Shown here: in pieces, positions 1-57,760 of the stretch
Layout of the letters: every line of letters begins with the position of its first letter
Numbering within the stretch: the stretch's first letter is position 1
Source of the DNA: a virus
Length of the DNA: 57,760 nt
IMG/VR virus record: IMGVR_UViG_3300006793_000033
Location: 1-57,760 of that record
Reading direction: 5' to 3' (one strand)
Translations under genes and position numbers: made by a program
The notes under the pieces: model-generated
Told to the model about the DNA's origin: nothing
What the model saw: only the letters and a program-made list of their open reading frames with translations
Databases searched by the model: none

Positions 1-783
1 GACATGGGTGAGGGCGGAAGCGCCAACAGAAGCACTGCGTCCACGATGTCCAAAGCGATGCTCATGGATATCGAGGCAATGACTTGTGTGATGAAGGAGT
101 TCCTTGAGTTCTTCATTATCAGCGAGCTGCTACTTGAAGGTGGCTACAACCCGTTGGACCCCGACCAGATGGTCAGTGTCAAGTTCGGTATCATCGACAA
201 GGATGAGCGCCGCGCTGACGAGAACCAGCAGATTCAGCTGTTCCACGGCAACCTTCGAACCATGCAGGAAGTTCGGGCTGCACTTGGCGACAGGCCTTAC
301 ACAGAAGAAGATCTCGAAGAGTCTTACTACAGGCGCTTTCAGGAGCCCTTGGTGCTAGTAAAGGCCTTGATGCCCGGCTCTGCTGCCGGACAGGCACTGG
401 CTGGCCACCCCAGCTCCATCCTCAGCAAAGCTGACATTAAGCACGAAGAGGATTTTGCAGAGAAGCAATCAAAGGAAGCAGCGAAGACAAAGCAGGCTTC
501 AGCCGGCAAGGCCGAAGCCGCCAACAAGACAAGCGCCAACAAGGCGAAGCCAGCAAACCAGCACGGCAGTAGGTCTAGCGCGAAGACTAACAGAGACCTA
601 AGAGTTGAAGATCATGCTGGTGTAGTGCATACTGTTACTTGCGACTTCGAAGTTGACCCTGATAGTATTGCATCATGGCGAGACGAAGTCTTGACGCGCT
701 GGGACCAACTAGGTAACACTAGTATCAGTTTCGAGGCCCTAGCAGAAACAATGACTTGGCGCCTAAGAGGATCAACTTCATGA
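1..783 (+). CDS. Portal protein, C-terminal part (5' cut by window edge)
   Basis: The reading frame is open from base 1, so the start lies upstream; the ATG at base 4 is probably internal. What remains (about 260 codons) begins with a long helical stretch ending in KEFLEFFIISELLLEGGY, followed by QEVRAALGDRPYTEEDLEE. That arrangement is typical of the C-terminal part of phage portal proteins, the dodecameric ring at the head vertex through which DNA is packaged and ejected. Residues about 140-200 are a low-complexity Ala/Lys/Gln linker, then comes a small acidic C-terminal domain. The next gene is a capsid protease, which fits the usual portal-protease-capsid order. The family call rests on context and this C-terminal pattern only. 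Confidence 0.6.
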   Translation, partial: DMGEGGSANRSTASTMSKAMLMDIEAMTCVMKEFLEFFIISELLLEGGYNPLDPDQMVSVKFGIIDKDERRADENQQIQLFHGNLRTMQEVRAALGDRPYTEEDLEESYYRRFQEPLVLVKALMPGSAAGQALAGHPSSILSKADIKHEEDFAEKQSKEAAKTKQASAGKAEAANKTSANKAKPANQHGSRSSAKTNRDLRVEDHAGVVHTVTCDFEVDPDSIASWRDEVLTRWDQLGNTSISFEALAETMTWRLRGSTS

Positions 784-2846
784 GTCTTACACTTCGAGAT
801 GTCTACAAAGTCAGACTGGATTCAGCTGTAGTAGATATGAATGCGGATGAGAAGCAGAAGTTGCTTAGCTCTACTGACTCCGTCGACGAGCAGGGCAAAA
901 GACGGGGGCTGATCATTACGTTTGATCTATCCAGCTCTCTCCGTCGCACGAACAACCGACTGTATACTCCCCGTGGCCAACGGGACCACGTTGAGTCCTG
1001 GACGACTCCGTACCCCAAGCCCATCCTTCTCCAGCACGATCGCAACAGCGACCCTATCGGTCGCTTCATTGACGTCAAGTGGGTATCTAACGACGCCGAG
1101 GCAATGAAGTTCTTCGACTCCATGTCAGACTTCATGGATTTCAAGCGCACCGCAGAAAGCGATGACCCGCGCAAGATCTACAAGGCGATGACGAAGCACA
1201 ACTTGCTCACAAATGACGCTTGGCCAGGAATTGGCAAGCTGGTAGCAAGGGCTCGCATCTCTGACCCCGAGGCTATTGAGAAGTTCCTCGACGGTCGCTA
1301 CATGACTTTCTCTGCAGGGTCACACACCAACCGCTATTGCTGCGGCCAGTGTGGCTCTGACTGGGCTCAAGGAGATGTGTGCGAGCATACTCCTGGATCT
1401 ATTTCAGATGACGGTCTTCCTGGCGTCTACATTACCGGAGCCTTTTATGGCGACGAGGGTAGTGTGGCGACAATGCCAGGCAATTCAATTTCACTTATCA
1501 GGTCAATGGAATTTGGCGACACTGCTGACGTGTCGGAAGTTTCTTCCGATGCCTTTACTGTCGACAGTGCAGACATCCAATTCATTGACGCCATTGTGGA
1601 CACAGGAGACATCATGGCAGACACTGCTGACGTAAAGCAGGTCGTTGACGCTCTAAAGGCCATGGACGCCCGCGATATCATTCGCGGGCTCTGGGATGGC
1701 ACTCTGACTGTCGAGCAGGTTGATGCTCTTGCAGGCAAGTCTCACTACGAGATTAGCTGGCTAGTGCGCGTCCATGATGCTCTTCACGCAGAGTACGACT
1801 GGCGTCTTCGCTACAGCGAAGAAGATGCGCTAGAAGTTCCAGATGCAGTTTTTGCATTCCACGGCGACATCCATGAGCTTAGCGAGGGCAAGGGATTCCG
1901 AGACTCGCTAATCAACGGTCCGCTGGATTCATTTAACAGAAAGGGCGAAGGCTCTACAGATTACATTTCCAAGCGCACACCAAGCAAGGATGCGGAGGAT
2001 TCAGGAGACATGGAAGTCATGACCCCGGCAGCTCTCGTAGAGATGCTTGAGGATGAGGCCGTTGTGGAAGCTCTGAAGAACCTTCTAACAGCTCCCCCTC
2101 AGGAGACCGAAACAGATGGCGCGCAAGAAGAGGAAGTCGTAACCGACACACCGGTTGTGGATGAAACTCTTGTTGATGCCGAAGAGACTGACGCAGTCGA
2201 CCTTTCAGGTCTCGACTGGTTCCTTCTCTCCATCGCACTAGACGCGACTCTAGGAGAAGATAAGCTTGAGGCTGATAAGCTTGAGGCCCTTGAGGACTCA
2301 GCTTTCGTAGGCCCCGAACGTACCTTCCCAGTAGTCGACGCAGCACATGTTGCTGCGGCACGCAAAGTTGCTGACCAGATGAAGTGCTCTGACGAAGAGA
2401 GGGCTGCCTTCGTGGCTGCTCTCGACAAGTTTGAGGCAGACGTCTGTCCCCCAGCTTGCACCTGTGATTCCGCTGATACAGTGGAGTCGCTTCAGAAGGA
2501 CTACGCAGCATCTCTTGAGCTTGCAACCAAGCTAAAGAATGAGCTAGATTCTCTGAAGATCAAGCTGGGCGAACTTGACAGTTCGGACGCCAGCGAAGAC
2601 AATGTTACTATTCCAAACGTCGAAGACATTCAGGCAGTCGACAGTCCTTCGGAGTCTAGCGCTAACGCACTAGCCCCGATCGCTAAAGAGCTTGGTGACT
2701 ACGAACGAAAGATTGTTTCTACTTACAAGGAACTGAGAGATTCGAAGGGTGAAGCCTCCGCAAACCACTACTTGCGTAGGAAGATTGCAGTTGGCCACCT
2801 TTCCAGAAGTTTTGACATTACACCTTACATTCAGGAGAATGAATAA
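780..2846 (+). CDS. Prohead protease fused to scaffold-like region
   Basis: Predicted 688-residue capsid maturation protease with a scaffold-like tail. I start it at the ATGA overlap with the portal stop (780), not the in-frame ATG at 756. The N-terminal domain has the pattern of HK97-type (S78-like) proteases: LLQHDRNSDPIGRF with His86, then GKLVARARISDPEA, then MTFSAGS with Ser178 as the likely nucleophile. A small Cys/His cluster follows (CCGQCG ... CEH, about residues 186-202), probably a zinc site; similar knuckles occur in other large-phage proteases. The C-terminal half (about 400-690) is acidic and ends in a coiled-coil-like stretch (about 565-600), consistent with an internal scaffold removed on maturation. 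It contains a DKLEA tandem repeat. Confidence 0.75.
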   Translation: MSLTLRDVYKVRLDSAVVDMNADEKQKLLSSTDSVDEQGKRRGLIITFDLSSSLRRTNNRLYTPRGQRDHVESWTTPYPKPILLQHDRNSDPIGRFIDVKWVSNDAEAMKFFDSMSDFMDFKRTAESDDPRKIYKAMTKHNLLTNDAWPGIGKLVARARISDPEAIEKFLDGRYMTFSAGSHTNRYCCGQCGSDWAQGDVCEHTPGSISDDGLPGVYITGAFYGDEGSVATMPGNSISLIRSMEFGDTADVSEVSSDAFTVDSADIQFIDAIVDTGDIMADTADVKQVVDALKAMDARDIIRGLWDGTLTVEQVDALAGKSHYEISWLVRVHDALHAEYDWRLRYSEEDALEVPDAVFAFHGDIHELSEGKGFRDSLINGPLDSFNRKGEGSTDYISKRTPSKDAEDSGDMEVMTPAALVEMLEDEAVVEALKNLLTAPPQETETDGAQEEEVVTDTPVVDETLVDAEETDAVDLSGLDWFLLSIALDATLGEDKLEADKLEALEDSAFVGPERTFPVVDAAHVAAARKVADQMKCSDEERAAFVAALDKFEADVCPPACTCDSADTVESLQKDYAASLELATKLKNELDSLKIKLGELDSSDASEDNVTIPNVEDIQAVDSPSESSANALAPIAKELGDYERKIVSTYKELRDSKGEASANHYLRRKIAVGHLSRSFDITPYIQENE
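2259..2288 (+). repeat. 15-bp in-frame tandem repeat (two copies)
   Basis: Two adjacent 15-bp copies (one base differs at the end) encode DKLEA twice in the acidic scaffold-like part of the protease gene. The unit is a multiple of three, so copy-number change would keep the frame. Confidence 0.85.
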
Positions 2847-4222
2847 TGGCTGTCACTAGATTTTCTGCTCAGCACCGCGTACGTGAGGACGTATTCGACA
2901 GCATCACACCGAGCGTTACCGTTCAGCGTGATGTTAGCGCGCCGTCAGGCGAGTGGAAGCCAGCTCCCTGGCTCCCAATCGTCTTCAGCAAGTCCAATAT
3001 TGGCGCTGGAACAGATTACTTCGTAATCTCCAGTGGCAAGATTGTGTCTTTCGATTCCGAAGGGTACCTCGTACCTGCCGGTCTGCGCGCCGCTCTTGTC
3101 GACACTGCTGCCTCAACTGCCGCTGTTCTGACCTACACCTCCGACGACTACGACCAGCAGGTCATTGACCTCGTGACTGGCGTTGCAGTCGCCAGCTCTG
3201 CGGGCGCCACTTACACTGGCCTCGAAGTAGCTGAAGCTATTGTTGAGCGCGGTTTCATCGACGCAGTTGTAGACACTACTTCTGGCTCGGTTCCACCTGC
3301 TACTGACACAGACATTCAAGAAGTAATCGAATCCTTCATCAGCAAGCCTGTTGGCGTTTCCGCTTACGACATCTATGTTTGGTCCGGCCGCCCCGAAGAT
3401 GGCGACCAGAAGTTCAACAACTACAGCAAGCAGCACCTCATCCAGTTCCTCACCGAACTGCAAATGAAGGTTCCGCATCGCACCACCCAGGACACTAGCT
3501 CTGACTCCTTCGACGTCAGCGCCGTGACTGAAACCGCTGCAGCTTCTGCAGATGGCGACTTTCCTGTAGCTGGTGAGATCTGGAACGAGACTGCGCTTGA
3601 CGACCTCTCCCGCTACGCGGCTGTTGTCGACGGCATGTCCGTGACTGCCTGGGCTCTTGCAGAGCGCCCAGTTGCCAAGAACACTTCCCGTACCCCAATC
3701 AGCTGCGACGTCAGCGGAGTTCTCACAACTGAGAAGTCCTCTCTCGCCGGCATCAGCTCTGAGGGTGACTGGTACCTAGACGCCGACGTAGGAATTCTGT
3801 TCACTCACAGTGACACCTACGACACTCTCGTCGCAGACAACAACGACCCAACCTTTAGTTACTACTACTACGAGGTTTCTGCCACCACTGGTGCCAGCTC
3901 TGATCGTTACGTCTTCTTCGACGGTGAAGGCAAGCCAGGTGACTTCCTAAGCTTCGACGCATCTAGCAACTTTGTTGTTATGGCATCGTCACAGGATGCT
4001 CTTGGTACTAGCAACACCGAATGGATCGCACGTCTTCACAAGATCGATGCCGAGCCTAAGGACCTGCTAGACAAGGTAAAGACTGCCTTTAACCTCACTG
4101 GAATGACTGCGGTATCTAAGATGCCTGGTAGTGCAACCAGTGGTTACAGCGACCTAATCACTCTCGCGACTTCAGAAGAAGTTGCAGATCAGATCGCCAT
4201 CATCAACCTCGTCGTACGCTGA
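2846..4222 (+). CDS. Capsid-associated structural protein (possible decoration protein)
   Basis: 458 residues; the start overlaps the previous stop by one base (TAATG). The N-terminus is basic and polar; residues about 55-80 contain SSGKIVSFDSEGYLVPAGL, a 'value plus default' pattern seen in capsid decoration proteins of the DUF2190 type. The rest is rich in Thr, Ser, Asp and Val with no membrane segment or catalytic motif, as expected for an extracellular virion protein. Its place between protease/scaffold and major capsid protein suggests a head decoration or auxiliary capsid protein. Function is inferred from position and composition; I do not recognise a specific family with certainty. 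Confidence 0.45.
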   Translation: MAVTRFSAQHRVREDVFDSITPSVTVQRDVSAPSGEWKPAPWLPIVFSKSNIGAGTDYFVISSGKIVSFDSEGYLVPAGLRAALVDTAASTAAVLTYTSDDYDQQVIDLVTGVAVASSAGATYTGLEVAEAIVERGFIDAVVDTTSGSVPPATDTDIQEVIESFISKPVGVSAYDIYVWSGRPEDGDQKFNNYSKQHLIQFLTELQMKVPHRTTQDTSSDSFDVSAVTETAAASADGDFPVAGEIWNETALDDLSRYAAVVDGMSVTAWALAERPVAKNTSRTPISCDVSGVLTTEKSSLAGISSEGDWYLDADVGILFTHSDTYDTLVADNNDPTFSYYYYEVSATTGASSDRYVFFDGEGKPGDFLSFDASSNFVVMASSQDALGTSNTEWIARLHKIDAEPKDLLDKVKTAFNLTGMTAVSKMPGSATSGYSDLITLATSEEVADQIAIINLVVR

Positions 4223-4235
4223 GAAGGAGAACAAA

Positions 4236-5540
4236 ATGAAGTTCACACTACGAGACGGCAACGCAGTAGACCTACCTTCGACACCGAAGGCAGCTACTCG
4301 TTATGTAGCCGACCTCTTCCGCAATCAGGGCCGAAACGAAGATGAAGGCGTTGAGATGGAGTGGGAAGACATGTACAAGTACCTGTCACCCCGACACACT
4401 GACGTTGTTGCAGCGCCAGATATTCGTCCACTCCTACAGTCCTCTATGGAAGTACTAATTCGTGAGCCAGTTGAGCCACTCATGGTCATCACTGGACTCT
4501 TTAACAGAGTCCAGGCCAAGGGTCTCAGCACTCAGGTGCTCGCAGGAGCAGTCGGTGCGGTATACGCACAGGACATCCCTGAGCACGGTACTTACCCTGA
4601 GGTAATGTTCCAGCTCGGCGGTGCGCTGCAGACTGCATGGATCGGCAAGTCCGGTCTCGCAGCCAGCTTCACTGACGAAGCGCTGCGCTACAGCACTTGG
4701 GACATCATGGCAATGAACCTTCGCCTAATGGGCGCTGCGCTCGTGCGCCACAAGGAGCAGAAGGCTGTTAGCTTCCTGCGTTCCTTGGGTACCGAGCTGT
4801 ACAACAACAGCAGCCCCACCACTTCCATGTTCGGTGTAACCACTGGACGCGGACTGGACATGCAGGCAAACGGTTCTCTGACTACTGACGACCTCTTTAA
4901 GGCTATGGCACACATGGCTGAGGAAGGCTTCCAGCCAGACGTACTGCTACTCAACCCACTCTTCTTCTATCAGTTCCTACAGGACCCAGTCCTACGCAAC
5001 ATGCTCCTCGCCCACGGCGGTGGCTCGTACTTCGAGCGCTGGTCCGGTCAGGCTGGACCACTGGACCCATGGTCCAACGGTTCAATGGGTGCCCAGGGTC
5101 CATCCCTCGGTAACAAGCTCAACGCTTCTGGTAACGCTGCAGGTGAAACTGCAACCGGTATCGCTGGTCGCGAGCATGGCATGACTGCCGTAGGCAACCT
5201 ACCCCCTGCATACTTCCCATGGCCCTTCCGTGTCATGGTTAGCCCCCTTGTTCCTTTCGACGCTAGCTCTCAGCTCGGCGACATCTACCTGCTCAGCTCC
5301 GGCAACGTTGGCTTCCACCTCGTTGACGAAGACCTGACTCAGGTCGAGTGGCGCGACGAGAACGTCGATGTCGTTAAGGTCAAGCTTCGTGAGCGTTACG
5401 GTTTCGCCGTTGCACACGAGGGCCAGGGTGTCGGAGTCATGAAGAACGTCAAGCTTGCTCGCAACTACTGGGATGGCACTGTTAGTGCTCAGACCATGGA
5501 TGTTGATAGTGAGATTGGTGCTACTGATACCGTCCTCTAA
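4236..5540 (+). CDS. Major capsid protein
   Basis: 434 residues starting at MKFTLRDG, with the ribosome site AAGGAG six bases upstream (4224-4229); an in-frame ATG at 4182 lies inside the previous gene and lacks a site. The length, the place directly after protease and scaffold, and the mixed alpha/beta sequence with a glycine-rich mid-part (about 265-310) fit the HK97-fold capsid proteins of large myoviruses. The protein begins with an N-arm-like polar segment and ends in an acidic tail. A strong hairpin follows the stop, as expected for a highly expressed transcript end. I see no separate decoration domain inserted. Assignment is by order, size and sequence character. Confidence 0.75.
   Translation: MKFTLRDGNAVDLPSTPKAATRYVADLFRNQGRNEDEGVEMEWEDMYKYLSPRHTDVVAAPDIRPLLQSSMEVLIREPVEPLMVITGLFNRVQAKGLSTQVLAGAVGAVYAQDIPEHGTYPEVMFQLGGALQTAWIGKSGLAASFTDEALRYSTWDIMAMNLRLMGAALVRHKEQKAVSFLRSLGTELYNNSSPTTSMFGVTTGRGLDMQANGSLTTDDLFKAMAHMAEEGFQPDVLLLNPLFFYQFLQDPVLRNMLLAHGGGSYFERWSGQAGPLDPWSNGSMGAQGPSLGNKLNASGNAAGETATGIAGREHGMTAVGNLPPAYFPWPFRVMVSPLVPFDASSQLGDIYLLSSGNVGFHLVDEDLTQVEWRDENVDVVKVKLRERYGFAVAHEGQGVGVMKNVKLARNYWDGTVSAQTMDVDSEIGATDTVL
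4492..4514. repeat. Perfect inverted repeat, 9-bp arms
   Basis: Arms 4492-4500 and 4506-4514 pair without mismatch around a 5-nt loop, inside the major capsid gene. Confidence 0.8.
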
Positions 5541-5569
5541 GTCCTGAATAGGGCTTGAGCACCTTTCCT

Positions 5570-5595
5570 GGGGAGTCCTCTTACGGGGACTCCCC
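5570..5595 (+). terminator. Hairpin after the major capsid gene
   Basis: Arms GGGGAGTCC (5570-5578) and GGACTCCCC (5587-5595) form a perfect 9-bp GC-rich stem with an 8-nt loop, 30 bases after the capsid stop and before the next ribosome site. The following bases (TTCGTGCTT) make only a weak U-tract, so it may be a leaky terminator or an mRNA 3'-end stabiliser rather than a full stop. Confidence 0.6.
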
Positions 5596-5623
5596 TTCGT
5601 GCTTACAGTCGTGTAGAATAGAC

Positions 5624-5630
5624 AAAGGAG
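5624..5630 (+). promoter_or_regulatory. Ribosome binding site deciding the start at 5636
   Basis: AAAGGAG lies 5 bases before ATG 5636. It excludes the upstream in-frame ATG at 5555, which would read through the terminator hairpin. Confidence 0.75.
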
Positions 5631-5635
5631 AACGT

Positions 5636-5917
5636 ATGTCTTGGTTTAAGAAGGAAGTAGAGGATTGGGATCTAGTAGGCAAGGCGCTTAAGCGCGAAGA
5701 GCGAAAAGACATGGTGCGAGATGTATCCATGCAGAAGTTCAACCCAGACTTTGCTGTCACTACCCTGCTGGGCGAAACCGTGGTGGTTCAAGAAGCAGTA
5801 GACTCTACCACCACAATCGAATTGGACGAGGAGAAGACTATCGTTGTCGGCTCCATGGGCATCCAAGAAGATCTTGGAGTTGATACTGACACCCTAAAGC
5901 AAATCAAGGGAGACTGA
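5636..5917 (+). CDS. Small structural-module protein of unknown function
   Basis: 93 residues starting at MSWFKKEVEDWDL, set by a good ribosome site at 5624-5630. The N-terminal third is charged and helical; the second half is a beta-like acidic segment with a run of Thr (DSTTTIELDEEKTIVV). There is no signal peptide, membrane segment or cysteine. It is the first gene after the capsid terminator and sits three bases before an Ig-like structural protein. I do not recognise the family. A head-completion or minor capsid role would fit the position but is only inferred. Confidence 0.6.
   Translation: MSWFKKEVEDWDLVGKALKREERKDMVRDVSMQKFNPDFAVTTLLGETVVVQEAVDSTTTIELDEEKTIVVGSMGIQEDLGVDTDTLKQIKGD
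5684..5695. repeat. 12-bp perfect palindrome
   Basis: GCGCTTAAGCGC reads the same on both strands, within the 93-residue gene. With no spacer it is a duplex palindrome rather than a hairpin; it could be chance. Confidence 0.6.
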
Positions 5918-5920
5918 TAA

Positions 5921-7048
5921 ATGGCCGCGCCAACTATTCAGAGAGTTTATCCAGCCGACGGTGACACTGGCATTCCAGTTGGTGAGACCCTGAAGGTGTG
6001 GTTCGATATCGGTGTCGACGAGAAGTCCATTAAGGACTCCATCGTCTTGTTTGCTTCTGAGTCAGACCAGACATCTGGTCCGGACTCAGCTATGTGGATT
6101 GATGAGGATACGGGCAACAACCCGTACTTCCTTTCTTCCCCTGGCTTCAAGGGCTATGTGCCTCTGAAGTTTGAGATTGTGTACTGGGACACTACAGACA
6201 CCGTGACCTACGCAGAAGTCACTAGTCCTGTCACAATCACGAGTGAAGCTGACGAAAGCTCTAACAACTATGGAGCTTTGGTTAAGATCACTATCGACCC
6301 TGAGTTTGCTGCCACACTGGCTGCAGACACAGAGTACACCCTGTATATCAACGGAGACCCTGACAGCACCGACAGCGGTGCTGCTTCCAGAACCGTGTTT
6401 GATACAGAAGCAGACGCCGGCAACACCGGGTCTGGAGACTTGGTCCTGTACGGCCCCTACATCGACGACGGGGTAGGTGACGACACACTCAATGTGAAGA
6501 TCACTACTGGTGGAAACATTGGGACAGCTGACTACAAGTGGTGGTGGGATTCTGATGGCGAGCCAGCAGCCACTATCGATCGCATCACCAACAGGCGCTA
6601 CCGCAATGTAGGCAAGGGCGTCCAGATCAGGTTTACTGGCAGCAGCTTTGCTGTCGATGACCTGTGGACCGCCAATGTAGAGACCTTGACGAGAATGACA
6701 ACTAGCTCGTCGGTTGCGTTCACTACTAACGATGGCAGCTACACGGCTGCGCCCAGCAGTCCAAGCACACCCGCTACAAGCTCAGCGCCTGCGACAGTTC
6801 TGCCGACTAATGCCGACCCCTTCGACGTGGACTACATGGATCCGCTGAACGCTAGCTACAATGTTGACCCAGACAAGCGAATCATCACCATCGTATTCAC
6901 CGACGATGTAGCGTCCGGAACTATCACTGATGATTCCGTTAAGCTTTGGGCCTACCCAGTTGAGGGTCACTACGGTAACACCTGGGCACCCTATGAGCTA
7001 GAGAAGAGTCTGTCACTCACTGACGACACCCTGACCATTCGATACTGA
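5921..7048 (+). CDS. Ig-like (SbsA/Big_5-type) structural protein
   Basis: 375 residues. The start (TIQRVYPADGDTGIPVGETL ... VWFDIGVDEKSI) matches the beginning of bacterial Ig-like domain 5: a hydrophobic strand, P-x-DG, then a strand and a 'Fd..vd..SI' turn. A second copy begins near residue 305 (DVDYMDPLNAS ... ITIVFTDDVASGTITDDSVKLW), and the protein stops soon after DTLTIRY, so this last domain looks short. A Ser/Thr/Pro/Ala-rich linker lies before it (about 280-300). Such domains usually decorate virion surfaces or bind carbohydrate weakly. Its place between capsid and connector genes suggests a head or neck decoration. Confidence 0.6.
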   Translation: MAAPTIQRVYPADGDTGIPVGETLKVWFDIGVDEKSIKDSIVLFASESDQTSGPDSAMWIDEDTGNNPYFLSSPGFKGYVPLKFEIVYWDTTDTVTYAEVTSPVTITSEADESSNNYGALVKITIDPEFAATLAADTEYTLYINGDPDSTDSGAASRTVFDTEADAGNTGSGDLVLYGPYIDDGVGDDTLNVKITTGGNIGTADYKWWWDSDGEPAATIDRITNRRYRNVGKGVQIRFTGSSFAVDDLWTANVETLTRMTTSSSVAFTTNDGSYTAAPSSPSTPATSSAPATVLPTNADPFDVDYMDPLNASYNVDPDKRIITIVFTDDVASGTITDDSVKLWAYPVEGHYGNTWAPYELEKSLSLTDDTLTIRY

Positions 7049-7056
7049 GGTAGATC

Positions 7057-8100
7057 ATGGCTGTTTCAAATAGAGGTGCCGCACTAGCTGGCAACGAGCT
7101 TGTTCTGCGCGCGGTCTTTACTGACGCGGATGGGTGCCTGACTGACCTAGATACTGAACCCAGTATCTACATCTATGACGAAGATGTCGACACTTCTACG
7201 ATTCTAGCTGAAGCTGAAGCCCAGGTGTACACTACTGCGCTGGCGGGCCCACTGACCGCCACGCGCCTTAGCACTGGTTACTACACTTATAGCTACACTG
7301 TTCCAGCTGGTGGTGATGCTGGAAGCTGGCACGACCTGTGGGTCGGGACAATCAATTCCACTGACGACTATCAGTACTTTGATTTCGCGGTAACTACCGG
7401 CTTCACATCTCGCAGTCAGAATCTTGGACCCAACACAATGGTTGTCATCGAGCTGGCTGCCACCATCACAAATGATGATGGTGATGAGTTCTTGCCGGCG
7501 ACCGACCTTTACTACACTACGACTTACTCTCCGCTCTACGCTTCTCCTGATCTGATTCGGCTGGAGATGGGGCGGTGGATTGACTACATCCCTGATGACA
7601 CTCTAGCCCTTATGGCTCACCTAGCCAGTAAGGAGGCCAACTTCATTCAGGGAGACTCTCCAGCTGGCTATGGAAACATCCAGCTGGCTCGCACTAAGTT
7701 CGTTGTGTTCGATGCCGTGTGGCGCTGCCTGATGATTCCAGGGCAGGGCAAGGAAGCTGGCTACTCCGCTGGCAAGAAGAAGTCCTTGGGAGACCTCAGT
7801 ATCGCTGACGGCGCACCTGTTACTGCTATCCCAGATGAAATCTACGACTGGGTACGCGAGCAGCGTCAAGAGTGGTGGAGGGTGGTTAACGCCGGCGGAA
7901 ACATTGTGCCCGGACAAGGGTTGTCACCGACCATGGCTGTTAAGGGCTGGCTTGATCCAGACAGGCGACTTACTGGTCGCCTGTGGGATAGCCCAGAAAC
8001 GACTCGCTACCCACAACCTAGTTCTAACAGAAAGGTTCGTCAGGCTGGCCGTCGTCGTGGACGCTTCGGCTTTGATGATCGACGTCGCGGAGGTAGATGA
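7057..8100 (+). CDS. Head-tail connector protein with N-terminal beta domain
   Basis: 347 residues, eight bases after the previous stop. Residues 1 to about 115 form a beta-rich domain (SIYIYDEDVDTS, YYTYSYTVPAGGDAGSW) that looks Ig-like. From about 165 the sequence is helical (DLIRLEMGRWIDYI, LMAHLASKEANFI) with a Trp-rich segment (DWVREQRQEWWRVV), as in gp6/gp15-like adaptors below the portal. The C-terminus is strongly basic (RRGRFGFDDRRRGGR), which could touch DNA or an acidic partner. Its stop overlaps the next start. The connector call is inferred from position and the helical part. Confidence 0.5.
   Translation: MAVSNRGAALAGNELVLRAVFTDADGCLTDLDTEPSIYIYDEDVDTSTILAEAEAQVYTTALAGPLTATRLSTGYYTYSYTVPAGGDAGSWHDLWVGTINSTDDYQYFDFAVTTGFTSRSQNLGPNTMVVIELAATITNDDGDEFLPATDLYYTTTYSPLYASPDLIRLEMGRWIDYIPDDTLALMAHLASKEANFIQGDSPAGYGNIQLARTKFVVFDAVWRCLMIPGQGKEAGYSAGKKKSLGDLSIADGAPVTAIPDEIYDWVREQRQEWWRVVNAGGNIVPGQGLSPTMAVKGWLDPDRRLTGRLWDSPETTRYPQPSSNRKVRQAGRRRGRFGFDDRRRGGR
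7148..7169. repeat. Perfect inverted repeat, 9-bp arms
   Basis: Arms 7148-7156 and 7161-7169, 4-nt loop AACC, inside the connector gene. Confidence 0.8.
7961..7984. repeat. Perfect inverted repeat, 9-bp arms
   Basis: Arms 7961-7969 and 7976-7984, 6-nt loop, near the end of the connector gene. Confidence 0.8.
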
Positions 8101-8699
8101 TGTCATCTCGTCGTCCCGGCCTGTTTGGGTCTAAGCCTGGACGCAGGCCTGCTGCTGCTGCGCCTAGCACCGATGGTGCTGAGCTAGACCTGCGTGCGGA
8201 AATGGACGAGATTCTGTTTGGCACTCCCAACGGGCCAAAGCACGGCAAGATGTTGTTGCTCCGAAACATGCGTCGGGACAGTGACGGCTATCCAACAGAG
8301 TGCGAATGCCAATCGGGCCAGAGCACTCGCGAGCCTGACCCTGACTGCAGCTACTGCCTGGGTGAAGGCTATCTCTGGGATGAGAACTATGTCTGGGGGT
8401 TCAGTATGTTTGCTGGAGCTGATAATGGCATGGTGCGCCGTTATGTCACTATGGCTCCCGGTATGGTGCGCGTAGATTACAAAATCTTCTTCTTTCGCTA
8501 CGACACTACAATCCTTTACGGCGACAAGATTATCGAACTCAAGCTTGATGACGATGGCGACGTCGAGCTACCATATGTTCGAGAAGCAATCTACAAGCCG
8601 CAGACTCTTCAGAAGCGCAGAGCAGACAATGGGCGGCTCGAATTCATTGCTGCCTTCTGCAGAGAGAAGGATGCGCTTAGATCGGACAATCCACAATGA
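8097..8699 (+). CDS. Neck / head-completion protein with four-cysteine cluster
   Basis: 200 residues. Two adjacent ATGs (8097, 8100) are possible; GGAGGT at 8089-8094 is better spaced for 8100. The N-terminus is a Pro/Ala-rich arm. Residues about 62-85 carry ECECQSG ... DPDCSYCLGEGYLW, two Cys pairs like a zinc ribbon with a DnaJ-like CxGxG ending. The rest is a beta-rich barrel-like region (DKIIELKLDDDGD, PYVREAIYKPQTLQKRR). Short beta proteins in this place commonly act as head-tail stoppers or neck proteins. The start overlaps the previous stop and the stop overlaps the next start, so it is probably translated with both neighbours. Confidence 0.55.
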   Translation: MMSSRRPGLFGSKPGRRPAAAAPSTDGAELDLRAEMDEILFGTPNGPKHGKMLLLRNMRRDSDGYPTECECQSGQSTREPDPDCSYCLGEGYLWDENYVWGFSMFAGADNGMVRRYVTMAPGMVRVDYKIFFFRYDTTILYGDKIIELKLDDDGDVELPYVREAIYKPQTLQKRRADNGRLEFIAAFCREKDALRSDNPQ

Positions 8700-9487
8700 G
8701 CCTGAATAGCACAACAAGTCAGATCATCGAACAAGTCAGACAGGAACTTCTGGATGACGACGGCTTCATGACTATTGAGGTAATGGATAGCTATAAGGGC
8801 AGCACTGTAGATTCAGATCCTGATTACGAGAAGCCGACCAAGATCAAGAGTCCTTTCACATTCGACCCGACGCGCTTCCTCAGTAATTGCCAGACTATGA
8901 CTTTGCCCCGTTTCATTGAAGTGGCAGGCGAACTTCTGGACGATGCTCAAGAGAGAGAAGGAACTGTAGAGGGCGAGAGGGTCTCTTTGATTGAAGAGTA
9001 TCCTGCCGAGGACTTCACCCGCTTTGGCGATGAGGTGGTGGCCTGGAAGCTGATTAGTAGAGAGCCTGCGAAGATGAACTCTACTGCCACAGGTAGGCCT
9101 CAAATGGGCTTCCGTTACTACTACAAGCTTCGCTCTCCCAAATACCCCAATAAGTGGGTTGAAGTTCAGGCCCGACCACTTGACCACATCATTGAATTTC
9201 AGTGCTGGTCTAAGAGCGCACGACTAGCTAATCGTCGTGCGCTATGGCTAGAGAATCTCTTCGCTTCTCACGCATGGGCTGTTAAAGTCCAAGGCGCAGA
9301 CCGCTTCTACTTTAAGAAGCGCATCAACGACTGGTATACTACGACTGGTGGTCAAGGGCTGTATGTCCGACCGCTCCAGTTTTTTGTCAGGCTCTATGAC
9401 TTCCGAGTTGTAGCAGATCCTGTAATCAAGCACATCACTTTTGAAATCGGAAGTCTACCTTCCGACGAGCTGAATAAGGGTTTCTAA
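8696..9487 (+). CDS. Neck / tail-completion protein
   Basis: 263 residues, ATGA overlap with the previous gene. It has mixed alpha/beta character with FTRFGDEVVAWKLISREPAKM and a C-terminal strand-rich half containing IIEFQCWSKSARLANRRALWLENL, which resembles tail-terminator or neck proteins that cap the tube (a beta sheet packed on a helix). It is the last gene before the sheath and is followed by a strong ribosome site. No enzymatic motif is visible. A tail-terminator (gp15-like) role is the best guess from gene order; certainty is limited. Confidence 0.5.
   Translation: MSLNSTTSQIIEQVRQELLDDDGFMTIEVMDSYKGSTVDSDPDYEKPTKIKSPFTFDPTRFLSNCQTMTLPRFIEVAGELLDDAQEREGTVEGERVSLIEEYPAEDFTRFGDEVVAWKLISREPAKMNSTATGRPQMGFRYYYKLRSPKYPNKWVEVQARPLDHIIEFQCWSKSARLANRRALWLENLFASHAWAVKVQGADRFYFKKRINDWYTTTGGQGLYVRPLQFFVRLYDFRVVADPVIKHITFEIGSLPSDELNKGF
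9215..9243. repeat. Perfect inverted repeat, 10-bp arms
   Basis: Arms 9215-9224 and 9234-9243 around a 9-nt loop that itself holds TAGCTA, inside the neck/tail-completion gene. Confidence 0.85.
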
Positions 9488-9502
9488 TAGGAGGTCCCCC
9501 AA

Positions 9503-11860
9503 ATGCCTTACGAGAACATTCCAGGTGTCAAGGCAACATATCTAGATGGCGCGTTTAAGATTCCAAGCGCATCCTCTCAGCCCAAGATTCTTGTGGTTGG
9601 CCCAGCATCGTCTGGTCTGACTAACGAGATCTACAATGTATCAAACATTGCTGTCGCTGAGAAGGAGTTTGGATCCGGTACTGAAGTACTGCGTGCCGTC
9701 CATGAGTGTGTTGCTCAGGGCGCCGACAACCTTGCGATCATCCGAAGTGGTGGTCAGGAAGGAAACTGGGTCTTCACTGATTCTGATTCCAACACTCTGA
9801 CTGTCACTCCAAGCTATCGCGATGACGACATTCTTGGACGCTACGCTCTCTTCATTGAGAACGACGGCTCCAGCAATCGATACATGGTCTATGACCTAAC
9901 AGACGAAGAGTGGGTATACGACTCTGACGAGACTCTCATCCTAGATGAAGGAATCGTTACGGTTGAGGACTCAGGCATCGACCTGTTCTCCCTCTTCGAC
10001 AAGGATGACATCCCATCTGCAGATGCACTAGACACTGTAGGAACTAGTGACTTCACTGCTGACGGCACTGCAACAGCTCTTTCTGTTGTGGATACCGAAG
10101 GTACTGACGGCATCACTGTCAGCCGCGCCGAGCGCTACGCTGCGCTCAACGCTACATACCACCTGCTAGACTACCGTGACGCCGATATGGTCGTTCCCAC
10201 GGACGTCTATGTTGACGATGCGAACGTCACTGACGACACCAACTTCGATGCAGCAGGAACAGGTAGCACCGACGCTGAGCAATACGGTTACTACTGGAAG
10301 GGTGTACCCGAAGCAGCTTCTGCCGAAGACGCTCTAGGCTTCAGCTGGGAGTACCGCTACAAGGGTAGAGTCTTCAACTACATGACCGATGTCGAGGATT
10401 ACTTCGACGGAACTGACACAGCAGCATCGCTTGCTATTCAGACTGACTTGGTCATCACAGCATCCAAGGTTGGTAAGGGCGGAAACGGTGTAACCGTTGA
10501 AATCGTCACTACTGGTTCTGGTGGTGTTGACGTTGAAATCACTGAGACCGATCACGGTATCGACATCTGGATTGAAGTCGACGGCACTGCTGATACTCTT
10601 GGAGATATCGAGACACAGCTCGCTATCGACTTTGCTGCCAAGACTCTTCGCAGCGGCGTGCTAGTTAGCGCTCTTCTGGGTGAAAGCTCCAGTGCCTCCG
10701 CTACTGTCGCTACTGCTCTTGCCAAGACCAACCTCGCTGGTGGTGGCGGTGGTGCGGTCCTAACTCACCAGGACCTAACTGGTGAGACTATTCCTACTGC
10801 CGTTAGCACTCTCTGGACTGCTGGTGCAGATGTCGAGCTTCGCGAAGTTAACTTTGCTCACCAGCTCGCTACCTTCTGCTATGTTGCTTCTACGAACTGG
10901 AGCACTATGGTTGGATCCCTGAGTTTCAAGGCTCCAACAGAAGGTTACAGTCGCTCCAAGATCGCTGACTGGATTGGTGTTGCGCCAACCCTGACCGACG
11001 ACGGCACTGACGTGTACATCGACAGCCCCTCCGACAACGGAAGTGGTGTTCTGGGACACAAGCTGATTGCTGGTTTCTCGAAGACCAGTGATGGTTATCG
11101 TTCTGCTGAAGTCGATGGTGGAAACTCCACTGACGGTTACGCATACGGTGGTCTCATTCTTACCAATGGAGCAAGTCTCCCAAATGGTACTGACTGGCCC
11201 TACGGCATTAGCGATGCAGACGAAGCTACTGATGCAGGCGGTAAGGCCGTTGATATCGGTAAGCATGTGTTTGTCAGCTACGATTGGCCCATCCTGAAGA
11301 ACGCGTACGACGGTGGTAGTAGTTACCGTGGCGCAATCCCAGGCACCTACTTCGGAAAGGTGGCAACTATGCCAGAAAACGAAGAGCCAATCGGTATCAA
11401 CGGAATCCTGAAGAAGACTCAGTCTCCAACCAGAGTTCACAGCACTCAGATCAATGACCTTGCAGGTCAGCGCATCATCGGCATTCGCCGTGATGATACT
11501 TCTGGTACTTTGATTCTGACCACTGCAAAGACTGCGGCTCACCCAGATTCCGACTACACCCGTCTGTCTACGATTCGCTGTGTGAATCGTATGCTAGCCG
11601 GCATCCGAAACCTGGCTAGGCCTTACATTGGTAAGGACTTCAGCGCTCAGCGCCTAGCTTCACTGCAGTCTGCAATTGATGCGTTCATCGTATCTGAGCA
11701 GGGCAGCGGCATGCACCAAGGTGCAAAGGCCAGGATCGAATACAGTCGTGAGGACAAGATCATGGGACGTCTCAAGATCAAGCTCCGCATGATCCCACCC
11801 TTCAGCATTGAATCCATCACTGTTGAAACAAGCCTTGCTGCGGACGAGTCCGAACTCTGA
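9503..11860 (+). CDS. Contractile tail sheath protein
   Basis: 785 residues with a strong site (GGAGGT, 9490-9495). The N-terminus (ENIPGVKATYLDGAF, then PKILVVGPASSG and EKEFGSGTEVLRAVHECVAQGADN) has the classic sheath pattern. The C-terminal domain (RCVNRMLAGIRNLARPYIGK, FIVSEQGSGMHQGAKARIEY, MGRLKIKLRMIPPFSIESI) matches the conserved sheath end that weaves subunits together. Residues about 308-415 (VITASKVGKGGNGVTVEIV to NLAGGGGG) look like an inserted beta domain that recurs in phage structural proteins. The protein assembles around the tube and contracts to drive injection. The following gene is a tube protein. Confidence 0.9.
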   Translation: MPYENIPGVKATYLDGAFKIPSASSQPKILVVGPASSGLTNEIYNVSNIAVAEKEFGSGTEVLRAVHECVAQGADNLAIIRSGGQEGNWVFTDSDSNTLTVTPSYRDDDILGRYALFIENDGSSNRYMVYDLTDEEWVYDSDETLILDEGIVTVEDSGIDLFSLFDKDDIPSADALDTVGTSDFTADGTATALSVVDTEGTDGITVSRAERYAALNATYHLLDYRDADMVVPTDVYVDDANVTDDTNFDAAGTGSTDAEQYGYYWKGVPEAASAEDALGFSWEYRYKGRVFNYMTDVEDYFDGTDTAASLAIQTDLVITASKVGKGGNGVTVEIVTTGSGGVDVEITETDHGIDIWIEVDGTADTLGDIETQLAIDFAAKTLRSGVLVSALLGESSSASATVATALAKTNLAGGGGGAVLTHQDLTGETIPTAVSTLWTAGADVELREVNFAHQLATFCYVASTNWSTMVGSLSFKAPTEGYSRSKIADWIGVAPTLTDDGTDVYIDSPSDNGSGVLGHKLIAGFSKTSDGYRSAEVDGGNSTDGYAYGGLILTNGASLPNGTDWPYGISDADEATDAGGKAVDIGKHVFVSYDWPILKNAYDGGSSYRGAIPGTYFGKVATMPENEEPIGINGILKKTQSPTRVHSTQINDLAGQRIIGIRRDDTSGTLILTTAKTAAHPDSDYTRLSTIRCVNRMLAGIRNLARPYIGKDFSAQRLASLQSAIDAFIVSEQGSGMHQGAKARIEYSREDKIMGRLKIKLRMIPPFSIESITVETSLAADESEL

Positions 11861-11881
11861 TTCGAGCAAAAGGAGTAATCA

Positions 11882-12523
11882 ATGTCAACATCACTAGAAC
11901 TTAGTCGTACCTACACTAGCTTTTCCGGTGTGGATATCCGTGCAGTCATCGGAGGCGAATCGATTGGGCAACTACAGGCTATTTCTTACGCTGTTCAGCG
12001 TGAGAAGGCACCCATCTATGTGATGGGAAGCGTAGATCCTCTTTCGTTCTCTCGTGGCAAGCGTGGTATCGCCGGTACCATCATCACCTTGATGCTAGAT
12101 CAGCATGTCCTCTTTGGACAGCCATTCAGCGATATGACCTTTATCGCTGACAAGGATGAGATCTATCCGAACATCTCGGATTTGAATGACGCAACAGACA
12201 ATGATCTGTCGTCACTCGACCCATCCTTCACATTCGATCCCACGAATGTGGCTGATGCATACCAGGCTTCACAGGCCTGGTATGTGGACCAGCTGCCACC
12301 GTTCGACGTCGTTATCGTCGCTGCGAACGAGTATGGTCAGGCTGCTTCCATGCGCATCTACGGTGTAGAGATCCTCAACGAAGGCTCTGGATTCTCAATC
12401 GATGACATGGTCATCGAGAACCAGATGACTTACGTCTGCCGCACCATTCTGCCTTGGCAGAAGCTTGGTAGCTGGGACGTTAGTTCGGACGGTTTCCTAA
12501 CCAGCGCATTCACTTCCGCCTAA
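11882..12523 (+). CDS. Tail tube protein (first of three paralogues)
   Basis: 213 residues, AAAGGAG site just upstream (11869-11875). It has the tube-protein pattern: FSGVDIRAVI, GQLQAISYAVQREKAPIYVM, then SRGKRGIAGTIITLMLDQH. Tube proteins stack as hexameric rings forming the conduit inside the sheath. It lies directly after the sheath, the standard order, and is followed by a strong terminator hairpin, as expected for a highly expressed pair. The next two genes share its core motifs, so this one, next to the sheath, is the best candidate for the main tube subunit. Confidence 0.85.
   Translation: MSTSLELSRTYTSFSGVDIRAVIGGESIGQLQAISYAVQREKAPIYVMGSVDPLSFSRGKRGIAGTIITLMLDQHVLFGQPFSDMTFIADKDEIYPNISDLNDATDNDLSSLDPSFTFDPTNVADAYQASQAWYVDQLPPFDVVIVAANEYGQAASMRIYGVEILNEGSGFSIDDMVIENQMTYVCRTILPWQKLGSWDVSSDGFLTSAFTSA
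12126..12150. repeat. Perfect inverted repeat, 9-bp arms
   Basis: Arms 12126-12134 and 12142-12150, 7-nt loop, in the tail tube gene. Confidence 0.8.
12258..12284. repeat. Perfect inverted repeat, 10-bp arms
   Basis: Arms 12258-12267 and 12275-12284, 7-nt loop, also in the tail tube gene and 108 bases after the previous one. Confidence 0.85.
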
Positions 12524-12558
12524 GCGGATAGCATAAACAGTACTCTACCTGTTACACT

Positions 12559-12590
12559 GTGGCCAGGTCTCTTCGGGGAGGCCTGGCCAC
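12559..12590 (+). terminator. Terminator hairpin with UUCG loop after the tube gene
   Basis: Arms GTGGCCAGG (12559-12567) and CCTGGCCAC (12582-12590) are perfectly complementary. The inner part can pair further (TCTC with GGGA, leaving GG unpaired) around a TTCG tetraloop at 12572-12575. It is followed by TTTCATTC. Together with its site after sheath and tube this is a convincing rho-independent terminator or 3'-end stabiliser. Confidence 0.75.
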
Positions 12591-12611
12591 TTTCATTCAC
12601 GAGGGGTGCGC

Positions 12612-13463
12612 ATGGGCATCTTTGAAAAGCAGCCGGTCAATCCTTCGACTGGCAGACAGTACAAGTATTCCTTCTCTGGTGCTGATGCTAAGGTTTTGGT
12701 TTGGTTTCAGCAAACCCCGCACCTCATCCGTCCGCTAGAGTCAGTTCATACTCTTAGTGTTTCAGTACATGAGGCCAAGGGTCAGGCGCGTGCGCTAGGC
12801 CACAGAGGTATTAGAGGGCTATCGCGTGGCGTCAGGACTATTGCTGGATCCTTGATCATGACGGTCATCAACGACCACCCACTCAGGGCACTTCATGATC
12901 AGTACAACGAAGCTTTTATTGCGGGGGGTTATCGTGAACCAACTCCAGGCTGGTCCTTGGATCGCCATCGAATTGGCGTAGGAACGCTGTTCAATAACTA
13001 CTCCTACAACAACCGACTATCTACGTTGCTTCCGCCTTTCAATGTGGCGTTGCAGTTCGTGTCCGAGGGTGGCCCACCGTTCAGAGACTACAACAGCGAT
13101 CCTGCACTAAGCAGCATTGCAGAGCATGCCGAGGGTGCCGGAGCAATGATTGTTGGCATGGAGTTCCTAGATGAAGGCCACGTCACTTCCGTACAGGATA
13201 TCGTAACCGAGATCACCTTCTCCTTCATCGCCCATGACTACAAGCCACTGTCCTACTTCTCTGCCGACGCCGACGCCACGGTCCCCCCTCCCACGCCCGT
13301 GGTGGATTTGACAGAACACGATGCGCTCATGAGGGACCTGTTCTACGACAATGTCGGAGCCGTCAGCAAAGAGTCGCCGCTAACAACTCTCGAAGAAGGT
13401 TTGGCGCGCGCAGTCGGTCTTGAGCCTACAATTGTAAATTTCTTTGGAACTGACGAGCTATGA
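12612..13463 (+). CDS. Tail tube-like paralogue 2
   Basis: 283 residues from ATG 12612; a GTG six bases earlier overlaps the ribosome site AGGGG (12602-12606), which is correctly spaced for 12612. Residues about 1-110 share the tube pattern (YSFSGADAKVLVWF, SVSVHEAKGQARAL), and SRGVRTIAGSLIMTVINDH aligns with SRGKRGIAGTIITLMLDQH of the first tube gene. A C-terminal extension (about 220-283) is Pro/Asp-rich and acidic. It lies beyond the terminator, so it is probably made in smaller amounts: a tube-initiator, tube-tip or tail-completion ring is plausible. The stop overlaps the next start. Confidence 0.65.
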   Translation: MGIFEKQPVNPSTGRQYKYSFSGADAKVLVWFQQTPHLIRPLESVHTLSVSVHEAKGQARALGHRGIRGLSRGVRTIAGSLIMTVINDHPLRALHDQYNEAFIAGGYREPTPGWSLDRHRIGVGTLFNNYSYNNRLSTLLPPFNVALQFVSEGGPPFRDYNSDPALSSIAEHAEGAGAMIVGMEFLDEGHVTSVQDIVTEITFSFIAHDYKPLSYFSADADATVPPPTPVVDLTEHDALMRDLFYDNVGAVSKESPLTTLEEGLARAVGLEPTIVNFFGTDEL

Positions 13464-14149
13464 GTATGTACGGATTCGAGTACTTTTGTGGCGCCAATGT
13501 TGTTGTTTCTATCGAGGGGCTGCCCCTTCTGGAGGCAGCCGGTTTGCAATACCAAGTCGACGACACCAAGATCCCTATTTACGGGTACAGCAGTCGCCAC
13601 TATGATGCTGTGGCTGCGGGCCAAGTGATTGTAAGGGGTACTTTGTTGATCAATTACATTCACCAGGACTATTTGTTTCGAGCTGTGCAGCGCGGCCTTG
13701 GGCAGACGCTCTCTGAGACACCTGTCGACCCAGCGCCTATTGGCGCCAATGGGCAGCTTACAGACTTTGCTGCATTGTCCCAGCATGATGCCGCAGCCGC
13801 TGCCTTCATCGAAGACATGAAGCTTCAGTATTGGGCTAGTGAAACTCTTGCGAATCCAGGGCGGCACTTGAATCTTACGAGAAACCCTCACGACCTCCAC
13901 GGTGGAATCAATATTGCTGCTACTTTCGGAGCGCAAGATGCGATGAGACCAGCAGGTAAAACGGGACTACTGCTAGTAGATGTTCATTTTACAGGCAGGT
14001 CTTCCGTGATTAAGATTGATGAAGAAGTAATCGTCGAAGCATACCCATTTTTCGCTCGCGACGTCTTCTCAAGAAGGAACCCGTACAAAGAAAGTACGGT
14101 TGAAGCCCTCAGCGATGAGGCAACAGTATTTGCTGTTGAATCAAATTAA
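13460..14149 (+). CDS. Tail tube-like paralogue 3
   Basis: 229 residues, ATGA overlap with paralogue 2 (an alternative ATG follows at 13466). FEYFCGANVVVSIEGLPLLE and LQYQVDDTKIPIYGY match the first half of the tube pattern (cf. KAPIYVM in the main tube), and GQVIVRGTLLINYIHQDYL aligns with the IAGTIITLMLDQH strand. The C-terminal part is unrelated to the others. Three tube-fold genes in series suggest rings with different roles, for example main tube, tube initiator at the baseplate and tube end at the neck. That division is inference. Confidence 0.6.
   Translation: MSMYGFEYFCGANVVVSIEGLPLLEAAGLQYQVDDTKIPIYGYSSRHYDAVAAGQVIVRGTLLINYIHQDYLFRAVQRGLGQTLSETPVDPAPIGANGQLTDFAALSQHDAAAAAFIEDMKLQYWASETLANPGRHLNLTRNPHDLHGGINIAATFGAQDAMRPAGKTGLLLVDVHFTGRSSVIKIDEEVIVEAYPFFARDVFSRRNPYKESTVEALSDEATVFAVESN
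13739..13750. repeat. 12-bp palindrome, found twice in the window
   Basis: ATTGGCGCCAAT occurs here and again at 28031-28042. Both lie in coding sequence; recurrence of the same palindrome may be chance. Confidence 0.5.
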
Positions 14150-14159
14150 GGAGCCTTAA

Positions 14160-14948
14160 ATGGCAGGTAGAGTAAAGAGTGACGAGATCCCCAGCCTCAA
14201 CCCCCGACAGTTGCAGGCACTAAAGTCTGCTGGCCCATCAGCAGACGACATCCTAGCAAACGTTGGCGCACTCAACGAAGAGATTGTTGAGCAAGCAGAA
14301 GCCAAGGGCGTTGAGCTAGCCAACCCCGAGCTAGAAGATATTACCATCCCTCAACAAGTCAAGGGGCAGATGGAACACGCAATCATGATTGACGAAGCCC
14401 CGGAGGCAGCAGTGCCCGCACCCAACAACCTTGATGCTATCAATGCAGAACTAGACAAGAAGCTCGCCGAGCAGCAAGCTCGCCGAGCAGCAGAAGCTCA
14501 AGCAGCTATTGCTGAAGCACCAGAGCCTGTAGAAGAGCAGGCTGAGATGTCTATTGAGGAGCAAGTACTTGAACTTCTAAAGAAGTCTGACGGCGCACCC
14601 TCTGAGGCACAAATCGCTGCATGGAAGGCAGAGTACGGAGCTGGTGGGGTTCAGGTCATGGCCCTGGGTGAAGGAGATGTCTATGTCTTTACGTACCTGC
14701 GTCGCAAGCACTTCCAAGGTATTCAAGCCGCAACAATTAAGCAATCTCAGATTGAAGGCATGGCCAAGGATCCAGAAGAGTACATGACTGAGCAAGTGCT
14801 AAAGGCATGCGTCCTGTGGCCTAAGCTCGATGTTAAGTTCTGGTACAACAGTCGCGCAGGTGTGATCCCAACCCTGTACAATTCCGTCATGCTTCACAGC
14901 TACCACCTGACCCCACAGCAGGCGATGGTTTTGACTGCTCAGCTCTGA
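14160..14948 (+). CDS. Putative tail assembly chaperone, first protein
   Basis: 262 residues, AAGGAG site before the ATG. Residues 1 to about 150 are low-complexity and acidic/Ala-rich (disordered linker, including an out-of-frame 16-bp duplication). Residues about 155-262 are a compact domain: AAWKAEYGAGGVQVMALGEG, DVYVFTYLRRKHF, then helices to LTPQQAMVLTAQL. The position between tube genes and tape-measure-sized genes is where chaperones that bind the tape measure are encoded. The usual frameshift extension is not seen; the next gene starts separately 12 bases on. Family call is by position only. Confidence 0.45.
   Translation: MAGRVKSDEIPSLNPRQLQALKSAGPSADDILANVGALNEEIVEQAEAKGVELANPELEDITIPQQVKGQMEHAIMIDEAPEAAVPAPNNLDAINAELDKKLAEQQARRAAEAQAAIAEAPEPVEEQAEMSIEEQVLELLKKSDGAPSEAQIAAWKAEYGAGGVQVMALGEGDVYVFTYLRRKHFQGIQAATIKQSQIEGMAKDPEEYMTEQVLKACVLWPKLDVKFWYNSRAGVIPTLYNSVMLHSYHLTPQQAMVLTAQL
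14461..14492 (+). repeat. 16-bp perfect tandem duplication, not a multiple of three
   Basis: Bases 14461-14476 are repeated exactly at 14477-14492 within an open frame, so the two copies are read in different frames (LAEQQ then ARRAA). It lies in the disordered linker of the chaperone-like gene. Confidence 0.9.
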
Positions 14949-14951
14949 TCT

Positions 14952-14957
14952 GGAGGG
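14952..14957 (+). promoter_or_regulatory. Ribosome binding site for the GTG start at 14961
   Basis: GGAGGG lies within the 12-base gap between the two chaperone-like genes and supports independent initiation at GTG 14961. Confidence 0.7.
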
Positions 14958-14960
14958 GTC

Positions 14961-15683
14961 GTGGATATCGATCTCCTGATTGAGAGCGATGGTCTTTTTG
15001 TTACGACTCTGCCCGATGGCATTTCATTTACGTGGCGTCTGCTGACACTCAAGGAATACCAAGTCTTCTCTTCTTTGAGAGACCAAGGTGTCTTTGGGTC
15101 TATGCAGATTCACAGTGAAGTGTTTGATCGTTGCTATGTTGGTGATGCTCGCGCAATTAATGGGAACTTGCCTGCCGGCACGTTCCTAAGTATTGGCGAG
15201 CTCATCATGTATCTTAGTGGCGACTCTGCGGGTGAAGAGCGACAGGAAATCGAGGCGGCACGTGCTGCTTACGCCGACACCTCAGTGACAGAGGTCATGA
15301 AGCGCATTGTGCTCATGGCTTTCAGCTCCTATACTCCGGATGTTTTTGAAACCTGGACTAGAGCTAAACTCCTTCGCACCTTTGTCATGGCAGAAGCCTT
15401 GCTCATGAACAGGTCTGAATATCAGCCGATTGACACTAGCAAAATCATGACTCCTGTCGAAGCTGCTAAAGCAGCGAAAAAAGGGCCGGTAGATTTTGCT
15501 GCTGAGAATCGCGAGTTCAGTCAGAAGGATGTCGGCGTCCAGCAGCACGCTTTGGATATGCATCCATCCGACCTTAAGAAGCGAGCCCAAAAGCAACAGA
15601 AGATCACTACCGCTCAAGCTAGGCGTCTTGATAGAATGGATGCAGACATTGAGCAAAGGAAGAGTCGTCGTAGGAGGCGCTGA
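14961..15683 (+). CDS. Putative tail assembly chaperone, second protein
   Basis: 240 residues with a GTG start supported by GGAGGG at 14952-14957. The N-terminal part (TTLPDGISFTWRLLTLKEY) and helical middle (DTSVTEVMKRIVLMAFSSYT, LRTFVMAEALLMNR) form a compact alpha/beta protein. The C-terminus is charged and helical, ending in a very basic RKSRRRRR. It sits just before the first tape-measure-sized gene with a one-base overlap, in the place of the second tail assembly chaperone. It is in the same frame as the previous gene, so a frameshift fusion is not needed. A baseplate-assembly role is an alternative. Confidence 0.45.
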   Translation: MDIDLLIESDGLFVTTLPDGISFTWRLLTLKEYQVFSSLRDQGVFGSMQIHSEVFDRCYVGDARAINGNLPAGTFLSIGELIMYLSGDSAGEERQEIEAARAAYADTSVTEVMKRIVLMAFSSYTPDVFETWTRAKLLRTFVMAEALLMNRSEYQPIDTSKIMTPVEAAKAAKKGPVDFAAENREFSQKDVGVQQHALDMHPSDLKKRAQKQQKITTAQARRLDRMDADIEQRKSRRRRR

Positions 15684-18600
15684 TGCCAGGCAGGTCCTTT
15701 GGCGGTGTTACTTGGAACGACCAAGAAGCAACACCGTACCATTCAGCTAGTAGTCAGGCGACGTCCCTAGGCGTCGCCGCTGGTCTTGGTACGCTTGGCC
15801 TCTACGGTGCCACCAGGACGCTTGCAGATGGCGTTCGCCCGATTGACTACATTGCTGCTATTAGCCGGACAGCAGGAAACCTTTCGCCTTTCCAGCTCTT
15901 CAATACCTTCCGTGTACCCGAACTAGCTAGCCCTTTCACCTCGCTTAAGTATAAGACTGGCAACGAAGGTCTTGAAGGGGTCACTACCTGGAGTCGAGAT
16001 TTTCTCAAGAGTGAAAGCACTTACGAGTGGCTAAAGTACACTACTGGTAAGAGCGCTGCAGAGCTGCGTGCAGCTGGTATTGAGCCCGGAATGAAAGTAG
16101 GTGAAGCGGCAGCCGATGCTGTTGTTTGGACACAAAAAGGCACAAGAACTAGCGGAGAGCTACATTCTGTTGTAGGCGGCAAGCTGGATCCAAAGACAGG
16201 GCAGTGGACAGGAGGCACTCGACACCTACTTACTCGTGACGCCTCTCTCGTGGCAATGGGCCATGAGATCGTGAACCCGCTCACTCAAGAGCGGGGAATG
16301 AATCGTATTGCTGCCGGTATGCTTGATGCTGCCGATATGGGCAGCAGGACTCTTCCTGGTGGCAAGGAGTTTAACCACAAGGACCTCCTCGTGGGTGATG
16401 TATGGGATCCTGTTGGCCAGCGCATGAAGCGCCAGCAGGCGCCATTCATGTTTATGCCTTCCATGAGTGGGGCTATTCAAAGCGTAGCTGATTTGGGTCG
16501 CAGAACGAACTTCGTTCGCGGTATCGCAGCTTTCGAGATGGATCGATTCAATCGACTAGTCTCTGGAGTGTCCGAGCAATTCCTGGGTGACAAGGGAGGA
16601 AAAGCATTCCAGAAGATCCTTGGCGTTCAGCCTGGAGTACGATCAGGTCCTGCCAGCGCAATGCTAGCTCGCTTTGGTGGCCGAGCTGCTGCTGCTGGTG
16701 GTATCTACATGGGAGTCCAGCAAACGGACTGGATGCGCAGGAACTTTAGCCTTCCTGGTGAAATGGCAGCTAGCGGACTAGTCAGCGGAGGACTTGCTTA
16801 CGGTCTAGGTAAGCTGGGTACCAGCCCCAGGGCTGCTGCCATGGCTGGTGTTGCATCGTTCTTTGGCCAAATGGTTATGCCTGGGTTTGACCAAGGTGTG
16901 TTCCCTGGCCTTGCAACCACTGCGGTAAACCTTGACATTGCTCGCGCTAATGCTCTAAACCCATTCAACTACCTGCGCAGAACCCTTGAGGGGTTTGCTC
17001 CGGGAGTTACCGATTGGGAGACTGGTGCTCTGTTCGCTGCAGGGGCCCTGGGCGCTGCTTCCGTCCAAATGCCGGGCGGGCGGGGCACTGTAGCGCAAAT
17101 GCTGCTTCAAAGCCAGCATGAGCGACTGGGTCTTGTTGGCATTGATTCTGCGGCAGCAAAGCAGGTGGGGAGGGTCACGCAGGGGGTGCGACGTCGTTTC
17201 TGGGAGCGAGTATCTGACCTGGGTGTCGGAGGGCGCCCTCACTCGACGCTTCGGGAGCGTGCTGGACTCGTGAGAGATCTGCATGCAGAGTTCTCAGCCA
17301 AAGGAGATAGCATTGGATTCTTCCGCAACATGAACTCTCAGTGGTATGGAGCGGAACGTGATATTGAAAAGTATGCTAAAGCCAACCCTCTCAACGACGC
17401 CCTTGAGCGTCGTCTGCAACAGATCTCAAACAGGTATGCTGGCAACAATCTCGTAGACAGCGTCCAGCGTGAAGTTCGAGGTGCCTTCTCGCAAGCTTAT
17501 TACAGCTTCTTTGGCGCAGACCTGAGCGTAGACAAAGCTATGCGTCAGCGCATCCAGGACATGGGCTTCGGTGCAGTCCGCAGTGCAAAGGGAGGAATCA
17601 ATATTCCTACAGGCGTTGGGCGCTGGGGGCGCTGGGGATCTATTGGTGCTGCTGCGTTCGCTGCGCACGGATTGCTGACTGGCGGACTCCTTGGCTCCAA
17701 GGCCACTTCTGACGATCTTCGAGATACCTACTCTGGCAAGAAGCTCATTGCCGTAAAGAAGAGCAGATGGTGGGAAGCTGGAGGTACTCCATTCGAAGGT
17801 GGCGACGACGAATACTATCGCCCACACCAGTATCATCTGATGATGAATCGTTCTCGTGAAGCTGGTATCTGGGGACCTGACGAAGATGCTATCTCGCCTA
17901 TCGGGAAGTTCTTCAGGAAGAACTTCACGTACCAGCTAGAAGAGAGCCAGTACTGGAATCGCCCATACCCAATGAGCAGCGCAGCGTTTGCTGATGTTCC
18001 AATCATTGGTGGAGTGCTGGGAAGCACCATCGGCAAGCTAATCAAGCCTGCACGAGTAATGCACGCTGGTGAATGGATTCGTCCTGGCGAAGGTGGCTCT
18101 TTGGAGTACGCTTCCGTCTACCAGGGCAGTCGCAGAGAGCCAGCTATGGCGCTGGGCGCCCACCATGGTATCCCCCAAGACCCGTATGGTCTAGGGGCTC
18201 AGGCCTCCTATCTCTCCTACCAGTTCAGAGAACTAGAAGGTATGACTGGTTGGGCCAAGAACGTCATTCAACAGTCCATTACCGGAGAAGATGTCTGGGG
18301 TAGCGACAACCCCATGCTTGCTGACGCTTCGCTGATGAGTAGCGCGCGCGTAAAATTCTGGGAAGGCCAGATGGGTGGAGCGCTATTCACTAACGAGTTT
18401 GTTCGACGAATCCTCCCGAGGTACAGGAGTGAGATCGAACGAGTGAATCCGCTCGCAAACAATATGCCGAGCTGGCTGCCAGACAAGTTCCACTGGGGAG
18501 ACCCGTACCGTTCCGTGGAGTGGGGTGAGGCCCGCCTGCCTGGAGCAGGCTACGGCGCCCTGCATCCTGAGCTACGCGGCATGGACCCCGAAGCCTACCC

Positions 18601-19831
18601 GCTCATCCATCGTTACGCCATCATGTCTGATGTTGCACCCATGTCTCCAGAGTACAACATGCTCAAGCAACAGGTGTACAAGAAGCGTTCTGAAGGAGCG
18701 TTCTCTCAGCGGGAAGTTGAGTACATGGAGCAGATTGACGCACGCCACCAACGGGTAGTTAGTGGCTTCCGCGACGACAGACTGCACGAACGAGCTGTCC
18801 GGTTGCCGGGTAGCGGCGTGACTCGTGGCGCCTGGGCGTTCTCTCAGCGCCAGCTCCGCAATCTAGCTGCACCAGCAGAGTACTTGGTGCCAATGGGTTT
18901 CCGTCCGGTACAAAAGCTCATGGGCAACAGAGACCCTATTGAGCAGTACGAGTACGAGCGCCTGTATGGCACCCCTATGGCTTTCTGGGATAAGCCTTGG
19001 CGAGACTGGTTGCGCCCAAGCGCCTACTCCGCTGCGCATATGATGGGCTGGGATGGCTCACCTATGTGGCGCAAAGAAGCTGATGCGACTAACGAGTATT
19101 TCGACAAGCTAGAGTTCATCAAGTACATGTCGTTGGCTGAAAACGCAAACAGCATGGGTGACGGTGTAGCAGCTCGCCGCTACCGCTTCGCTGCTTCTAA
19201 TACCCGACAGGGTGTTAATCCTCAAGGCAGCCCACTTGGACTTTACTGGACCCTTCCAGGTCCAGAGCGTAAGTTCTTCAATGCGTTCGCTCATGCTTCT
19301 GGCAAGGACCGTCACCGCATCTTGGAAATGGTCCCAAGCGACCAGCGACACTTGTATCAGGCACTCTGGTCCAGAATGGATTCTGGAGATCCTGGAGTTT
19401 GGGCTGGTGCGCCAGCAGCTATTGACGACCAGTATATGGCCGCACAGTACGCAAGCGCCCGAGGATATATGGATGGTCGCCCAGAGCCAGGGCCAGACTG
19501 GATTGGTTGGCACGAAGATGTAGACATGGATGATATCCAGGTCCGCTATCTTGATCGCACTGGTGCAGAGTTGCACGACTACGGCATGTGGGAGAGTCAG
19601 CTCAAGAAAAGCATGCAGCAACCGTTCCTAGAAGGTAGTTCGGACTTCATGGGTGGGGGCAACATGGCCCTGAACCTGTCACTCCGCGGAATGACTGGGG
19701 TTCCTGGCAACAGAGGCTCCTGGCAGATTACTCCTTCGGGGGGTACAATGAGTTCTGTACAGATCGGTTACGACGACAATCGCCAACATGACATTTCCAG
19801 CGCAGTAGAGAGGTATATCGGTGGCTTCTAA
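15683..19831 (+). CDS. Very large tail protein, tape-measure candidate 1
   Basis: 1,382 residues, AGGAGG site upstream. Hydrophobic Gly/Ala-rich segments occur near residues 28-45, 330-345, 355-400 and 650-675; tape measure proteins often carry such segments, which may enter the host membrane during injection. Outside these it is unusually rich in Trp, Tyr, Pro and Arg in its second half, and lacks the long coiled coils common in small tape measures. Position after the chaperone pair and before the hub supports a tail-interior role. At about 0.15 nm per residue it alone would set a tail near 200 nm. I see no catalytic motif. Confidence 0.5.
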   Translation: MPGRSFGGVTWNDQEATPYHSASSQATSLGVAAGLGTLGLYGATRTLADGVRPIDYIAAISRTAGNLSPFQLFNTFRVPELASPFTSLKYKTGNEGLEGVTTWSRDFLKSESTYEWLKYTTGKSAAELRAAGIEPGMKVGEAAADAVVWTQKGTRTSGELHSVVGGKLDPKTGQWTGGTRHLLTRDASLVAMGHEIVNPLTQERGMNRIAAGMLDAADMGSRTLPGGKEFNHKDLLVGDVWDPVGQRMKRQQAPFMFMPSMSGAIQSVADLGRRTNFVRGIAAFEMDRFNRLVSGVSEQFLGDKGGKAFQKILGVQPGVRSGPASAMLARFGGRAAAAGGIYMGVQQTDWMRRNFSLPGEMAASGLVSGGLAYGLGKLGTSPRAAAMAGVASFFGQMVMPGFDQGVFPGLATTAVNLDIARANALNPFNYLRRTLEGFAPGVTDWETGALFAAGALGAASVQMPGGRGTVAQMLLQSQHERLGLVGIDSAAAKQVGRVTQGVRRRFWERVSDLGVGGRPHSTLRERAGLVRDLHAEFSAKGDSIGFFRNMNSQWYGAERDIEKYAKANPLNDALERRLQQISNRYAGNNLVDSVQREVRGAFSQAYYSFFGADLSVDKAMRQRIQDMGFGAVRSAKGGINIPTGVGRWGRWGSIGAAAFAAHGLLTGGLLGSKATSDDLRDTYSGKKLIAVKKSRWWEAGGTPFEGGDDEYYRPHQYHLMMNRSREAGIWGPDEDAISPIGKFFRKNFTYQLEESQYWNRPYPMSSAAFADVPIIGGVLGSTIGKLIKPARVMHAGEWIRPGEGGSLEYASVYQGSRREPAMALGAHHGIPQDPYGLGAQASYLSYQFRELEGMTGWAKNVIQQSITGEDVWGSDNPMLADASLMSSARVKFWEGQMGGALFTNEFVRRILPRYRSEIERVNPLANNMPSWLPDKFHWGDPYRSVEWGEARLPGAGYGALHPELRGMDPEAYPLIHRYAIMSDVAPMSPEYNMLKQQVYKKRSEGAFSQREVEYMEQIDARHQRVVSGFRDDRLHERAVRLPGSGVTRGAWAFSQRQLRNLAAPAEYLVPMGFRPVQKLMGNRDPIEQYEYERLYGTPMAFWDKPWRDWLRPSAYSAAHMMGWDGSPMWRKEADATNEYFDKLEFIKYMSLAENANSMGDGVAARRYRFAASNTRQGVNPQGSPLGLYWTLPGPERKFFNAFAHASGKDRHRILEMVPSDQRHLYQALWSRMDSGDPGVWAGAPAAIDDQYMAAQYASARGYMDGRPEPGPDWIGWHEDVDMDDIQVRYLDRTGAELHDYGMWESQLKKSMQQPFLEGSSDFMGGGNMALNLSLRGMTGVPGNRGSWQITPSGGTMSSVQIGYDDNRQHDISSAVERYIGGF
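17905..17926. repeat. Near-continuous palindrome, 10-bp arms
   Basis: Arms 17905-17914 and 17917-17926 are separated by AG only; as a hairpin this is a 9-bp stem with loop CAGG. Inside tape-measure candidate 1. Confidence 0.8.
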
Positions 19832-22800
19832 GTACGACCAGGAAGGCAGCACTAGTATCCGCAGTGGCGTGTCCCTGCTTAAGAACGTAGCGGGCCTCGC
19901 CCCTCTTGCGGCTGGAGCCTACTATGGTTTCACCTCTCTTAAGTCAAATGAGACTTTGACAAGCCCATTGCACAGGATGACGCCAAATAGGCAACTAGGC
20001 AAGGCCATCGGAGGGAACGCGACCAGGGCCCAGCGCGCGCGAACTGCTGCTGCCTCCAGGGTTGTAGAAAGCGTACGAAAGACGCTGACTCAAGGTATCG
20101 ATAGCAATCCGGAACTCGTAAAGATGGTTGCTGAAGTAGAGCAACACAAAGCTCTCTTGCAAGCGATGAGCGTAACACTTGAGTCTTCTTCTGCCAGCCT
20201 GGGCGCAGAAGCAGTGAACTCTCTAAAGAGTTCACTGCACGAGCTTATGGCCAAAAGCTCTCCGGAGACTATGAGGGAGTTCGCGAGCAGCATGCTGAAT
20301 ACATTGCTAGAGACTAACAGTCCCGAAGTAATGCTGGAATGGGATAAGAATCTCAAGGACTTCAGTCCCGTGGCCAATCAGCTACAAGTTCCTAATTTCG
20401 GCAAAATCAAGTCAGGTCAAGCTTTCTCTAGCGTCGACGTTGGCTCGCTCGAAGGCACGCTCAGGAAGCGCTTTGACTACTTGCAAAGCGTTCTGCCACA
20501 GGGCGCCCAAGCTTCGCTCCACAAGGCTCCTGCCCCTGGCGGTGGCAGAGACATGTATGTTGCTCAAATTATGTCTGCTGGTGGCAGGCATGAAGCAAGT
20601 GTGCCAATTCAACTTGGTGGTGGAACCGGCAACCAAAGAGGGTTCCTTTTTCAGTCCGGCGAATCCTTCAACACTCTCTACGCCTCTCCAGGTCGCGCAG
20701 GGAATATGACTCACATCCAGCGACACGTAGAGCAAGTTGGTGCGGGAAACGTAAGCTACGAGTCTCTTCGCGGGCAAAGAGCAATCGTTGAAATGCCTGA
20801 CCATCTGATCAATGCTCTTAATCGGAATCTCAAGAGTGGTGCCGGCTTTCAAGGCTTCAAAGAGGAGATGCGTGCAGCCATGATGGTTGTGAATCGCGGA
20901 GCGCAAACGAATACAACTATTGGGCAACACATTTTGGAGCAGGCAAGGCTACAATCAAACGTGTTGTATGGTCACGGTTTTGGAAGAATGCCAGCCGATG
21001 AGTCTCTCGATATCATCTCCAGGGTGGCTATGATGGCAGGCTTCGACGCAGGTGCTGCGGGTGGAAAAAGACTTCATTCTGGCCACGGTGCCGCCAGACG
21101 AAGCGTTATCGGCTTCTCTGAAGGAAGCGGCTTTCAAGCACTCCAAACCACTTATGGGTCGCAGGCTATCAATCGAATCACTCTGCCGATCACCGCACGT
21201 GAAAGTCAGGTTGTGGGTCGAGACACCATGAGTCTTGAGAAGTTCCGGAAGATTGGTCGCGGAGGACACGTGGGAATCGGTAGCACTGCTGGACGTGTAG
21301 CCGAGAACATGGGGTGGGGTGAGACTGTTACTGGTGGCGCCAACAAATACATGGTTGTTGACTTCAACCAAGACAAAAGTCTTTACCGCGAGCTCCAGGG
21401 GCAAGGCCTTGCTCTTTCTGCAAGGCCTCAACGACAATTGAAATCCAGGGTAATTAGTGTGCTGGACCCACGCTCCCACGGTTACGCAGCCAGTTCGGCC
21501 ATGAATGAAGTCATGCAAGGGGGCGGATACAAAAGGTATTCTGCAGAACAAATTCACCAGGGAGTGTACTTCGGGCAAGCCGGCAATGTCCCTAAGTTTA
21601 TTGGTCGAGATCCGACAATGGTGGAGACTGCTATTCGCTTTGTCGGGCAGGGCAAAAGCTCTGGCAAACACATGTTGTACTTTAACGAGCAAATGGGGCG
21701 GCGAGTTAATTTGGCCAAATTGTTTGGCTTGACTTTCAAAGGCATGGTTGAAGCACGAGGTGAACGTGGTATTGATCTCATGTACGACCAAGATGCTCGC
21801 TTGCTACAAGCGGAAGAAGATATGAGCAGAGCAGGATTCACTGGCCTTCGGCACGATGCAGTTCATACTTCTTCCGATATGTTCAAGAAAGGTACCGGTA
21901 TTTTTACGCACCAGCTATACAGTAGTGCGCGCATGCATGGAATTACCCCAGCTGAACTAAGAAAGTCAGCCGCCAGTATCGGTGGCGGCGGACGCTTCGG
22001 GGCTGGCCATCATGGTGTAGTTGCTGAAGCAATGTTCAATGAGCTCACTAGGCGGAAGGTCGATGGTGGTGCTATCGGTAACGCATTGGCTGGCGTCTAT
22101 CACGGAGCCGGTGGCATTAACGAGGCCACCGGCCTGCGCATGGGCCAGCTAGATCGCAAGAAGCTGGAGGGCATGATTGATGCTAGCACTATGTCTGCGG
22201 GAGACAAGAAGAACGCTTACGCAGCTATGCGTCGTGGTATTGTGAACTTTGTCGATACGGCTCAGTTCGGCGAGCATATTGCTGACTGGGGAGAAGGTCG
22301 TGTCGGTACCGAGTCTCGTTTCGCCAAGACCAGTTTCGAGCGCCTGCAAAGTATAGGTCTCAGTTCAGAGAGGTCCAGCCAGATCGTTGCAGATATGTAT
22401 ATGAATAAGGTTGGTTTTGGCAAGCACTTTGCTTTCGCTAATGAGATGATGACAATGGCTCGCGGCATGACTGGTCAGCGAAACGTTGTCGATGCTTTCA
22501 CTGAGCGCGGTGCAAGGCGCCTGACCTGGAAGGAGCTTCCTGACGCATTGGGTGGTGGCCTGCTAAGTGAGTTTCTAAAAAAGCAAGAAGCAGGAATCGT
22601 ACTAGACTTCGCCGATGCGCCCTCACACATGAGGCGCGCCGTTCAAGAAGTATTTGGACACGACACTCTCCCCTTGTCTGGTAAAGCTGCATTCGACGCT
22701 GCTCCCGGCACGATGATCAAGCAAGCTGGTGGTGGAACCTTGGACATTTCGGGACGATACGGCCGTATGATTGACGGCCTCTTCTCTCGCCTATCAGGGA

Positions 22801-24827
22801 ACAAGACAGCTGGCCAAGGCCAAGAGCTGCGCACTAGCTTGCGCACCTGGCAAAGAGAAGGCATCGACTTGATGTCCCGAACTGTTACTGGCCTTTCAAG
22901 CGGAAAGCTTGCTGGCTCATCTAGTCCTCATGTGTCGATGATTAACTTGAGCACAGCAATTGGCTACTCTCCTGAGGCCAAACTTGCAATGACTGAGTTG
23001 TTTGCTAACACTCGGGCTACTCCGCTAATGGGTGATAGCACTTACTTCCTTAGCGAACTGTACAATCAAAGAGTATCCAAGAAAGATAAGGTTGAGCAGG
23101 CCAGAAGGTTTTACCTTGGCATGGATCGAACTGGCGAGCGCGCGAAAGAGCTGCGTAGAGGATCTGGACTAATCCGCCTCAGTGGTCGCCACCCGGTAAT
23201 GAGTTCCGGAAACGTATTCGTCTCCCAGGTCTTCAGACATGTTAAAGAAATCACTCGCTACGGTGGAGAAGATAAGTTCTTCGGCGACTTCATGGCCGCC
23301 GCCGGAGATCAGCTGGACAACGACTTGCGCACGCTAAAGTCTTTTGCAGAAGTTGGTCAGCAAAGCAAAGCAAAGCAAAGGCGATTCTTTAACGTCATGG
23401 TAGATAACTTGGAGAAGTTCACCGGAGGCCAAGGCGGAGGAACGCTAACAGCGTTCCGAGTTGATGCCAAGGTGGGCGAAAAGATGATGGATATTGGTAT
23501 GGCACCTCAGGCCTTTATGGATGCCGATGGCGATACTGCCATTTCTGTCTCACTCACGAGGAAGAACTCGAAGAGCGTGCGTCAGGCTCTCTCTAAGATG
23601 AACCCGGTTGCCGTAGGTCAAGAGCTTAGATATCGCACAGCCATGGATCAGTTCGGGTCTATGATCAAGAAGGGTATGACTCAGTACGGCGAGGATGTAC
23701 TCGGTGCTGTAGGTGAAGAGTCATGGGCTGAAATTATTCAGAGAGAAGGCATCAAGAAGGAAGTCAATATCAACATGGCTACTGGAAAACTGGACACTCG
23801 CTTGCGTGGGGCTCACGAAGCATTCATGGAAGGCGGTGGCGACGCTATGCGCCAACGCATGAACAGATCTTTCCTCGGAGCTATCGAGGAGCATGTACTG
23901 CTAAAGGCTAAGCACGTTGAGAGATTTGCAGACTTTGCTGGTGGAGTTGGTAGTGCTGTTGAAAACCTCTTTACCAATCCTACAGAGGAGACCCGTGAAT
24001 CTCTTCGCGCGATCCTTAAGGAAAAAGTTATCCGTGGTCAGTCTGGAGAGATCAATGTAGGCGAGATTACTGCGACAGGTCAGGATGATGCAAGTAAGCT
24101 TATGAGGAAGTTTCTCAAGAGGCAGACTAGCGAAGGACATCTTCAGTGGTCCGTAGACACTTGGGTGGATGATCTATTTGTCGCATCCAAAAAGTACAAG
24201 GAGAGTGGCGGCACCACTTCTTTCACCCACCATCAGCTAAGTCGCCGGGCAATAGAGAATCCCGATGTGTTGTTTACGGAAATTCTGTCTGGCAGCAGCA
24301 TGGAGGCTGCTGCTCTTCGCGAAGCGCACGGCAGCGCTCAGCCTGCACGAACCGCCCACGCATTCGAAAGCATGAAGTCCGCACTCAGCAAGATCGATAA
24401 GCGAATGACTTTGCCAATTGCAATCGGTGCTGGCCTTAGCATGTTGGCTATGGGGGCTATGGGGTCCCCTGGGTACGCAGCCACACCAATTAGCGTTCCA
24501 GGCGAAGCAACTGACCCTGCAGTTGCTGATGCAATCGCCCGAGGTAATCTGTTCGAAGGCAGAGACCCTCAAGTGGCTCCGGAAAGCATGCAACAAGAGC
24601 AAGGCTATGCTATGATGAACTCGCCAATCAACAGAGGGACCACCTACATGCAGAGGCCTGGCGCCTACTCCATTAGGGGAAATGTCCAGCATTATGCCGG
24701 TCTGGCGGAAGCGAGTAACATGATTAGTCAGTTCACTGGTGGCAATGCTGCAGGATCAATCAGGATTAATGACAGTCGTCGTCCGATCACCCAGAACTAT
24801 GTTGACCGCTTGCTTGGAGAGTACTGA
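19821..24827 (+). CDS. Very large tail protein, tape-measure candidate 2
   Basis: 1,668 residues, GTG start overlapping the end of the previous gene by 11 bases. A hydrophobic segment lies near the N-terminus (VAGLAPLAAGAYYGF, about 20-35) and another near the C-terminus (LPIAIGAGLSMLAMGAMG, about 1530-1550). Residues about 70-190 are helical with heptad-like spacing; the middle is mixed and Gly/Arg-rich. Placed between tape-measure candidate 1 and the hub, it may be a second tape-measure chain, an ejected interior protein or part of the tail tip. Together the two would give 3,050 residues. No enzymatic motif is evident to me. Confidence 0.45.
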   Translation: MASKYDQEGSTSIRSGVSLLKNVAGLAPLAAGAYYGFTSLKSNETLTSPLHRMTPNRQLGKAIGGNATRAQRARTAAASRVVESVRKTLTQGIDSNPELVKMVAEVEQHKALLQAMSVTLESSSASLGAEAVNSLKSSLHELMAKSSPETMREFASSMLNTLLETNSPEVMLEWDKNLKDFSPVANQLQVPNFGKIKSGQAFSSVDVGSLEGTLRKRFDYLQSVLPQGAQASLHKAPAPGGGRDMYVAQIMSAGGRHEASVPIQLGGGTGNQRGFLFQSGESFNTLYASPGRAGNMTHIQRHVEQVGAGNVSYESLRGQRAIVEMPDHLINALNRNLKSGAGFQGFKEEMRAAMMVVNRGAQTNTTIGQHILEQARLQSNVLYGHGFGRMPADESLDIISRVAMMAGFDAGAAGGKRLHSGHGAARRSVIGFSEGSGFQALQTTYGSQAINRITLPITARESQVVGRDTMSLEKFRKIGRGGHVGIGSTAGRVAENMGWGETVTGGANKYMVVDFNQDKSLYRELQGQGLALSARPQRQLKSRVISVLDPRSHGYAASSAMNEVMQGGGYKRYSAEQIHQGVYFGQAGNVPKFIGRDPTMVETAIRFVGQGKSSGKHMLYFNEQMGRRVNLAKLFGLTFKGMVEARGERGIDLMYDQDARLLQAEEDMSRAGFTGLRHDAVHTSSDMFKKGTGIFTHQLYSSARMHGITPAELRKSAASIGGGGRFGAGHHGVVAEAMFNELTRRKVDGGAIGNALAGVYHGAGGINEATGLRMGQLDRKKLEGMIDASTMSAGDKKNAYAAMRRGIVNFVDTAQFGEHIADWGEGRVGTESRFAKTSFERLQSIGLSSERSSQIVADMYMNKVGFGKHFAFANEMMTMARGMTGQRNVVDAFTERGARRLTWKELPDALGGGLLSEFLKKQEAGIVLDFADAPSHMRRAVQEVFGHDTLPLSGKAAFDAAPGTMIKQAGGGTLDISGRYGRMIDGLFSRLSGNKTAGQGQELRTSLRTWQREGIDLMSRTVTGLSSGKLAGSSSPHVSMINLSTAIGYSPEAKLAMTELFANTRATPLMGDSTYFLSELYNQRVSKKDKVEQARRFYLGMDRTGERAKELRRGSGLIRLSGRHPVMSSGNVFVSQVFRHVKEITRYGGEDKFFGDFMAAAGDQLDNDLRTLKSFAEVGQQSKAKQRRFFNVMVDNLEKFTGGQGGGTLTAFRVDAKVGEKMMDIGMAPQAFMDADGDTAISVSLTRKNSKSVRQALSKMNPVAVGQELRYRTAMDQFGSMIKKGMTQYGEDVLGAVGEESWAEIIQREGIKKEVNINMATGKLDTRLRGAHEAFMEGGGDAMRQRMNRSFLGAIEEHVLLKAKHVERFADFAGGVGSAVENLFTNPTEETRESLRAILKEKVIRGQSGEINVGEITATGQDDASKLMRKFLKRQTSEGHLQWSVDTWVDDLFVASKKYKESGGTTSFTHHQLSRRAIENPDVLFTEILSGSSMEAAALREAHGSAQPARTAHAFESMKSALSKIDKRMTLPIAIGAGLSMLAMGAMGSPGYAATPISVPGEATDPAVADAIARGNLFEGRDPQVAPESMQQEQGYAMMNSPINRGTTYMQRPGAYSIRGNVQHYAGLAEASNMISQFTGGNAAGSIRINDSRRPITQNYVDRLLGEY
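20211..20238. repeat. Perfect inverted repeat, 12-bp arms
   Basis: Arms 20211-20222 and 20227-20238 pair fully around the 4-nt loop CTAA; one of the two longest perfect stems in the window, inside tape-measure candidate 2. Confidence 0.9.
21708..21721. repeat. 14-bp perfect palindrome
   Basis: AATTTGGCCAAATT, no spacer, inside tape-measure candidate 2. Confidence 0.6.
22107..22133. repeat. Perfect inverted repeat, 9-bp GC-rich arms
   Basis: Arms 22107-22115 and 22125-22133, 9-nt loop, inside tape-measure candidate 2. Confidence 0.8.
23361..23380 (+). repeat. 5-bp unit CAAAG repeated four times
   Basis: Four exact adjacent copies in an open frame of tape-measure candidate 2, encoding QSKAKQ. 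A unit of 5 bp changes frame if a copy is gained or lost. Confidence 0.9.
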
Positions 24828-27800
24828 TGCCTGGTAACCCACAGAGCCTGGAAGACAGAATCAAGGTTGAGTCCGGAGATCTTGTGGAGGTCCCTCGGGC
24901 TGATAAGAATTTGCACTCATTCAGAATCAATGACGTTGATCTCGTAGTGCCTCCAACGGATATCACCATCCAGAAGGAAGACTTGATCCACCAGTGGCGT
25001 ACGCTAAGAAGCAATGCCAGCACCAAGATTCCTTCAGGTCAGGGCCAGATTGCAGTCAGCGTAATTATCGCCTTTACCGGCGGTCAGATTTTGGACATGC
25101 ATAGGCTACTAGTTGAGTTTCGCCACAGCCCGTTCTGTTACATTGAGAATCGCTTTCTAAGGGAAAGCGTTGTTCCTCACTGGCCAGGCACCCAGAACAT
25201 GGCGTTCACTATGACTGGACTGTCGATCGCCCCCATGCAAGGCAGTTCTGATACGTGGATCATGCAACTAGACCTCACTTGGTTCAACTATGCCCCATAC
25301 CTTCACAACTGGTTTTACAGGCTAGACTGGCATACCGTACCTGTTCGAGCTGAAGGCGAACTGGAGGAGCAAGAGCCGGTAGAGATTACTATCGGTTGGG
25401 ATTGGGATGGAGAGAGGAAAATTCCTCGACACACTATTTTGCCGGGACTGTTTGGAGAAGATAGCGAAATCAGAACCTGGAACGTAGTCAGTAATAAATA
25501 CAACGATCGAGAAGTACTTAGCATCGAGCAAATGCAAGAGCTGCATCGTGGAGAAATTTTCGATCTACAACCACTACCTAACCGAATGCAGCCAGCAGCC
25601 ATGGTGTCGCGCCCTGATCAGTCGCGCATCTACACCAGGTACATTAACTATTTGCAGCGGGACGCACTCAAGCGCAACTTTGGCATCGATGTGGAAGGCG
25701 ACCTGCGTACCCCAGATGGCAAGCCAACTGCGGTATCTAGTGCGATGTTTAGCGCTGTCCTAGAAGGTGAGCGTCGCCGAACCTTCAGTCTCCACTCTGG
25801 CCCTCCCCGAGACTCTAGTATCTATCGCGCTTGGCGAGCAGCTGCTGACAAGTGGATCACTAATATCAACTCATACCACGGTGGTGTTGTCTTTAGTTTT
25901 GCAGCGTACAATGAGCTGCGCCTACCAGCTGAATACGCAGAAGCGATTCAGCGCGCGCACGCTGATTCTATTGAGAACGCCAAGAATGACTTGGGACTTA
26001 AGAATGAGTTCGCTCCAGAGTGGGTTGATCACTTCGATTACGATGGCATGGTCAATATGCGTCGTGAGCCCCGCGTGTTTGCTAGATCGCTAGTAAGGCG
26101 AGGGTGGACAGACCCTAACGGAAAATATGTTCCTATCGGCCCGCTAGGCAGTTTGGTCCCATACGACGTCGACAAGGTTCCTCTACCTGACCTCTCCATT
26201 GGTCAGACGGCCCACGTCAGCTATCGTGGGCCTGACACTGCTAAGAGGCTTTATGGGAGTGAGAGCCTGCATCGGATGCATGTTGGTACGGACTTCCCTA
26301 CTCAAATTGGCCAGCCAGTATTTGCTGTTGCTGATGGTTATGTTGCCAAGGCTAACAATCACAAGACTTCTGATGACGGAATTTTCAAGCTAATGCAGCT
26401 TGATGATGATGATTGGGCCCCGCTGTTTGATGCTGTATACGCAGAGGCGCCAGTACCAAATACCAACAGCCCACGAGATCAAGAGTCTTCCGGCCCGAAT
26501 GACTTTGAGCGCTCTTTGCGAGCCCATGTCCCAGGAGTTAAATTTCACGGACCAGGAAACGTTATCGAAACTGACGCTGGCTACTGGCCCGTAGGCACAG
26601 CTGTCCCTAGTATTGATATTCCAGGAGCTTACTACGTTGTGATGCCTACACCTGGAGGGAAAGGCATCACTCTTAGCCATAGCGATGATGAGCTTAGTAT
26701 CTATTCCCACCTGTCAGAAGTTCTAGTCAGCCAAGGCGAGCGAGTCGACGCAGGCCAACTGATTGGCTACACAGGCAACACTGGGCCATTTAAGGAAGAG
26801 TTTTTGAAGCAAGCTCTAGACAGTGTTCAGTCCCCTGTTCTGCCGCACCAAGGGGGCTTGTCTCAGATCGTCCCGACTGACGAAAAGTTCCTGACGGAAG
26901 GTTCTGAGGAGCCTACAAGTATCTGGAAGCGCTCGGCGCATTTGCACTTCGAATACTGGGAGCGACTAGATAAGGATGGGGCCCGCGACCCTGAGTACCC
27001 AGCTGACGAGATCCCAAGGTACTATCACCCGGATAAAGAAACGCTGTGCCCTGTTGATCCTATCAATAGCTTCAAGCTCGCTATTTCTGGCTCCCCGGTG
27101 ATTCAAGTAAACCCGGTGCTGCTGCGGCCAGATGACGAAGATGTCGCGAACTACCTCACTGACGAGCTAGGTGAAGATACTGCTGGCGCGCTGATGGAGA
27201 CTTTGTCCGCCCTATGGGATGACGGGTGGATGTATTACGACCATGAAGCGTCAGTCACTAACGTTTGGTGGAAGCAGTTTCATGTCAACGCTCAGCGTCA
27301 AGTTGGCGAACTAAATGAAAATTCACTTAAGTTCAACCCACTGGTCCTAACCGCTGTGGCGGGCGGGCTTCGGCACGTTGTAGCAAATATCCCCATCCTT
27401 GGTCATGAGTTTCCAACCCAACAGCATCTTGGTTCCATTGAGCCATTCTATAGTTTTGAGTTCTGCTCTCTAGATAACCTTGGGAATGGCCCCGAGTACC
27501 TAGCTGGCCTCCCGAAGGAGGCCCAACTACTACTTAGTATGCGTGACCTGCTGCATTCTAACGCTCGCAATTTCCGCCCTGTCGTTGACAGCTGGACTGT
27601 TGCGGGTGACTCTTTTGTCACCCGCCTGCTAGGCAGCTACAGACATGAAGATGTCTTGTGGAAGCCGGGGGAAGAAGTTGTTGAGGATCCGCTTAGTGGG
27701 CCGAGGAAAGTTGCTAGCGATACCAAATTGCTACGTCGACTAATTAATACTCGTGGAACTAGTCAGACGGTTAAGGGCCAGCCTGGCTTGTCTTGTCACT

Positions 27801-30800
27801 CGTTGGAGTTTCAAGAAACGAACCCATACGTTGGTGAATTCATCAGCAGCACTGCCCCAGCCGCTATCGAGCTAGAAGAAGCTTACTGTCAGATTCTGAA
27901 GAAGTTGTATGAGTGGGATTTCGATGACAAGTACAAAGACGTCCTGACTCAAATCCTGATTGCCCAACTAGCCGGCAGTCAGACAACTAATCCTGGCGAC
28001 CCTGATTACGGCCAGTACGAACTGCAGTATATTGGCGCCAATCAGCTTGATGATATCGATGGCGTTGCATTGTATAGTGACGGAGCTTCTGAATACGTGG
28101 TCTTTGGCGACTCTGATCCTGCTCTTGCAAAACTCTTGCAGGCCGCACAAAGTGGGGTTGTGAGAATGCCTGGGACTGCGATCCTGGGTGTTCCTGCAGC
28201 GATCCTGGGTCAGCCGATCAACATCACGCAAACTACCGACCTGGGACGCCAGGCGGTACCAGGGCTTCTTCCTGGCGCAGGCGGGATCTCATGGGATGCA
28301 ACCGAGACCGTAATTAACTATCGCTACGATATCAGCAAGCTACTAAATCAGACCCAGTCGAATCAATTGTCTGCTGAAATTCCGCTGGCAAAGATCCTAG
28401 ACTACTGGGCGCTGGTGCACGAGACTATTGTCTCGGCCGAAATGATGTTGGCTGAAAATCAGCTGCAAGTGGCTAACCAAACAGGACGAGTTGAGCCAGG
28501 AGGCATCAGTGAGGAAACAGCCTACCAGGAATTGTACTGTCTACCTGTGAGGCCTTCGCTCTTCAAGTATTTTCAAGAGTGGCTTAAGATCGCGGCCGAG
28601 GAGCTAGCAGTTGATCTTGATATTAGACGCATTCCCCCGGGCCAGGCTACATGGCAGCTTGAAAACAATATCAACTGGATCTACTGGGAGAATCCTCTGG
28701 AGCCACATCAGCTCGGAAGAGTTAAGCCTAGTAATGCCCAGAAAGCTTTTGCTATTGCCGAGGCAGCAGGTCATGGCGTACTCAAGACGCTAGACGTTCA
28801 GTTTACTGCTATCACTGCTGTTTTGGGATTCGGCGAGCACCATGGGATTCGGACCCTCCTAGGCGAAGACCCGAGCCAGATTGAAGGCCACTTCTCTAGC
28901 TTTGTTGAGAGCCAATACGACCTTACTGCTACGCAAGTGGCTAAAAACTACCTGTGGAACCTACCCCTAAGGGAGCTTGCGGTTCAAGAAAGGTTCAAGA
29001 GCTATGTTACAGAGAACATTTTTGGCGACATCACCGGCACCCTAGTTGGTCGTGACGGAAGTCCCGTGTTTGAAAATTTGGTAGATCAGCTCAAAACTGT
29101 TGTTTCGTCTTGCGGGTATTGGATCCCCTCGGCGCACCCTGGCGCAAATCCTTGGTTCTTTGTCGGTGACACTATCAAGACTAGAACTAATGACGACTCT
29201 TACCTTCTGGAAGGCGGACACCTAACCCCCGATGTTGACGCCAAGGGCAGGGTTGAGGTTCCAACCTGGAACCCTGCCAGTGGCACTGCGGCTCATTTCC
29301 TCGCTAACGGAGCCAAGGGTATCTATAGCTGGAACGATCCGTTTATCTGGCGAGTAAACCCTGAGGGAGAGCAAAGCAAACTTAATTTCTTCAAGGGCGT
29401 GCTAGCTAGATACGCCGAGAACATCCGACAGGACTTTAGTTTCCTGAGAGCCTTTGGACTCTCTGGTCTCGGCAACATCAGTAGTCAGGCGCGCATTACT
29501 GGCGCTCCTGCCTACCCGGACTTGGATCTCCCACATCACCCGTACTATGGCGTTAGCACTTCTACGTCTCCTGACTTCTACATGTGGAACATTTACGAGG
29601 ACGCAGGCGCCAGCGACCCAGATACGGTCGACGCAATGTACGAGGCTATGTACTCCATTGTTGAGAACTGTTATCGAAGCATGAAGGGCCTAGAAGAAGG
29701 TTCTGCGCACAAAGATAAGATAGTACTTGAGCCTGGAACGGAGGACAAGATTATCATTCCTCAAGGCTATCGAGCTGAAGGCACCGACAGTAGCGACCGA
29801 GGCCCCACTGATTTTCCTTACGCGCCAAACCCTGATGCTGCGACCTCTAGGGTAAAGTACTTCGAAGAACTTTACAGTGAAGTAGAGAAGTCCGAAACGC
29901 AAACTCAGGACCTAAGCAAGAAAGCCGCAAAGCTTGCAACAGCAACCGCCACGCCAGTTGCTGGCGACCTGGTCGAGACTCTTGTTAGTCCGTCTATCAC
30001 TCGGGACCAGATTGACGCTTTGGGTAGCACTCAAATCCTAGACTTCAGGATGAGCCTTGGCGAAAACTTTAATGGCGTGGGCGGCGGGGTCCAGTACCCC
30101 CGCCGCATGCCTGCGGAGAAGTACGAGGAGCTAAAAACTACAGCTGCTGGAATCAAGCAAATGTTTGGATCCCGAGCTGGATACACTCTCGAAAAGGATT
30201 TTCCAGACGACGTCACGAACTCAACTAAGGGTACTGTTATTGAGCGTGACACCGACCCTTCCCATAGGTTCAACATTGAAAGCATCAAGGCGCTAGCCAA
30301 AGCTAGCGCCAAAGATATCACTAGTCAGAAGCGCACTATGCGTCGAGCATATCCAACCTTTAAGCTCTTTTTTGTCGAAGAAGATGAGTTTGAGAGTCGG
30401 CTACTGAACTTTGACGACTTCTTTAGCTACAATGGCGTCACAAGCTTCACTGTCGTTCAAAGTCGAAAGAGCCCAGCAGATCATGCTGTCATCACCCTCC
30501 TTAATGTCGGCGGCTCTCTTGATGGCACAAAGCGAGATGCCATCGTTGATCTAGATTACTACTCTGCTGAATTTTCTAAGACGAAGATTCCTGGAGAAGG
30601 AAGCAAGACTGGCGGCGACACGAATACCCAAGGCACTGCACTCGACCAACCGTTCGGAGCCGTAGTCCTGCGTCCAGGCTTGAATGTACAATTGCGAGTT
30701 GGATACAGCAACGACCCTGATGAGCTCCAGGTGCTTATCAGTGGTCGAGTTGCAGATATTCAGTGGAATGCTAGTGGGGACCGCGCAGAGCTTATGGTGC

Positions 30801-33800
30801 AGTCGTTTGGCACCGAACTGATGCAAGCTATCAAGGGCAGTTCTCATACTGATGATGCGCCCACGTATCCGACCACACACCACTTGCTTGGAGCCATGAT
30901 GCTTGAGCCTGAATTGGCTCACTTTGGTCGCTGGGAATTTGGACAGATTTATCAGCACGGCGAAGGCAGTGACGCAACACTAGATTTCAACGATTACTCT
31001 AGGGACGCTTTTCTTGGTCGCTTCAAAGCGTCGAATGCAGCTATGGAATGGATGCTAGAGCACCCGGTCATCACTGGAGCGTTGATTATTGGTGGTGGTG
31101 TGATCTTGAGCAAAGCCCCAGGGTCTGGAAGGCTCTTCCGTGGGGTTGCTAACAAGACCAGTACGGGTGGGTGGACTCACCGATTGCTATCCAGGCTGGG
31201 CATTACAGGCTCGGCTCCTGGCCAGCAACTATGGTTGAAGCAACTAGTTGACGTCGCAAGGACGCGCGCCCCTGGCAGTGTATTCAATGCAGGCAAGGGG
31301 ACACTCACTGCCGCCGATATTGCGGCAGTGAGTGCACAAAATGCAGGCCAGCGAGCTGTAACCTTCAGTCTCCTAAGGGAGATTAGTAAGAGAGCATTCG
31401 AAGCTGGTGCCACCAAAAATCCTCAGACCATTATTGCTCGGGCCAGAATCATTTTGCGAACAGCGACAAAGAAAGCCCTGGAGCCAGGATTGCCTCCAGG
31501 CAGGGTTGCTAGCATTATGGCTAGGGCCGATGCAGAAGTGATTGCGCTTGCGCACAGAGGGCAATGGATGACCAAGCCGGCCTCTTTCAGTTTTTCAAAG
31601 AACTTTCTCCTCAACGTTGGTGGACAGCCTATTCGAAACCTTGGGAGAGGTTTTATTCGAACTGTGCCTCAAGGTATCGCTGCAGCATCTGGTTTCGCTC
31701 TAGGTGCAGACGCACTTCTTTATGTGTTGGGGCCCCAGGTCCAACCACACATTGATCGTGTCAGGGCATATTTCCGAAGCAAGAAGGCTAGCATGTTTCT
31801 TAGTCCGCAAGACGACAACTTGTATCCGCCCCACCCTAAAGACTACATGGAGATCTATGACGCTGGGTACAAGGAGATGCTCAAGCAACTGGGTGCCTGG
31901 ACTATTCGAACTGGCATCAGCGCTTTCACATATAGTGATGAGCTTGGTTACGGTGCAGCGCGCTGGGCCCTGGGCTACGACGCACTAGATAAGAGGGTGG
32001 ACCCTAGTCTTTGTGAATTCTCGGTAACCGGACAAACAATTTGGGATGTGTTCCATGAAATGTCACTAAGACATCCCGGATGGATCTATGGTGTGCGGCC
32101 ATATGGGAACAAATTTCGTTACACTATGTTTTTTGGTGTACCTAGTCAACGATATTGGGCACGGCCTGCACACAACCAGTTTGTCTCGCGAGCCAATGAC
32201 CTCGCGAGACTCTTGACTTCCAGAGGTGACGATCCCGACATCACTATTGATGAGTACCTCAGGCTGTATGGCGGGGACTTTGGTGAAGACCAGAGCATGG
32301 AGGCAGTAACCGAAAACTTGCTGCTAGATGCGGCAGATGCGGCAATTGCAGAGAACTATCGCATCAGCGGTCGCAACACTGGTGATGGCGGCGAATTCTT
32401 CGTGCGCCAAGCTGCTATCGGCCAGGGCAGCTCAGCGCTGCACACGATCGGTACGGATGGCGAGCTGCACAGAACTTACGAGAATGTAGATACTGTTGTC
32501 ATGGATTCTGATATTCCAATTGAAGAGAGCCGCTTCTACAAGGCTGCGATTAACTCAACCCTGAGCAGTCGAGCTATTAAAGAATACATGACTGCGCTGG
32601 AGCTAAGGTTCGAGCCTTTCCGCCGCTATCATAGTCTTACCTCTGACCACGATATCGTTTGGAACGGACTAATTAGTAGCGAAAACGCAGTCTACAATGC
32701 CGTAGATGTTACTTACTTTGGTGAGGACTTCTCTGACGGGCCTGCTGGATCTCAGTTGTTCAAGGCTCACACATTCATTCCGGAGCACAAGCTTAGGGTT
32801 CTTCCGCTAGAACCAAGCTACAATGTTCGTGGTTACGGTATGGCCATGCGTTATGGAATGGGTGCGCTACTCCACACTATGAGGGATATGTACAGGGGTG
32901 AGATCATCTCCCTTGGCAATGCTCGAATTAGGCCTTGGGACATTTGTATCCTGGCTGACTCCTATAACGATATGGTGGGTCCAGTGGAGGTCGAGCAAGT
33001 AGTACACAGCTTTAGCCATGAGACTGGATTCATTACAGAGATCAAGCCTGGAGCAGTAGTGTTGGCAAACGAAACCAGCAGCTGGCCAGTACTGGAGGCG
33101 ATGAAGATGATGAGCCTTGCGACGAAAGACGTTGAAGACTCATTCCAAGGCCTGCGTCTTGGTGACGCAGGGAGCCTGGCGCACGCACTAGACTGGTTGC
33201 TCAACAAGGGGACGGGCGGGTCAGAGGAATACAAGGAGCATCTTGCTGAACGGGTCGAAGCACTCAGCCCGTTTGACGCCTTTGGATTGGAGGATGGAAC
33301 TAGTGACGCTCAAGACATTGAAGAGATTGGTGAAGTGTTGGGTTTCCGAAGTAAAGCAAATACAGCTGCCGTGTGGGTTACCGCTGGAGCCTCTATTGCC
33401 GCGAGTGCCGCGGCTTTCAAGGCTGCGCCACTGCTAGTGAGGGCTGTCCCACAGCTTGGTACTGGTTTTACTAGAATGACGGCTGCGACAACTACAGGCC
33501 TAGTTCTCTTCGGCGGCTCTGCTGCACTAATGGGTATGGCTGGAAGCGCCACTCCATCTCTACAGTGGCTCTTGGGTGGTCCCGTGCTGTTCCTAAGTTG
33601 CTTGCGTGGAGACTCCATCATGATGATTCCACTGATGAAGAACGGTCACCCAATTGTCTCTGGCCTGAACTTGTCTGACCCCTCTATGATCTGGAACAAT
33701 TTCAAGGGAGATCTTGGCCGCTGGGCTGATGACCATATCAGCGGCACCAGAGACTTGTCAGCTATCTGGCGACTTTATGGCACCAATAGCTGGAGGAGGT

Positions 33801-33886
33801 TCAATACCAATACTGCCGCCCCAGACGGAAGCTATTATGACGACAGCCAAACCGCTTATGCGGAGCTGACTGGCGAGGAAAGGTAA
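24827..33886 (+). CDS. Giant baseplate hub protein with M23 peptidase domain
   Basis: 3,019 residues, TGATG junction. N-terminal beta region (about 40-175). An M23 metallopeptidase core follows at about 480-720 with all expected residues: His485 and Asp489 (HVGTDF), His628 (YSHL), His705 and His707 (HLH). Spacing shows about 90 and 45 extra residues inserted relative to LytM. A gp27/gpD-like hub region lies at about 1838-2005 (FDDFFSYNGVTSFTVVQSRK; RPGLNVQLRVGYSNDPDEL; LMVQSFGTELM) and resumes at about 2690-2745 (ARIRPWDICILADSYNDMVG; VVHSFSHETGF). Hydrophobic helices occur near 2075-2100, 2284-2305, 2845-2875 and 2889-2935. Probable role: central hub plus peptidoglycan-cutting tail lysin, fused in one chain. 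Confidence 0.75.
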   Translation: MPGNPQSLEDRIKVESGDLVEVPRADKNLHSFRINDVDLVVPPTDITIQKEDLIHQWRTLRSNASTKIPSGQGQIAVSVIIAFTGGQILDMHRLLVEFRHSPFCYIENRFLRESVVPHWPGTQNMAFTMTGLSIAPMQGSSDTWIMQLDLTWFNYAPYLHNWFYRLDWHTVPVRAEGELEEQEPVEITIGWDWDGERKIPRHTILPGLFGEDSEIRTWNVVSNKYNDREVLSIEQMQELHRGEIFDLQPLPNRMQPAAMVSRPDQSRIYTRYINYLQRDALKRNFGIDVEGDLRTPDGKPTAVSSAMFSAVLEGERRRTFSLHSGPPRDSSIYRAWRAAADKWITNINSYHGGVVFSFAAYNELRLPAEYAEAIQRAHADSIENAKNDLGLKNEFAPEWVDHFDYDGMVNMRREPRVFARSLVRRGWTDPNGKYVPIGPLGSLVPYDVDKVPLPDLSIGQTAHVSYRGPDTAKRLYGSESLHRMHVGTDFPTQIGQPVFAVADGYVAKANNHKTSDDGIFKLMQLDDDDWAPLFDAVYAEAPVPNTNSPRDQESSGPNDFERSLRAHVPGVKFHGPGNVIETDAGYWPVGTAVPSIDIPGAYYVVMPTPGGKGITLSHSDDELSIYSHLSEVLVSQGERVDAGQLIGYTGNTGPFKEEFLKQALDSVQSPVLPHQGGLSQIVPTDEKFLTEGSEEPTSIWKRSAHLHFEYWERLDKDGARDPEYPADEIPRYYHPDKETLCPVDPINSFKLAISGSPVIQVNPVLLRPDDEDVANYLTDELGEDTAGALMETLSALWDDGWMYYDHEASVTNVWWKQFHVNAQRQVGELNENSLKFNPLVLTAVAGGLRHVVANIPILGHEFPTQQHLGSIEPFYSFEFCSLDNLGNGPEYLAGLPKEAQLLLSMRDLLHSNARNFRPVVDSWTVAGDSFVTRLLGSYRHEDVLWKPGEEVVEDPLSGPRKVASDTKLLRRLINTRGTSQTVKGQPGLSCHSLEFQETNPYVGEFISSTAPAAIELEEAYCQILKKLYEWDFDDKYKDVLTQILIAQLAGSQTTNPGDPDYGQYELQYIGANQLDDIDGVALYSDGASEYVVFGDSDPALAKLLQAAQSGVVRMPGTAILGVPAAILGQPINITQTTDLGRQAVPGLLPGAGGISWDATETVINYRYDISKLLNQTQSNQLSAEIPLAKILDYWALVHETIVSAEMMLAENQLQVANQTGRVEPGGISEETAYQELYCLPVRPSLFKYFQEWLKIAAEELAVDLDIRRIPPGQATWQLENNINWIYWENPLEPHQLGRVKPSNAQKAFAIAEAAGHGVLKTLDVQFTAITAVLGFGEHHGIRTLLGEDPSQIEGHFSSFVESQYDLTATQVAKNYLWNLPLRELAVQERFKSYVTENIFGDITGTLVGRDGSPVFENLVDQLKTVVSSCGYWIPSAHPGANPWFFVGDTIKTRTNDDSYLLEGGHLTPDVDAKGRVEVPTWNPASGTAAHFLANGAKGIYSWNDPFIWRVNPEGEQSKLNFFKGVLARYAENIRQDFSFLRAFGLSGLGNISSQARITGAPAYPDLDLPHHPYYGVSTSTSPDFYMWNIYEDAGASDPDTVDAMYEAMYSIVENCYRSMKGLEEGSAHKDKIVLEPGTEDKIIIPQGYRAEGTDSSDRGPTDFPYAPNPDAATSRVKYFEELYSEVEKSETQTQDLSKKAAKLATATATPVAGDLVETLVSPSITRDQIDALGSTQILDFRMSLGENFNGVGGGVQYPRRMPAEKYEELKTTAAGIKQMFGSRAGYTLEKDFPDDVTNSTKGTVIERDTDPSHRFNIESIKALAKASAKDITSQKRTMRRAYPTFKLFFVEEDEFESRLLNFDDFFSYNGVTSFTVVQSRKSPADHAVITLLNVGGSLDGTKRDAIVDLDYYSAEFSKTKIPGEGSKTGGDTNTQGTALDQPFGAVVLRPGLNVQLRVGYSNDPDELQVLISGRVADIQWNASGDRAELMVQSFGTELMQAIKGSSHTDDAPTYPTTHHLLGAMMLEPELAHFGRWEFGQIYQHGEGSDATLDFNDYSRDAFLGRFKASNAAMEWMLEHPVITGALIIGGGVILSKAPGSGRLFRGVANKTSTGGWTHRLLSRLGITGSAPGQQLWLKQLVDVARTRAPGSVFNAGKGTLTAADIAAVSAQNAGQRAVTFSLLREISKRAFEAGATKNPQTIIARARIILRTATKKALEPGLPPGRVASIMARADAEVIALAHRGQWMTKPASFSFSKNFLLNVGGQPIRNLGRGFIRTVPQGIAAASGFALGADALLYVLGPQVQPHIDRVRAYFRSKKASMFLSPQDDNLYPPHPKDYMEIYDAGYKEMLKQLGAWTIRTGISAFTYSDELGYGAARWALGYDALDKRVDPSLCEFSVTGQTIWDVFHEMSLRHPGWIYGVRPYGNKFRYTMFFGVPSQRYWARPAHNQFVSRANDLARLLTSRGDDPDITIDEYLRLYGGDFGEDQSMEAVTENLLLDAADAAIAENYRISGRNTGDGGEFFVRQAAIGQGSSALHTIGTDGELHRTYENVDTVVMDSDIPIEESRFYKAAINSTLSSRAIKEYMTALELRFEPFRRYHSLTSDHDIVWNGLISSENAVYNAVDVTYFGEDFSDGPAGSQLFKAHTFIPEHKLRVLPLEPSYNVRGYGMAMRYGMGALLHTMRDMYRGEIISLGNARIRPWDICILADSYNDMVGPVEVEQVVHSFSHETGFITEIKPGAVVLANETSSWPVLEAMKMMSLATKDVEDSFQGLRLGDAGSLAHALDWLLNKGTGGSEEYKEHLAERVEALSPFDAFGLEDGTSDAQDIEEIGEVLGFRSKANTAAVWVTAGASIAASAAAFKAAPLLVRAVPQLGTGFTRMTAATTTGLVLFGGSAALMGMAGSATPSLQWLLGGPVLFLSCLRGDSIMMIPLMKNGHPIVSGLNLSDPSMIWNNFKGDLGRWADDHISGTRDLSAIWRLYGTNSWRRFNTNTAAPDGSYYDDSQTAYAELTGEER
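27602..27625. repeat. Perfect inverted repeat, 9-bp GC-rich arms
   Basis: Arms 27602-27610 and 27617-27625 around TCTTTT, inside the hub gene. Confidence 0.85.
29246..29278. repeat. Nested inverted repeat, 9 + 5 bp
   Basis: Outer arms 29246-29254 / 29270-29278 (9 bp) enclose inner arms 29256-29260 / 29263-29267 (5 bp), with a G / GG internal loop, in the hub gene. Confidence 0.8.
30081..30106. repeat. Perfect inverted repeat, 9-bp all-GC arms
   Basis: Arms 30081-30089 and 30098-30106 contain only G and C; 8-nt loop; hub gene. Confidence 0.8.
30289..30310. repeat. Perfect inverted repeat, 9-bp arms, CAAA loop
   Basis: Arms GGCGCTAGC (30289-30297) and GCTAGCGCC (30302-30310), hub gene, just before the gp27-like region. 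Confidence 0.85.
31302..31334. repeat. Perfect inverted repeat, 13-bp arms
   Basis: Arms 31302-31314 and 31322-31334 pair at every position around a 7-nt loop; the longest perfect stem found here. Hub gene, between two hydrophobic segments. Confidence 0.92.
32183..32210. repeat. Perfect inverted repeat, 10-bp arms
   Basis: Arms GTCTCGCGAG (32183-32192) and CTCGCGAGAC (32201-32210), 8-nt loop, hub gene. Confidence 0.88.
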
Positions 33887-34320
33887 TGCCTAGTACAATC
33901 CCGCAAAATTCCCTTCAAGAAGCGAGAAGGAAGGCTGAGCAGTACAAGAAGCGCCCAGACATTACTGGGCGCAACCAAGCTGCTGTTGTCATTCTTAAAG
34001 TGTACGACCCAGACGTACTTGGGGGTGAGGGTGTGCCCAGTGGGCTAGTGCCTTATGTTAGTAAGCGTCCGGGAACTCTGTTTGCAAAGGTACGCATCTT
34101 GAGGTCTGGTAAAGAACTGTTTGTTGGCTTTAGAGATTCAGAAGCAACGCTGCTGTCTTCTTTCGGCAACAGCGTGCTTCTTGAAGGACTTCGGGGTACA
34201 ATCTTGTACAATGGTCTTCGCCCAGAAGACGGTCAGTTGATCGTCACTGGGCACCCTACAAGCAGGCTCCGGGGCTTGGCGTCCGAAACCTCAACGTTCG
34301 ATATCTCAGGGATTTTCTAA
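33886..34320 (+). CDS. Small baseplate-region protein
   Basis: 144 residues, TAATG overlap with the hub gene. The N-terminus is helical and basic (EARRKAEQYKKRPDITGR). Residues about 30-144 are strand-rich with AAVVILKVYDPDVLG, FAKVRILRSGKELFVGFRD and GTILYNGLRPEDGQLIVTG, consistent with a small beta-barrel. It sits between the hub and the gp25-like gene where spike, hub-adaptor or hub-cap proteins are usually encoded. No PAAR-like or VgrG-like signature is visible, so the membrane-piercing tip of this tail is not identified. Function by position only. Confidence 0.5.
   Translation: MPSTIPQNSLQEARRKAEQYKKRPDITGRNQAAVVILKVYDPDVLGGEGVPSGLVPYVSKRPGTLFAKVRILRSGKELFVGFRDSEATLLSSFGNSVLLEGLRGTILYNGLRPEDGQLIVTGHPTSRLRGLASETSTFDISGIF
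33951..33972. repeat. Perfect inverted repeat, 8-bp GC-rich arms
   Basis: Arms GCGCCCAG (33951-33958) and CTGGGCGC (33965-33972), 6-nt loop, in the small baseplate gene. Length is near what chance allows. Confidence 0.5.
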
Positions 34321-34688
34321 TGGCAAATCAAAGACCGCAAAAGACTTGGCGTATGAGTTACTGGGTCGGCCGCGAAGACAAAGTCGAGGGCGCAATCTCT
34401 ATTCTCTCCAATCCTGCTGAGCTGCGCATGGGCGTCGGTCAGAAGTCTTTCATTAGCGTACATGAAGACAAGATTAGCATGTCCGGAGGTACTCCCTCTG
34501 TCATCAGCATTCAGGGTATGAGCAGTAGCATGAAGTACGCCGGCATGATCCAGGACCTTCCCTGGCCGCTCACCATGATTCCCAGCACGACCTACACCCC
34601 TTTCCCCAAGCAGTTGATCATTCCCCCTTTTCTAGATCAGCTTCCGACAATCATTCAGACAGCCACACTTCTTACTGGCTTGATCTAA
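34320..34688 (+). CDS. Small baseplate-region protein with hydrophobic C-terminus
   Basis: 122 residues, overlapping the previous stop by one base. The N-terminal half is polar and strand-like (MSYWVGREDKVEGAISIL; SFISVHEDKISMSGGTPSV). The C-terminal half is Pro-rich and hydrophobic (PWPLTMIPSTTYTPFPKQL, then TATLLTGLI at the end). No cysteines and no catalytic motif. Gene order (hub, two small proteins, gp25-like) suggests an inner-baseplate or spike-associated part. I do not recognise the family. Confidence 0.5.
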   Translation: MANQRPQKTWRMSYWVGREDKVEGAISILSNPAELRMGVGQKSFISVHEDKISMSGGTPSVISIQGMSSSMKYAGMIQDLPWPLTMIPSTTYTPFPKQLIIPPFLDQLPTIIQTATLLTGLI

Positions 34689-34697
34689 GGAGACCAG

Positions 34698-35126
34698 ATG
34701 AGCAGACTACGCGACATGCATGATCTCAAGTGGAGTTCCAGTGGGGACTTTGTTCTTGACGAAAACGAACTAGACCTGAAGGATACGCGGGATGAGAACT
34801 ACCGTGGAGCCATTCAAAGAATTCAGACCCGTCTGCAAAGCTCAAAAGGGGACTGGCGAGCTAGCCCTCAAACTGGCGCCAATCTGAAGACATACGCTGG
34901 GCTACCAAACACTCCGACAACTGGAGCAGAGGTTCAGAACGCTATTGTAAACGAACTGATGAGAGGTAGTTTGTTGAGACCGCAGGAAGTCCAGGTCGAT
35001 GTTTTCCCTCTCTCCGAGAGCGCAATGGCAACACTCGTCCGCATCTCTCCGCTGGGCCAGCGCGAAACCATCACCCTGATCAATAGCTACGACCTAGCCG
35101 ATAACAAGATCAGCCCGAGGAACTAA
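34698..35126 (+). CDS. Baseplate wedge protein, gp25/W-like
   Basis: 142 residues with AAGGAG before the ATG. It has the gp25 pattern: an N-terminal DLKWSSSGDFVLDENELDL, then GAIQRIQTRLQSSKGDWRAS (helix followed by an acidic/polar turn), PTTGAEVQNAIVNELMR and a final strand pair (VQVDVFPLSESAMATLVRIS). gp25 homologues are the small lysozyme-like wedge subunits that join hub and sheath start in all contractile machines. Its neighbour downstream is J-like, the usual partner, and the genes overlap by one base. Confidence 0.75.
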   Translation: MSRLRDMHDLKWSSSGDFVLDENELDLKDTRDENYRGAIQRIQTRLQSSKGDWRASPQTGANLKTYAGLPNTPTTGAEVQNAIVNELMRGSLLRPQEVQVDVFPLSESAMATLVRISPLGQRETITLINSYDLADNKISPRN

Positions 35127-36349
35127 TGCCAATTACTCCAGAAAGAAAGAACTCGTTGCTAATTGCTCGTGACTTTCGCAGTCAGTTTACAAGTCGAACC
35201 GGCATCACTGACTTCGATACTGATTCGAAGTCAGATGCACTTATCCAAGTGTTCCTTGACCAGGTGATCGACGCCCGCAATGAAGCTATTGGGGCGTTCT
35301 ATGGGAATCAAATCTCTAACGCTACTGGTGAGCAACTAGATATTATCGGACAAGACATGGGTCTACCTCGACTGGCCGAAACATTTGCTGAGGGTCACAG
35401 ATCAGATCAGAACCTTGCCTTCTATGTTAGTTCTGGGAATTTTGGTGACCTCAATGGTGCAGCCGACATTCTTGTACCTGCGGGGACCCGCATTTACTCT
35501 GACGCGAACGAGAACGAACTTGGTGCCGAAATTAGTTACTTGACCACACAGGACGTTACTCTACCCGCTAGCAGTACAGTTCAATTCTTTGGGGCCCGCT
35601 GTAAAGCCAGCGGGCCTATTGGGAATGTTGGCTCATCAGTTATGCGCAACCACAACTTCACAAACTATGTTGCTGGCACCGGACTTCGGGCCATTAACTT
35701 CTATAGTCTTTTGAACGGCAGGGCACAAGAAAGTGACAGGAACTATCGCTTCAGACTTAGCCGCCGCTATGACACCCTATCTACCTCCAACCACACCAGA
35801 CTACATCTCAGAGCACTGCGAGTTCCTGGCGTCTTGGACACCAGGATCTTCAGCGGTTTCTTTGGAATTGGAACCGTAGCTGTGGTAGTGCTTGGTGCGG
35901 AGAACCAAAGTAATCCTGCCCTCGTTAGGGCAGTGCAAGCTCGCATGCTTGATCTGTCAGGGCCGGGCATGGACATTTCTGTGACAGCAGCAACAGCAGT
36001 CTACTTTGACTTGGAGATGGAAGTGAAAACGCTTCGAACGCTCTCGGGCGGAGAGAAGCGACAAGTGGAAGCAACAATGAAGCGTGCGTTGAGAAACCAC
36101 TTCAGAAGTGCAGGAATTGCATCATCAATCTCCCTCCTACAAGCTGCGAAAGAAGTCCAAAGCTACACTCAAGGTTCAGTAAGACTTGTATCTCTCGGCA
36201 AGCCTGCTGAGATTTTCAAGACAGTATATATCCGGCGCGGTCCATCTGGTGGTATTGCCACAGAGCGAGATTTGCTAGAGAACGGCTCATACGCTTTGGA
36301 TCGAGATGAATTCGCTGATCTTGGTACCTTTAGCGTAACGTACCTTTGA
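35126..36349 (+). CDS. Baseplate J-like wedge protein
   Basis: 407 residues, TAATG overlap with the gp25-like gene. Diagnostic features: DFDTDSKSDALIQVFLDQV near the N-terminus, QLDIIGQDMGLPRL, LVPAGTRIYSDANENE, then ESDRNYRFRLSRRYDTLSTS followed by RALRVPGVLDTRIF. This is the Baseplate_J / Mu gp47 / T4 gp6 pattern (core, then a 'DxxYRxRL' hinge, then a C-terminal ring domain). J-like proteins dimerise to form the wedge that opens on contraction. Length is typical. Confidence 0.85.
   Translation: MPITPERKNSLLIARDFRSQFTSRTGITDFDTDSKSDALIQVFLDQVIDARNEAIGAFYGNQISNATGEQLDIIGQDMGLPRLAETFAEGHRSDQNLAFYVSSGNFGDLNGAADILVPAGTRIYSDANENELGAEISYLTTQDVTLPASSTVQFFGARCKASGPIGNVGSSVMRNHNFTNYVAGTGLRAINFYSLLNGRAQESDRNYRFRLSRRYDTLSTSNHTRLHLRALRVPGVLDTRIFSGFFGIGTVAVVVLGAENQSNPALVRAVQARMLDLSGPGMDISVTAATAVYFDLEMEVKTLRTLSGGEKRQVEATMKRALRNHFRSAGIASSISLLQAAKEVQSYTQGSVRLVSLGKPAEIFKTVYIRRGPSGGIATERDLLENGSYALDRDEFADLGTFSVTYL
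35208..35234. repeat. Perfect inverted repeat, 10-bp arms
   Basis: Arms CTGACTTCGA (35208-35217) and TCGAAGTCAG (35225-35234), 7-nt loop, in the J-like gene. Confidence 0.88.
35593..35616. repeat. Perfect inverted repeat, 9-bp GC-rich arms
   Basis: Arms GGCCCGCTG (35593-35601) and CAGCGGGCC (35608-35616), 6-nt loop, in the J-like gene. Confidence 0.85.
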
Positions 36350-36356
36350 GATTCAT

Positions 36357-37952
36357 ATGTCTTTCCGTACACAACGACTAGCAAACGCTTTCCCTCTCTG
36401 GTCTAAGATCCGAAGGGATGAAAGCTCATTCGGTCATCGCCTACTAGATACTTTCGCCGAAGTAACGGCAGAGCAGACCGTTACCGCGCGTAAACTTGCT
36501 GATGACCCTCACCTGTTGAAACCCTATCTAGGGGTGGGTTGCTTGTGGAGCGTCTATCTAGACGAAGACGATGTTTTTCAAAAGGCCGACACTGCTGCAG
36601 GTACGTTTACATATATCTACCCTGACGTAGTCGGTACTCTAGATGCCGTTGATTATACATTGGTGCGCTATGAAGATCTTATCACTCTTCTTAATGCTAC
36701 ACCTGCGCGCATTGCGCAGGTGGATTCCCAAGCGTATTCCTCTTTCACTGTTTGGGATAGTTCGACCCCTTACGCATACGGGTCACTTCCAAGGCCCGAG
36801 CGTTTGTATATCGATGTTACCGATACGACTTTCTTCTCTAGAAAGTCTAACGTCAACGATAGAGAGTATAGTGGCAGGCACGTAATCCAGGTTGTCGGTA
36901 CTGATGAGAACGACATTGCTATTAGGGAGTATGTTCGCATCCCTGACGAAGGAGTGTACTCGACGCGCAACATCTACAAGACCGTAACGGAAGTCATTAC
37001 CGAGGGTTTTGACGGCAATGTATTGATCGAGTGGTTTCCAAACGCACAAAGCTTTGAGCCAGATCCATACAGAACAGCAATTTTTGATGACTTTGAGGGC
37101 CAGCTCAGGCTTTCACTATCTACCCAGGTAGTTGGAGGTCCTACGTATTCTTACGTAGAGTACTCGTCACCTCGCCTTAAGCTCGGTGAGCAATACCGAA
37201 GAACCGGGATTGAGCTCACGAGCAACGTTGAGACCCTGGCAGAAGTAGTTCTTTTGAACTCTTCAGGTAACCCGTACACAGCAGTTGATTTGGCGATCAA
37301 TCACCAGACGTCCAAGATGTATGTCTTGGATAGTCAGGGCAACGTGCACGTTTACGACCATGAGCTCTCTTCGTTCTCGGTGTTTGACTCCACCGATACT
37401 GAGACAGACAGCACGTACATTGAGCTGGTTCCTCTTCGTCATCGAGCAAAATTCGGAGATACCGAATACCTTTATACTCACTTCGCGCGCTTGCGCCAAA
37501 GTATCAATAAGATTGAGATTAAGCGTCGCGACCCTGCAGGAAATATTGAGTACTTGCAGTTGGACAAAAGCACCTGGGGTGCGGCTCAAGCATACATTGC
37601 TGCCGCCAATCCCAGCGCTGCCCTGCCTGAAAGCAGTTGGCAGGACTTTAGATTTGCCACTGAGTACAACCAACTAGGACAGTGGGAGTACACGCTTACG
37701 ACTGTCAGCACGGTTGATACGACGGTATACGTCACGGCTGTTCTTGTAGGAAGTATGACGGCGGATGTGTCACTCTCAACAGCTGTGGTCTCTCCAACTG
37801 CAGTAGGGTTCAGTAAAGAAGGATATCTTGGCGTAACCCAGGGTAGTGAGGTAAAATACTTTGAAGAGTTTGTAGACGGGTGGACAGCCGACACTCGTAC
37901 TGATCGCATCCTTATGCGATCTAACTATGACTCACTAGAGGTTACTTACTGA
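36357..37952 (+). CDS. Baseplate / outer wedge structural protein
   Basis: 531 residues, seven bases after the J-like stop, with only a poor ribosome site (GAG six bases before the ATG). An N-terminal helical segment (RLANAFPLWSKIRRDESSFG, LLDTFAEVTAEQTVTARKLA) is followed by a long beta-rich body of repeated strand-turn units with many Tyr, Thr and Asp. No enzymatic motif. In contractile phages the gene after J usually encodes an I/gp7-like wedge or a fibre-attachment protein, and this one fits by place, helical N-terminus and size. I cannot name a family. Confidence 0.5.
   Translation: MSFRTQRLANAFPLWSKIRRDESSFGHRLLDTFAEVTAEQTVTARKLADDPHLLKPYLGVGCLWSVYLDEDDVFQKADTAAGTFTYIYPDVVGTLDAVDYTLVRYEDLITLLNATPARIAQVDSQAYSSFTVWDSSTPYAYGSLPRPERLYIDVTDTTFFSRKSNVNDREYSGRHVIQVVGTDENDIAIREYVRIPDEGVYSTRNIYKTVTEVITEGFDGNVLIEWFPNAQSFEPDPYRTAIFDDFEGQLRLSLSTQVVGGPTYSYVEYSSPRLKLGEQYRRTGIELTSNVETLAEVVLLNSSGNPYTAVDLAINHQTSKMYVLDSQGNVHVYDHELSSFSVFDSTDTETDSTYIELVPLRHRAKFGDTEYLYTHFARLRQSINKIEIKRRDPAGNIEYLQLDKSTWGAAQAYIAAANPSAALPESSWQDFRFATEYNQLGQWEYTLTTVSTVDTTVYVTAVLVGSMTADVSLSTAVVSPTAVGFSKEGYLGVTQGSEVKYFEEFVDGWTADTRTDRILMRSNYDSLEVTY
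36700..36722. repeat. Perfect inverted repeat, 9-bp arms
   Basis: Arms CACCTGCGC (36700-36708) and GCGCAGGTG (36714-36722), 5-nt loop, in the outer wedge gene. Confidence 0.85.
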
Positions 37953-38833
37953 TGGGTACATATGTCCCCGACAGAACTGCCCTACCCGTTGGGCTTGATG
38001 AAGCTGGGCTGCGTCTCGGCCTGCAGCGACTTCCGGAAGAGTCGCTGCATAAATATCGTCAGCGTTTGCTGCACGAGGCTCGCGACCCTGCCAACCCAAG
38101 TCAAACTAGTTATATCCGTGGCGTGGGCAGAAAGATTGGCGCTCTGGATATCCCAGTGTTTGACATTGAACTTGTACTCGACTCTAATGATGCGCCTCTT
38201 GCCTCAAGACCCTTTCTTGAAGTTACCAGCACGCATCTAAGAGCCTACTATGACTACGACAGCAAACTTTATGACGTTGAGGTCTTCTTTGAAGATCGTG
38301 CCGACGGATGGTGGCTAGAAGATGTTCTAGCTGCTTTCGCTGCCAGTACGTATTTTACCGCTACTGCTCTGGCTGATTACAGTCAGTATCTGCGTAGCAG
38401 AAACCTTCGCTTTGGCAACACAGGGCGACACAGGGCGACAACTCAGCTATTTCCTAGTTACCAGAATCGCCTTCCGGATTCTAATCTTGTGGAAATCTTG
38501 TTTGAGAATCGCAACATCTTCTCCAATGAAGTCGATAGCATCAGCCTGGTAGTTGCCGACGGGGATTTCTTTGTCGACTACAACGCAGGCCAGGTTTTTT
38601 CTCATGCCGTTGCGCAGGGTACATGTAGTTACACCTACGCTGAATTTCCCTACAGAATTCACTGGCAGTCAGTCAGTGTTGTACCTCTTGACGACCCTGA
38701 CCTTAAGTACAGGCACAAGGACGAACTAGTATCAGATGACTCAGGTGAGCTAGAGCGCGCCCGCCTATCTCCTGAAGGAGCTAGTGTATACAACCGTGTA
38801 CTGGCAGTACACCCGCTTGGGTGGGGTGAATGA
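37952..38833 (+). CDS. Baseplate-associated structural protein
   Basis: 293 residues, overlapping the previous stop by one base. The N-terminus has RLPEESLHKYRQRLLHEARD followed by IRGVGRKIG, a 'PEES..xY..RLL ... I.R.lG' arrangement seen in baseplate or fibre-attachment proteins. The remainder is beta-rich with two strand clusters (DSKLYDVEVFFEDRADGWW; DSISLVVADGDFFVDYNAG). It contains a 10-bp tandem duplication read in two frames (38421-38440). Position before the large appendage genes suggests a link between wedge and appendages. Confidence 0.5.
   Translation: MGTYVPDRTALPVGLDEAGLRLGLQRLPEESLHKYRQRLLHEARDPANPSQTSYIRGVGRKIGALDIPVFDIELVLDSNDAPLASRPFLEVTSTHLRAYYDYDSKLYDVEVFFEDRADGWWLEDVLAAFAASTYFTATALADYSQYLRSRNLRFGNTGRHRATTQLFPSYQNRLPDSNLVEILFENRNIFSNEVDSISLVVADGDFFVDYNAGQVFSHAVAQGTCSYTYAEFPYRIHWQSVSVVPLDDPDLKYRHKDELVSDDSGELERARLSPEGASVYNRVLAVHPLGWGE
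38022..38049. repeat. Perfect inverted repeat, 10-bp arms
   Basis: Arms TGCAGCGACT (38022-38031) and AGTCGCTGCA (38040-38049); the 8-nt loop can pair partly with itself. Baseplate-associated gene, 70 bases after its start. Confidence 0.88.
38421..38440 (+). repeat. 10-bp perfect tandem duplication, not a multiple of three
   Basis: CAGGGCGACA occurs twice in a row within an open frame, so the two copies encode different residues (within NTGRHRATT). Confidence 0.9.
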
Positions 38834-41292
38834 TGGAATACAAGAGTATTGTCCTAGAGGTCACCAACTACGTTGAGCCCACAGATAAGTATGTGCCGCT
38901 GACAGGCGTCCACTCTGTTGAGACGGATATCGATGGTTGGCAGTGGGACCGCCGACGTATGCCGGGGGCTTCTCTTGGTGTGTCTAGGTACCTTACGTAC
39001 TTGGGAGGCCATGAAGTTGGCCTGCTGGACGGCACCCAGCTTGCTGACTGGCAGAGCGGAGTGCTGGACGGAATTGAGTACCACGACGTAGTCAACGCTC
39101 GTGTAGGCGACGCCCTGACTTGGACGCCGCGGTTCTCTACCGGCTCCTTCAGTGTTTACTGGGATCCTCGAACCTTGTACTCAGACCACTCTTTCTCTGC
39201 AGTAGCTACTCATGTAGATGGTGACGTCAGAACTTCTTTGGAACTAAGAGCTGATGCTGTACACGACAGCATCAGCGCCAAGATCTTCTGTCGTCTCGAC
39301 AATTACGAGATCATGGCTATCCGAGACATCCAGCTTGTTTCCGAATTCACTGGAGTGCTTGAAGATCAAGCTCGCGTCTCTCCTGGCGTACTACCTGATG
39401 TAGACTGGAGTTTGGTTGAAACTCGTAAGTCCGAAATGGCAATCGATGGCAACACCTTGGTGTTCAACCAGCTTTTCGTTATTCGACGCGGAGTAGACTC
39501 TCTCGATCCAGTTATCATCGCAGATAGCTGGGAGAACCTGGGCAAGGGCCTCGCGAATGGGCGCTCGCTGTTCTCTAAGTACTTTCCATTCAGGTCTGGT
39601 TCTGTTCGACTTGTCTCCATCGATGCTCTTGGTGTCGTCACAGAATGGACAGAGAAGACTAATCTCAACTTCAGCACTGCTGGAGACAATCACTTCTCTG
39701 TCAATTACGACCTGGGTGTAATCCAGACTGGTGGCTACCAGGCTCCGAATCTTGTCTTGACCGAAGCTTTGTTTCTGTCTGACACTGAGGTGTCAGTGGT
39801 GATTTCCAGCGACATGGATTCATACCCAGAGCAAGGTATCATCCAGATTGGTTCGGAACAGATTTACTATCTGGCTAAGACAAGGAAGGCATTCATCGAC
39901 TGCATTCGTGGCTACAACGGCACGAATGTTGCCGAGCATGCGGTCAGTACGTTGGTTGAGGATGTTCAACACGGAGCTGCCTCAACTGACACTTGGTACT
40001 GCAAGTACGATGCTGTTCCACGAGTAGATTACGAAGTCACAGACTACGCTTTGCGTTCAGCGAACTATAGCGCCTGGCTTGATGTGCGAGCGCTTGTGAA
40101 CGTCAAGGCTAACAACATCGTACAGATCGTCAGTCAGGATGCAAATCTTGCTGAAATCGTACTGTCTACTGATAGCGAAATTATTGGTGGCAATTTGTAC
40201 GGCCCCGTGTTCTTCGGCACAGACACCAGCAAGCTTACTGCCACTGCGTATGACAGTGCCGGAAATCCTGTAGAGGACATCCGGCTTACCACCTACATTA
40301 AGAACGGGCCTGGTTTCCTGAACGGAACCCTGGCATCGTACTCAGCTGACAGCAACTCCTTGGGCAAGACCAATTGCTTCTTTAGCGCTCCCTATACTCA
40401 GGAGAGCTTGGATATGGATGTGGTCAAAGTCGAGCACGTGGGCGCCGACACCCACATGACTGTCAACTTTGATACCGCTGTCGTTCCTGCGGAAATCTGG
40501 GTGTTCCAAATTCTCAAGCACGACCCGACACTGGGAACGGTTGGTGACGCCGCTACGGCGTTTGCTAGCGGCTCTGCTGGAGAACCATACGGCCTAGGCT
40601 ACATTGATGTCTGGACCAGGACCGTCGAAGACTATGATGGTGGCGTACTCCGATTGCAAGACAGCTTTGGCGTCTTGCGCAACTTTGGTATCCGTCAGGC
40701 AGTCAGACAAGTAGACGGAAACGATGAGCCCTACACTCGTTTCTATCTTGACACCGCAGTGAATGCTGGATGGGTTGGATCAAGCAATCCAGTCTGGCTT
40801 TTCCAGTCGGGAGCTGTCGAGTGGGACCCTGCGCTTGCTCGGGGTGCCAGGGTGATTCTATATGAATGGAGCGACTCTGTTTCGCATCCTATTACCAAGG
40901 CTGCTGGTGCCTGGACACCGCTTCACCCTAATGAAGTGGTGGGCGATGTGCTTGTCTTCAAAGACAGGCAACTCGCCATCCCTGATGCTGTGGACGCTAC
41001 AAACAATCTGGGAGCCTACGTTGTAGTAGCTCCGTCTGAGAGCAGGTTCGGCGCTTATGGCCGCGACCCCTTCACTGGGAATCTCATTACATCCAATGAC
41101 ATCAGGCTGCGTTTGCAGCTACCGAACAGTCTCATTGGGGTGGATAGTTCAGGAACTCTTCCAATCCCTTATGGATGGACTTTCATCACAGAAGAGTTTA
41201 ATATTGGTGCAGGACTTGGTGGCGCCAACTTCATCACGATCAACCCAGCGGCTACTGGGGTCAATCAATTTAGTCTTACAGGAGTCATCTAA
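38830..41292 (+). CDS. Large appendage protein with Ig-like domain
   Basis: 820 residues, ATGATG start overlapping the previous stop (either Met is possible). Almost entirely beta-rich. Around residues 465-500, TATAYDSAGNPVEDIRLTTY has the Big_1/invasin-like Ig pattern (x-A-x-D-x-x-G-N-P-V). A segment near 340-380 (QGIIQIGSEQIYYL, IRGYNGTNVAEH) resembles hub/fibre spacer motifs found in several phage tail proteins. No membrane or catalytic motif. It opens the block of appendage genes (38830-55200) and may be a tail-fibre base or baseplate periphery protein. Confidence 0.5.
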   Translation: MMEYKSIVLEVTNYVEPTDKYVPLTGVHSVETDIDGWQWDRRRMPGASLGVSRYLTYLGGHEVGLLDGTQLADWQSGVLDGIEYHDVVNARVGDALTWTPRFSTGSFSVYWDPRTLYSDHSFSAVATHVDGDVRTSLELRADAVHDSISAKIFCRLDNYEIMAIRDIQLVSEFTGVLEDQARVSPGVLPDVDWSLVETRKSEMAIDGNTLVFNQLFVIRRGVDSLDPVIIADSWENLGKGLANGRSLFSKYFPFRSGSVRLVSIDALGVVTEWTEKTNLNFSTAGDNHFSVNYDLGVIQTGGYQAPNLVLTEALFLSDTEVSVVISSDMDSYPEQGIIQIGSEQIYYLAKTRKAFIDCIRGYNGTNVAEHAVSTLVEDVQHGAASTDTWYCKYDAVPRVDYEVTDYALRSANYSAWLDVRALVNVKANNIVQIVSQDANLAEIVLSTDSEIIGGNLYGPVFFGTDTSKLTATAYDSAGNPVEDIRLTTYIKNGPGFLNGTLASYSADSNSLGKTNCFFSAPYTQESLDMDVVKVEHVGADTHMTVNFDTAVVPAEIWVFQILKHDPTLGTVGDAATAFASGSAGEPYGLGYIDVWTRTVEDYDGGVLRLQDSFGVLRNFGIRQAVRQVDGNDEPYTRFYLDTAVNAGWVGSSNPVWLFQSGAVEWDPALARGARVILYEWSDSVSHPITKAAGAWTPLHPNEVVGDVLVFKDRQLAIPDAVDATNNLGAYVVVAPSESRFGAYGRDPFTGNLITSNDIRLRLQLPNSLIGVDSSGTLPIPYGWTFITEEFNIGAGLGGANFITINPAATGVNQFSLTGVI
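39250..39276. repeat. Perfect inverted repeat, 11-bp arms
   Basis: Arms GCTGATGCTGT (39250-39260) and ACAGCATCAGC (39266-39276), 5-nt loop, in the Ig-containing appendage gene. Confidence 0.9.
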
Positions 41293-43628
41293 TGGCTGAC
41301 AAGCTACAGCAAGGCATCTCTGTGCTCACCAGCTTTACTGCTGGTGAAACACCTACCGCAGAAAAGCTATCGTCTATTACTGCGCAGCTACGAAGAGCTG
41401 CTGAGCAACTAGAGAGGGCGGTCGGTGACATTCACGACCAGAGCTATCCGTACAGCACTCTTACTACAGCTCGCCTGTCGCTAGCTTGGGGTAGGTCAGC
41501 AGCTGATACCCCAGTCTCTGGGGCTGCCACCAGGGCGTTGGACATTGCAAATATCGCAAGGCTAATTGGTCCTGCATCTAACTTGAATCCAGAAGTTATC
41601 GATGGGACTCGAACTGTTACTGAAGCTGTTCCTGCTAGTGTAAATGAATTTTCGCTTAAGTATCCGCCCAGCAGCACAGCGAGTATTTCTTTTACCAAGA
41701 ATGGTGCCGCCGAAGCGTTCTACGACTCTGTTTCAAGCCCAACGGGGCTTGATGCTGAAGGCGACTACTACGTAGATGCTGTGGGCTCGGTATGGTGTGT
41801 AAAGGCTACTGATAGCACTGACCCTGGCGAAGTGACCTACACCATCGACCCAGACGAGTGGATGGGGGGCCCCAACTATCTCGGTGCGCGCTTCAATGTA
41901 ATTCCAGACCCGAACCAAATGTCCGGCAGCGGGTCTGGCTGTACGATTGGCATCTTGGACGCGAACGGCCGTAGACCTGTTACTTGCCCAACTGTTTCAC
42001 ATGCACAGCTGGACGATGACATGAACACCAGTGTGCTAAGTGCGTCTGATGCCAATTACGGCCAGCAACTTAAACTGCCTTTGATTCTCACTGAGAACTA
42101 CTCTGTAGGAGAAGTTATTCCTGCCGGGTTCTTGTTGCTCAAGAACTGGACTACTGGTGAGGTCTACTCTAGCGCTGAGTATCTCTACAATGGGGAAACC
42201 AGTGTGCTGATTGGAATCGTAGACATTACTACCGAAGTTGATCGCGGCGATAAATTCGTGCTGATTACTGTTGGTACTGACCTCACTACATCTATCTATG
42301 ACCTTCAAAGAAAGATGGCTCATACTCATGATCGTAGCTTCGGTGAGCCTCTTGTGGACCTGAGTGGCGTTGGTGGTTTCACGGCTGGTCCATGGGGCTC
42401 GAAGGGCTCTTTCACAAAGTCTAATGTGAAAGGCAACTTTGCGCCTCAGTACCTACACAGATACGGGTACGCGAGTGGCGAAGGCGAGTGGAACGACAAG
42501 AACGTAATGCGTGGAGACCTCGTAGTAGGCGAAGGCGTCACCACGCCGGGTACGTACCTGAGTGCCTCAGGTGTATTGCCGACAACAACCACATACAAGC
42601 TAGCTTTCGGCCACCCAGACAATGCTTGGGTGCGCTTGAACAACTCTGGCACTCTAAGGATCAGGAACTCTCTTTCTGGTGGGAACCTGGACGTTTACTC
42701 TGATCAAGTCAATCTGCTTGGAGACTCTACCGTAGTCTCCAAGGTTGCCAATAACAGTCTTGGTGGTAGCGACGGTTGGTTTCAGGTAGGAGGCAAAGGC
42801 TACAGTTTCAAGTACAGTGACAGTACTGCTGCAGCTGGCGTCAACGTAAATGACAGCACTACTCGTCAGTTTTACATTGAGACCGATAGTGTTTCTGGGT
42901 ATACCGGTGCATGTGCGACTCAATTCAAGGAGGTCAATCCTAGCGCCAAGGGGGTAATGGAGCTTTGGTGGAATGAGATTCCTGACGATTCCTTCTCCTT
43001 CTTGCGTTTCAGAGGGAATGCTGCTTCTCCTGACATTTACGGTTCGATCCGAGGGACGGATCTCAGTACAGATGAAGTCTTTTATAGTCGGCACAGCGCC
43101 AACTATGATTACTGTGATGAAGTTGGAGGAGCGGGCGCGGTTACGGCTCAGGCTGCAGGCCATGTGAAGTACGTATCTGGTGGAGCCGACTACGGCGAGT
43201 GGCTGAGAGCTGGTGATGTTGCCGAATGGGACCCCTACTTTGAGCGAATCGAAAGGAAGTCTACTCACCTTGGACTTCCTGAAGGTTTGGTCGTGTACGT
43301 ACGTGAAGGGCAGTTTTACGCTACTGGTCCCGGGACTCCCATGGTTATCACCAACAGAGCCATTGTGGTAGGTAACGAACGTCCTGATGTTGGACCAACT
43401 AATGAATGCGAAATTCTCTCCTTCATCGGTCAGATTCCAGTTATGTGCTATGGTGCTGTTGCTGACGGGGACTTGCTGATCCCTAACCCAGAAGAGCCTA
43501 ATACATTGATTGCTGTACCTGCTGACGAAATTACCTTTGCGCAGTACAGACAGGCTGTTGGTACCGCCTGGGGTAGCACAGACCACGAGGGCTTGAAGAA
43601 GGTTCAGTGCGCTATCGGCAAGAAGTGA
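41292..43628 (+). CDS. Tail fibre-like protein with probable autoproteolytic chaperone domain
   Basis: 778 residues, overlapping the previous stop by one base. The N-terminus has helices suited to trimer assembly (LSSITAQLRRAAEQLERAVG). The middle (about 380-630) is fibre-like, with repeated short strands and turns rich in Ser, Gly, Asn and Thr. The C-terminal region from about residue 629 begins GGADYGEWLRAGD and continues LGLPEGLVVYVREGQFYA, MVITNRAIVVGNERPD and SFIGQIPVMCYGAVADGDLL. This matches the pattern of Peptidase_G2-type intramolecular chaperone domains (ADYAEW ..., 'vG.....y..iGqiPV..G.V..GD'), which fold a fibre trimer and then cut themselves off. Call is by motif order only. Confidence 0.55.
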   Translation: MADKLQQGISVLTSFTAGETPTAEKLSSITAQLRRAAEQLERAVGDIHDQSYPYSTLTTARLSLAWGRSAADTPVSGAATRALDIANIARLIGPASNLNPEVIDGTRTVTEAVPASVNEFSLKYPPSSTASISFTKNGAAEAFYDSVSSPTGLDAEGDYYVDAVGSVWCVKATDSTDPGEVTYTIDPDEWMGGPNYLGARFNVIPDPNQMSGSGSGCTIGILDANGRRPVTCPTVSHAQLDDDMNTSVLSASDANYGQQLKLPLILTENYSVGEVIPAGFLLLKNWTTGEVYSSAEYLYNGETSVLIGIVDITTEVDRGDKFVLITVGTDLTTSIYDLQRKMAHTHDRSFGEPLVDLSGVGGFTAGPWGSKGSFTKSNVKGNFAPQYLHRYGYASGEGEWNDKNVMRGDLVVGEGVTTPGTYLSASGVLPTTTTYKLAFGHPDNAWVRLNNSGTLRIRNSLSGGNLDVYSDQVNLLGDSTVVSKVANNSLGGSDGWFQVGGKGYSFKYSDSTAAAGVNVNDSTTRQFYIETDSVSGYTGACATQFKEVNPSAKGVMELWWNEIPDDSFSFLRFRGNAASPDIYGSIRGTDLSTDEVFYSRHSANYDYCDEVGGAGAVTAQAAGHVKYVSGGADYGEWLRAGDVAEWDPYFERIERKSTHLGLPEGLVVYVREGQFYATGPGTPMVITNRAIVVGNERPDVGPTNECEILSFIGQIPVMCYGAVADGDLLIPNPEEPNTLIAVPADEITFAQYRQAVGTAWGSTDHEGLKKVQCAIGKK
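41487..41523 (+). other. Two mutually exclusive hairpins early in the fibre gene
   Basis: TGGGGTA (41487-41493) pairs with TACCCCA (41507-41513), with an inner TCAGC/GCTGA pair and a bulged GG. Alternatively CCCCAG (41509-41514) pairs with CTGGGG (41518-41523). Both use 41509-41513, so only one can form at a time. It lies about 200 bases into the gene. Confidence 0.5.
41904..41938. repeat. Perfect inverted repeat, 9-bp arms, long loop
   Basis: Arms CCAGACCCG (41904-41912) and CGGGTCTGG (41930-41938), 17-nt loop, in the fibre-like gene. Confidence 0.65.
42717..42743. repeat. Perfect inverted repeat, 10-bp arms
   Basis: Arms CTTGGAGACT (42717-42726) and AGTCTCCAAG (42734-42743), 7-nt loop, in the fibre-like gene. 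Confidence 0.88.
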
Positions 43629-43636
43629 GGTGAGAC

Positions 43637-45760
43637 ATGAGTCAGATGACTCTCGAACTAATTGCTTCTATCAACCAGACTTATGGTGAGGCTCGCTCCA
43701 TTTCCTTGGAGCTAGTCAACCATGTTCATCAGCGAGTGGAGCAGTTCCGTTATCTTGATGACATCAAGCCTGTTGCTGTCGCCTTGGACTACATGGAAAA
43801 CCAGGAGTTGGATAGTTGGGTGCATTTGCAGATTGCTAATCGTACCTACGGTATCCCCACGAACTCAGACAAGAACGCTGAAGTGCGAAAAGAATGGGTG
43901 GTGTCAACAAGCACCTCCCTGTCTGCAGAATACAAGGACATCCTGGTTACGAACCGAACTGGCGTAGATACCTACGGCGAGTTGCGTCCGTTGTTCTACC
44001 GCCATGCGCTCCCTACTGGTGTAGTCGAGTGCAACCTTGAGGTTGTTCGTCGAGGAAACGTCCAAAAGGTCGACGGAGGCTACGAGGTTTCTCTAGATGA
44101 CAAAAGCATCTATACGAACTTTGAGAACTTCTTTGATCCAGATACGGGTGCGTACACACTGTTCTACGTCACCTGCACCCAGGATGATGGCAGTACCGTA
44201 CATCAGCTACTCAATCCAGTGCCTAGCGCCAAGCCAGCAACCTGGGAAGATATTGATCTAGATACAGGGAAGCTGACTACCGCGTATCCAACCTACAGTT
44301 CAGAGCGTAACGCTAGTGGCTACACCTTCTACATGAACCAGGGGGACACTTGGTATTGGCGCCCTGTTGAGGGCTCGCTCATCCAACCGCGCCTGCCAGC
44401 CGGGCGAGATCCCGAAGACCCCTGGCACTTGCGTTTTAGTGCAGGGGATCTTAGCGCGCTAGTCAACGGTCGCGTGCGACGATACTATGTACCTGAGTTC
44501 GACCAACAGAACTACAGCCCTAGCAAGCCATACATCTACAGTCCCTACGGTCGACTACTGTGGGTGAATGACCGAGTGCTAGCAGCCACCCGAAAGAATA
44601 TCGCTATCGACCCTGAGGCTGGTCTGCACATTCACATCTTCGTAAGTGACTTTGAGAACAATCTCATTAGGGTGCTCACTACAGATGCATCTCTGCAAGG
44701 CGTAAGGTTTAGCGATACTGATGTCTTCTACGAAGCCGATCAAATCAGAAGCTACGACAATGCTGGTGGGTTCATCTCGCTGAACACCAAGCTTCATGCC
44801 AGCCATCAGATTGCTGCGCAGTACTATTACGAAGCTGACGATTACGAATACACTAGACAGGACATGAACCCGCTGATGAATAGTGATGTGGGTGACAAGA
44901 TGGTTGTGTTCTACATGGTACCTGACTGCGACCCTGACGATCGTGCGATCCACCACCTGGTTGTTGACCAGGAGGGTGTCATCCGCGAGTGCAGTCAATC
45001 GCTTGGATTCTCTTATCCAAACTTCCAGCTATTTGAAGTTGACGGCTCAGTGAATACAGGTTCGGTGATTGGATTGAAGTACGTATCTGATATCGAAACC
45101 GATACGTTCCTTACCAGGTACACCGCTGGGTATCAGAATGATTTTGGGTATGGGATTCTCGCCGAGGTAGTTGTTCTGGATCTCGATGATGTCCAGGACA
45201 TGAAGGTGTATGACGTCCGCGCTGAAGGCGGACGTCTGCGTGACGCTCAACAAGCTTCTGCTCTCAGGGCAAACCCACGCATCCTGCAGAGTGCCGCAGG
45301 GTATGGTCCTGACGGTCAGGAAGTTCCGAAGCACAAGGTGATGCTGCTCGAAGCGCCTTTGTCCATGAGAGACGACTATGGAGGCAAGCTGCCGAAGGCT
45401 CTTGCCGAGGAGTTGCTAACGCGCCATCTTGATGGTTCTTGCTATCCAGTCATCGACTGGACCTATCCTGCACCCGACCTTGTCGCCCAAAGTGTATCGT
45501 TCCCTGACGTCCAGTTGACCTGGACCTGGGAGGGTCCAGGCCTTACGTACCGTGTTTACCGCAGAACCAACCCTGTCGGAGAATGGCTAGAGATCTATTC
45601 TGTTGCAGGGGGAGCTTCTCCAGCATCGATGAGCTATACTGATGCTGATGTAGATGCACATGATGTTGCGTACTACACGGTACGGGTTGAGGAAACAATT
45701 AACGGCGAGGCTGTGCTGTATCCTCGCACACACCAGGTAGCAGTGAAGGTTGTTCTATGA
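43637..45760 (+). CDS. Appendage protein with C-terminal FN3-like domain
   Basis: 707 residues; site GAGG followed by ATG 43637. An N-terminal helical part (LELIASINQTYGEARSISLE, NHVHQRVEQFRYLDD) leads to a beta-rich body with many Tyr and Asp. Residues about 610-705 have the fibronectin type III layout: VQLTWTWEGPGLTYRVYRR, then a turn and ASMSYTDADV ... AYYTVRVEE. FN3 domains are common on phage tails and may bind carbohydrate. Probably a long side appendage or fibre segment; the exact part is not known. Confidence 0.55.
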   Translation: MSQMTLELIASINQTYGEARSISLELVNHVHQRVEQFRYLDDIKPVAVALDYMENQELDSWVHLQIANRTYGIPTNSDKNAEVRKEWVVSTSTSLSAEYKDILVTNRTGVDTYGELRPLFYRHALPTGVVECNLEVVRRGNVQKVDGGYEVSLDDKSIYTNFENFFDPDTGAYTLFYVTCTQDDGSTVHQLLNPVPSAKPATWEDIDLDTGKLTTAYPTYSSERNASGYTFYMNQGDTWYWRPVEGSLIQPRLPAGRDPEDPWHLRFSAGDLSALVNGRVRRYYVPEFDQQNYSPSKPYIYSPYGRLLWVNDRVLAATRKNIAIDPEAGLHIHIFVSDFENNLIRVLTTDASLQGVRFSDTDVFYEADQIRSYDNAGGFISLNTKLHASHQIAAQYYYEADDYEYTRQDMNPLMNSDVGDKMVVFYMVPDCDPDDRAIHHLVVDQEGVIRECSQSLGFSYPNFQLFEVDGSVNTGSVIGLKYVSDIETDTFLTRYTAGYQNDFGYGILAEVVVLDLDDVQDMKVYDVRAEGGRLRDAQQASALRANPRILQSAAGYGPDGQEVPKHKVMLLEAPLSMRDDYGGKLPKALAEELLTRHLDGSCYPVIDWTYPAPDLVAQSVSFPDVQLTWTWEGPGLTYRVYRRTNPVGEWLEIYSVAGGASPASMSYTDADVDAHDVAYYTVRVEETINGEAVLYPRTHQVAVKVVL
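45212..45236. repeat. Perfect inverted repeat, 9-bp arms
   Basis: Arms GACGTCCGC (45212-45220) and GCGGACGTC (45228-45236), 7-nt loop, in the FN3-containing gene. Confidence 0.85.
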
Positions 45761-46209
45761 GTGCATCAGATTTGACTTTTGTGTCGGTTGCGACCGGCAA
45801 CACCATTTATGATCCAGAGATTATCAATGGTGCGCCTATTCAGATTCAGGTTACCAACTACGGTGATGACGACCTGACAGGTTTGGGTATTTACATCGTA
45901 CCTGCCACTAACGTTGGTGACGTTGACAATCCAGCTGACTTCCCTCCCCAAACAGATTACCAAGATCTGATGACCTGGGGTCAAAAGACAAAGCTAGGTT
46001 TGGAAACTCAGGGCGGACTAAAGCTTACGCTTACGCAGAATGATGGCACGTTCAATGACTACATCACTCGCGACCAAGGGGCCAGTTACGGAACCAAGAT
46101 TCCTTTCGTTGACTTGGCATCGGGAGACTCGGTGTCATTCACCATTGAGTTCGAAACCCCTCCCGCTGTAAGTGCCAGGAGATTCTTCATCGACTTGAAG
46201 CTGGAGTAA
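45757..46209 (+). CDS. Small beta-sandwich appendage protein
   Basis: 150 residues, ATGA overlap with the previous gene. Strand-rich and acidic: LTFVSVATGNTIYDP, PIQIQVTNYGDDDLTGLGIY, DSVSFTIEFETPPAVSARRF. The pattern 'I.I.vtNyGdddLtglgiyi ... sGdsvsftieFetP' is that of a CARDB/Ig-like beta-sandwich. No cysteine, no membrane part. Two large appendage genes flank it, so it is probably a linker or decoration on a fibre or baseplate arm. Function not known. Confidence 0.5.
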   Translation: MSASDLTFVSVATGNTIYDPEIINGAPIQIQVTNYGDDDLTGLGIYIVPATNVGDVDNPADFPPQTDYQDLMTWGQKTKLGLETQGGLKLTLTQNDGTFNDYITRDQGASYGTKIPFVDLASGDSVSFTIEFETPPAVSARRFFIDLKLE

Positions 46210-46212
46210 GCA

Positions 46213-48330
46213 ATGCCTATTGAGCAAAAAGATGGGTTCAAGTCTGCTCAGTACGTGCGCCGAGCAGCTGAACGCCGAGCAGCTGACGTGCCTCACTATT
46301 CAGCTGATCGGGCTGACCTTGATAAAAAGACTAGCGTAATTCTGTCTCAGACAGCTGGAGCCACTGGTGGGTTGCCTCCGGTATTTCCGGGCAGCTTCAT
46401 GGATGCTGCCCGTTGGACTGAGTTTGTCAAAAACTCAAAGATGACCATGGGCGTAATTGCAAGCCAGGGCGACGCGCTAGAAAGCGAGATCCAGCAGTCG
46501 GCTGATAAGAACTTTGCCGTGCTAGACGATCTTCAACGTGAAGCCCAGGCCCTAGATGCCTACGTCACTGAAGAAGAGATCAAGATCAATGGTCGGTACA
46601 GTCGCGTTCACTTCAACTCGTTCGTTCGACCAGAGGATTCCCCTCTTTCTTACGATCAGTCTGACTGGCTAACAGACTACAAGACTGGGCTGCCTTTCAC
46701 GGCAGCCAATATGTCTGAAATGATTGCTGGCACAGGACTTACGCTTCCTCTTCGCCAGCGTGTTGCTATCCCGATTGTTGATGCTGTCCTTGTCGGAGAA
46801 GAAACTGACGTTGGTGACACTAAGGCTCCCATCGTTAGCACTCCTGCAGTGAATCTGATTCGGAACGATCGTGTGTTTAGGCATGTCATCATCAGGACAG
46901 ATCACGACGATACTTCTCGTAAGTACAACCACACCCCCTCATATTGCACCTTCCTTCTGACTTTTGCTTCAATGCAACTCGTCAATGAATTGAACATTCG
47001 CCCACTAGGTCATAGTACCGTATACGTTGACGATATCTCGTACCTGAATGAAGCAGGTGAAGAGGTCCAGCTTACTGAAGTTGAGCTACCATCAGAAGTC
47101 CAGCTTACGGTTCTATTCGAACCTGTTCGGACAAAGTATCTTAAGGTCAGGCTGCGCCAGTATGCTCCGGTGACACGCACAAAGCATGAAGCTGGTGACT
47201 TGCGAGTGCGAGAACTGAACAAGCTTTTGCGAGGAGCTGGCTTCAGCCAGCTGCTAACTGAGGAGACTGAGGAGATCCAGGGGCGAGTCTATGACTTCTC
47301 CATGGAGTCTGTGTCTGCTGGTCTACGGGTTTATGAAAACCTAGGGGTGTTCCGCAGCCAGCCTGTCGAAGTCGAAAGCCCTATGGGTGTTTCGTACGCA
47401 GATATTGTGGAGACAATTCAGATCTCGAATGACAACAGGACTTATGGCACTCTCTTCTTCCTGGATGAGGGTGAGGTACTGCTGGAAAGATATCTAGGGG
47501 TAGACCTTCAGTGGCTTGAAGGCTCTGGGGCTTTCCGCGACCTCATTCCGCTGCCGGACACTAGAACGGCTCAGCGCGAGTTTCTTCCCATCTTTAGTGG
47601 AGAGAGTAAGGTCAAGCTGTTCCCTGATGTCATGTGGAATATTACCAAGCGCGACATTAGCTCCTTGGGCTGGTTGGTTGGCATGGGTGTCGTTGTCTTT
47701 GACGACCCCCATGAAATCGACAGAGTTGTCGGTGAAAAGCAAACCGACAGGCTTTGGGTTATCAGTGGCCCTGGTGAGGCCGCTCAAGATTACAACTACA
47801 GCAGTGTCGAGTGGTATGTCGTTGACGAATACGCTTTGCTTTGTATTCCCGAAGACATTGCTGGGCTATTCGTCGGCACCCTTGAGTACAGTAAGATCAC
47901 CCCATACGTATTCATCGAAGCAGACCAGGCTGCCCCAATGTCCGTCTACCAAGAATCACAACTACTTACGGTAGGGACCGACTATCAGATTTCTTTGGAT
48001 CGCGGCAGCACCTGGCTTAGCAGCTGGCCAAGAGACAAGCAGTGGATTGCCGCCAAGGCCAAGGCCAAGGCTGGAGTTTTCAAAATCCGCTTCACAAATC
48101 CGAAGCACACAGACTTGTACTGGATTGATTACCGCCCGCTGAGGAATCAGCAGCTAAGTCGCAAGCCAGGAGTTAGCTTGAGGAATGGTCGCGTGGTCTT
48201 TGACAAGCGATTTGAGGGAACTTCTGGTACACTATCTTCTGTAATCGTCAGCCGCGCCGACAATGTCAATCCTTATTTGACACCCGTCCTTCTTTCGTAC
48301 TTTCTGCGAGTGAGAGAGCATGTCAGTTAA
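46213..48330 (+). CDS. Large appendage protein, helical N-terminus and beta body
   Basis: 705 residues, four bases after the previous stop. Residues 1-120 are helical and charged (RRAAERRAAD from a 15-bp repeat; LESEIQQSADKNFAVLDDL). Residues about 215-320 (FASMQLVNELNIRPLGHSTV ... VLFEPVRTKYLKVRLRQ) have a galactose-binding-like layout in which strands end in a Leu-Lys-Val-Arg strand. The remainder is mixed beta, with an AKAKAKA motif near 615. The following two genes share the 'helices, then galactose-binding-like module' plan, so these three may be related arms of one structure. The final 11 bases overlap the next gene. Confidence 0.5.
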   Translation: MPIEQKDGFKSAQYVRRAAERRAADVPHYSADRADLDKKTSVILSQTAGATGGLPPVFPGSFMDAARWTEFVKNSKMTMGVIASQGDALESEIQQSADKNFAVLDDLQREAQALDAYVTEEEIKINGRYSRVHFNSFVRPEDSPLSYDQSDWLTDYKTGLPFTAANMSEMIAGTGLTLPLRQRVAIPIVDAVLVGEETDVGDTKAPIVSTPAVNLIRNDRVFRHVIIRTDHDDTSRKYNHTPSYCTFLLTFASMQLVNELNIRPLGHSTVYVDDISYLNEAGEEVQLTEVELPSEVQLTVLFEPVRTKYLKVRLRQYAPVTRTKHEAGDLRVRELNKLLRGAGFSQLLTEETEEIQGRVYDFSMESVSAGLRVYENLGVFRSQPVEVESPMGVSYADIVETIQISNDNRTYGTLFFLDEGEVLLERYLGVDLQWLEGSGAFRDLIPLPDTRTAQREFLPIFSGESKVKLFPDVMWNITKRDISSLGWLVGMGVVVFDDPHEIDRVVGEKQTDRLWVISGPGEAAQDYNYSSVEWYVVDEYALLCIPEDIAGLFVGTLEYSKITPYVFIEADQAAPMSVYQESQLLTVGTDYQISLDRGSTWLSSWPRDKQWIAAKAKAKAGVFKIRFTNPKHTDLYWIDYRPLRNQQLSRKPGVSLRNGRVVFDKRFEGTSGTLSSVIVSRADNVNPYLTPVLLSYFLRVREHVS
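46258..46287 (+). repeat. 15-bp in-frame tandem repeat (two copies)
   Basis: Two 15-bp copies differing only at the last base encode RRAAE/RRAAD at the start of the appendage gene. Confidence 0.85.
48052..48069 (+). repeat. 6-bp unit GCCAAG repeated three times
   Basis: Three exact adjacent copies encode AKAKAK within the same appendage gene; in frame. Confidence 0.85.
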
Positions 48331-51307
48331 TTCAGCTATTGATCAAAGCTACTTGGCTCAAGTAGATGCTCTTGCTCGCCTCCTGAGAGGTTTTGTTGGT
48401 CGCCGTCAAGCGGCGCCCACGCAGTCAGAGAAGGTACTAATTGAAGCTCAAGCTGTGCAGCTTTTTGAACAACTGCTCGAACTAGACTTCAAGCTGGAGC
48501 AACTCCGAGCTGGCGACTACCCTGAGTACGAAAACTTCCAGGGTGATTACTCGACATTCAACTACTTGCTTCAAGTAAATCTGGCCAAGCTTCGCAAGCT
48601 TGCAGATTTGTTCATCAAGCACTTCAACAGCCAGCAATACGCTCTGGCAGACTTGCTTGGCAAGCTCAAGAGAATCAGGCAGAAGCGCGCAGCACTTGCT
48701 CTGTGGAACAACGAAGATGCAAAATTTGTTCTTGCCGACCATTTCCTGAACCTGGACTGGCTAGACAACAAGCACACTGCTGATGCGAATTGTTTTGTGG
48801 ACACCTCACAAGGCGTCCTGACCCTACCTGTCAGAGACCAGCAAAGTCTGCCTTTGAAGTCCATCACTATCGGGACTGGCTCTAACGGCCAGCCCGGCAA
48901 TAGCGATGAGGCAGTAACTGTAAACAACATCAACCCTGACTACGCAATCAATGGCGACCCAAACAACTGGTTTGAGTACGAGCGCCTTGATAGCGGTCCG
49001 CTAGAACTGAGTCTAGTAGTAGAGCTCACCAAAGCCCAGGTCGTGAACAACATTACGATTGTTCCGCTCAACATTGGCCAGGCGTACACTTACGTAGTGT
49101 CTGACATCTTGCTTAGTACCGCTGGCAAAGGCCAGGTATCAGCCAAGGATCTTGCTGGGCCTCTGGACAAAGACCGAATGCTTGTTCGCAGTGCTGGCAA
49201 CGACACAGAGTGGGGCTTCACATTCCTACCTGCTCTCGCCAAGACGATCACCATCAAGCTTGTGCAAAGCCATCCACATGCAGTCAAGGTCGCTACCAAC
49301 AACGGAAGCGTTGTTGAGCGCAAGCGCTATGCCCTAGGCATCAGTCGCCTCGCTGTGAACCAGCTGAAGTTTGACAGTGTTGGTGGCATCAACAGCGTTG
49401 AACGAGACCTGCCTGCTGGCTTGTACCTTACTGTCCCCACTGTTGATATCTGGCCACCCAAGCCTGAGCTTTTTGACGCTCTCATTGAAGTCTCTTTCGA
49501 CGGCGGAGAGACCTGGCATTCAGCAGAAAATGTTGATGACTCAATCGGTGAGTCTGTCCTGATGGATGGTACGCAAACCAGTATGGTCTGGCGCCTGCGC
49601 ATGCTTCGGGATGACAGTTCCCTCGATAATGCGACCAGTTTTCTTCCTGACAGCAGTCCGGTCAAGAAGACCAAGACGCTCATGAAGGCAGTCAGTGTTC
49701 ACAAGAGCCCTACGACCATCACTCTTCCAGAGCGACCAGCCCGAAGTGAAGTGTTTGCTATCCAGCCACGCATCGCAAGACGAGGTAATCGCTTCAAGCG
49801 CATTTACCTCGGCAGGGGTTCTGGGAAGACCACAAGGTTTGAGCTTCCGTTCAGTCCTATTGGTGATGGACTTGATGCTGATTCGCTCACCGTCTATGCA
49901 AACGGATACGCTTACGAGTACGTTGAAGACAACAATTCGTTGACTGCAGACCAATGGAGCTTTTCTGATGACTTCCAAGAGATTGAGCTAAGCTCCGATC
50001 TTGCTGATGGAAGCAAGGTGGAGATGGTATTCGATGAGGAACGCATGCTGTTTGAGCAGCGTGCGGACGGTTACTACCACCAGATGGAACTTCTGTTTGA
50101 CCCAGACGAAGACAACATCAATATCACGTATCTACCTCGCAGAGCAGCTCGACACACGAAGCTGCTCCCACGAGACAAGCGAATCATCCATCTGGGTGTC
50201 AACAACCTTGACACTGATGGTTTTGTTCTTACGAGCGACAAAGGCACCGCGCATGTGGCCGTAACCACTCGCACGGCTCTGGCTTCTACTGCCAATAGCT
50301 ACATGCTCGATGCTGAGAATGGAATTCTGTGGCTGAACAGTGAGCTTGATGATGAAACCGTCAGGGTTACGTTCGACCACTCAACTGGTCAGGCTTTGAG
50401 CACAGATGCATTCGACGTTGTCTTTGCTGATGAGAGCGTACGTCCCTGGGGCGTGAGGATCGCTCCTGAGGACTTTCAAGCAGCAGAGGAGACTGACACA
50501 GTGGGTGGCGCCCTAAAGAAGCGTGTGAACGTCCTGACGGGATCCTTCACTGCACGCACACCCAAGATTGTTGGTGCTGCTGATGCCATGACGTTGACTC
50601 ACGACTATGTCGTGAAGGGCAGCCTGCGAGTTAGCTCTGACATGTTTGACAGAACATACGTTAATGTCGACCCACAAGAAGTTGACTTTGTTGACGGTCG
50701 ATCTGAGTTCCTTGGACTTGTGCCAATGAACTCAGAGAAGACTGTTGAGCTAACGGCCGATGGCATCGACGACACTGTCAGCTTTACCTTGGCAGCAGGA
50801 GCCTTGTGGTACGAGGGCTTTGAAGTTCTCTTCGGTGACGCTGTCGTGTTTGCAACCTCAGTTGGAAGTGCGGCTGCAGTAAGTTCTACTGGAGAGTACC
50901 ATGTTGATGGTGCTGGTGTTGTTACCGTGTACGTGTCCCCCGGAGGGACACTTTCCGCCGGCATCACTATTCACTATTACTACCAGGACCCAGAGTTTGA
51001 GCCAGCCAACAAGTTCTCTGTGGACTACAAGAGAGGCGTACTCTACGGTGGTTCGGATCTCCAAACTGGAGCTACTGCGAAGTACAAAGCAAGCGCCTAC
51101 AGAGTGGCGTACAATGTGGCACAGGAAGTTGATCGCTATTCCTACGACAAGGGTGCGAACAGTATGTCCGTCAGGACCGAAGGCCTAAAGCAAATCAACA
51201 GTCTCGTTAAGCTTATCTGGGCAGAGAAGACCGAAGAGGAGTCGTTGCGATCTCTGCGTGATTACTTCAGCCCTATCATTTCGCTACTAGCGTTTAGGTT
51301 CACCTGA
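48320..51307 (+). CDS. Large appendage protein, coiled-coil N-terminus and beta body
   Basis: 995 residues, overlapping the previous gene by 11 bases. The first 130 residues are a long amphipathic helix region (LARLLRGFVG, VQLFEQLLELDFKLEQLRAG, LRKLADLFIKHFNSQQYALA), suitable for oligomerisation. Residues about 225-325 (LELSLVVELTKAQVVNNITI ... AKTITIKLVQ) look galactose-binding-like. Later segments repeat a 'DSLTVYANGYAYEYVED' type of unit found in phage fibre shafts. No catalytic motif. Structural role is inferred. Confidence 0.5.
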   Translation: MSVNSAIDQSYLAQVDALARLLRGFVGRRQAAPTQSEKVLIEAQAVQLFEQLLELDFKLEQLRAGDYPEYENFQGDYSTFNYLLQVNLAKLRKLADLFIKHFNSQQYALADLLGKLKRIRQKRAALALWNNEDAKFVLADHFLNLDWLDNKHTADANCFVDTSQGVLTLPVRDQQSLPLKSITIGTGSNGQPGNSDEAVTVNNINPDYAINGDPNNWFEYERLDSGPLELSLVVELTKAQVVNNITIVPLNIGQAYTYVVSDILLSTAGKGQVSAKDLAGPLDKDRMLVRSAGNDTEWGFTFLPALAKTITIKLVQSHPHAVKVATNNGSVVERKRYALGISRLAVNQLKFDSVGGINSVERDLPAGLYLTVPTVDIWPPKPELFDALIEVSFDGGETWHSAENVDDSIGESVLMDGTQTSMVWRLRMLRDDSSLDNATSFLPDSSPVKKTKTLMKAVSVHKSPTTITLPERPARSEVFAIQPRIARRGNRFKRIYLGRGSGKTTRFELPFSPIGDGLDADSLTVYANGYAYEYVEDNNSLTADQWSFSDDFQEIELSSDLADGSKVEMVFDEERMLFEQRADGYYHQMELLFDPDEDNINITYLPRRAARHTKLLPRDKRIIHLGVNNLDTDGFVLTSDKGTAHVAVTTRTALASTANSYMLDAENGILWLNSELDDETVRVTFDHSTGQALSTDAFDVVFADESVRPWGVRIAPEDFQAAEETDTVGGALKKRVNVLTGSFTARTPKIVGAADAMTLTHDYVVKGSLRVSSDMFDRTYVNVDPQEVDFVDGRSEFLGLVPMNSEKTVELTADGIDDTVSFTLAAGALWYEGFEVLFGDAVVFATSVGSAAAVSSTGEYHVDGAGVVTVYVSPGGTLSAGITIHYYYQDPEFEPANKFSVDYKRGVLYGGSDLQTGATAKYKASAYRVAYNVAQEVDRYSYDKGANSMSVRTEGLKQINSLVKLIWAEKTEEESLRSLRDYFSPIISLLAFRFT
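49781..49811. repeat. Nested inverted repeat, 8 + 5 bp
   Basis: Outer arms 49781-49788 / 49804-49811 enclose inner arms 49790-49794 / 49796-49800, with a T / CAT internal loop, in the 995-residue appendage gene. Confidence 0.7.
50702..50736. repeat. Nested inverted repeat, 9 + 4 bp
   Basis: Outer arms 50702-50710 / 50728-50736 (perfect) continue after one C/T mismatch into 50712-50715 / 50723-50726, with a 7-nt loop, in the 995-residue gene. Confidence 0.8.
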
Positions 51308-53316
51308 TGACCAGTACTCCTTACAAGAATACCTTGAGGCGAAGGGCGATTCAGCGTTTCGTCAAAGAGAACCAAAGGTCCCCGTCGGACGCTGAACTCA
51401 ACAACCTTGTTGCGGCCGAGGAGGCTGCGTACCCTACTGTGGACCAGGTAGGGATCGTAGGGTTTGACCTTGACCGCCCCAAGTACAAGGACATCTCAAG
51501 CGTGCAGCTGGAGAACACAAATCGCATGGCCATCCATGACGATTTGACTACGCTGAGCACTCGGCTTGATGACCTGCTTATGCTTCTGGAAGATTCACAC
51601 CGTGGCTTCTACGCCACAAGCAAGCGCATTGGTCGCCTGCTCAACCAGACTGAATCTAGACTGGACAACTTGTTGCTTCTCAATGGCGCTGCTGATGCGT
51701 TCATCACAGGAGTAGAAGAGACTTTCGACACCCAGGAAACTGTCGACCAAACTCTATCTGACGCCCAGGTTGAAAGTAGTTTTGTCACCCTGGGTCGTAC
51801 TGGGTACACCGCAGTCGACTTGGATCACTTGAAGATCACTACTACTGTTGCTGGCCAAGCTAACATCGTAGGCAAGAGCGCGAGCAGTCCAGTAGCTAGT
51901 CTGAAAGAAGACGATGGCACTCTCTGGGAGTACGTTGTTTACACTCAGGACCAACAAGGACGAGTCACACTTGTTCTGTCCCTGGAGCTTCCTGAACCTA
52001 CTTATATCGGTGATATTCGTCTAGCCGGTCTGCCTATTAGCGTCAACAAGAAGATGACTGCCAGCTGTTTCTACAGCCTGGACGGTCAGGCCTTCACTGC
52101 TCTAGGAGATGTTGAGCGCGTAGCTACTGCCGAAATGGCTTGGCAACTTGGCCTAGACAAGGTCAAGAAGATTCAATTCACCTTCAGTAAGGATGCTGCT
52201 GACTCCAACACGACCAGCCGCAATCGTTACATGTATGTCTTTTCACTAGACTCCCTCAAGATCTATGCGGATTCGTATAAGTCTAGCCAGCGCAGCTCCC
52301 TTGTCTGCGGGCCGTATGAGGTAAAGGATGACCAAGGTAATCCTGTGTACTTCACTAAGGCAACCCTTAGTGCCTGTACTTGCGAACCGGAGAACACTTC
52401 AGTTTCTTTCTACCTGTCTCAGGATGGCGTGAACTGGTCGGGTGTATCTCATGATGGTGACGCCGGGAATTACGTATCGTTCTCCGATGGGAGCGCTACT
52501 CAAGCTAGCGCGTTCATCGATGAGTCTCTTTCAGCAGGGGCCGTGTTGGATAATGTCAGCACCATGAAGGACTTGGACTTTCAGGCTGACGGGGTAATCA
52601 ACACATACATCGATAGCTCTTATGTGGATGTTGTTCCGCTGCAGAGTGTGGTGCTAAAGAGAAACGTTATCGTAAGCAGCTCGCCCACCGAGCTGCTTGG
52701 CGCTGTTCCTGGATGGTCTTTTGAAGAGGTCACCCAGCAGTACAGCACTACGATGTATGTTGAAAGTCCTGATGGACGCTACTTGGACCTTGGTAGTACT
52801 AGTGCGTATGTGAATGGCTCGCTTGTTAGCGGCCAGATCTATGTGCCTCAAGGTTACAGTACTTTTGCTACCTCCGATGCTAACTGGATCGAGTTGGATA
52901 CTAGCCTTGCGTCAGTAGACGCGCTAGAAGCAGCCGACCCACTCTACCCCTTCAATCACAAGTACTTGGTTGAAGGGTTCCCCTACCCTGACAGTTTTGT
53001 TGGGGACCGAATCTACCAGGGTGCCAGCGAAATTTTTGGTGACCTAATGGTCTATCGGTCTCCGGAAGAATTTGCTTTCGCAGAAGTAGGCGACGCTTTG
53101 TTCTTCAAAATGTTCACTATTGAAGATGTGAACGGAAACTGGTACATTAAGGTCAAGGTCGACAAGACTGATGCCACTTGGCAACAGGAAATTTTCAGTG
53201 CAGATTGGGCCGTGCAGTCTGCAACAACAAACAAGTTGTACGTGAAGGCTCTCCTCGGGACTTCAGAGACCGGTAGAACCCCTCGGATCGATTCCTTTAA
53301 CGTGAGAGTGATCTAA
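51307..53316 (+). CDS. Large appendage protein, helical N-terminus and beta body
   Basis: 669 residues, TGATG junction. The N-terminus is helical: RRRAIQRFVKENQRSPSDAE, then a coiled stretch (LTTLSTRLDDLLMLLEDSH, LLNQTESRLDNLLLLNGAAD). Residues about 210-320 (LVLSLELPEPTYIGDIRLAG ... KIQFTFSKDAADSN ... YVFSLDSLKIYADSY) again show the galactose-binding-like plan. The rest is beta-rich with paired Cys at about 358-360 (SACTCEP). Same plan as the two genes before it. Role inferred as appendage arm. Confidence 0.5.
   Translation: MTSTPYKNTLRRRAIQRFVKENQRSPSDAELNNLVAAEEAAYPTVDQVGIVGFDLDRPKYKDISSVQLENTNRMAIHDDLTTLSTRLDDLLMLLEDSHRGFYATSKRIGRLLNQTESRLDNLLLLNGAADAFITGVEETFDTQETVDQTLSDAQVESSFVTLGRTGYTAVDLDHLKITTTVAGQANIVGKSASSPVASLKEDDGTLWEYVVYTQDQQGRVTLVLSLELPEPTYIGDIRLAGLPISVNKKMTASCFYSLDGQAFTALGDVERVATAEMAWQLGLDKVKKIQFTFSKDAADSNTTSRNRYMYVFSLDSLKIYADSYKSSQRSSLVCGPYEVKDDQGNPVYFTKATLSACTCEPENTSVSFYLSQDGVNWSGVSHDGDAGNYVSFSDGSATQASAFIDESLSAGAVLDNVSTMKDLDFQADGVINTYIDSSYVDVVPLQSVVLKRNVIVSSSPTELLGAVPGWSFEEVTQQYSTTMYVESPDGRYLDLGSTSAYVNGSLVSGQIYVPQGYSTFATSDANWIELDTSLASVDALEAADPLYPFNHKYLVEGFPYPDSFVGDRIYQGASEIFGDLMVYRSPEEFAFAEVGDALFFKMFTIEDVNGNWYIKVKVDKTDATWQQEIFSADWAVQSATTNKLYVKALLGTSETGRTPRIDSFNVRVI
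52674..52698. repeat. Perfect inverted repeat, 10-bp arms
   Basis: Arms AAGCAGCTCG (52674-52683) and CGAGCTGCTT (52689-52698), 5-nt loop; a flanking T.G wobble would extend it in RNA. In the 669-residue appendage gene. Confidence 0.88.
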
Positions 53317-55200
53317 ATGGCTAACAAGCTTACCGATGAACTTCAGAGCCTAGTCCAGCGCTCCGGTACAAATACCGGACGCATGCGCACTGAGGCTGAG
53401 CGTGCATCATTCAGCGCCAACGTTCGAAAGGACTTGGCATCAATCGTCTATCAGCTAAACGTAGTTTACTACGAGCTGGTGAAGACTCTCAGCAGCGAGG
53501 TCGGCGCCAACGCCTTGGACCTCGGTCTGGCTGGTAACACCGTCTTTACTCATGTCACTGCAACTGAAGCTGATGCTGAGGCTTACTACAGCGCCGACCA
53601 AGCACGAGCTCGTACGATCAAGGAGACTATCGACGTCCTGCTCTCAGAGATTGCACGGTTGGAAAACGAACTACAGGCTGCATTGGATTCAGACGATTAC
53701 GATGACGCGGAGCTTCGTGGACTAATCCAGGGCAACAGCCTGGACTTGCTTCAGCTAGCTAGGGACTCGATGGGGCCTAACTACACGCTTGATGGTGATG
53801 GCGAACCCGACCTGACCTACAGCTTGAGTCAGGCTATTGATGCTATCGGCGCCTTCTTCTCTGGTTTCCCTGGTACCGGCAACTCCTACAGTGCCTCCTA
53901 CCCCACGATGTCTCTCACTGTGCTGCTTAGTCAGGTAACCATTGATACCACGCTGCCTCAGAGCACAATCACTGGTCTTGCTGCTGATCTTGGGTACATC
54001 CGAACATTCATTGGCATGGATACCTCTGGCCCAGAGACCCCTACGTACACTGATTGGTCTGCCAACGTATTCATTACCAACGGCTGGAGTCTGGAGCGGG
54101 CTATTGCCGAGCTTGACACCCAGCTCGGCGCTCATGCTTCTCGCCATGAAAGCGCCGGAGCAGATGAGCTTGATGGCGACCACCTTGATATTGACTACGT
54201 TCCTGCGAATTACACAAGAACTACCGTCCCTATCGCCAATGTTGTCGACCACCTAACAGCTCACTTGAAGGGTATCGATGATGCTCTTGCCGGAATTGCC
54301 ACAGTCACTCTTCAAGACACTTATGATGCAGGCGCTGCAGGCGCTGCAGGCGTTGTCCAGCTTCTGAACTCTCAAGGCAACATCGTTATCAAGGATGATG
54401 CTGGCAGTCCACTAGCCACTCTTCTTGAGTGGCGTGATCAAGCCAATGCTCTTATCGGCACTCTTCGCGACACAGGCATCGAGCTACAAGCAGATCGTTC
54501 GCTTGCTATGAAGCAGTCAACTGTTGACCCAACAGCTGTAATTGGAGAGGGTCGACTGAACACTCGCCCTGACGCTACGTCCGCTGATACAGAGTTGCAC
54601 TACCGAAGCTCTAACTCTGGAAACCCTAATGTGCAGATCACCAGAGATGGCATTGTCAAGGAACTAGAGGTTGGACACACGGTTGTCTACCCTGGCCAGT
54701 TCCAGGTCTTTGCTGCTGGTAACAAGCCCGCGCTGGTTGTTGAAGAGATGACTGACTTTGTTGTTCAGACTCTGGACTTTGACCCTACTACACAGGAGAC
54801 TTGCTACACATCTGTTCCTATCCCTCAGGACGAGCAAGGAGACAGGCCTGCTAGAGTTAAGTTCGTTGGCCACTTTCTCATGAAGCCAAACGGTGGAGGC
54901 TACCCTGGTGGCACTGGCATGGCGTTTGAGATTGCAATCTCTGACAATGTTGGTAACGGAACTATTGGCAACAAGGCATTGATTGATCCAGGGTGGCAGA
55001 CCCCCTTGGTACAGTTCGACAACACCTTGGGTGCCGGTCAAGTTGACAACTTGGTCGTGCTTGAATTCTCTGTTCAAACTCTGGCCACCAATCCCCTGGG
55101 TATCTTGAACATCAAATTGCGCAGAGATCCAGCGAATGCAAATGACAGCTGGGATGATGATGTTGGTCTAGTTGCGCTACATGTGATTTGGTATAGGTAA
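53317..55200 (+). CDS. Tail fibre-like protein, last structural gene
   Basis: 627 residues, directly abutting the previous stop. Residues 1-160 are helical with coiled-coil character (IKETIDVLLSEIARLENELQ). At about residues 272-285, HASRHESAGADELDGDHL is a phrase that recurs in phage fibres near the junction to the distal part. It includes an Ala/Gly run from a 9-bp triple repeat (about 338-346). The C-terminal ~200 residues are a beta-rich globular domain (VYPGQFQVFAAGNKPALVVE ... WDDDVGLVALHVIW) that could be the receptor-binding head. The sugar-modification genes follow with a one-base overlap. Confidence 0.6.
   Translation: MANKLTDELQSLVQRSGTNTGRMRTEAERASFSANVRKDLASIVYQLNVVYYELVKTLSSEVGANALDLGLAGNTVFTHVTATEADAEAYYSADQARARTIKETIDVLLSEIARLENELQAALDSDDYDDAELRGLIQGNSLDLLQLARDSMGPNYTLDGDGEPDLTYSLSQAIDAIGAFFSGFPGTGNSYSASYPTMSLTVLLSQVTIDTTLPQSTITGLAADLGYIRTFIGMDTSGPETPTYTDWSANVFITNGWSLERAIAELDTQLGAHASRHESAGADELDGDHLDIDYVPANYTRTTVPIANVVDHLTAHLKGIDDALAGIATVTLQDTYDAGAAGAAGVVQLLNSQGNIVIKDDAGSPLATLLEWRDQANALIGTLRDTGIELQADRSLAMKQSTVDPTAVIGEGRLNTRPDATSADTELHYRSSNSGNPNVQITRDGIVKELEVGHTVVYPGQFQVFAAGNKPALVVEEMTDFVVQTLDFDPTTQETCYTSVPIPQDEQGDRPARVKFVGHFLMKPNGGGYPGGTGMAFEIAISDNVGNGTIGNKALIDPGWQTPLVQFDNTLGAGQVDNLVVLEFSVQTLATNPLGILNIKLRRDPANANDSWDDDVGLVALHVIWYR
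54126..54157. repeat. Nested inverted repeat, 7 + 4 bp
   Basis: Arms 54126-54136 and 54145-54157 pair with only a bulged AA (54149-54150); 8-nt loop. It overlaps the codons for the HASRHESAG phrase of the fibre gene. Confidence 0.65.
54328..54354 (+). repeat. 9-bp unit repeated three times
   Basis: Three adjacent copies (last one differs by one base) encode AGAAGAAGV in the fibre-like gene; in frame. Confidence 0.85.
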
Positions 55201-56210
55201 TGCGCCGACAGGTCACTAGGCAGGCCTTGCTTCGAAAGAAAACTTCTCAGAAGGCACTGCGAGGTTCTCCTGTGGCTACTCACAGGAGAAGTCCTGGTTC
55301 GTTCTACGAGACCATTGTCTCTAGGGCAGGGCAGGCTCGTGTATGCGTCATCCGCAAGGTCGGTGGAATCGGAGATGTTCTGATGGTTACACCAGCACTT
55401 CGACAGCTGAAGAAGGACTTTCCCAAGCTGCACATCACCTACGCCATCGACATGCATACGACGGGAAGTAACATCTATCATGAGCTAATGAAGAACTGTC
55501 CGTTTGTGGACGAGCTGATTGATGCCAGGTACGTAGATCATGGCACCTACGATGCCACTGTGGATGTCAGTGCAGTCTGCTTGAGGTTCGAACGGCAGGA
55601 ACTTCCTGCCATCAACAGAGTGGACTTGTTTGGAAGAGCCATGGGACTGCGTCGCATCTCGGATCGACGCAGCTGGTACAAGGTCGAAGACGATGAGAGG
55701 CGTTGGGCAGCAGCCCAGTACGCTCACTATCGTTCTGGCGGCAAGAAGATTGTCATCCTACATACGGCCTCTATGGAAGAGAAGCGGTGCTGGCCGATCG
55801 AGAAGTACTTGGAGTTGATTCGACTAGCTGAACAAGATCATCTGCCAGTTCAATTTGCCGTCCTGGATTTCAACAACAAGTACAGCGGTTGGGCCCAGCA
55901 CAGTAATGTGCTGAATGTGTCCGCAACAACCGTTAGGCAAATGGCAGCTCTGATTTCTGAAGCTGACTTGTTCATCGGGCCTGACAGTGGCCCGATGCAT
56001 ATTGCTGGAGCTCTCAACACCAGGTCGTTGGTGTTGTTTGGTTCTATTCCGCCGCTTGCCCGTATCAACTACTATGCCTCTCATGAAGCCGTTACCCTCT
56101 CAGGACTTAGTTGTCTGGGATGCTGGTACAAGGCCTGTCCGATTAACACAAAGTGCATGAAGGACCTGCCTTCTTCTACTGTATACAACAAAATGAGGAG
56201 TCTGCTATGA
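55200..56210 (+). CDS. Glycosyltransferase family 9 (heptosyltransferase-like)
   Basis: 336 residues, TAATG overlap with the fibre gene. After a basic N-terminal extension (about 1-40) comes a GT-B fold start: VCVIRKVGGIGDVLMVTPAL with the Gly-rich turn at residues 55-59. The C-terminal nucleotide-sugar motif is present at about 258-270 (FIGPDSGPMHIAGAL), followed by LVLFGSIPP. A Cys-rich tail (CLGCWYKACPINTKCMKDL, about 305-322) is typical of heptosyltransferase-like members. These enzymes move a sugar from a nucleotide donor to an acceptor glycan. It begins a tightly coupled cassette with a methyltransferase and two sulfotransferase-like genes. Acceptor unknown. Confidence 0.85.
   Translation: MRRQVTRQALLRKKTSQKALRGSPVATHRRSPGSFYETIVSRAGQARVCVIRKVGGIGDVLMVTPALRQLKKDFPKLHITYAIDMHTTGSNIYHELMKNCPFVDELIDARYVDHGTYDATVDVSAVCLRFERQELPAINRVDLFGRAMGLRRISDRRSWYKVEDDERRWAAAQYAHYRSGGKKIVILHTASMEEKRCWPIEKYLELIRLAEQDHLPVQFAVLDFNNKYSGWAQHSNVLNVSATTVRQMAALISEADLFIGPDSGPMHIAGALNTRSLVLFGSIPPLARINYYASHEAVTLSGLSCLGCWYKACPINTKCMKDLPSSTVYNKMRSLL
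55265..55290. repeat. Perfect inverted repeat, 10-bp arms, near gene start
   Basis: Arms TTCTCCTGTG (55265-55274) and CACAGGAGAA (55281-55290), 6-nt loop, 65 bases into the glycosyltransferase gene. AGGAG in the right arm could be hidden by pairing. Confidence 0.85.
55647..55672. repeat. Inverted repeat, 8 + 3 bp with one bulge
   Basis: Arms 55647-55654 / 55665-55672 (8 bp perfect) extend by ATC/GAT after a bulged C, in the glycosyltransferase gene. Confidence 0.65.
55973..55997. repeat. Perfect inverted repeat, 9-bp arms
   Basis: Arms CATCGGGCC (55973-55981) and GGCCCGATG (55989-55997), 7-nt loop; they cover the codons of the conserved GPDSGPM motif. Confidence 0.85.
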
Positions 56211-56782
56211 GCAGCTATCCACCCAGAACAATTCGAGCCTTGGAGCAACTGAGGCTCGTCAGTGGCCTTGAGGGAGACATCATTGAGTGTGGTGTTTTTC
56301 GCGGCCAGACAACTATCGCTATGGCGATGTACCTGAAGAGGAATGGCATCGACAAGAAGATCTATGCCTGTGACACCTATGGCGGACTCCCTTATGACGG
56401 TGGAGCAATCGATCCAGATCTTAAGGCTGGTGAGTGCACTGCTGACTTCAACACCTTTTGGTCGAATGTAAAGGCAGCTGGTGTTGAAGACTACATCATC
56501 CCCATCCAGGGCCTTGTAGAAGAAACTCTGCCAGCAGAGTTCGCTTCGCATACTTTCTGCCTGGCCTTCCTGGACCTGGACTTGTATGAGCCCACTTCCT
56601 TTTGCGCTAAGTTTCTGGCCTTGAAGATTGTGCGTGGAGGAGTCATGGGTTTTCATGACTACAAGTTTGAGCGTTGTCCGGGAATTGAGATTGTAGTTGA
56701 TCAAGAAGTAGACAAGAACCTGTACCATAAGTATGGTGACACACATGGCAACTGTGCATGGTTGCAGCGGAGGAGATCATGA
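56207..56782 (+). CDS. TylF/MycF-like O-methyltransferase
   Basis: 191 residues from the ATGA overlap (56207); an in-frame ATG at 56153 lies inside the glycosyltransferase gene. It shows the SAM-binding motif EGDIIECGVFRGQTT (residues 22-36), the acidic ribose-contact segment YACDTYGGLP with Asp56, and metal-site acids in LAFLDLDLYEPT (Asp123, Asp125), then RGGVMGFHDYK. The TylF family methylates sugar hydroxyls (for example in macrolide glycans) using Mg and SAM. It is shorter than the usual ~250 residues and seems minimal. As a neighbour of a sugar transferase and sulfotransferases it probably methylates a hydroxyl on the transferred sugar. Confidence 0.8.
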   Translation: MSSYPPRTIRALEQLRLVSGLEGDIIECGVFRGQTTIAMAMYLKRNGIDKKIYACDTYGGLPYDGGAIDPDLKAGECTADFNTFWSNVKAAGVEDYIIPIQGLVEETLPAEFASHTFCLAFLDLDLYEPTSFCAKFLALKIVRGGVMGFHDYKFERCPGIEIVVDQEVDKNLYHKYGDTHGNCAWLQRRRS

Positions 56783-57501
56783 AGTCTTTGATTTTGCTGG
56801 CCTTTCCCAGATCTATGTCGTCGTTGATTGCCTCGGAGATTGGGCTGGCGCTTAAACACGAGCTTCCTTACCAACCCTACCCTGCTTCCAAGGAGCTTCT
56901 CCATCACACTACGATGGGTCTGGATTGGACAGAGTCGTACGAAAAGCGCAGTGGAAAGTTCAGACAGTACAAGATTGACCTGAACAGATACTCGTCAGAT
57001 GGATTTCTGAAAGATGTCCATCAGCCGTACATGGTGGCAAAGTATCTTGAGACCTACTCGGGGTTGTACCAGCCGTTGTTCTTGCAGAGGGAACTGACTG
57101 ATGTCACGTACTCTATTGCGAAGGCAGGTTGGTGGTGGCCTATCTTGGCCCTTGGCAGGCGTGGTCGTGACATCTATGCGCGCTCAGTAACAGAGTGGAA
57201 CCAGCATGGGTATCTTACGGACTACCATTTCGCACATTCTCTGCCAGCTCTTGTTCGTGGACTAGTACTTACTTATCGTGACTGCTACGCGTCGGTGGAA
57301 CATGTCCTTCGATACGAAGATCTTATTCAAGATCCTAATGTTCTTTGGGACAAGTTGGAAGAGATGGGGTATGAGCCACGTCGAAGAAGTTATATCGACA
57401 ACGACTTTGTCCAGGAGCGCGAGCGGATTGCGGCACGTAGATCAACTGAGCTGTGGAACGTGATTGCTGGAATCGTCGATCAGGTGCGAGCTAGTCTTTG
57501 A
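56779..57501 (+). CDS. PAPS-dependent sulfotransferase-like protein 1
   Basis: 241 residues from the ATGA overlap (56779). It carries both PAPS-binding elements of sulfotransferases: an N-terminal 5'-phosphosulfate loop, LILLAFPRSMSSLIASEI (PRS at residues 10-12), and a 3'-phosphate motif, LQRELTDVTYSIAKAG, with Arg104 and Ser112 eight residues apart as in the cytosolic family. RYEDLIQDP near residues 178-186 is another family hallmark. It would transfer sulfate from PAPS to a hydroxyl, most likely on a glycan given its neighbours. Its stop overlaps a TTG start of a related gene. No signal peptide or membrane anchor, so it should act in the cytosol. Confidence 0.75.
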   Translation: MKSLILLAFPRSMSSLIASEIGLALKHELPYQPYPASKELLHHTTMGLDWTESYEKRSGKFRQYKIDLNRYSSDGFLKDVHQPYMVAKYLETYSGLYQPLFLQRELTDVTYSIAKAGWWWPILALGRRGRDIYARSVTEWNQHGYLTDYHFAHSLPALVRGLVLTYRDCYASVEHVLRYEDLIQDPNVLWDKLEEMGYEPRRRSYIDNDFVQERERIAARRSTELWNVIAGIVDQVRASL

Positions 57502-57760
57502 AGTCCCTGATTATCACATCATTGCCCAAGTCCTTCAGTACACCGCTTTACAGGATCGCCCGAAGAGCTCTCCCTTGGTACAAGAGCGAGAGTAAGGTGG
57601 CACGTCATGGTGAAGTCTTCAGCTTGATGCCTGACGGACTGGAGAGACTCTATGGTGATGGTGACGCCCTGGCTGTAGCACAGTTTTTTCAACAGTACTC
57701 TAGTGGCTATCTGGTCAAGGATGTCCTAGCACCAGGTGTCATGAAGCACCTGGTGAATGA
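57498..57760 (+). CDS. Sulfotransferase-like protein 2, N-terminal part (3' cut)
   Basis: The frame is open to the window end (87 codons) and begins at TTG 57498, overlapping the previous stop (TTGA). The first residues, MKSLIITSLPKSFSTPLYRI, parallel MKSLILLAFPRSMSSLIASE of the preceding gene, including the P(K/R)S phosphosulfate loop. Further on, YSSGYLVKDVLAPGVMKHL parallels YSSDGFLKDVHQPYMVAKYL. So it is a diverged tandem paralogue rather than a fragment of the first. The start is unusual and the C-terminal PAPS motifs lie outside the window. Function is inferred from the paralogue. Confidence 0.65.
   Translation, partial: MKSLIITSLPKSFSTPLYRIARRALPWYKSESKVARHGEVFSLMPDGLERLYGDGDALAVAQFFQQYSSGYLVKDVLAPGVMKHLVN
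57730..57755. repeat. Perfect inverted repeat, 9-bp arms
   Basis: Arms CACCAGGTG (57730-57738) and CACCTGGTG (57747-57755), 8-nt loop, in the truncated sulfotransferase-like gene. Confidence 0.85.

Follow-up and report, generated by a model that had tools for sequence, protein, structure and literature searches.

The window, an entire IMG/VR contig of 57,760 bp (a 57.8-kb viral fragment), ends in four genes for a GT9 glycosyltransferase, a TylF-family O-methyltransferase and two sulfotransferase-like proteins (ST1 and ST2). These genes close a structural operon, and it is quite probable that they form a glycan-modifying cassette, whatever the acceptor may be. In the closest relative the flanks of the cassette are retained and TylF and ST1 are replaced by unrelated genes, suggesting that related viruses keep the slot and exchange the decorating enzymes, giving a changeable chemical coat of the virus or of its host.

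Position of the cassette in the structural operon

The main open reading frames of the window all lie on the + strand, and the structural operon occupies about 55 kb. It codes for a portal protein, a protease-like protein, a major head protein, a tail sheath and tail tube-like repeats, together with a 3019-aa tape-measure-like protein, baseplate wedge proteins and distal structural proteins, and GT9, TylF, ST1 and ST2 are the final four genes before the contig end. Four further records, G001, G002, G003 and G004, all of them fragments, were recovered by scanning IMG/VR, and no cultured virus is known from the group they form with the window. The sheath and GT9 proteins of G001 are 94% and 85% identical to those of the window, the sheath of G002 (192 kb) is 72% identical, and the GT9 of G004 is 54% identical. 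G003 was dropped as a separate lineage, as it shares 99.98% identity with G002 across 5.6 kb and its sequence stops short of the cassette. The features at the end of the window are as follows:

51307..53316, + strand: structural protein of the virion, encoded upstream of the cassette; 669 aa; match to PHROG 19683 ('virion structural protein'), E 5.1e-13; 89% identical in G001
53317..55200, + strand: distal structural gene, putative tail-fibre, constant left flank of the cassette; 627 aa; a homologue precedes GT9 in G001, G002 and G004
55200..56210, + strand: GT9 glycosyltransferase of the heptosyltransferase type, the constant first gene of the cassette; 336 aa; PF01075
56207..56782, + strand: TylF-family O-methyltransferase; 191 aa; PF05711; replaced in G001
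56779..57501, + strand: ST1, sulfotransferase-like, from a family that Pfam lacks; 240 aa; FPRSMSS loop, R104/S112, Foldseek match 4gbm
57498..57760, + strand: ST2, ST1 paralogue with a PKS loop, incomplete, with 87 codons before the contig end

The open reading frames and junctions were read directly, and the four genes, their coordinates and their overlaps of 1-4 bases all agree with the original prediction, which did not mention the truncation of ST2. The gene at 53317-55200 ends in TAATG, within which GT9 starts at 55200; GT9 and TylF, like TylF and ST1, overlap in ATGA, and ST1 and ST2 overlap in TTGA, ST2 having the start codon TTG. The cassette had been described as following a tail-fibre operon. 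The product of 51307-53316 does match a virion structural protein, but the fibre label of 53317-55200 is positional, and Pfam and PDB searches with its product returned no match.

Two further observations concern the structural genes. The PHROG matches of the 3019-aa protein (24827-33886) are endolysin, peptidase and tape-measure proteins. Three consecutive genes located after the tail sheath (11882-14149) match one PHROG (9206, 'major head protein'), and they are probably tail-tube paralogues.

Enzyme families of the cassette

The GT9 protein matched PF01075 with an E-value of 4.8e-21 (75.7 bits; curated cut-off 22), and the motifs G-D59 and GPDSGPMH, the latter including the predicted GPDSGPM, can be read in it. 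A four-sequence GT9 profile matched the structures of 3tov (GT9; E 1.5e-9) and WaaC (E 7e-4), and the GD and DTG/DSG-H motifs were aligned. The window protein shares with WaaC, WaaF and 3tov the PF01075 profile match and the catalytic Asp in the GD motif, and its GPDSGPMH corresponds to the DTGLSH sugar-nucleotide motif of the GT9 heptosyltransferases. It differs from them in being phage-encoded and in a basic N-terminal extension of about 45 residues. Its best NCBIfam matches are LPS heptosyltransferases, each below its equivalog cut-off; by family membership ADP-heptose may be the sugar donor.

TylF matched PF05711 with an E-value of 2.2e-15 (57.1 bits; curated cut-off 23) and carries EGDIIECG, the SAM motif, and DLD. 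Profile matches included NovP (E 6e-7), CalS11 and MycF-type enzymes, and the nearest solved structures were NovP, the O-methyltransferases 5i10 and 4cdz, CalS11 and mycinamicin III O-methyltransferase. It has in common with the TylF/NovP/MycF sugar O-methyltransferases the SAM motif, LDLDLYE, the (H)DY region and the NovP alignment; however, it is shorter, and in the Asp triad for metal binding and catalysis D123 and D151 are aligned and His150 replaces one Asp of the DDY motif. A homologue in G004 is 61% identical. Relatives in other viral contigs show 27-33% identity, and no PF03567 or PF13469 match was found anywhere in their records, so TylF alone is no predictor of a sulfotransferase. 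No bacterial relatives of TylF or ST1 were found in genome contigs, a weak negative obtained with only two peptide patterns for each protein.

With these Pfam searches the GT9 and TylF calls are secure, and the E-values exclude chance for both. For GT9 and the ST2 fragment chance is also excluded by codon-level constraint against G001: dN/dS was 0.043 for GT9 and 0.13 for the 87 codons of ST2, and 0.05 and 0.10 for two structural genes, all rough values, as synonymous sites are near saturation. These ratios indicate purifying selection on the flanking genes.

ST1 carries the FPRSMSS loop (PRSMSS at residues 10-15), the segment K78-D79-V80..P83, a YEDL motif, and R104 and S112, which stand 8 residues apart, the spacing of R130 and S138 in human SULT1E1. 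The PRS/PKS loop follows the first strand, and the KDV..P segment is invariant in the ST1/ST2 family. The G004 homologue of ST1 is 30% identical and has Cys in place of Ser112. In ST2 the PKS loop is readable, and the contig ends before the Arg/Ser part. The full-length ST2 gene of G001 (L014:17069-17824), 71% identical to the fragment, keeps the 3'-phosphate Arg, and no Ser aligns. ST1 is similar to this full-length protein (BLASTP E 3e-11; z 16.5 against shuffles; hhalign 97%), and by such comparisons ST1, its G004 homologue and the G001 ST2 are one family.

Neither ST1 nor ST2 matched a sulfotransferase in Pfam, NCBIfam or PHROG, including PF00685, PF03567 and PF13469. Direct comparison with the PF03567-type proteins of the relatives gave scores at chance, and membership among those phage sulfotransferases is therefore not claimed on sequence. 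A single-sequence AlphaFold model of ST1 (pLDDT 34) was discarded; a model from three sequences was modest (mean pLDDT 56, pTM 0.56). Its top Foldseek match in the PDB was the CurM (curacin) sulfotransferase 4gbm (E 8e-4, probability 1.0, TM about 0.36), and the majority of the top 18 matches were PAPS sulfotransferases or SULT-fold enzymes, with TM only about 0.36 and with kinases lower in the list. Several named sulfotransferases were also matched in a viral library, none with E < 0.001. Structure prediction, which had been proposed as a check, put mostly PAPS sulfotransferases at the top of the fold matches of ST1, although with a weak model. Compared with PAPS sulfotransferases (PF00685, PF03567 and PF13469; CurM ST, SULT, TPST), ST1 and ST2 share the PRS/PKS 5' loop, and ST1 also the Arg/Ser spacing and, from the weak model, a tentative fold match, but their family is recognised by no library.

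Two tandem sulfotransferases had been predicted. For ST1 the PRS loop, the Arg104/Ser112 spacing and the fold search agree with this, and for ST2, more weakly, the PKS loop and homology do; a sulfotransferase match in Pfam was missing for both. ST1 is probably a sulfotransferase. ST2 is by homology its paralogue, and sulfotransferase activity is only somewhat probable for it, because the 3'-phosphate Ser is missing from its full-length relative. ST1 and ST2 may therefore represent a candidate new sulfotransferase-like family, which goes beyond the original prediction.

Exchange of genes at a constant site

Four lineages were compared (the window, G001, G002 and G004), a small sample found via structural genes and GT9 and hence silent on diverged viruses from which the cassette has been lost. 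In all three relatives GT9 directly follows the distal structural gene, so that GT9 is present in 4/4 lineages, and each lineage also has one or more methyltransferases and one or more genes of the sulfotransferase type. The genes that follow GT9 differ. In the window they are TylF, ST1 and ST2. In G001 they code for a PF03567 sulfotransferase (E 1.9e-9; PHROG 3347 'Galactose-3-O-sulfotransferase', E 1.5e-21), a Methyltransf_11 protein, a polysaccharide pyruvyl transferase (PF04230, E 4e-10) and ST2. In G002 another GT9 comes next, with a methyltransferase, a sulfotransferase of the PHROG 3347 type (E 2.6e-8) and an EcbF-like HAD phosphatase. In G004 a 221-aa protein with a DD motif and no library match, which could be a glycosyltransferase, is followed by a sulfotransferase-like/methyltransferase fusion, TylF, the ST1 homologue and an EcbF-like phosphatase. 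The fusion (L013:4979-6283, 434 aa) combines an N-terminal Sulfotransfer_1-like domain (weak match, E 1.4e-4, just under the cut-off) with a C-terminal SAM methyltransferase. PHROG 3347 matched only the enzymes of relatives, not ST1 or ST2.

The exchange is sharply bounded between the window and G001. Nucleotide similarity of 76% runs from the structural genes through GT9 to about 56167, close to the 3' end of that gene, and homology resumes at 57499, at the start of ST2. Between these points the 1.3 kb of TylF and ST1 in the window correspond to an unrelated 2.2 kb in G001, which code for the PF03567 sulfotransferase, the other methyltransferase and the pyruvyl transferase. This module swapping at a fixed site was not part of the original prediction.

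A small coiled-coil-like protein ending in ESIEEEPL is encoded after the cassette in G001 (L014:17826-18039), where it follows ST2, and its homologue likewise closes the operon in G002 (L023:13453-13698). Among the 24 tRNAs of G002 is one with a CTA anticodon (L027:7188-7260; amber suppressor, named tRNA-Pyl by ARAGORN). TAG stops were found in 0/33 late structural loci of G002 versus 35/191 loci elsewhere (Fisher p 0.003), and in 0/35 in the window, so the structural genes seem to avoid TAG. Recoding of TAG was rejected: many early G002 genes end in TAG, there was no general gain from read-through, and the standard code was kept.

Proposed function and acceptor

Glycan decoration is the function suggested by the combined enzymes for sugar transfer, O-methylation and sulfation, to which the relatives add pyruvylation and sugar-phosphate phosphatases. 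The original prediction of a glycan cassette is upheld by GT9 and TylF and strengthened by the sulfotransferases, methyltransferases, pyruvyl transferase and EcbF-like phosphatases that relatives carry in the same slot; the calls of ST1 and ST2 are less firm. Our preferred reading, for which the balance is about even, is a modular, probably late-expressed glycan-decoration cassette of a large contractile-tailed phage with a virion protein as acceptor. GT9 would transfer a first sugar, probably heptose-like, from a host nucleotide sugar to the acceptor, and the variable genes would then decorate this sugar, TylF adding O-methyl groups and ST1, perhaps with ST2, a sulfate from host PAPS. The acceptor would most likely be a virion surface protein of the same operon, probably the adjoining distal tail or fibre protein, and recombination of the decorating genes would alter the surface chemistry of the particle. 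The five records, all of which are fragments, yielded no domain of an APS kinase or PAPS reductase and no family-2 glycosyltransferase, so the phage would have to draw PAPS and sugar nucleotides from its host. The predicted dependence on host PAPS is accordingly plausible, as far as such fragments can tell.

The main alternative is that the cassette modifies the LPS or capsule of the host late in infection and masks the receptor against superinfection or re-adsorption of progeny. GT9, TylF, the polysaccharide pyruvyl transferase and the EcbF-like phosphatases are the kind of enzyme typically encoded in cell-surface polysaccharide loci, the closest NCBIfam models of GT9, all below cut-off, are LPS heptosyltransferases, and GT9 relatives of known function act on LPS, which weighs against a virion acceptor. 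However, in 4/4 lineages the genes close the structural operon and are translationally coupled to a virion protein; moreover, the cassettes showed no gene for a transporter or polymerase, and no family-2 glycosyltransferase turned up in the five records. By position and coupling to the virion gene the virion tail is the most likely acceptor and the host surface a possible one, and we regard modification of the host as the less probable, though serious, explanation.

ST1 and ST2 could also be P-loop proteins of another function, leaving GT9 and TylF alone to act on a glycan, which would be compatible with either acceptor. The failure of ST1 and ST2 to match library sulfotransferases or to resemble the PF03567-type proteins, the kinases in the fold list of ST1 and the lack of the 3'-phosphate Ser in the G001 ST2 are consistent with this. 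Nevertheless, the top fold matches of ST1 are mostly PAPS sulfotransferases, the PRS/PKS loop has no GxGKT, ST1 has the Arg/Ser spacing, and true sulfotransferases fill the same slot in relatives, making another function unlikely. Hypermodification of viral DNA bases against restriction is very improbable. Some phage glycosyltransferases do have DNA as their substrate (Pyle 2024, as cited in PMC12619734), but GT9 and TylF are sugar/LPS-type families and the cassette lies within the structural operon, not among replication genes.

Decoration of the virion has precedents. In mycobacteriophages virion glycosylation is established, capsid and tail tube subunits carrying glycans (Freeman 2023, as cited in PMC12619734). 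The putative virion-decorating cassette described here differs in its methyl- and sulfotransferase genes and in their exchange between relatives. Sulfotransferases recur in marine phage genomes, where their role is stated as unclear (PMC10580990), and together with the PHROG of their own this makes them less unusual in phages than had been implied; the cassette is in this respect a variation on a known theme. As the sulfotransferase-type enzymes are encoded at a defined place after a virion gene, alongside a glycosyltransferase and a methyltransferase, and the set varies between close relatives while the flanks stay, a small gene set offers a concrete hypothesis for sulfation of virion or host glycans. 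The full proposal, that these phages place sulfated, methylated glycans on their own tail by means of a hypervariable recombining cassette and an undescribed sulfotransferase family, is tentative. If true, virion surface chemistry would be varied by swapping enzymes, with the fibre protein itself unchanged. The phage 'PAPS sulfotransferase' of two Burkholderia papers was set aside, being PAPS reductase, a different enzyme.
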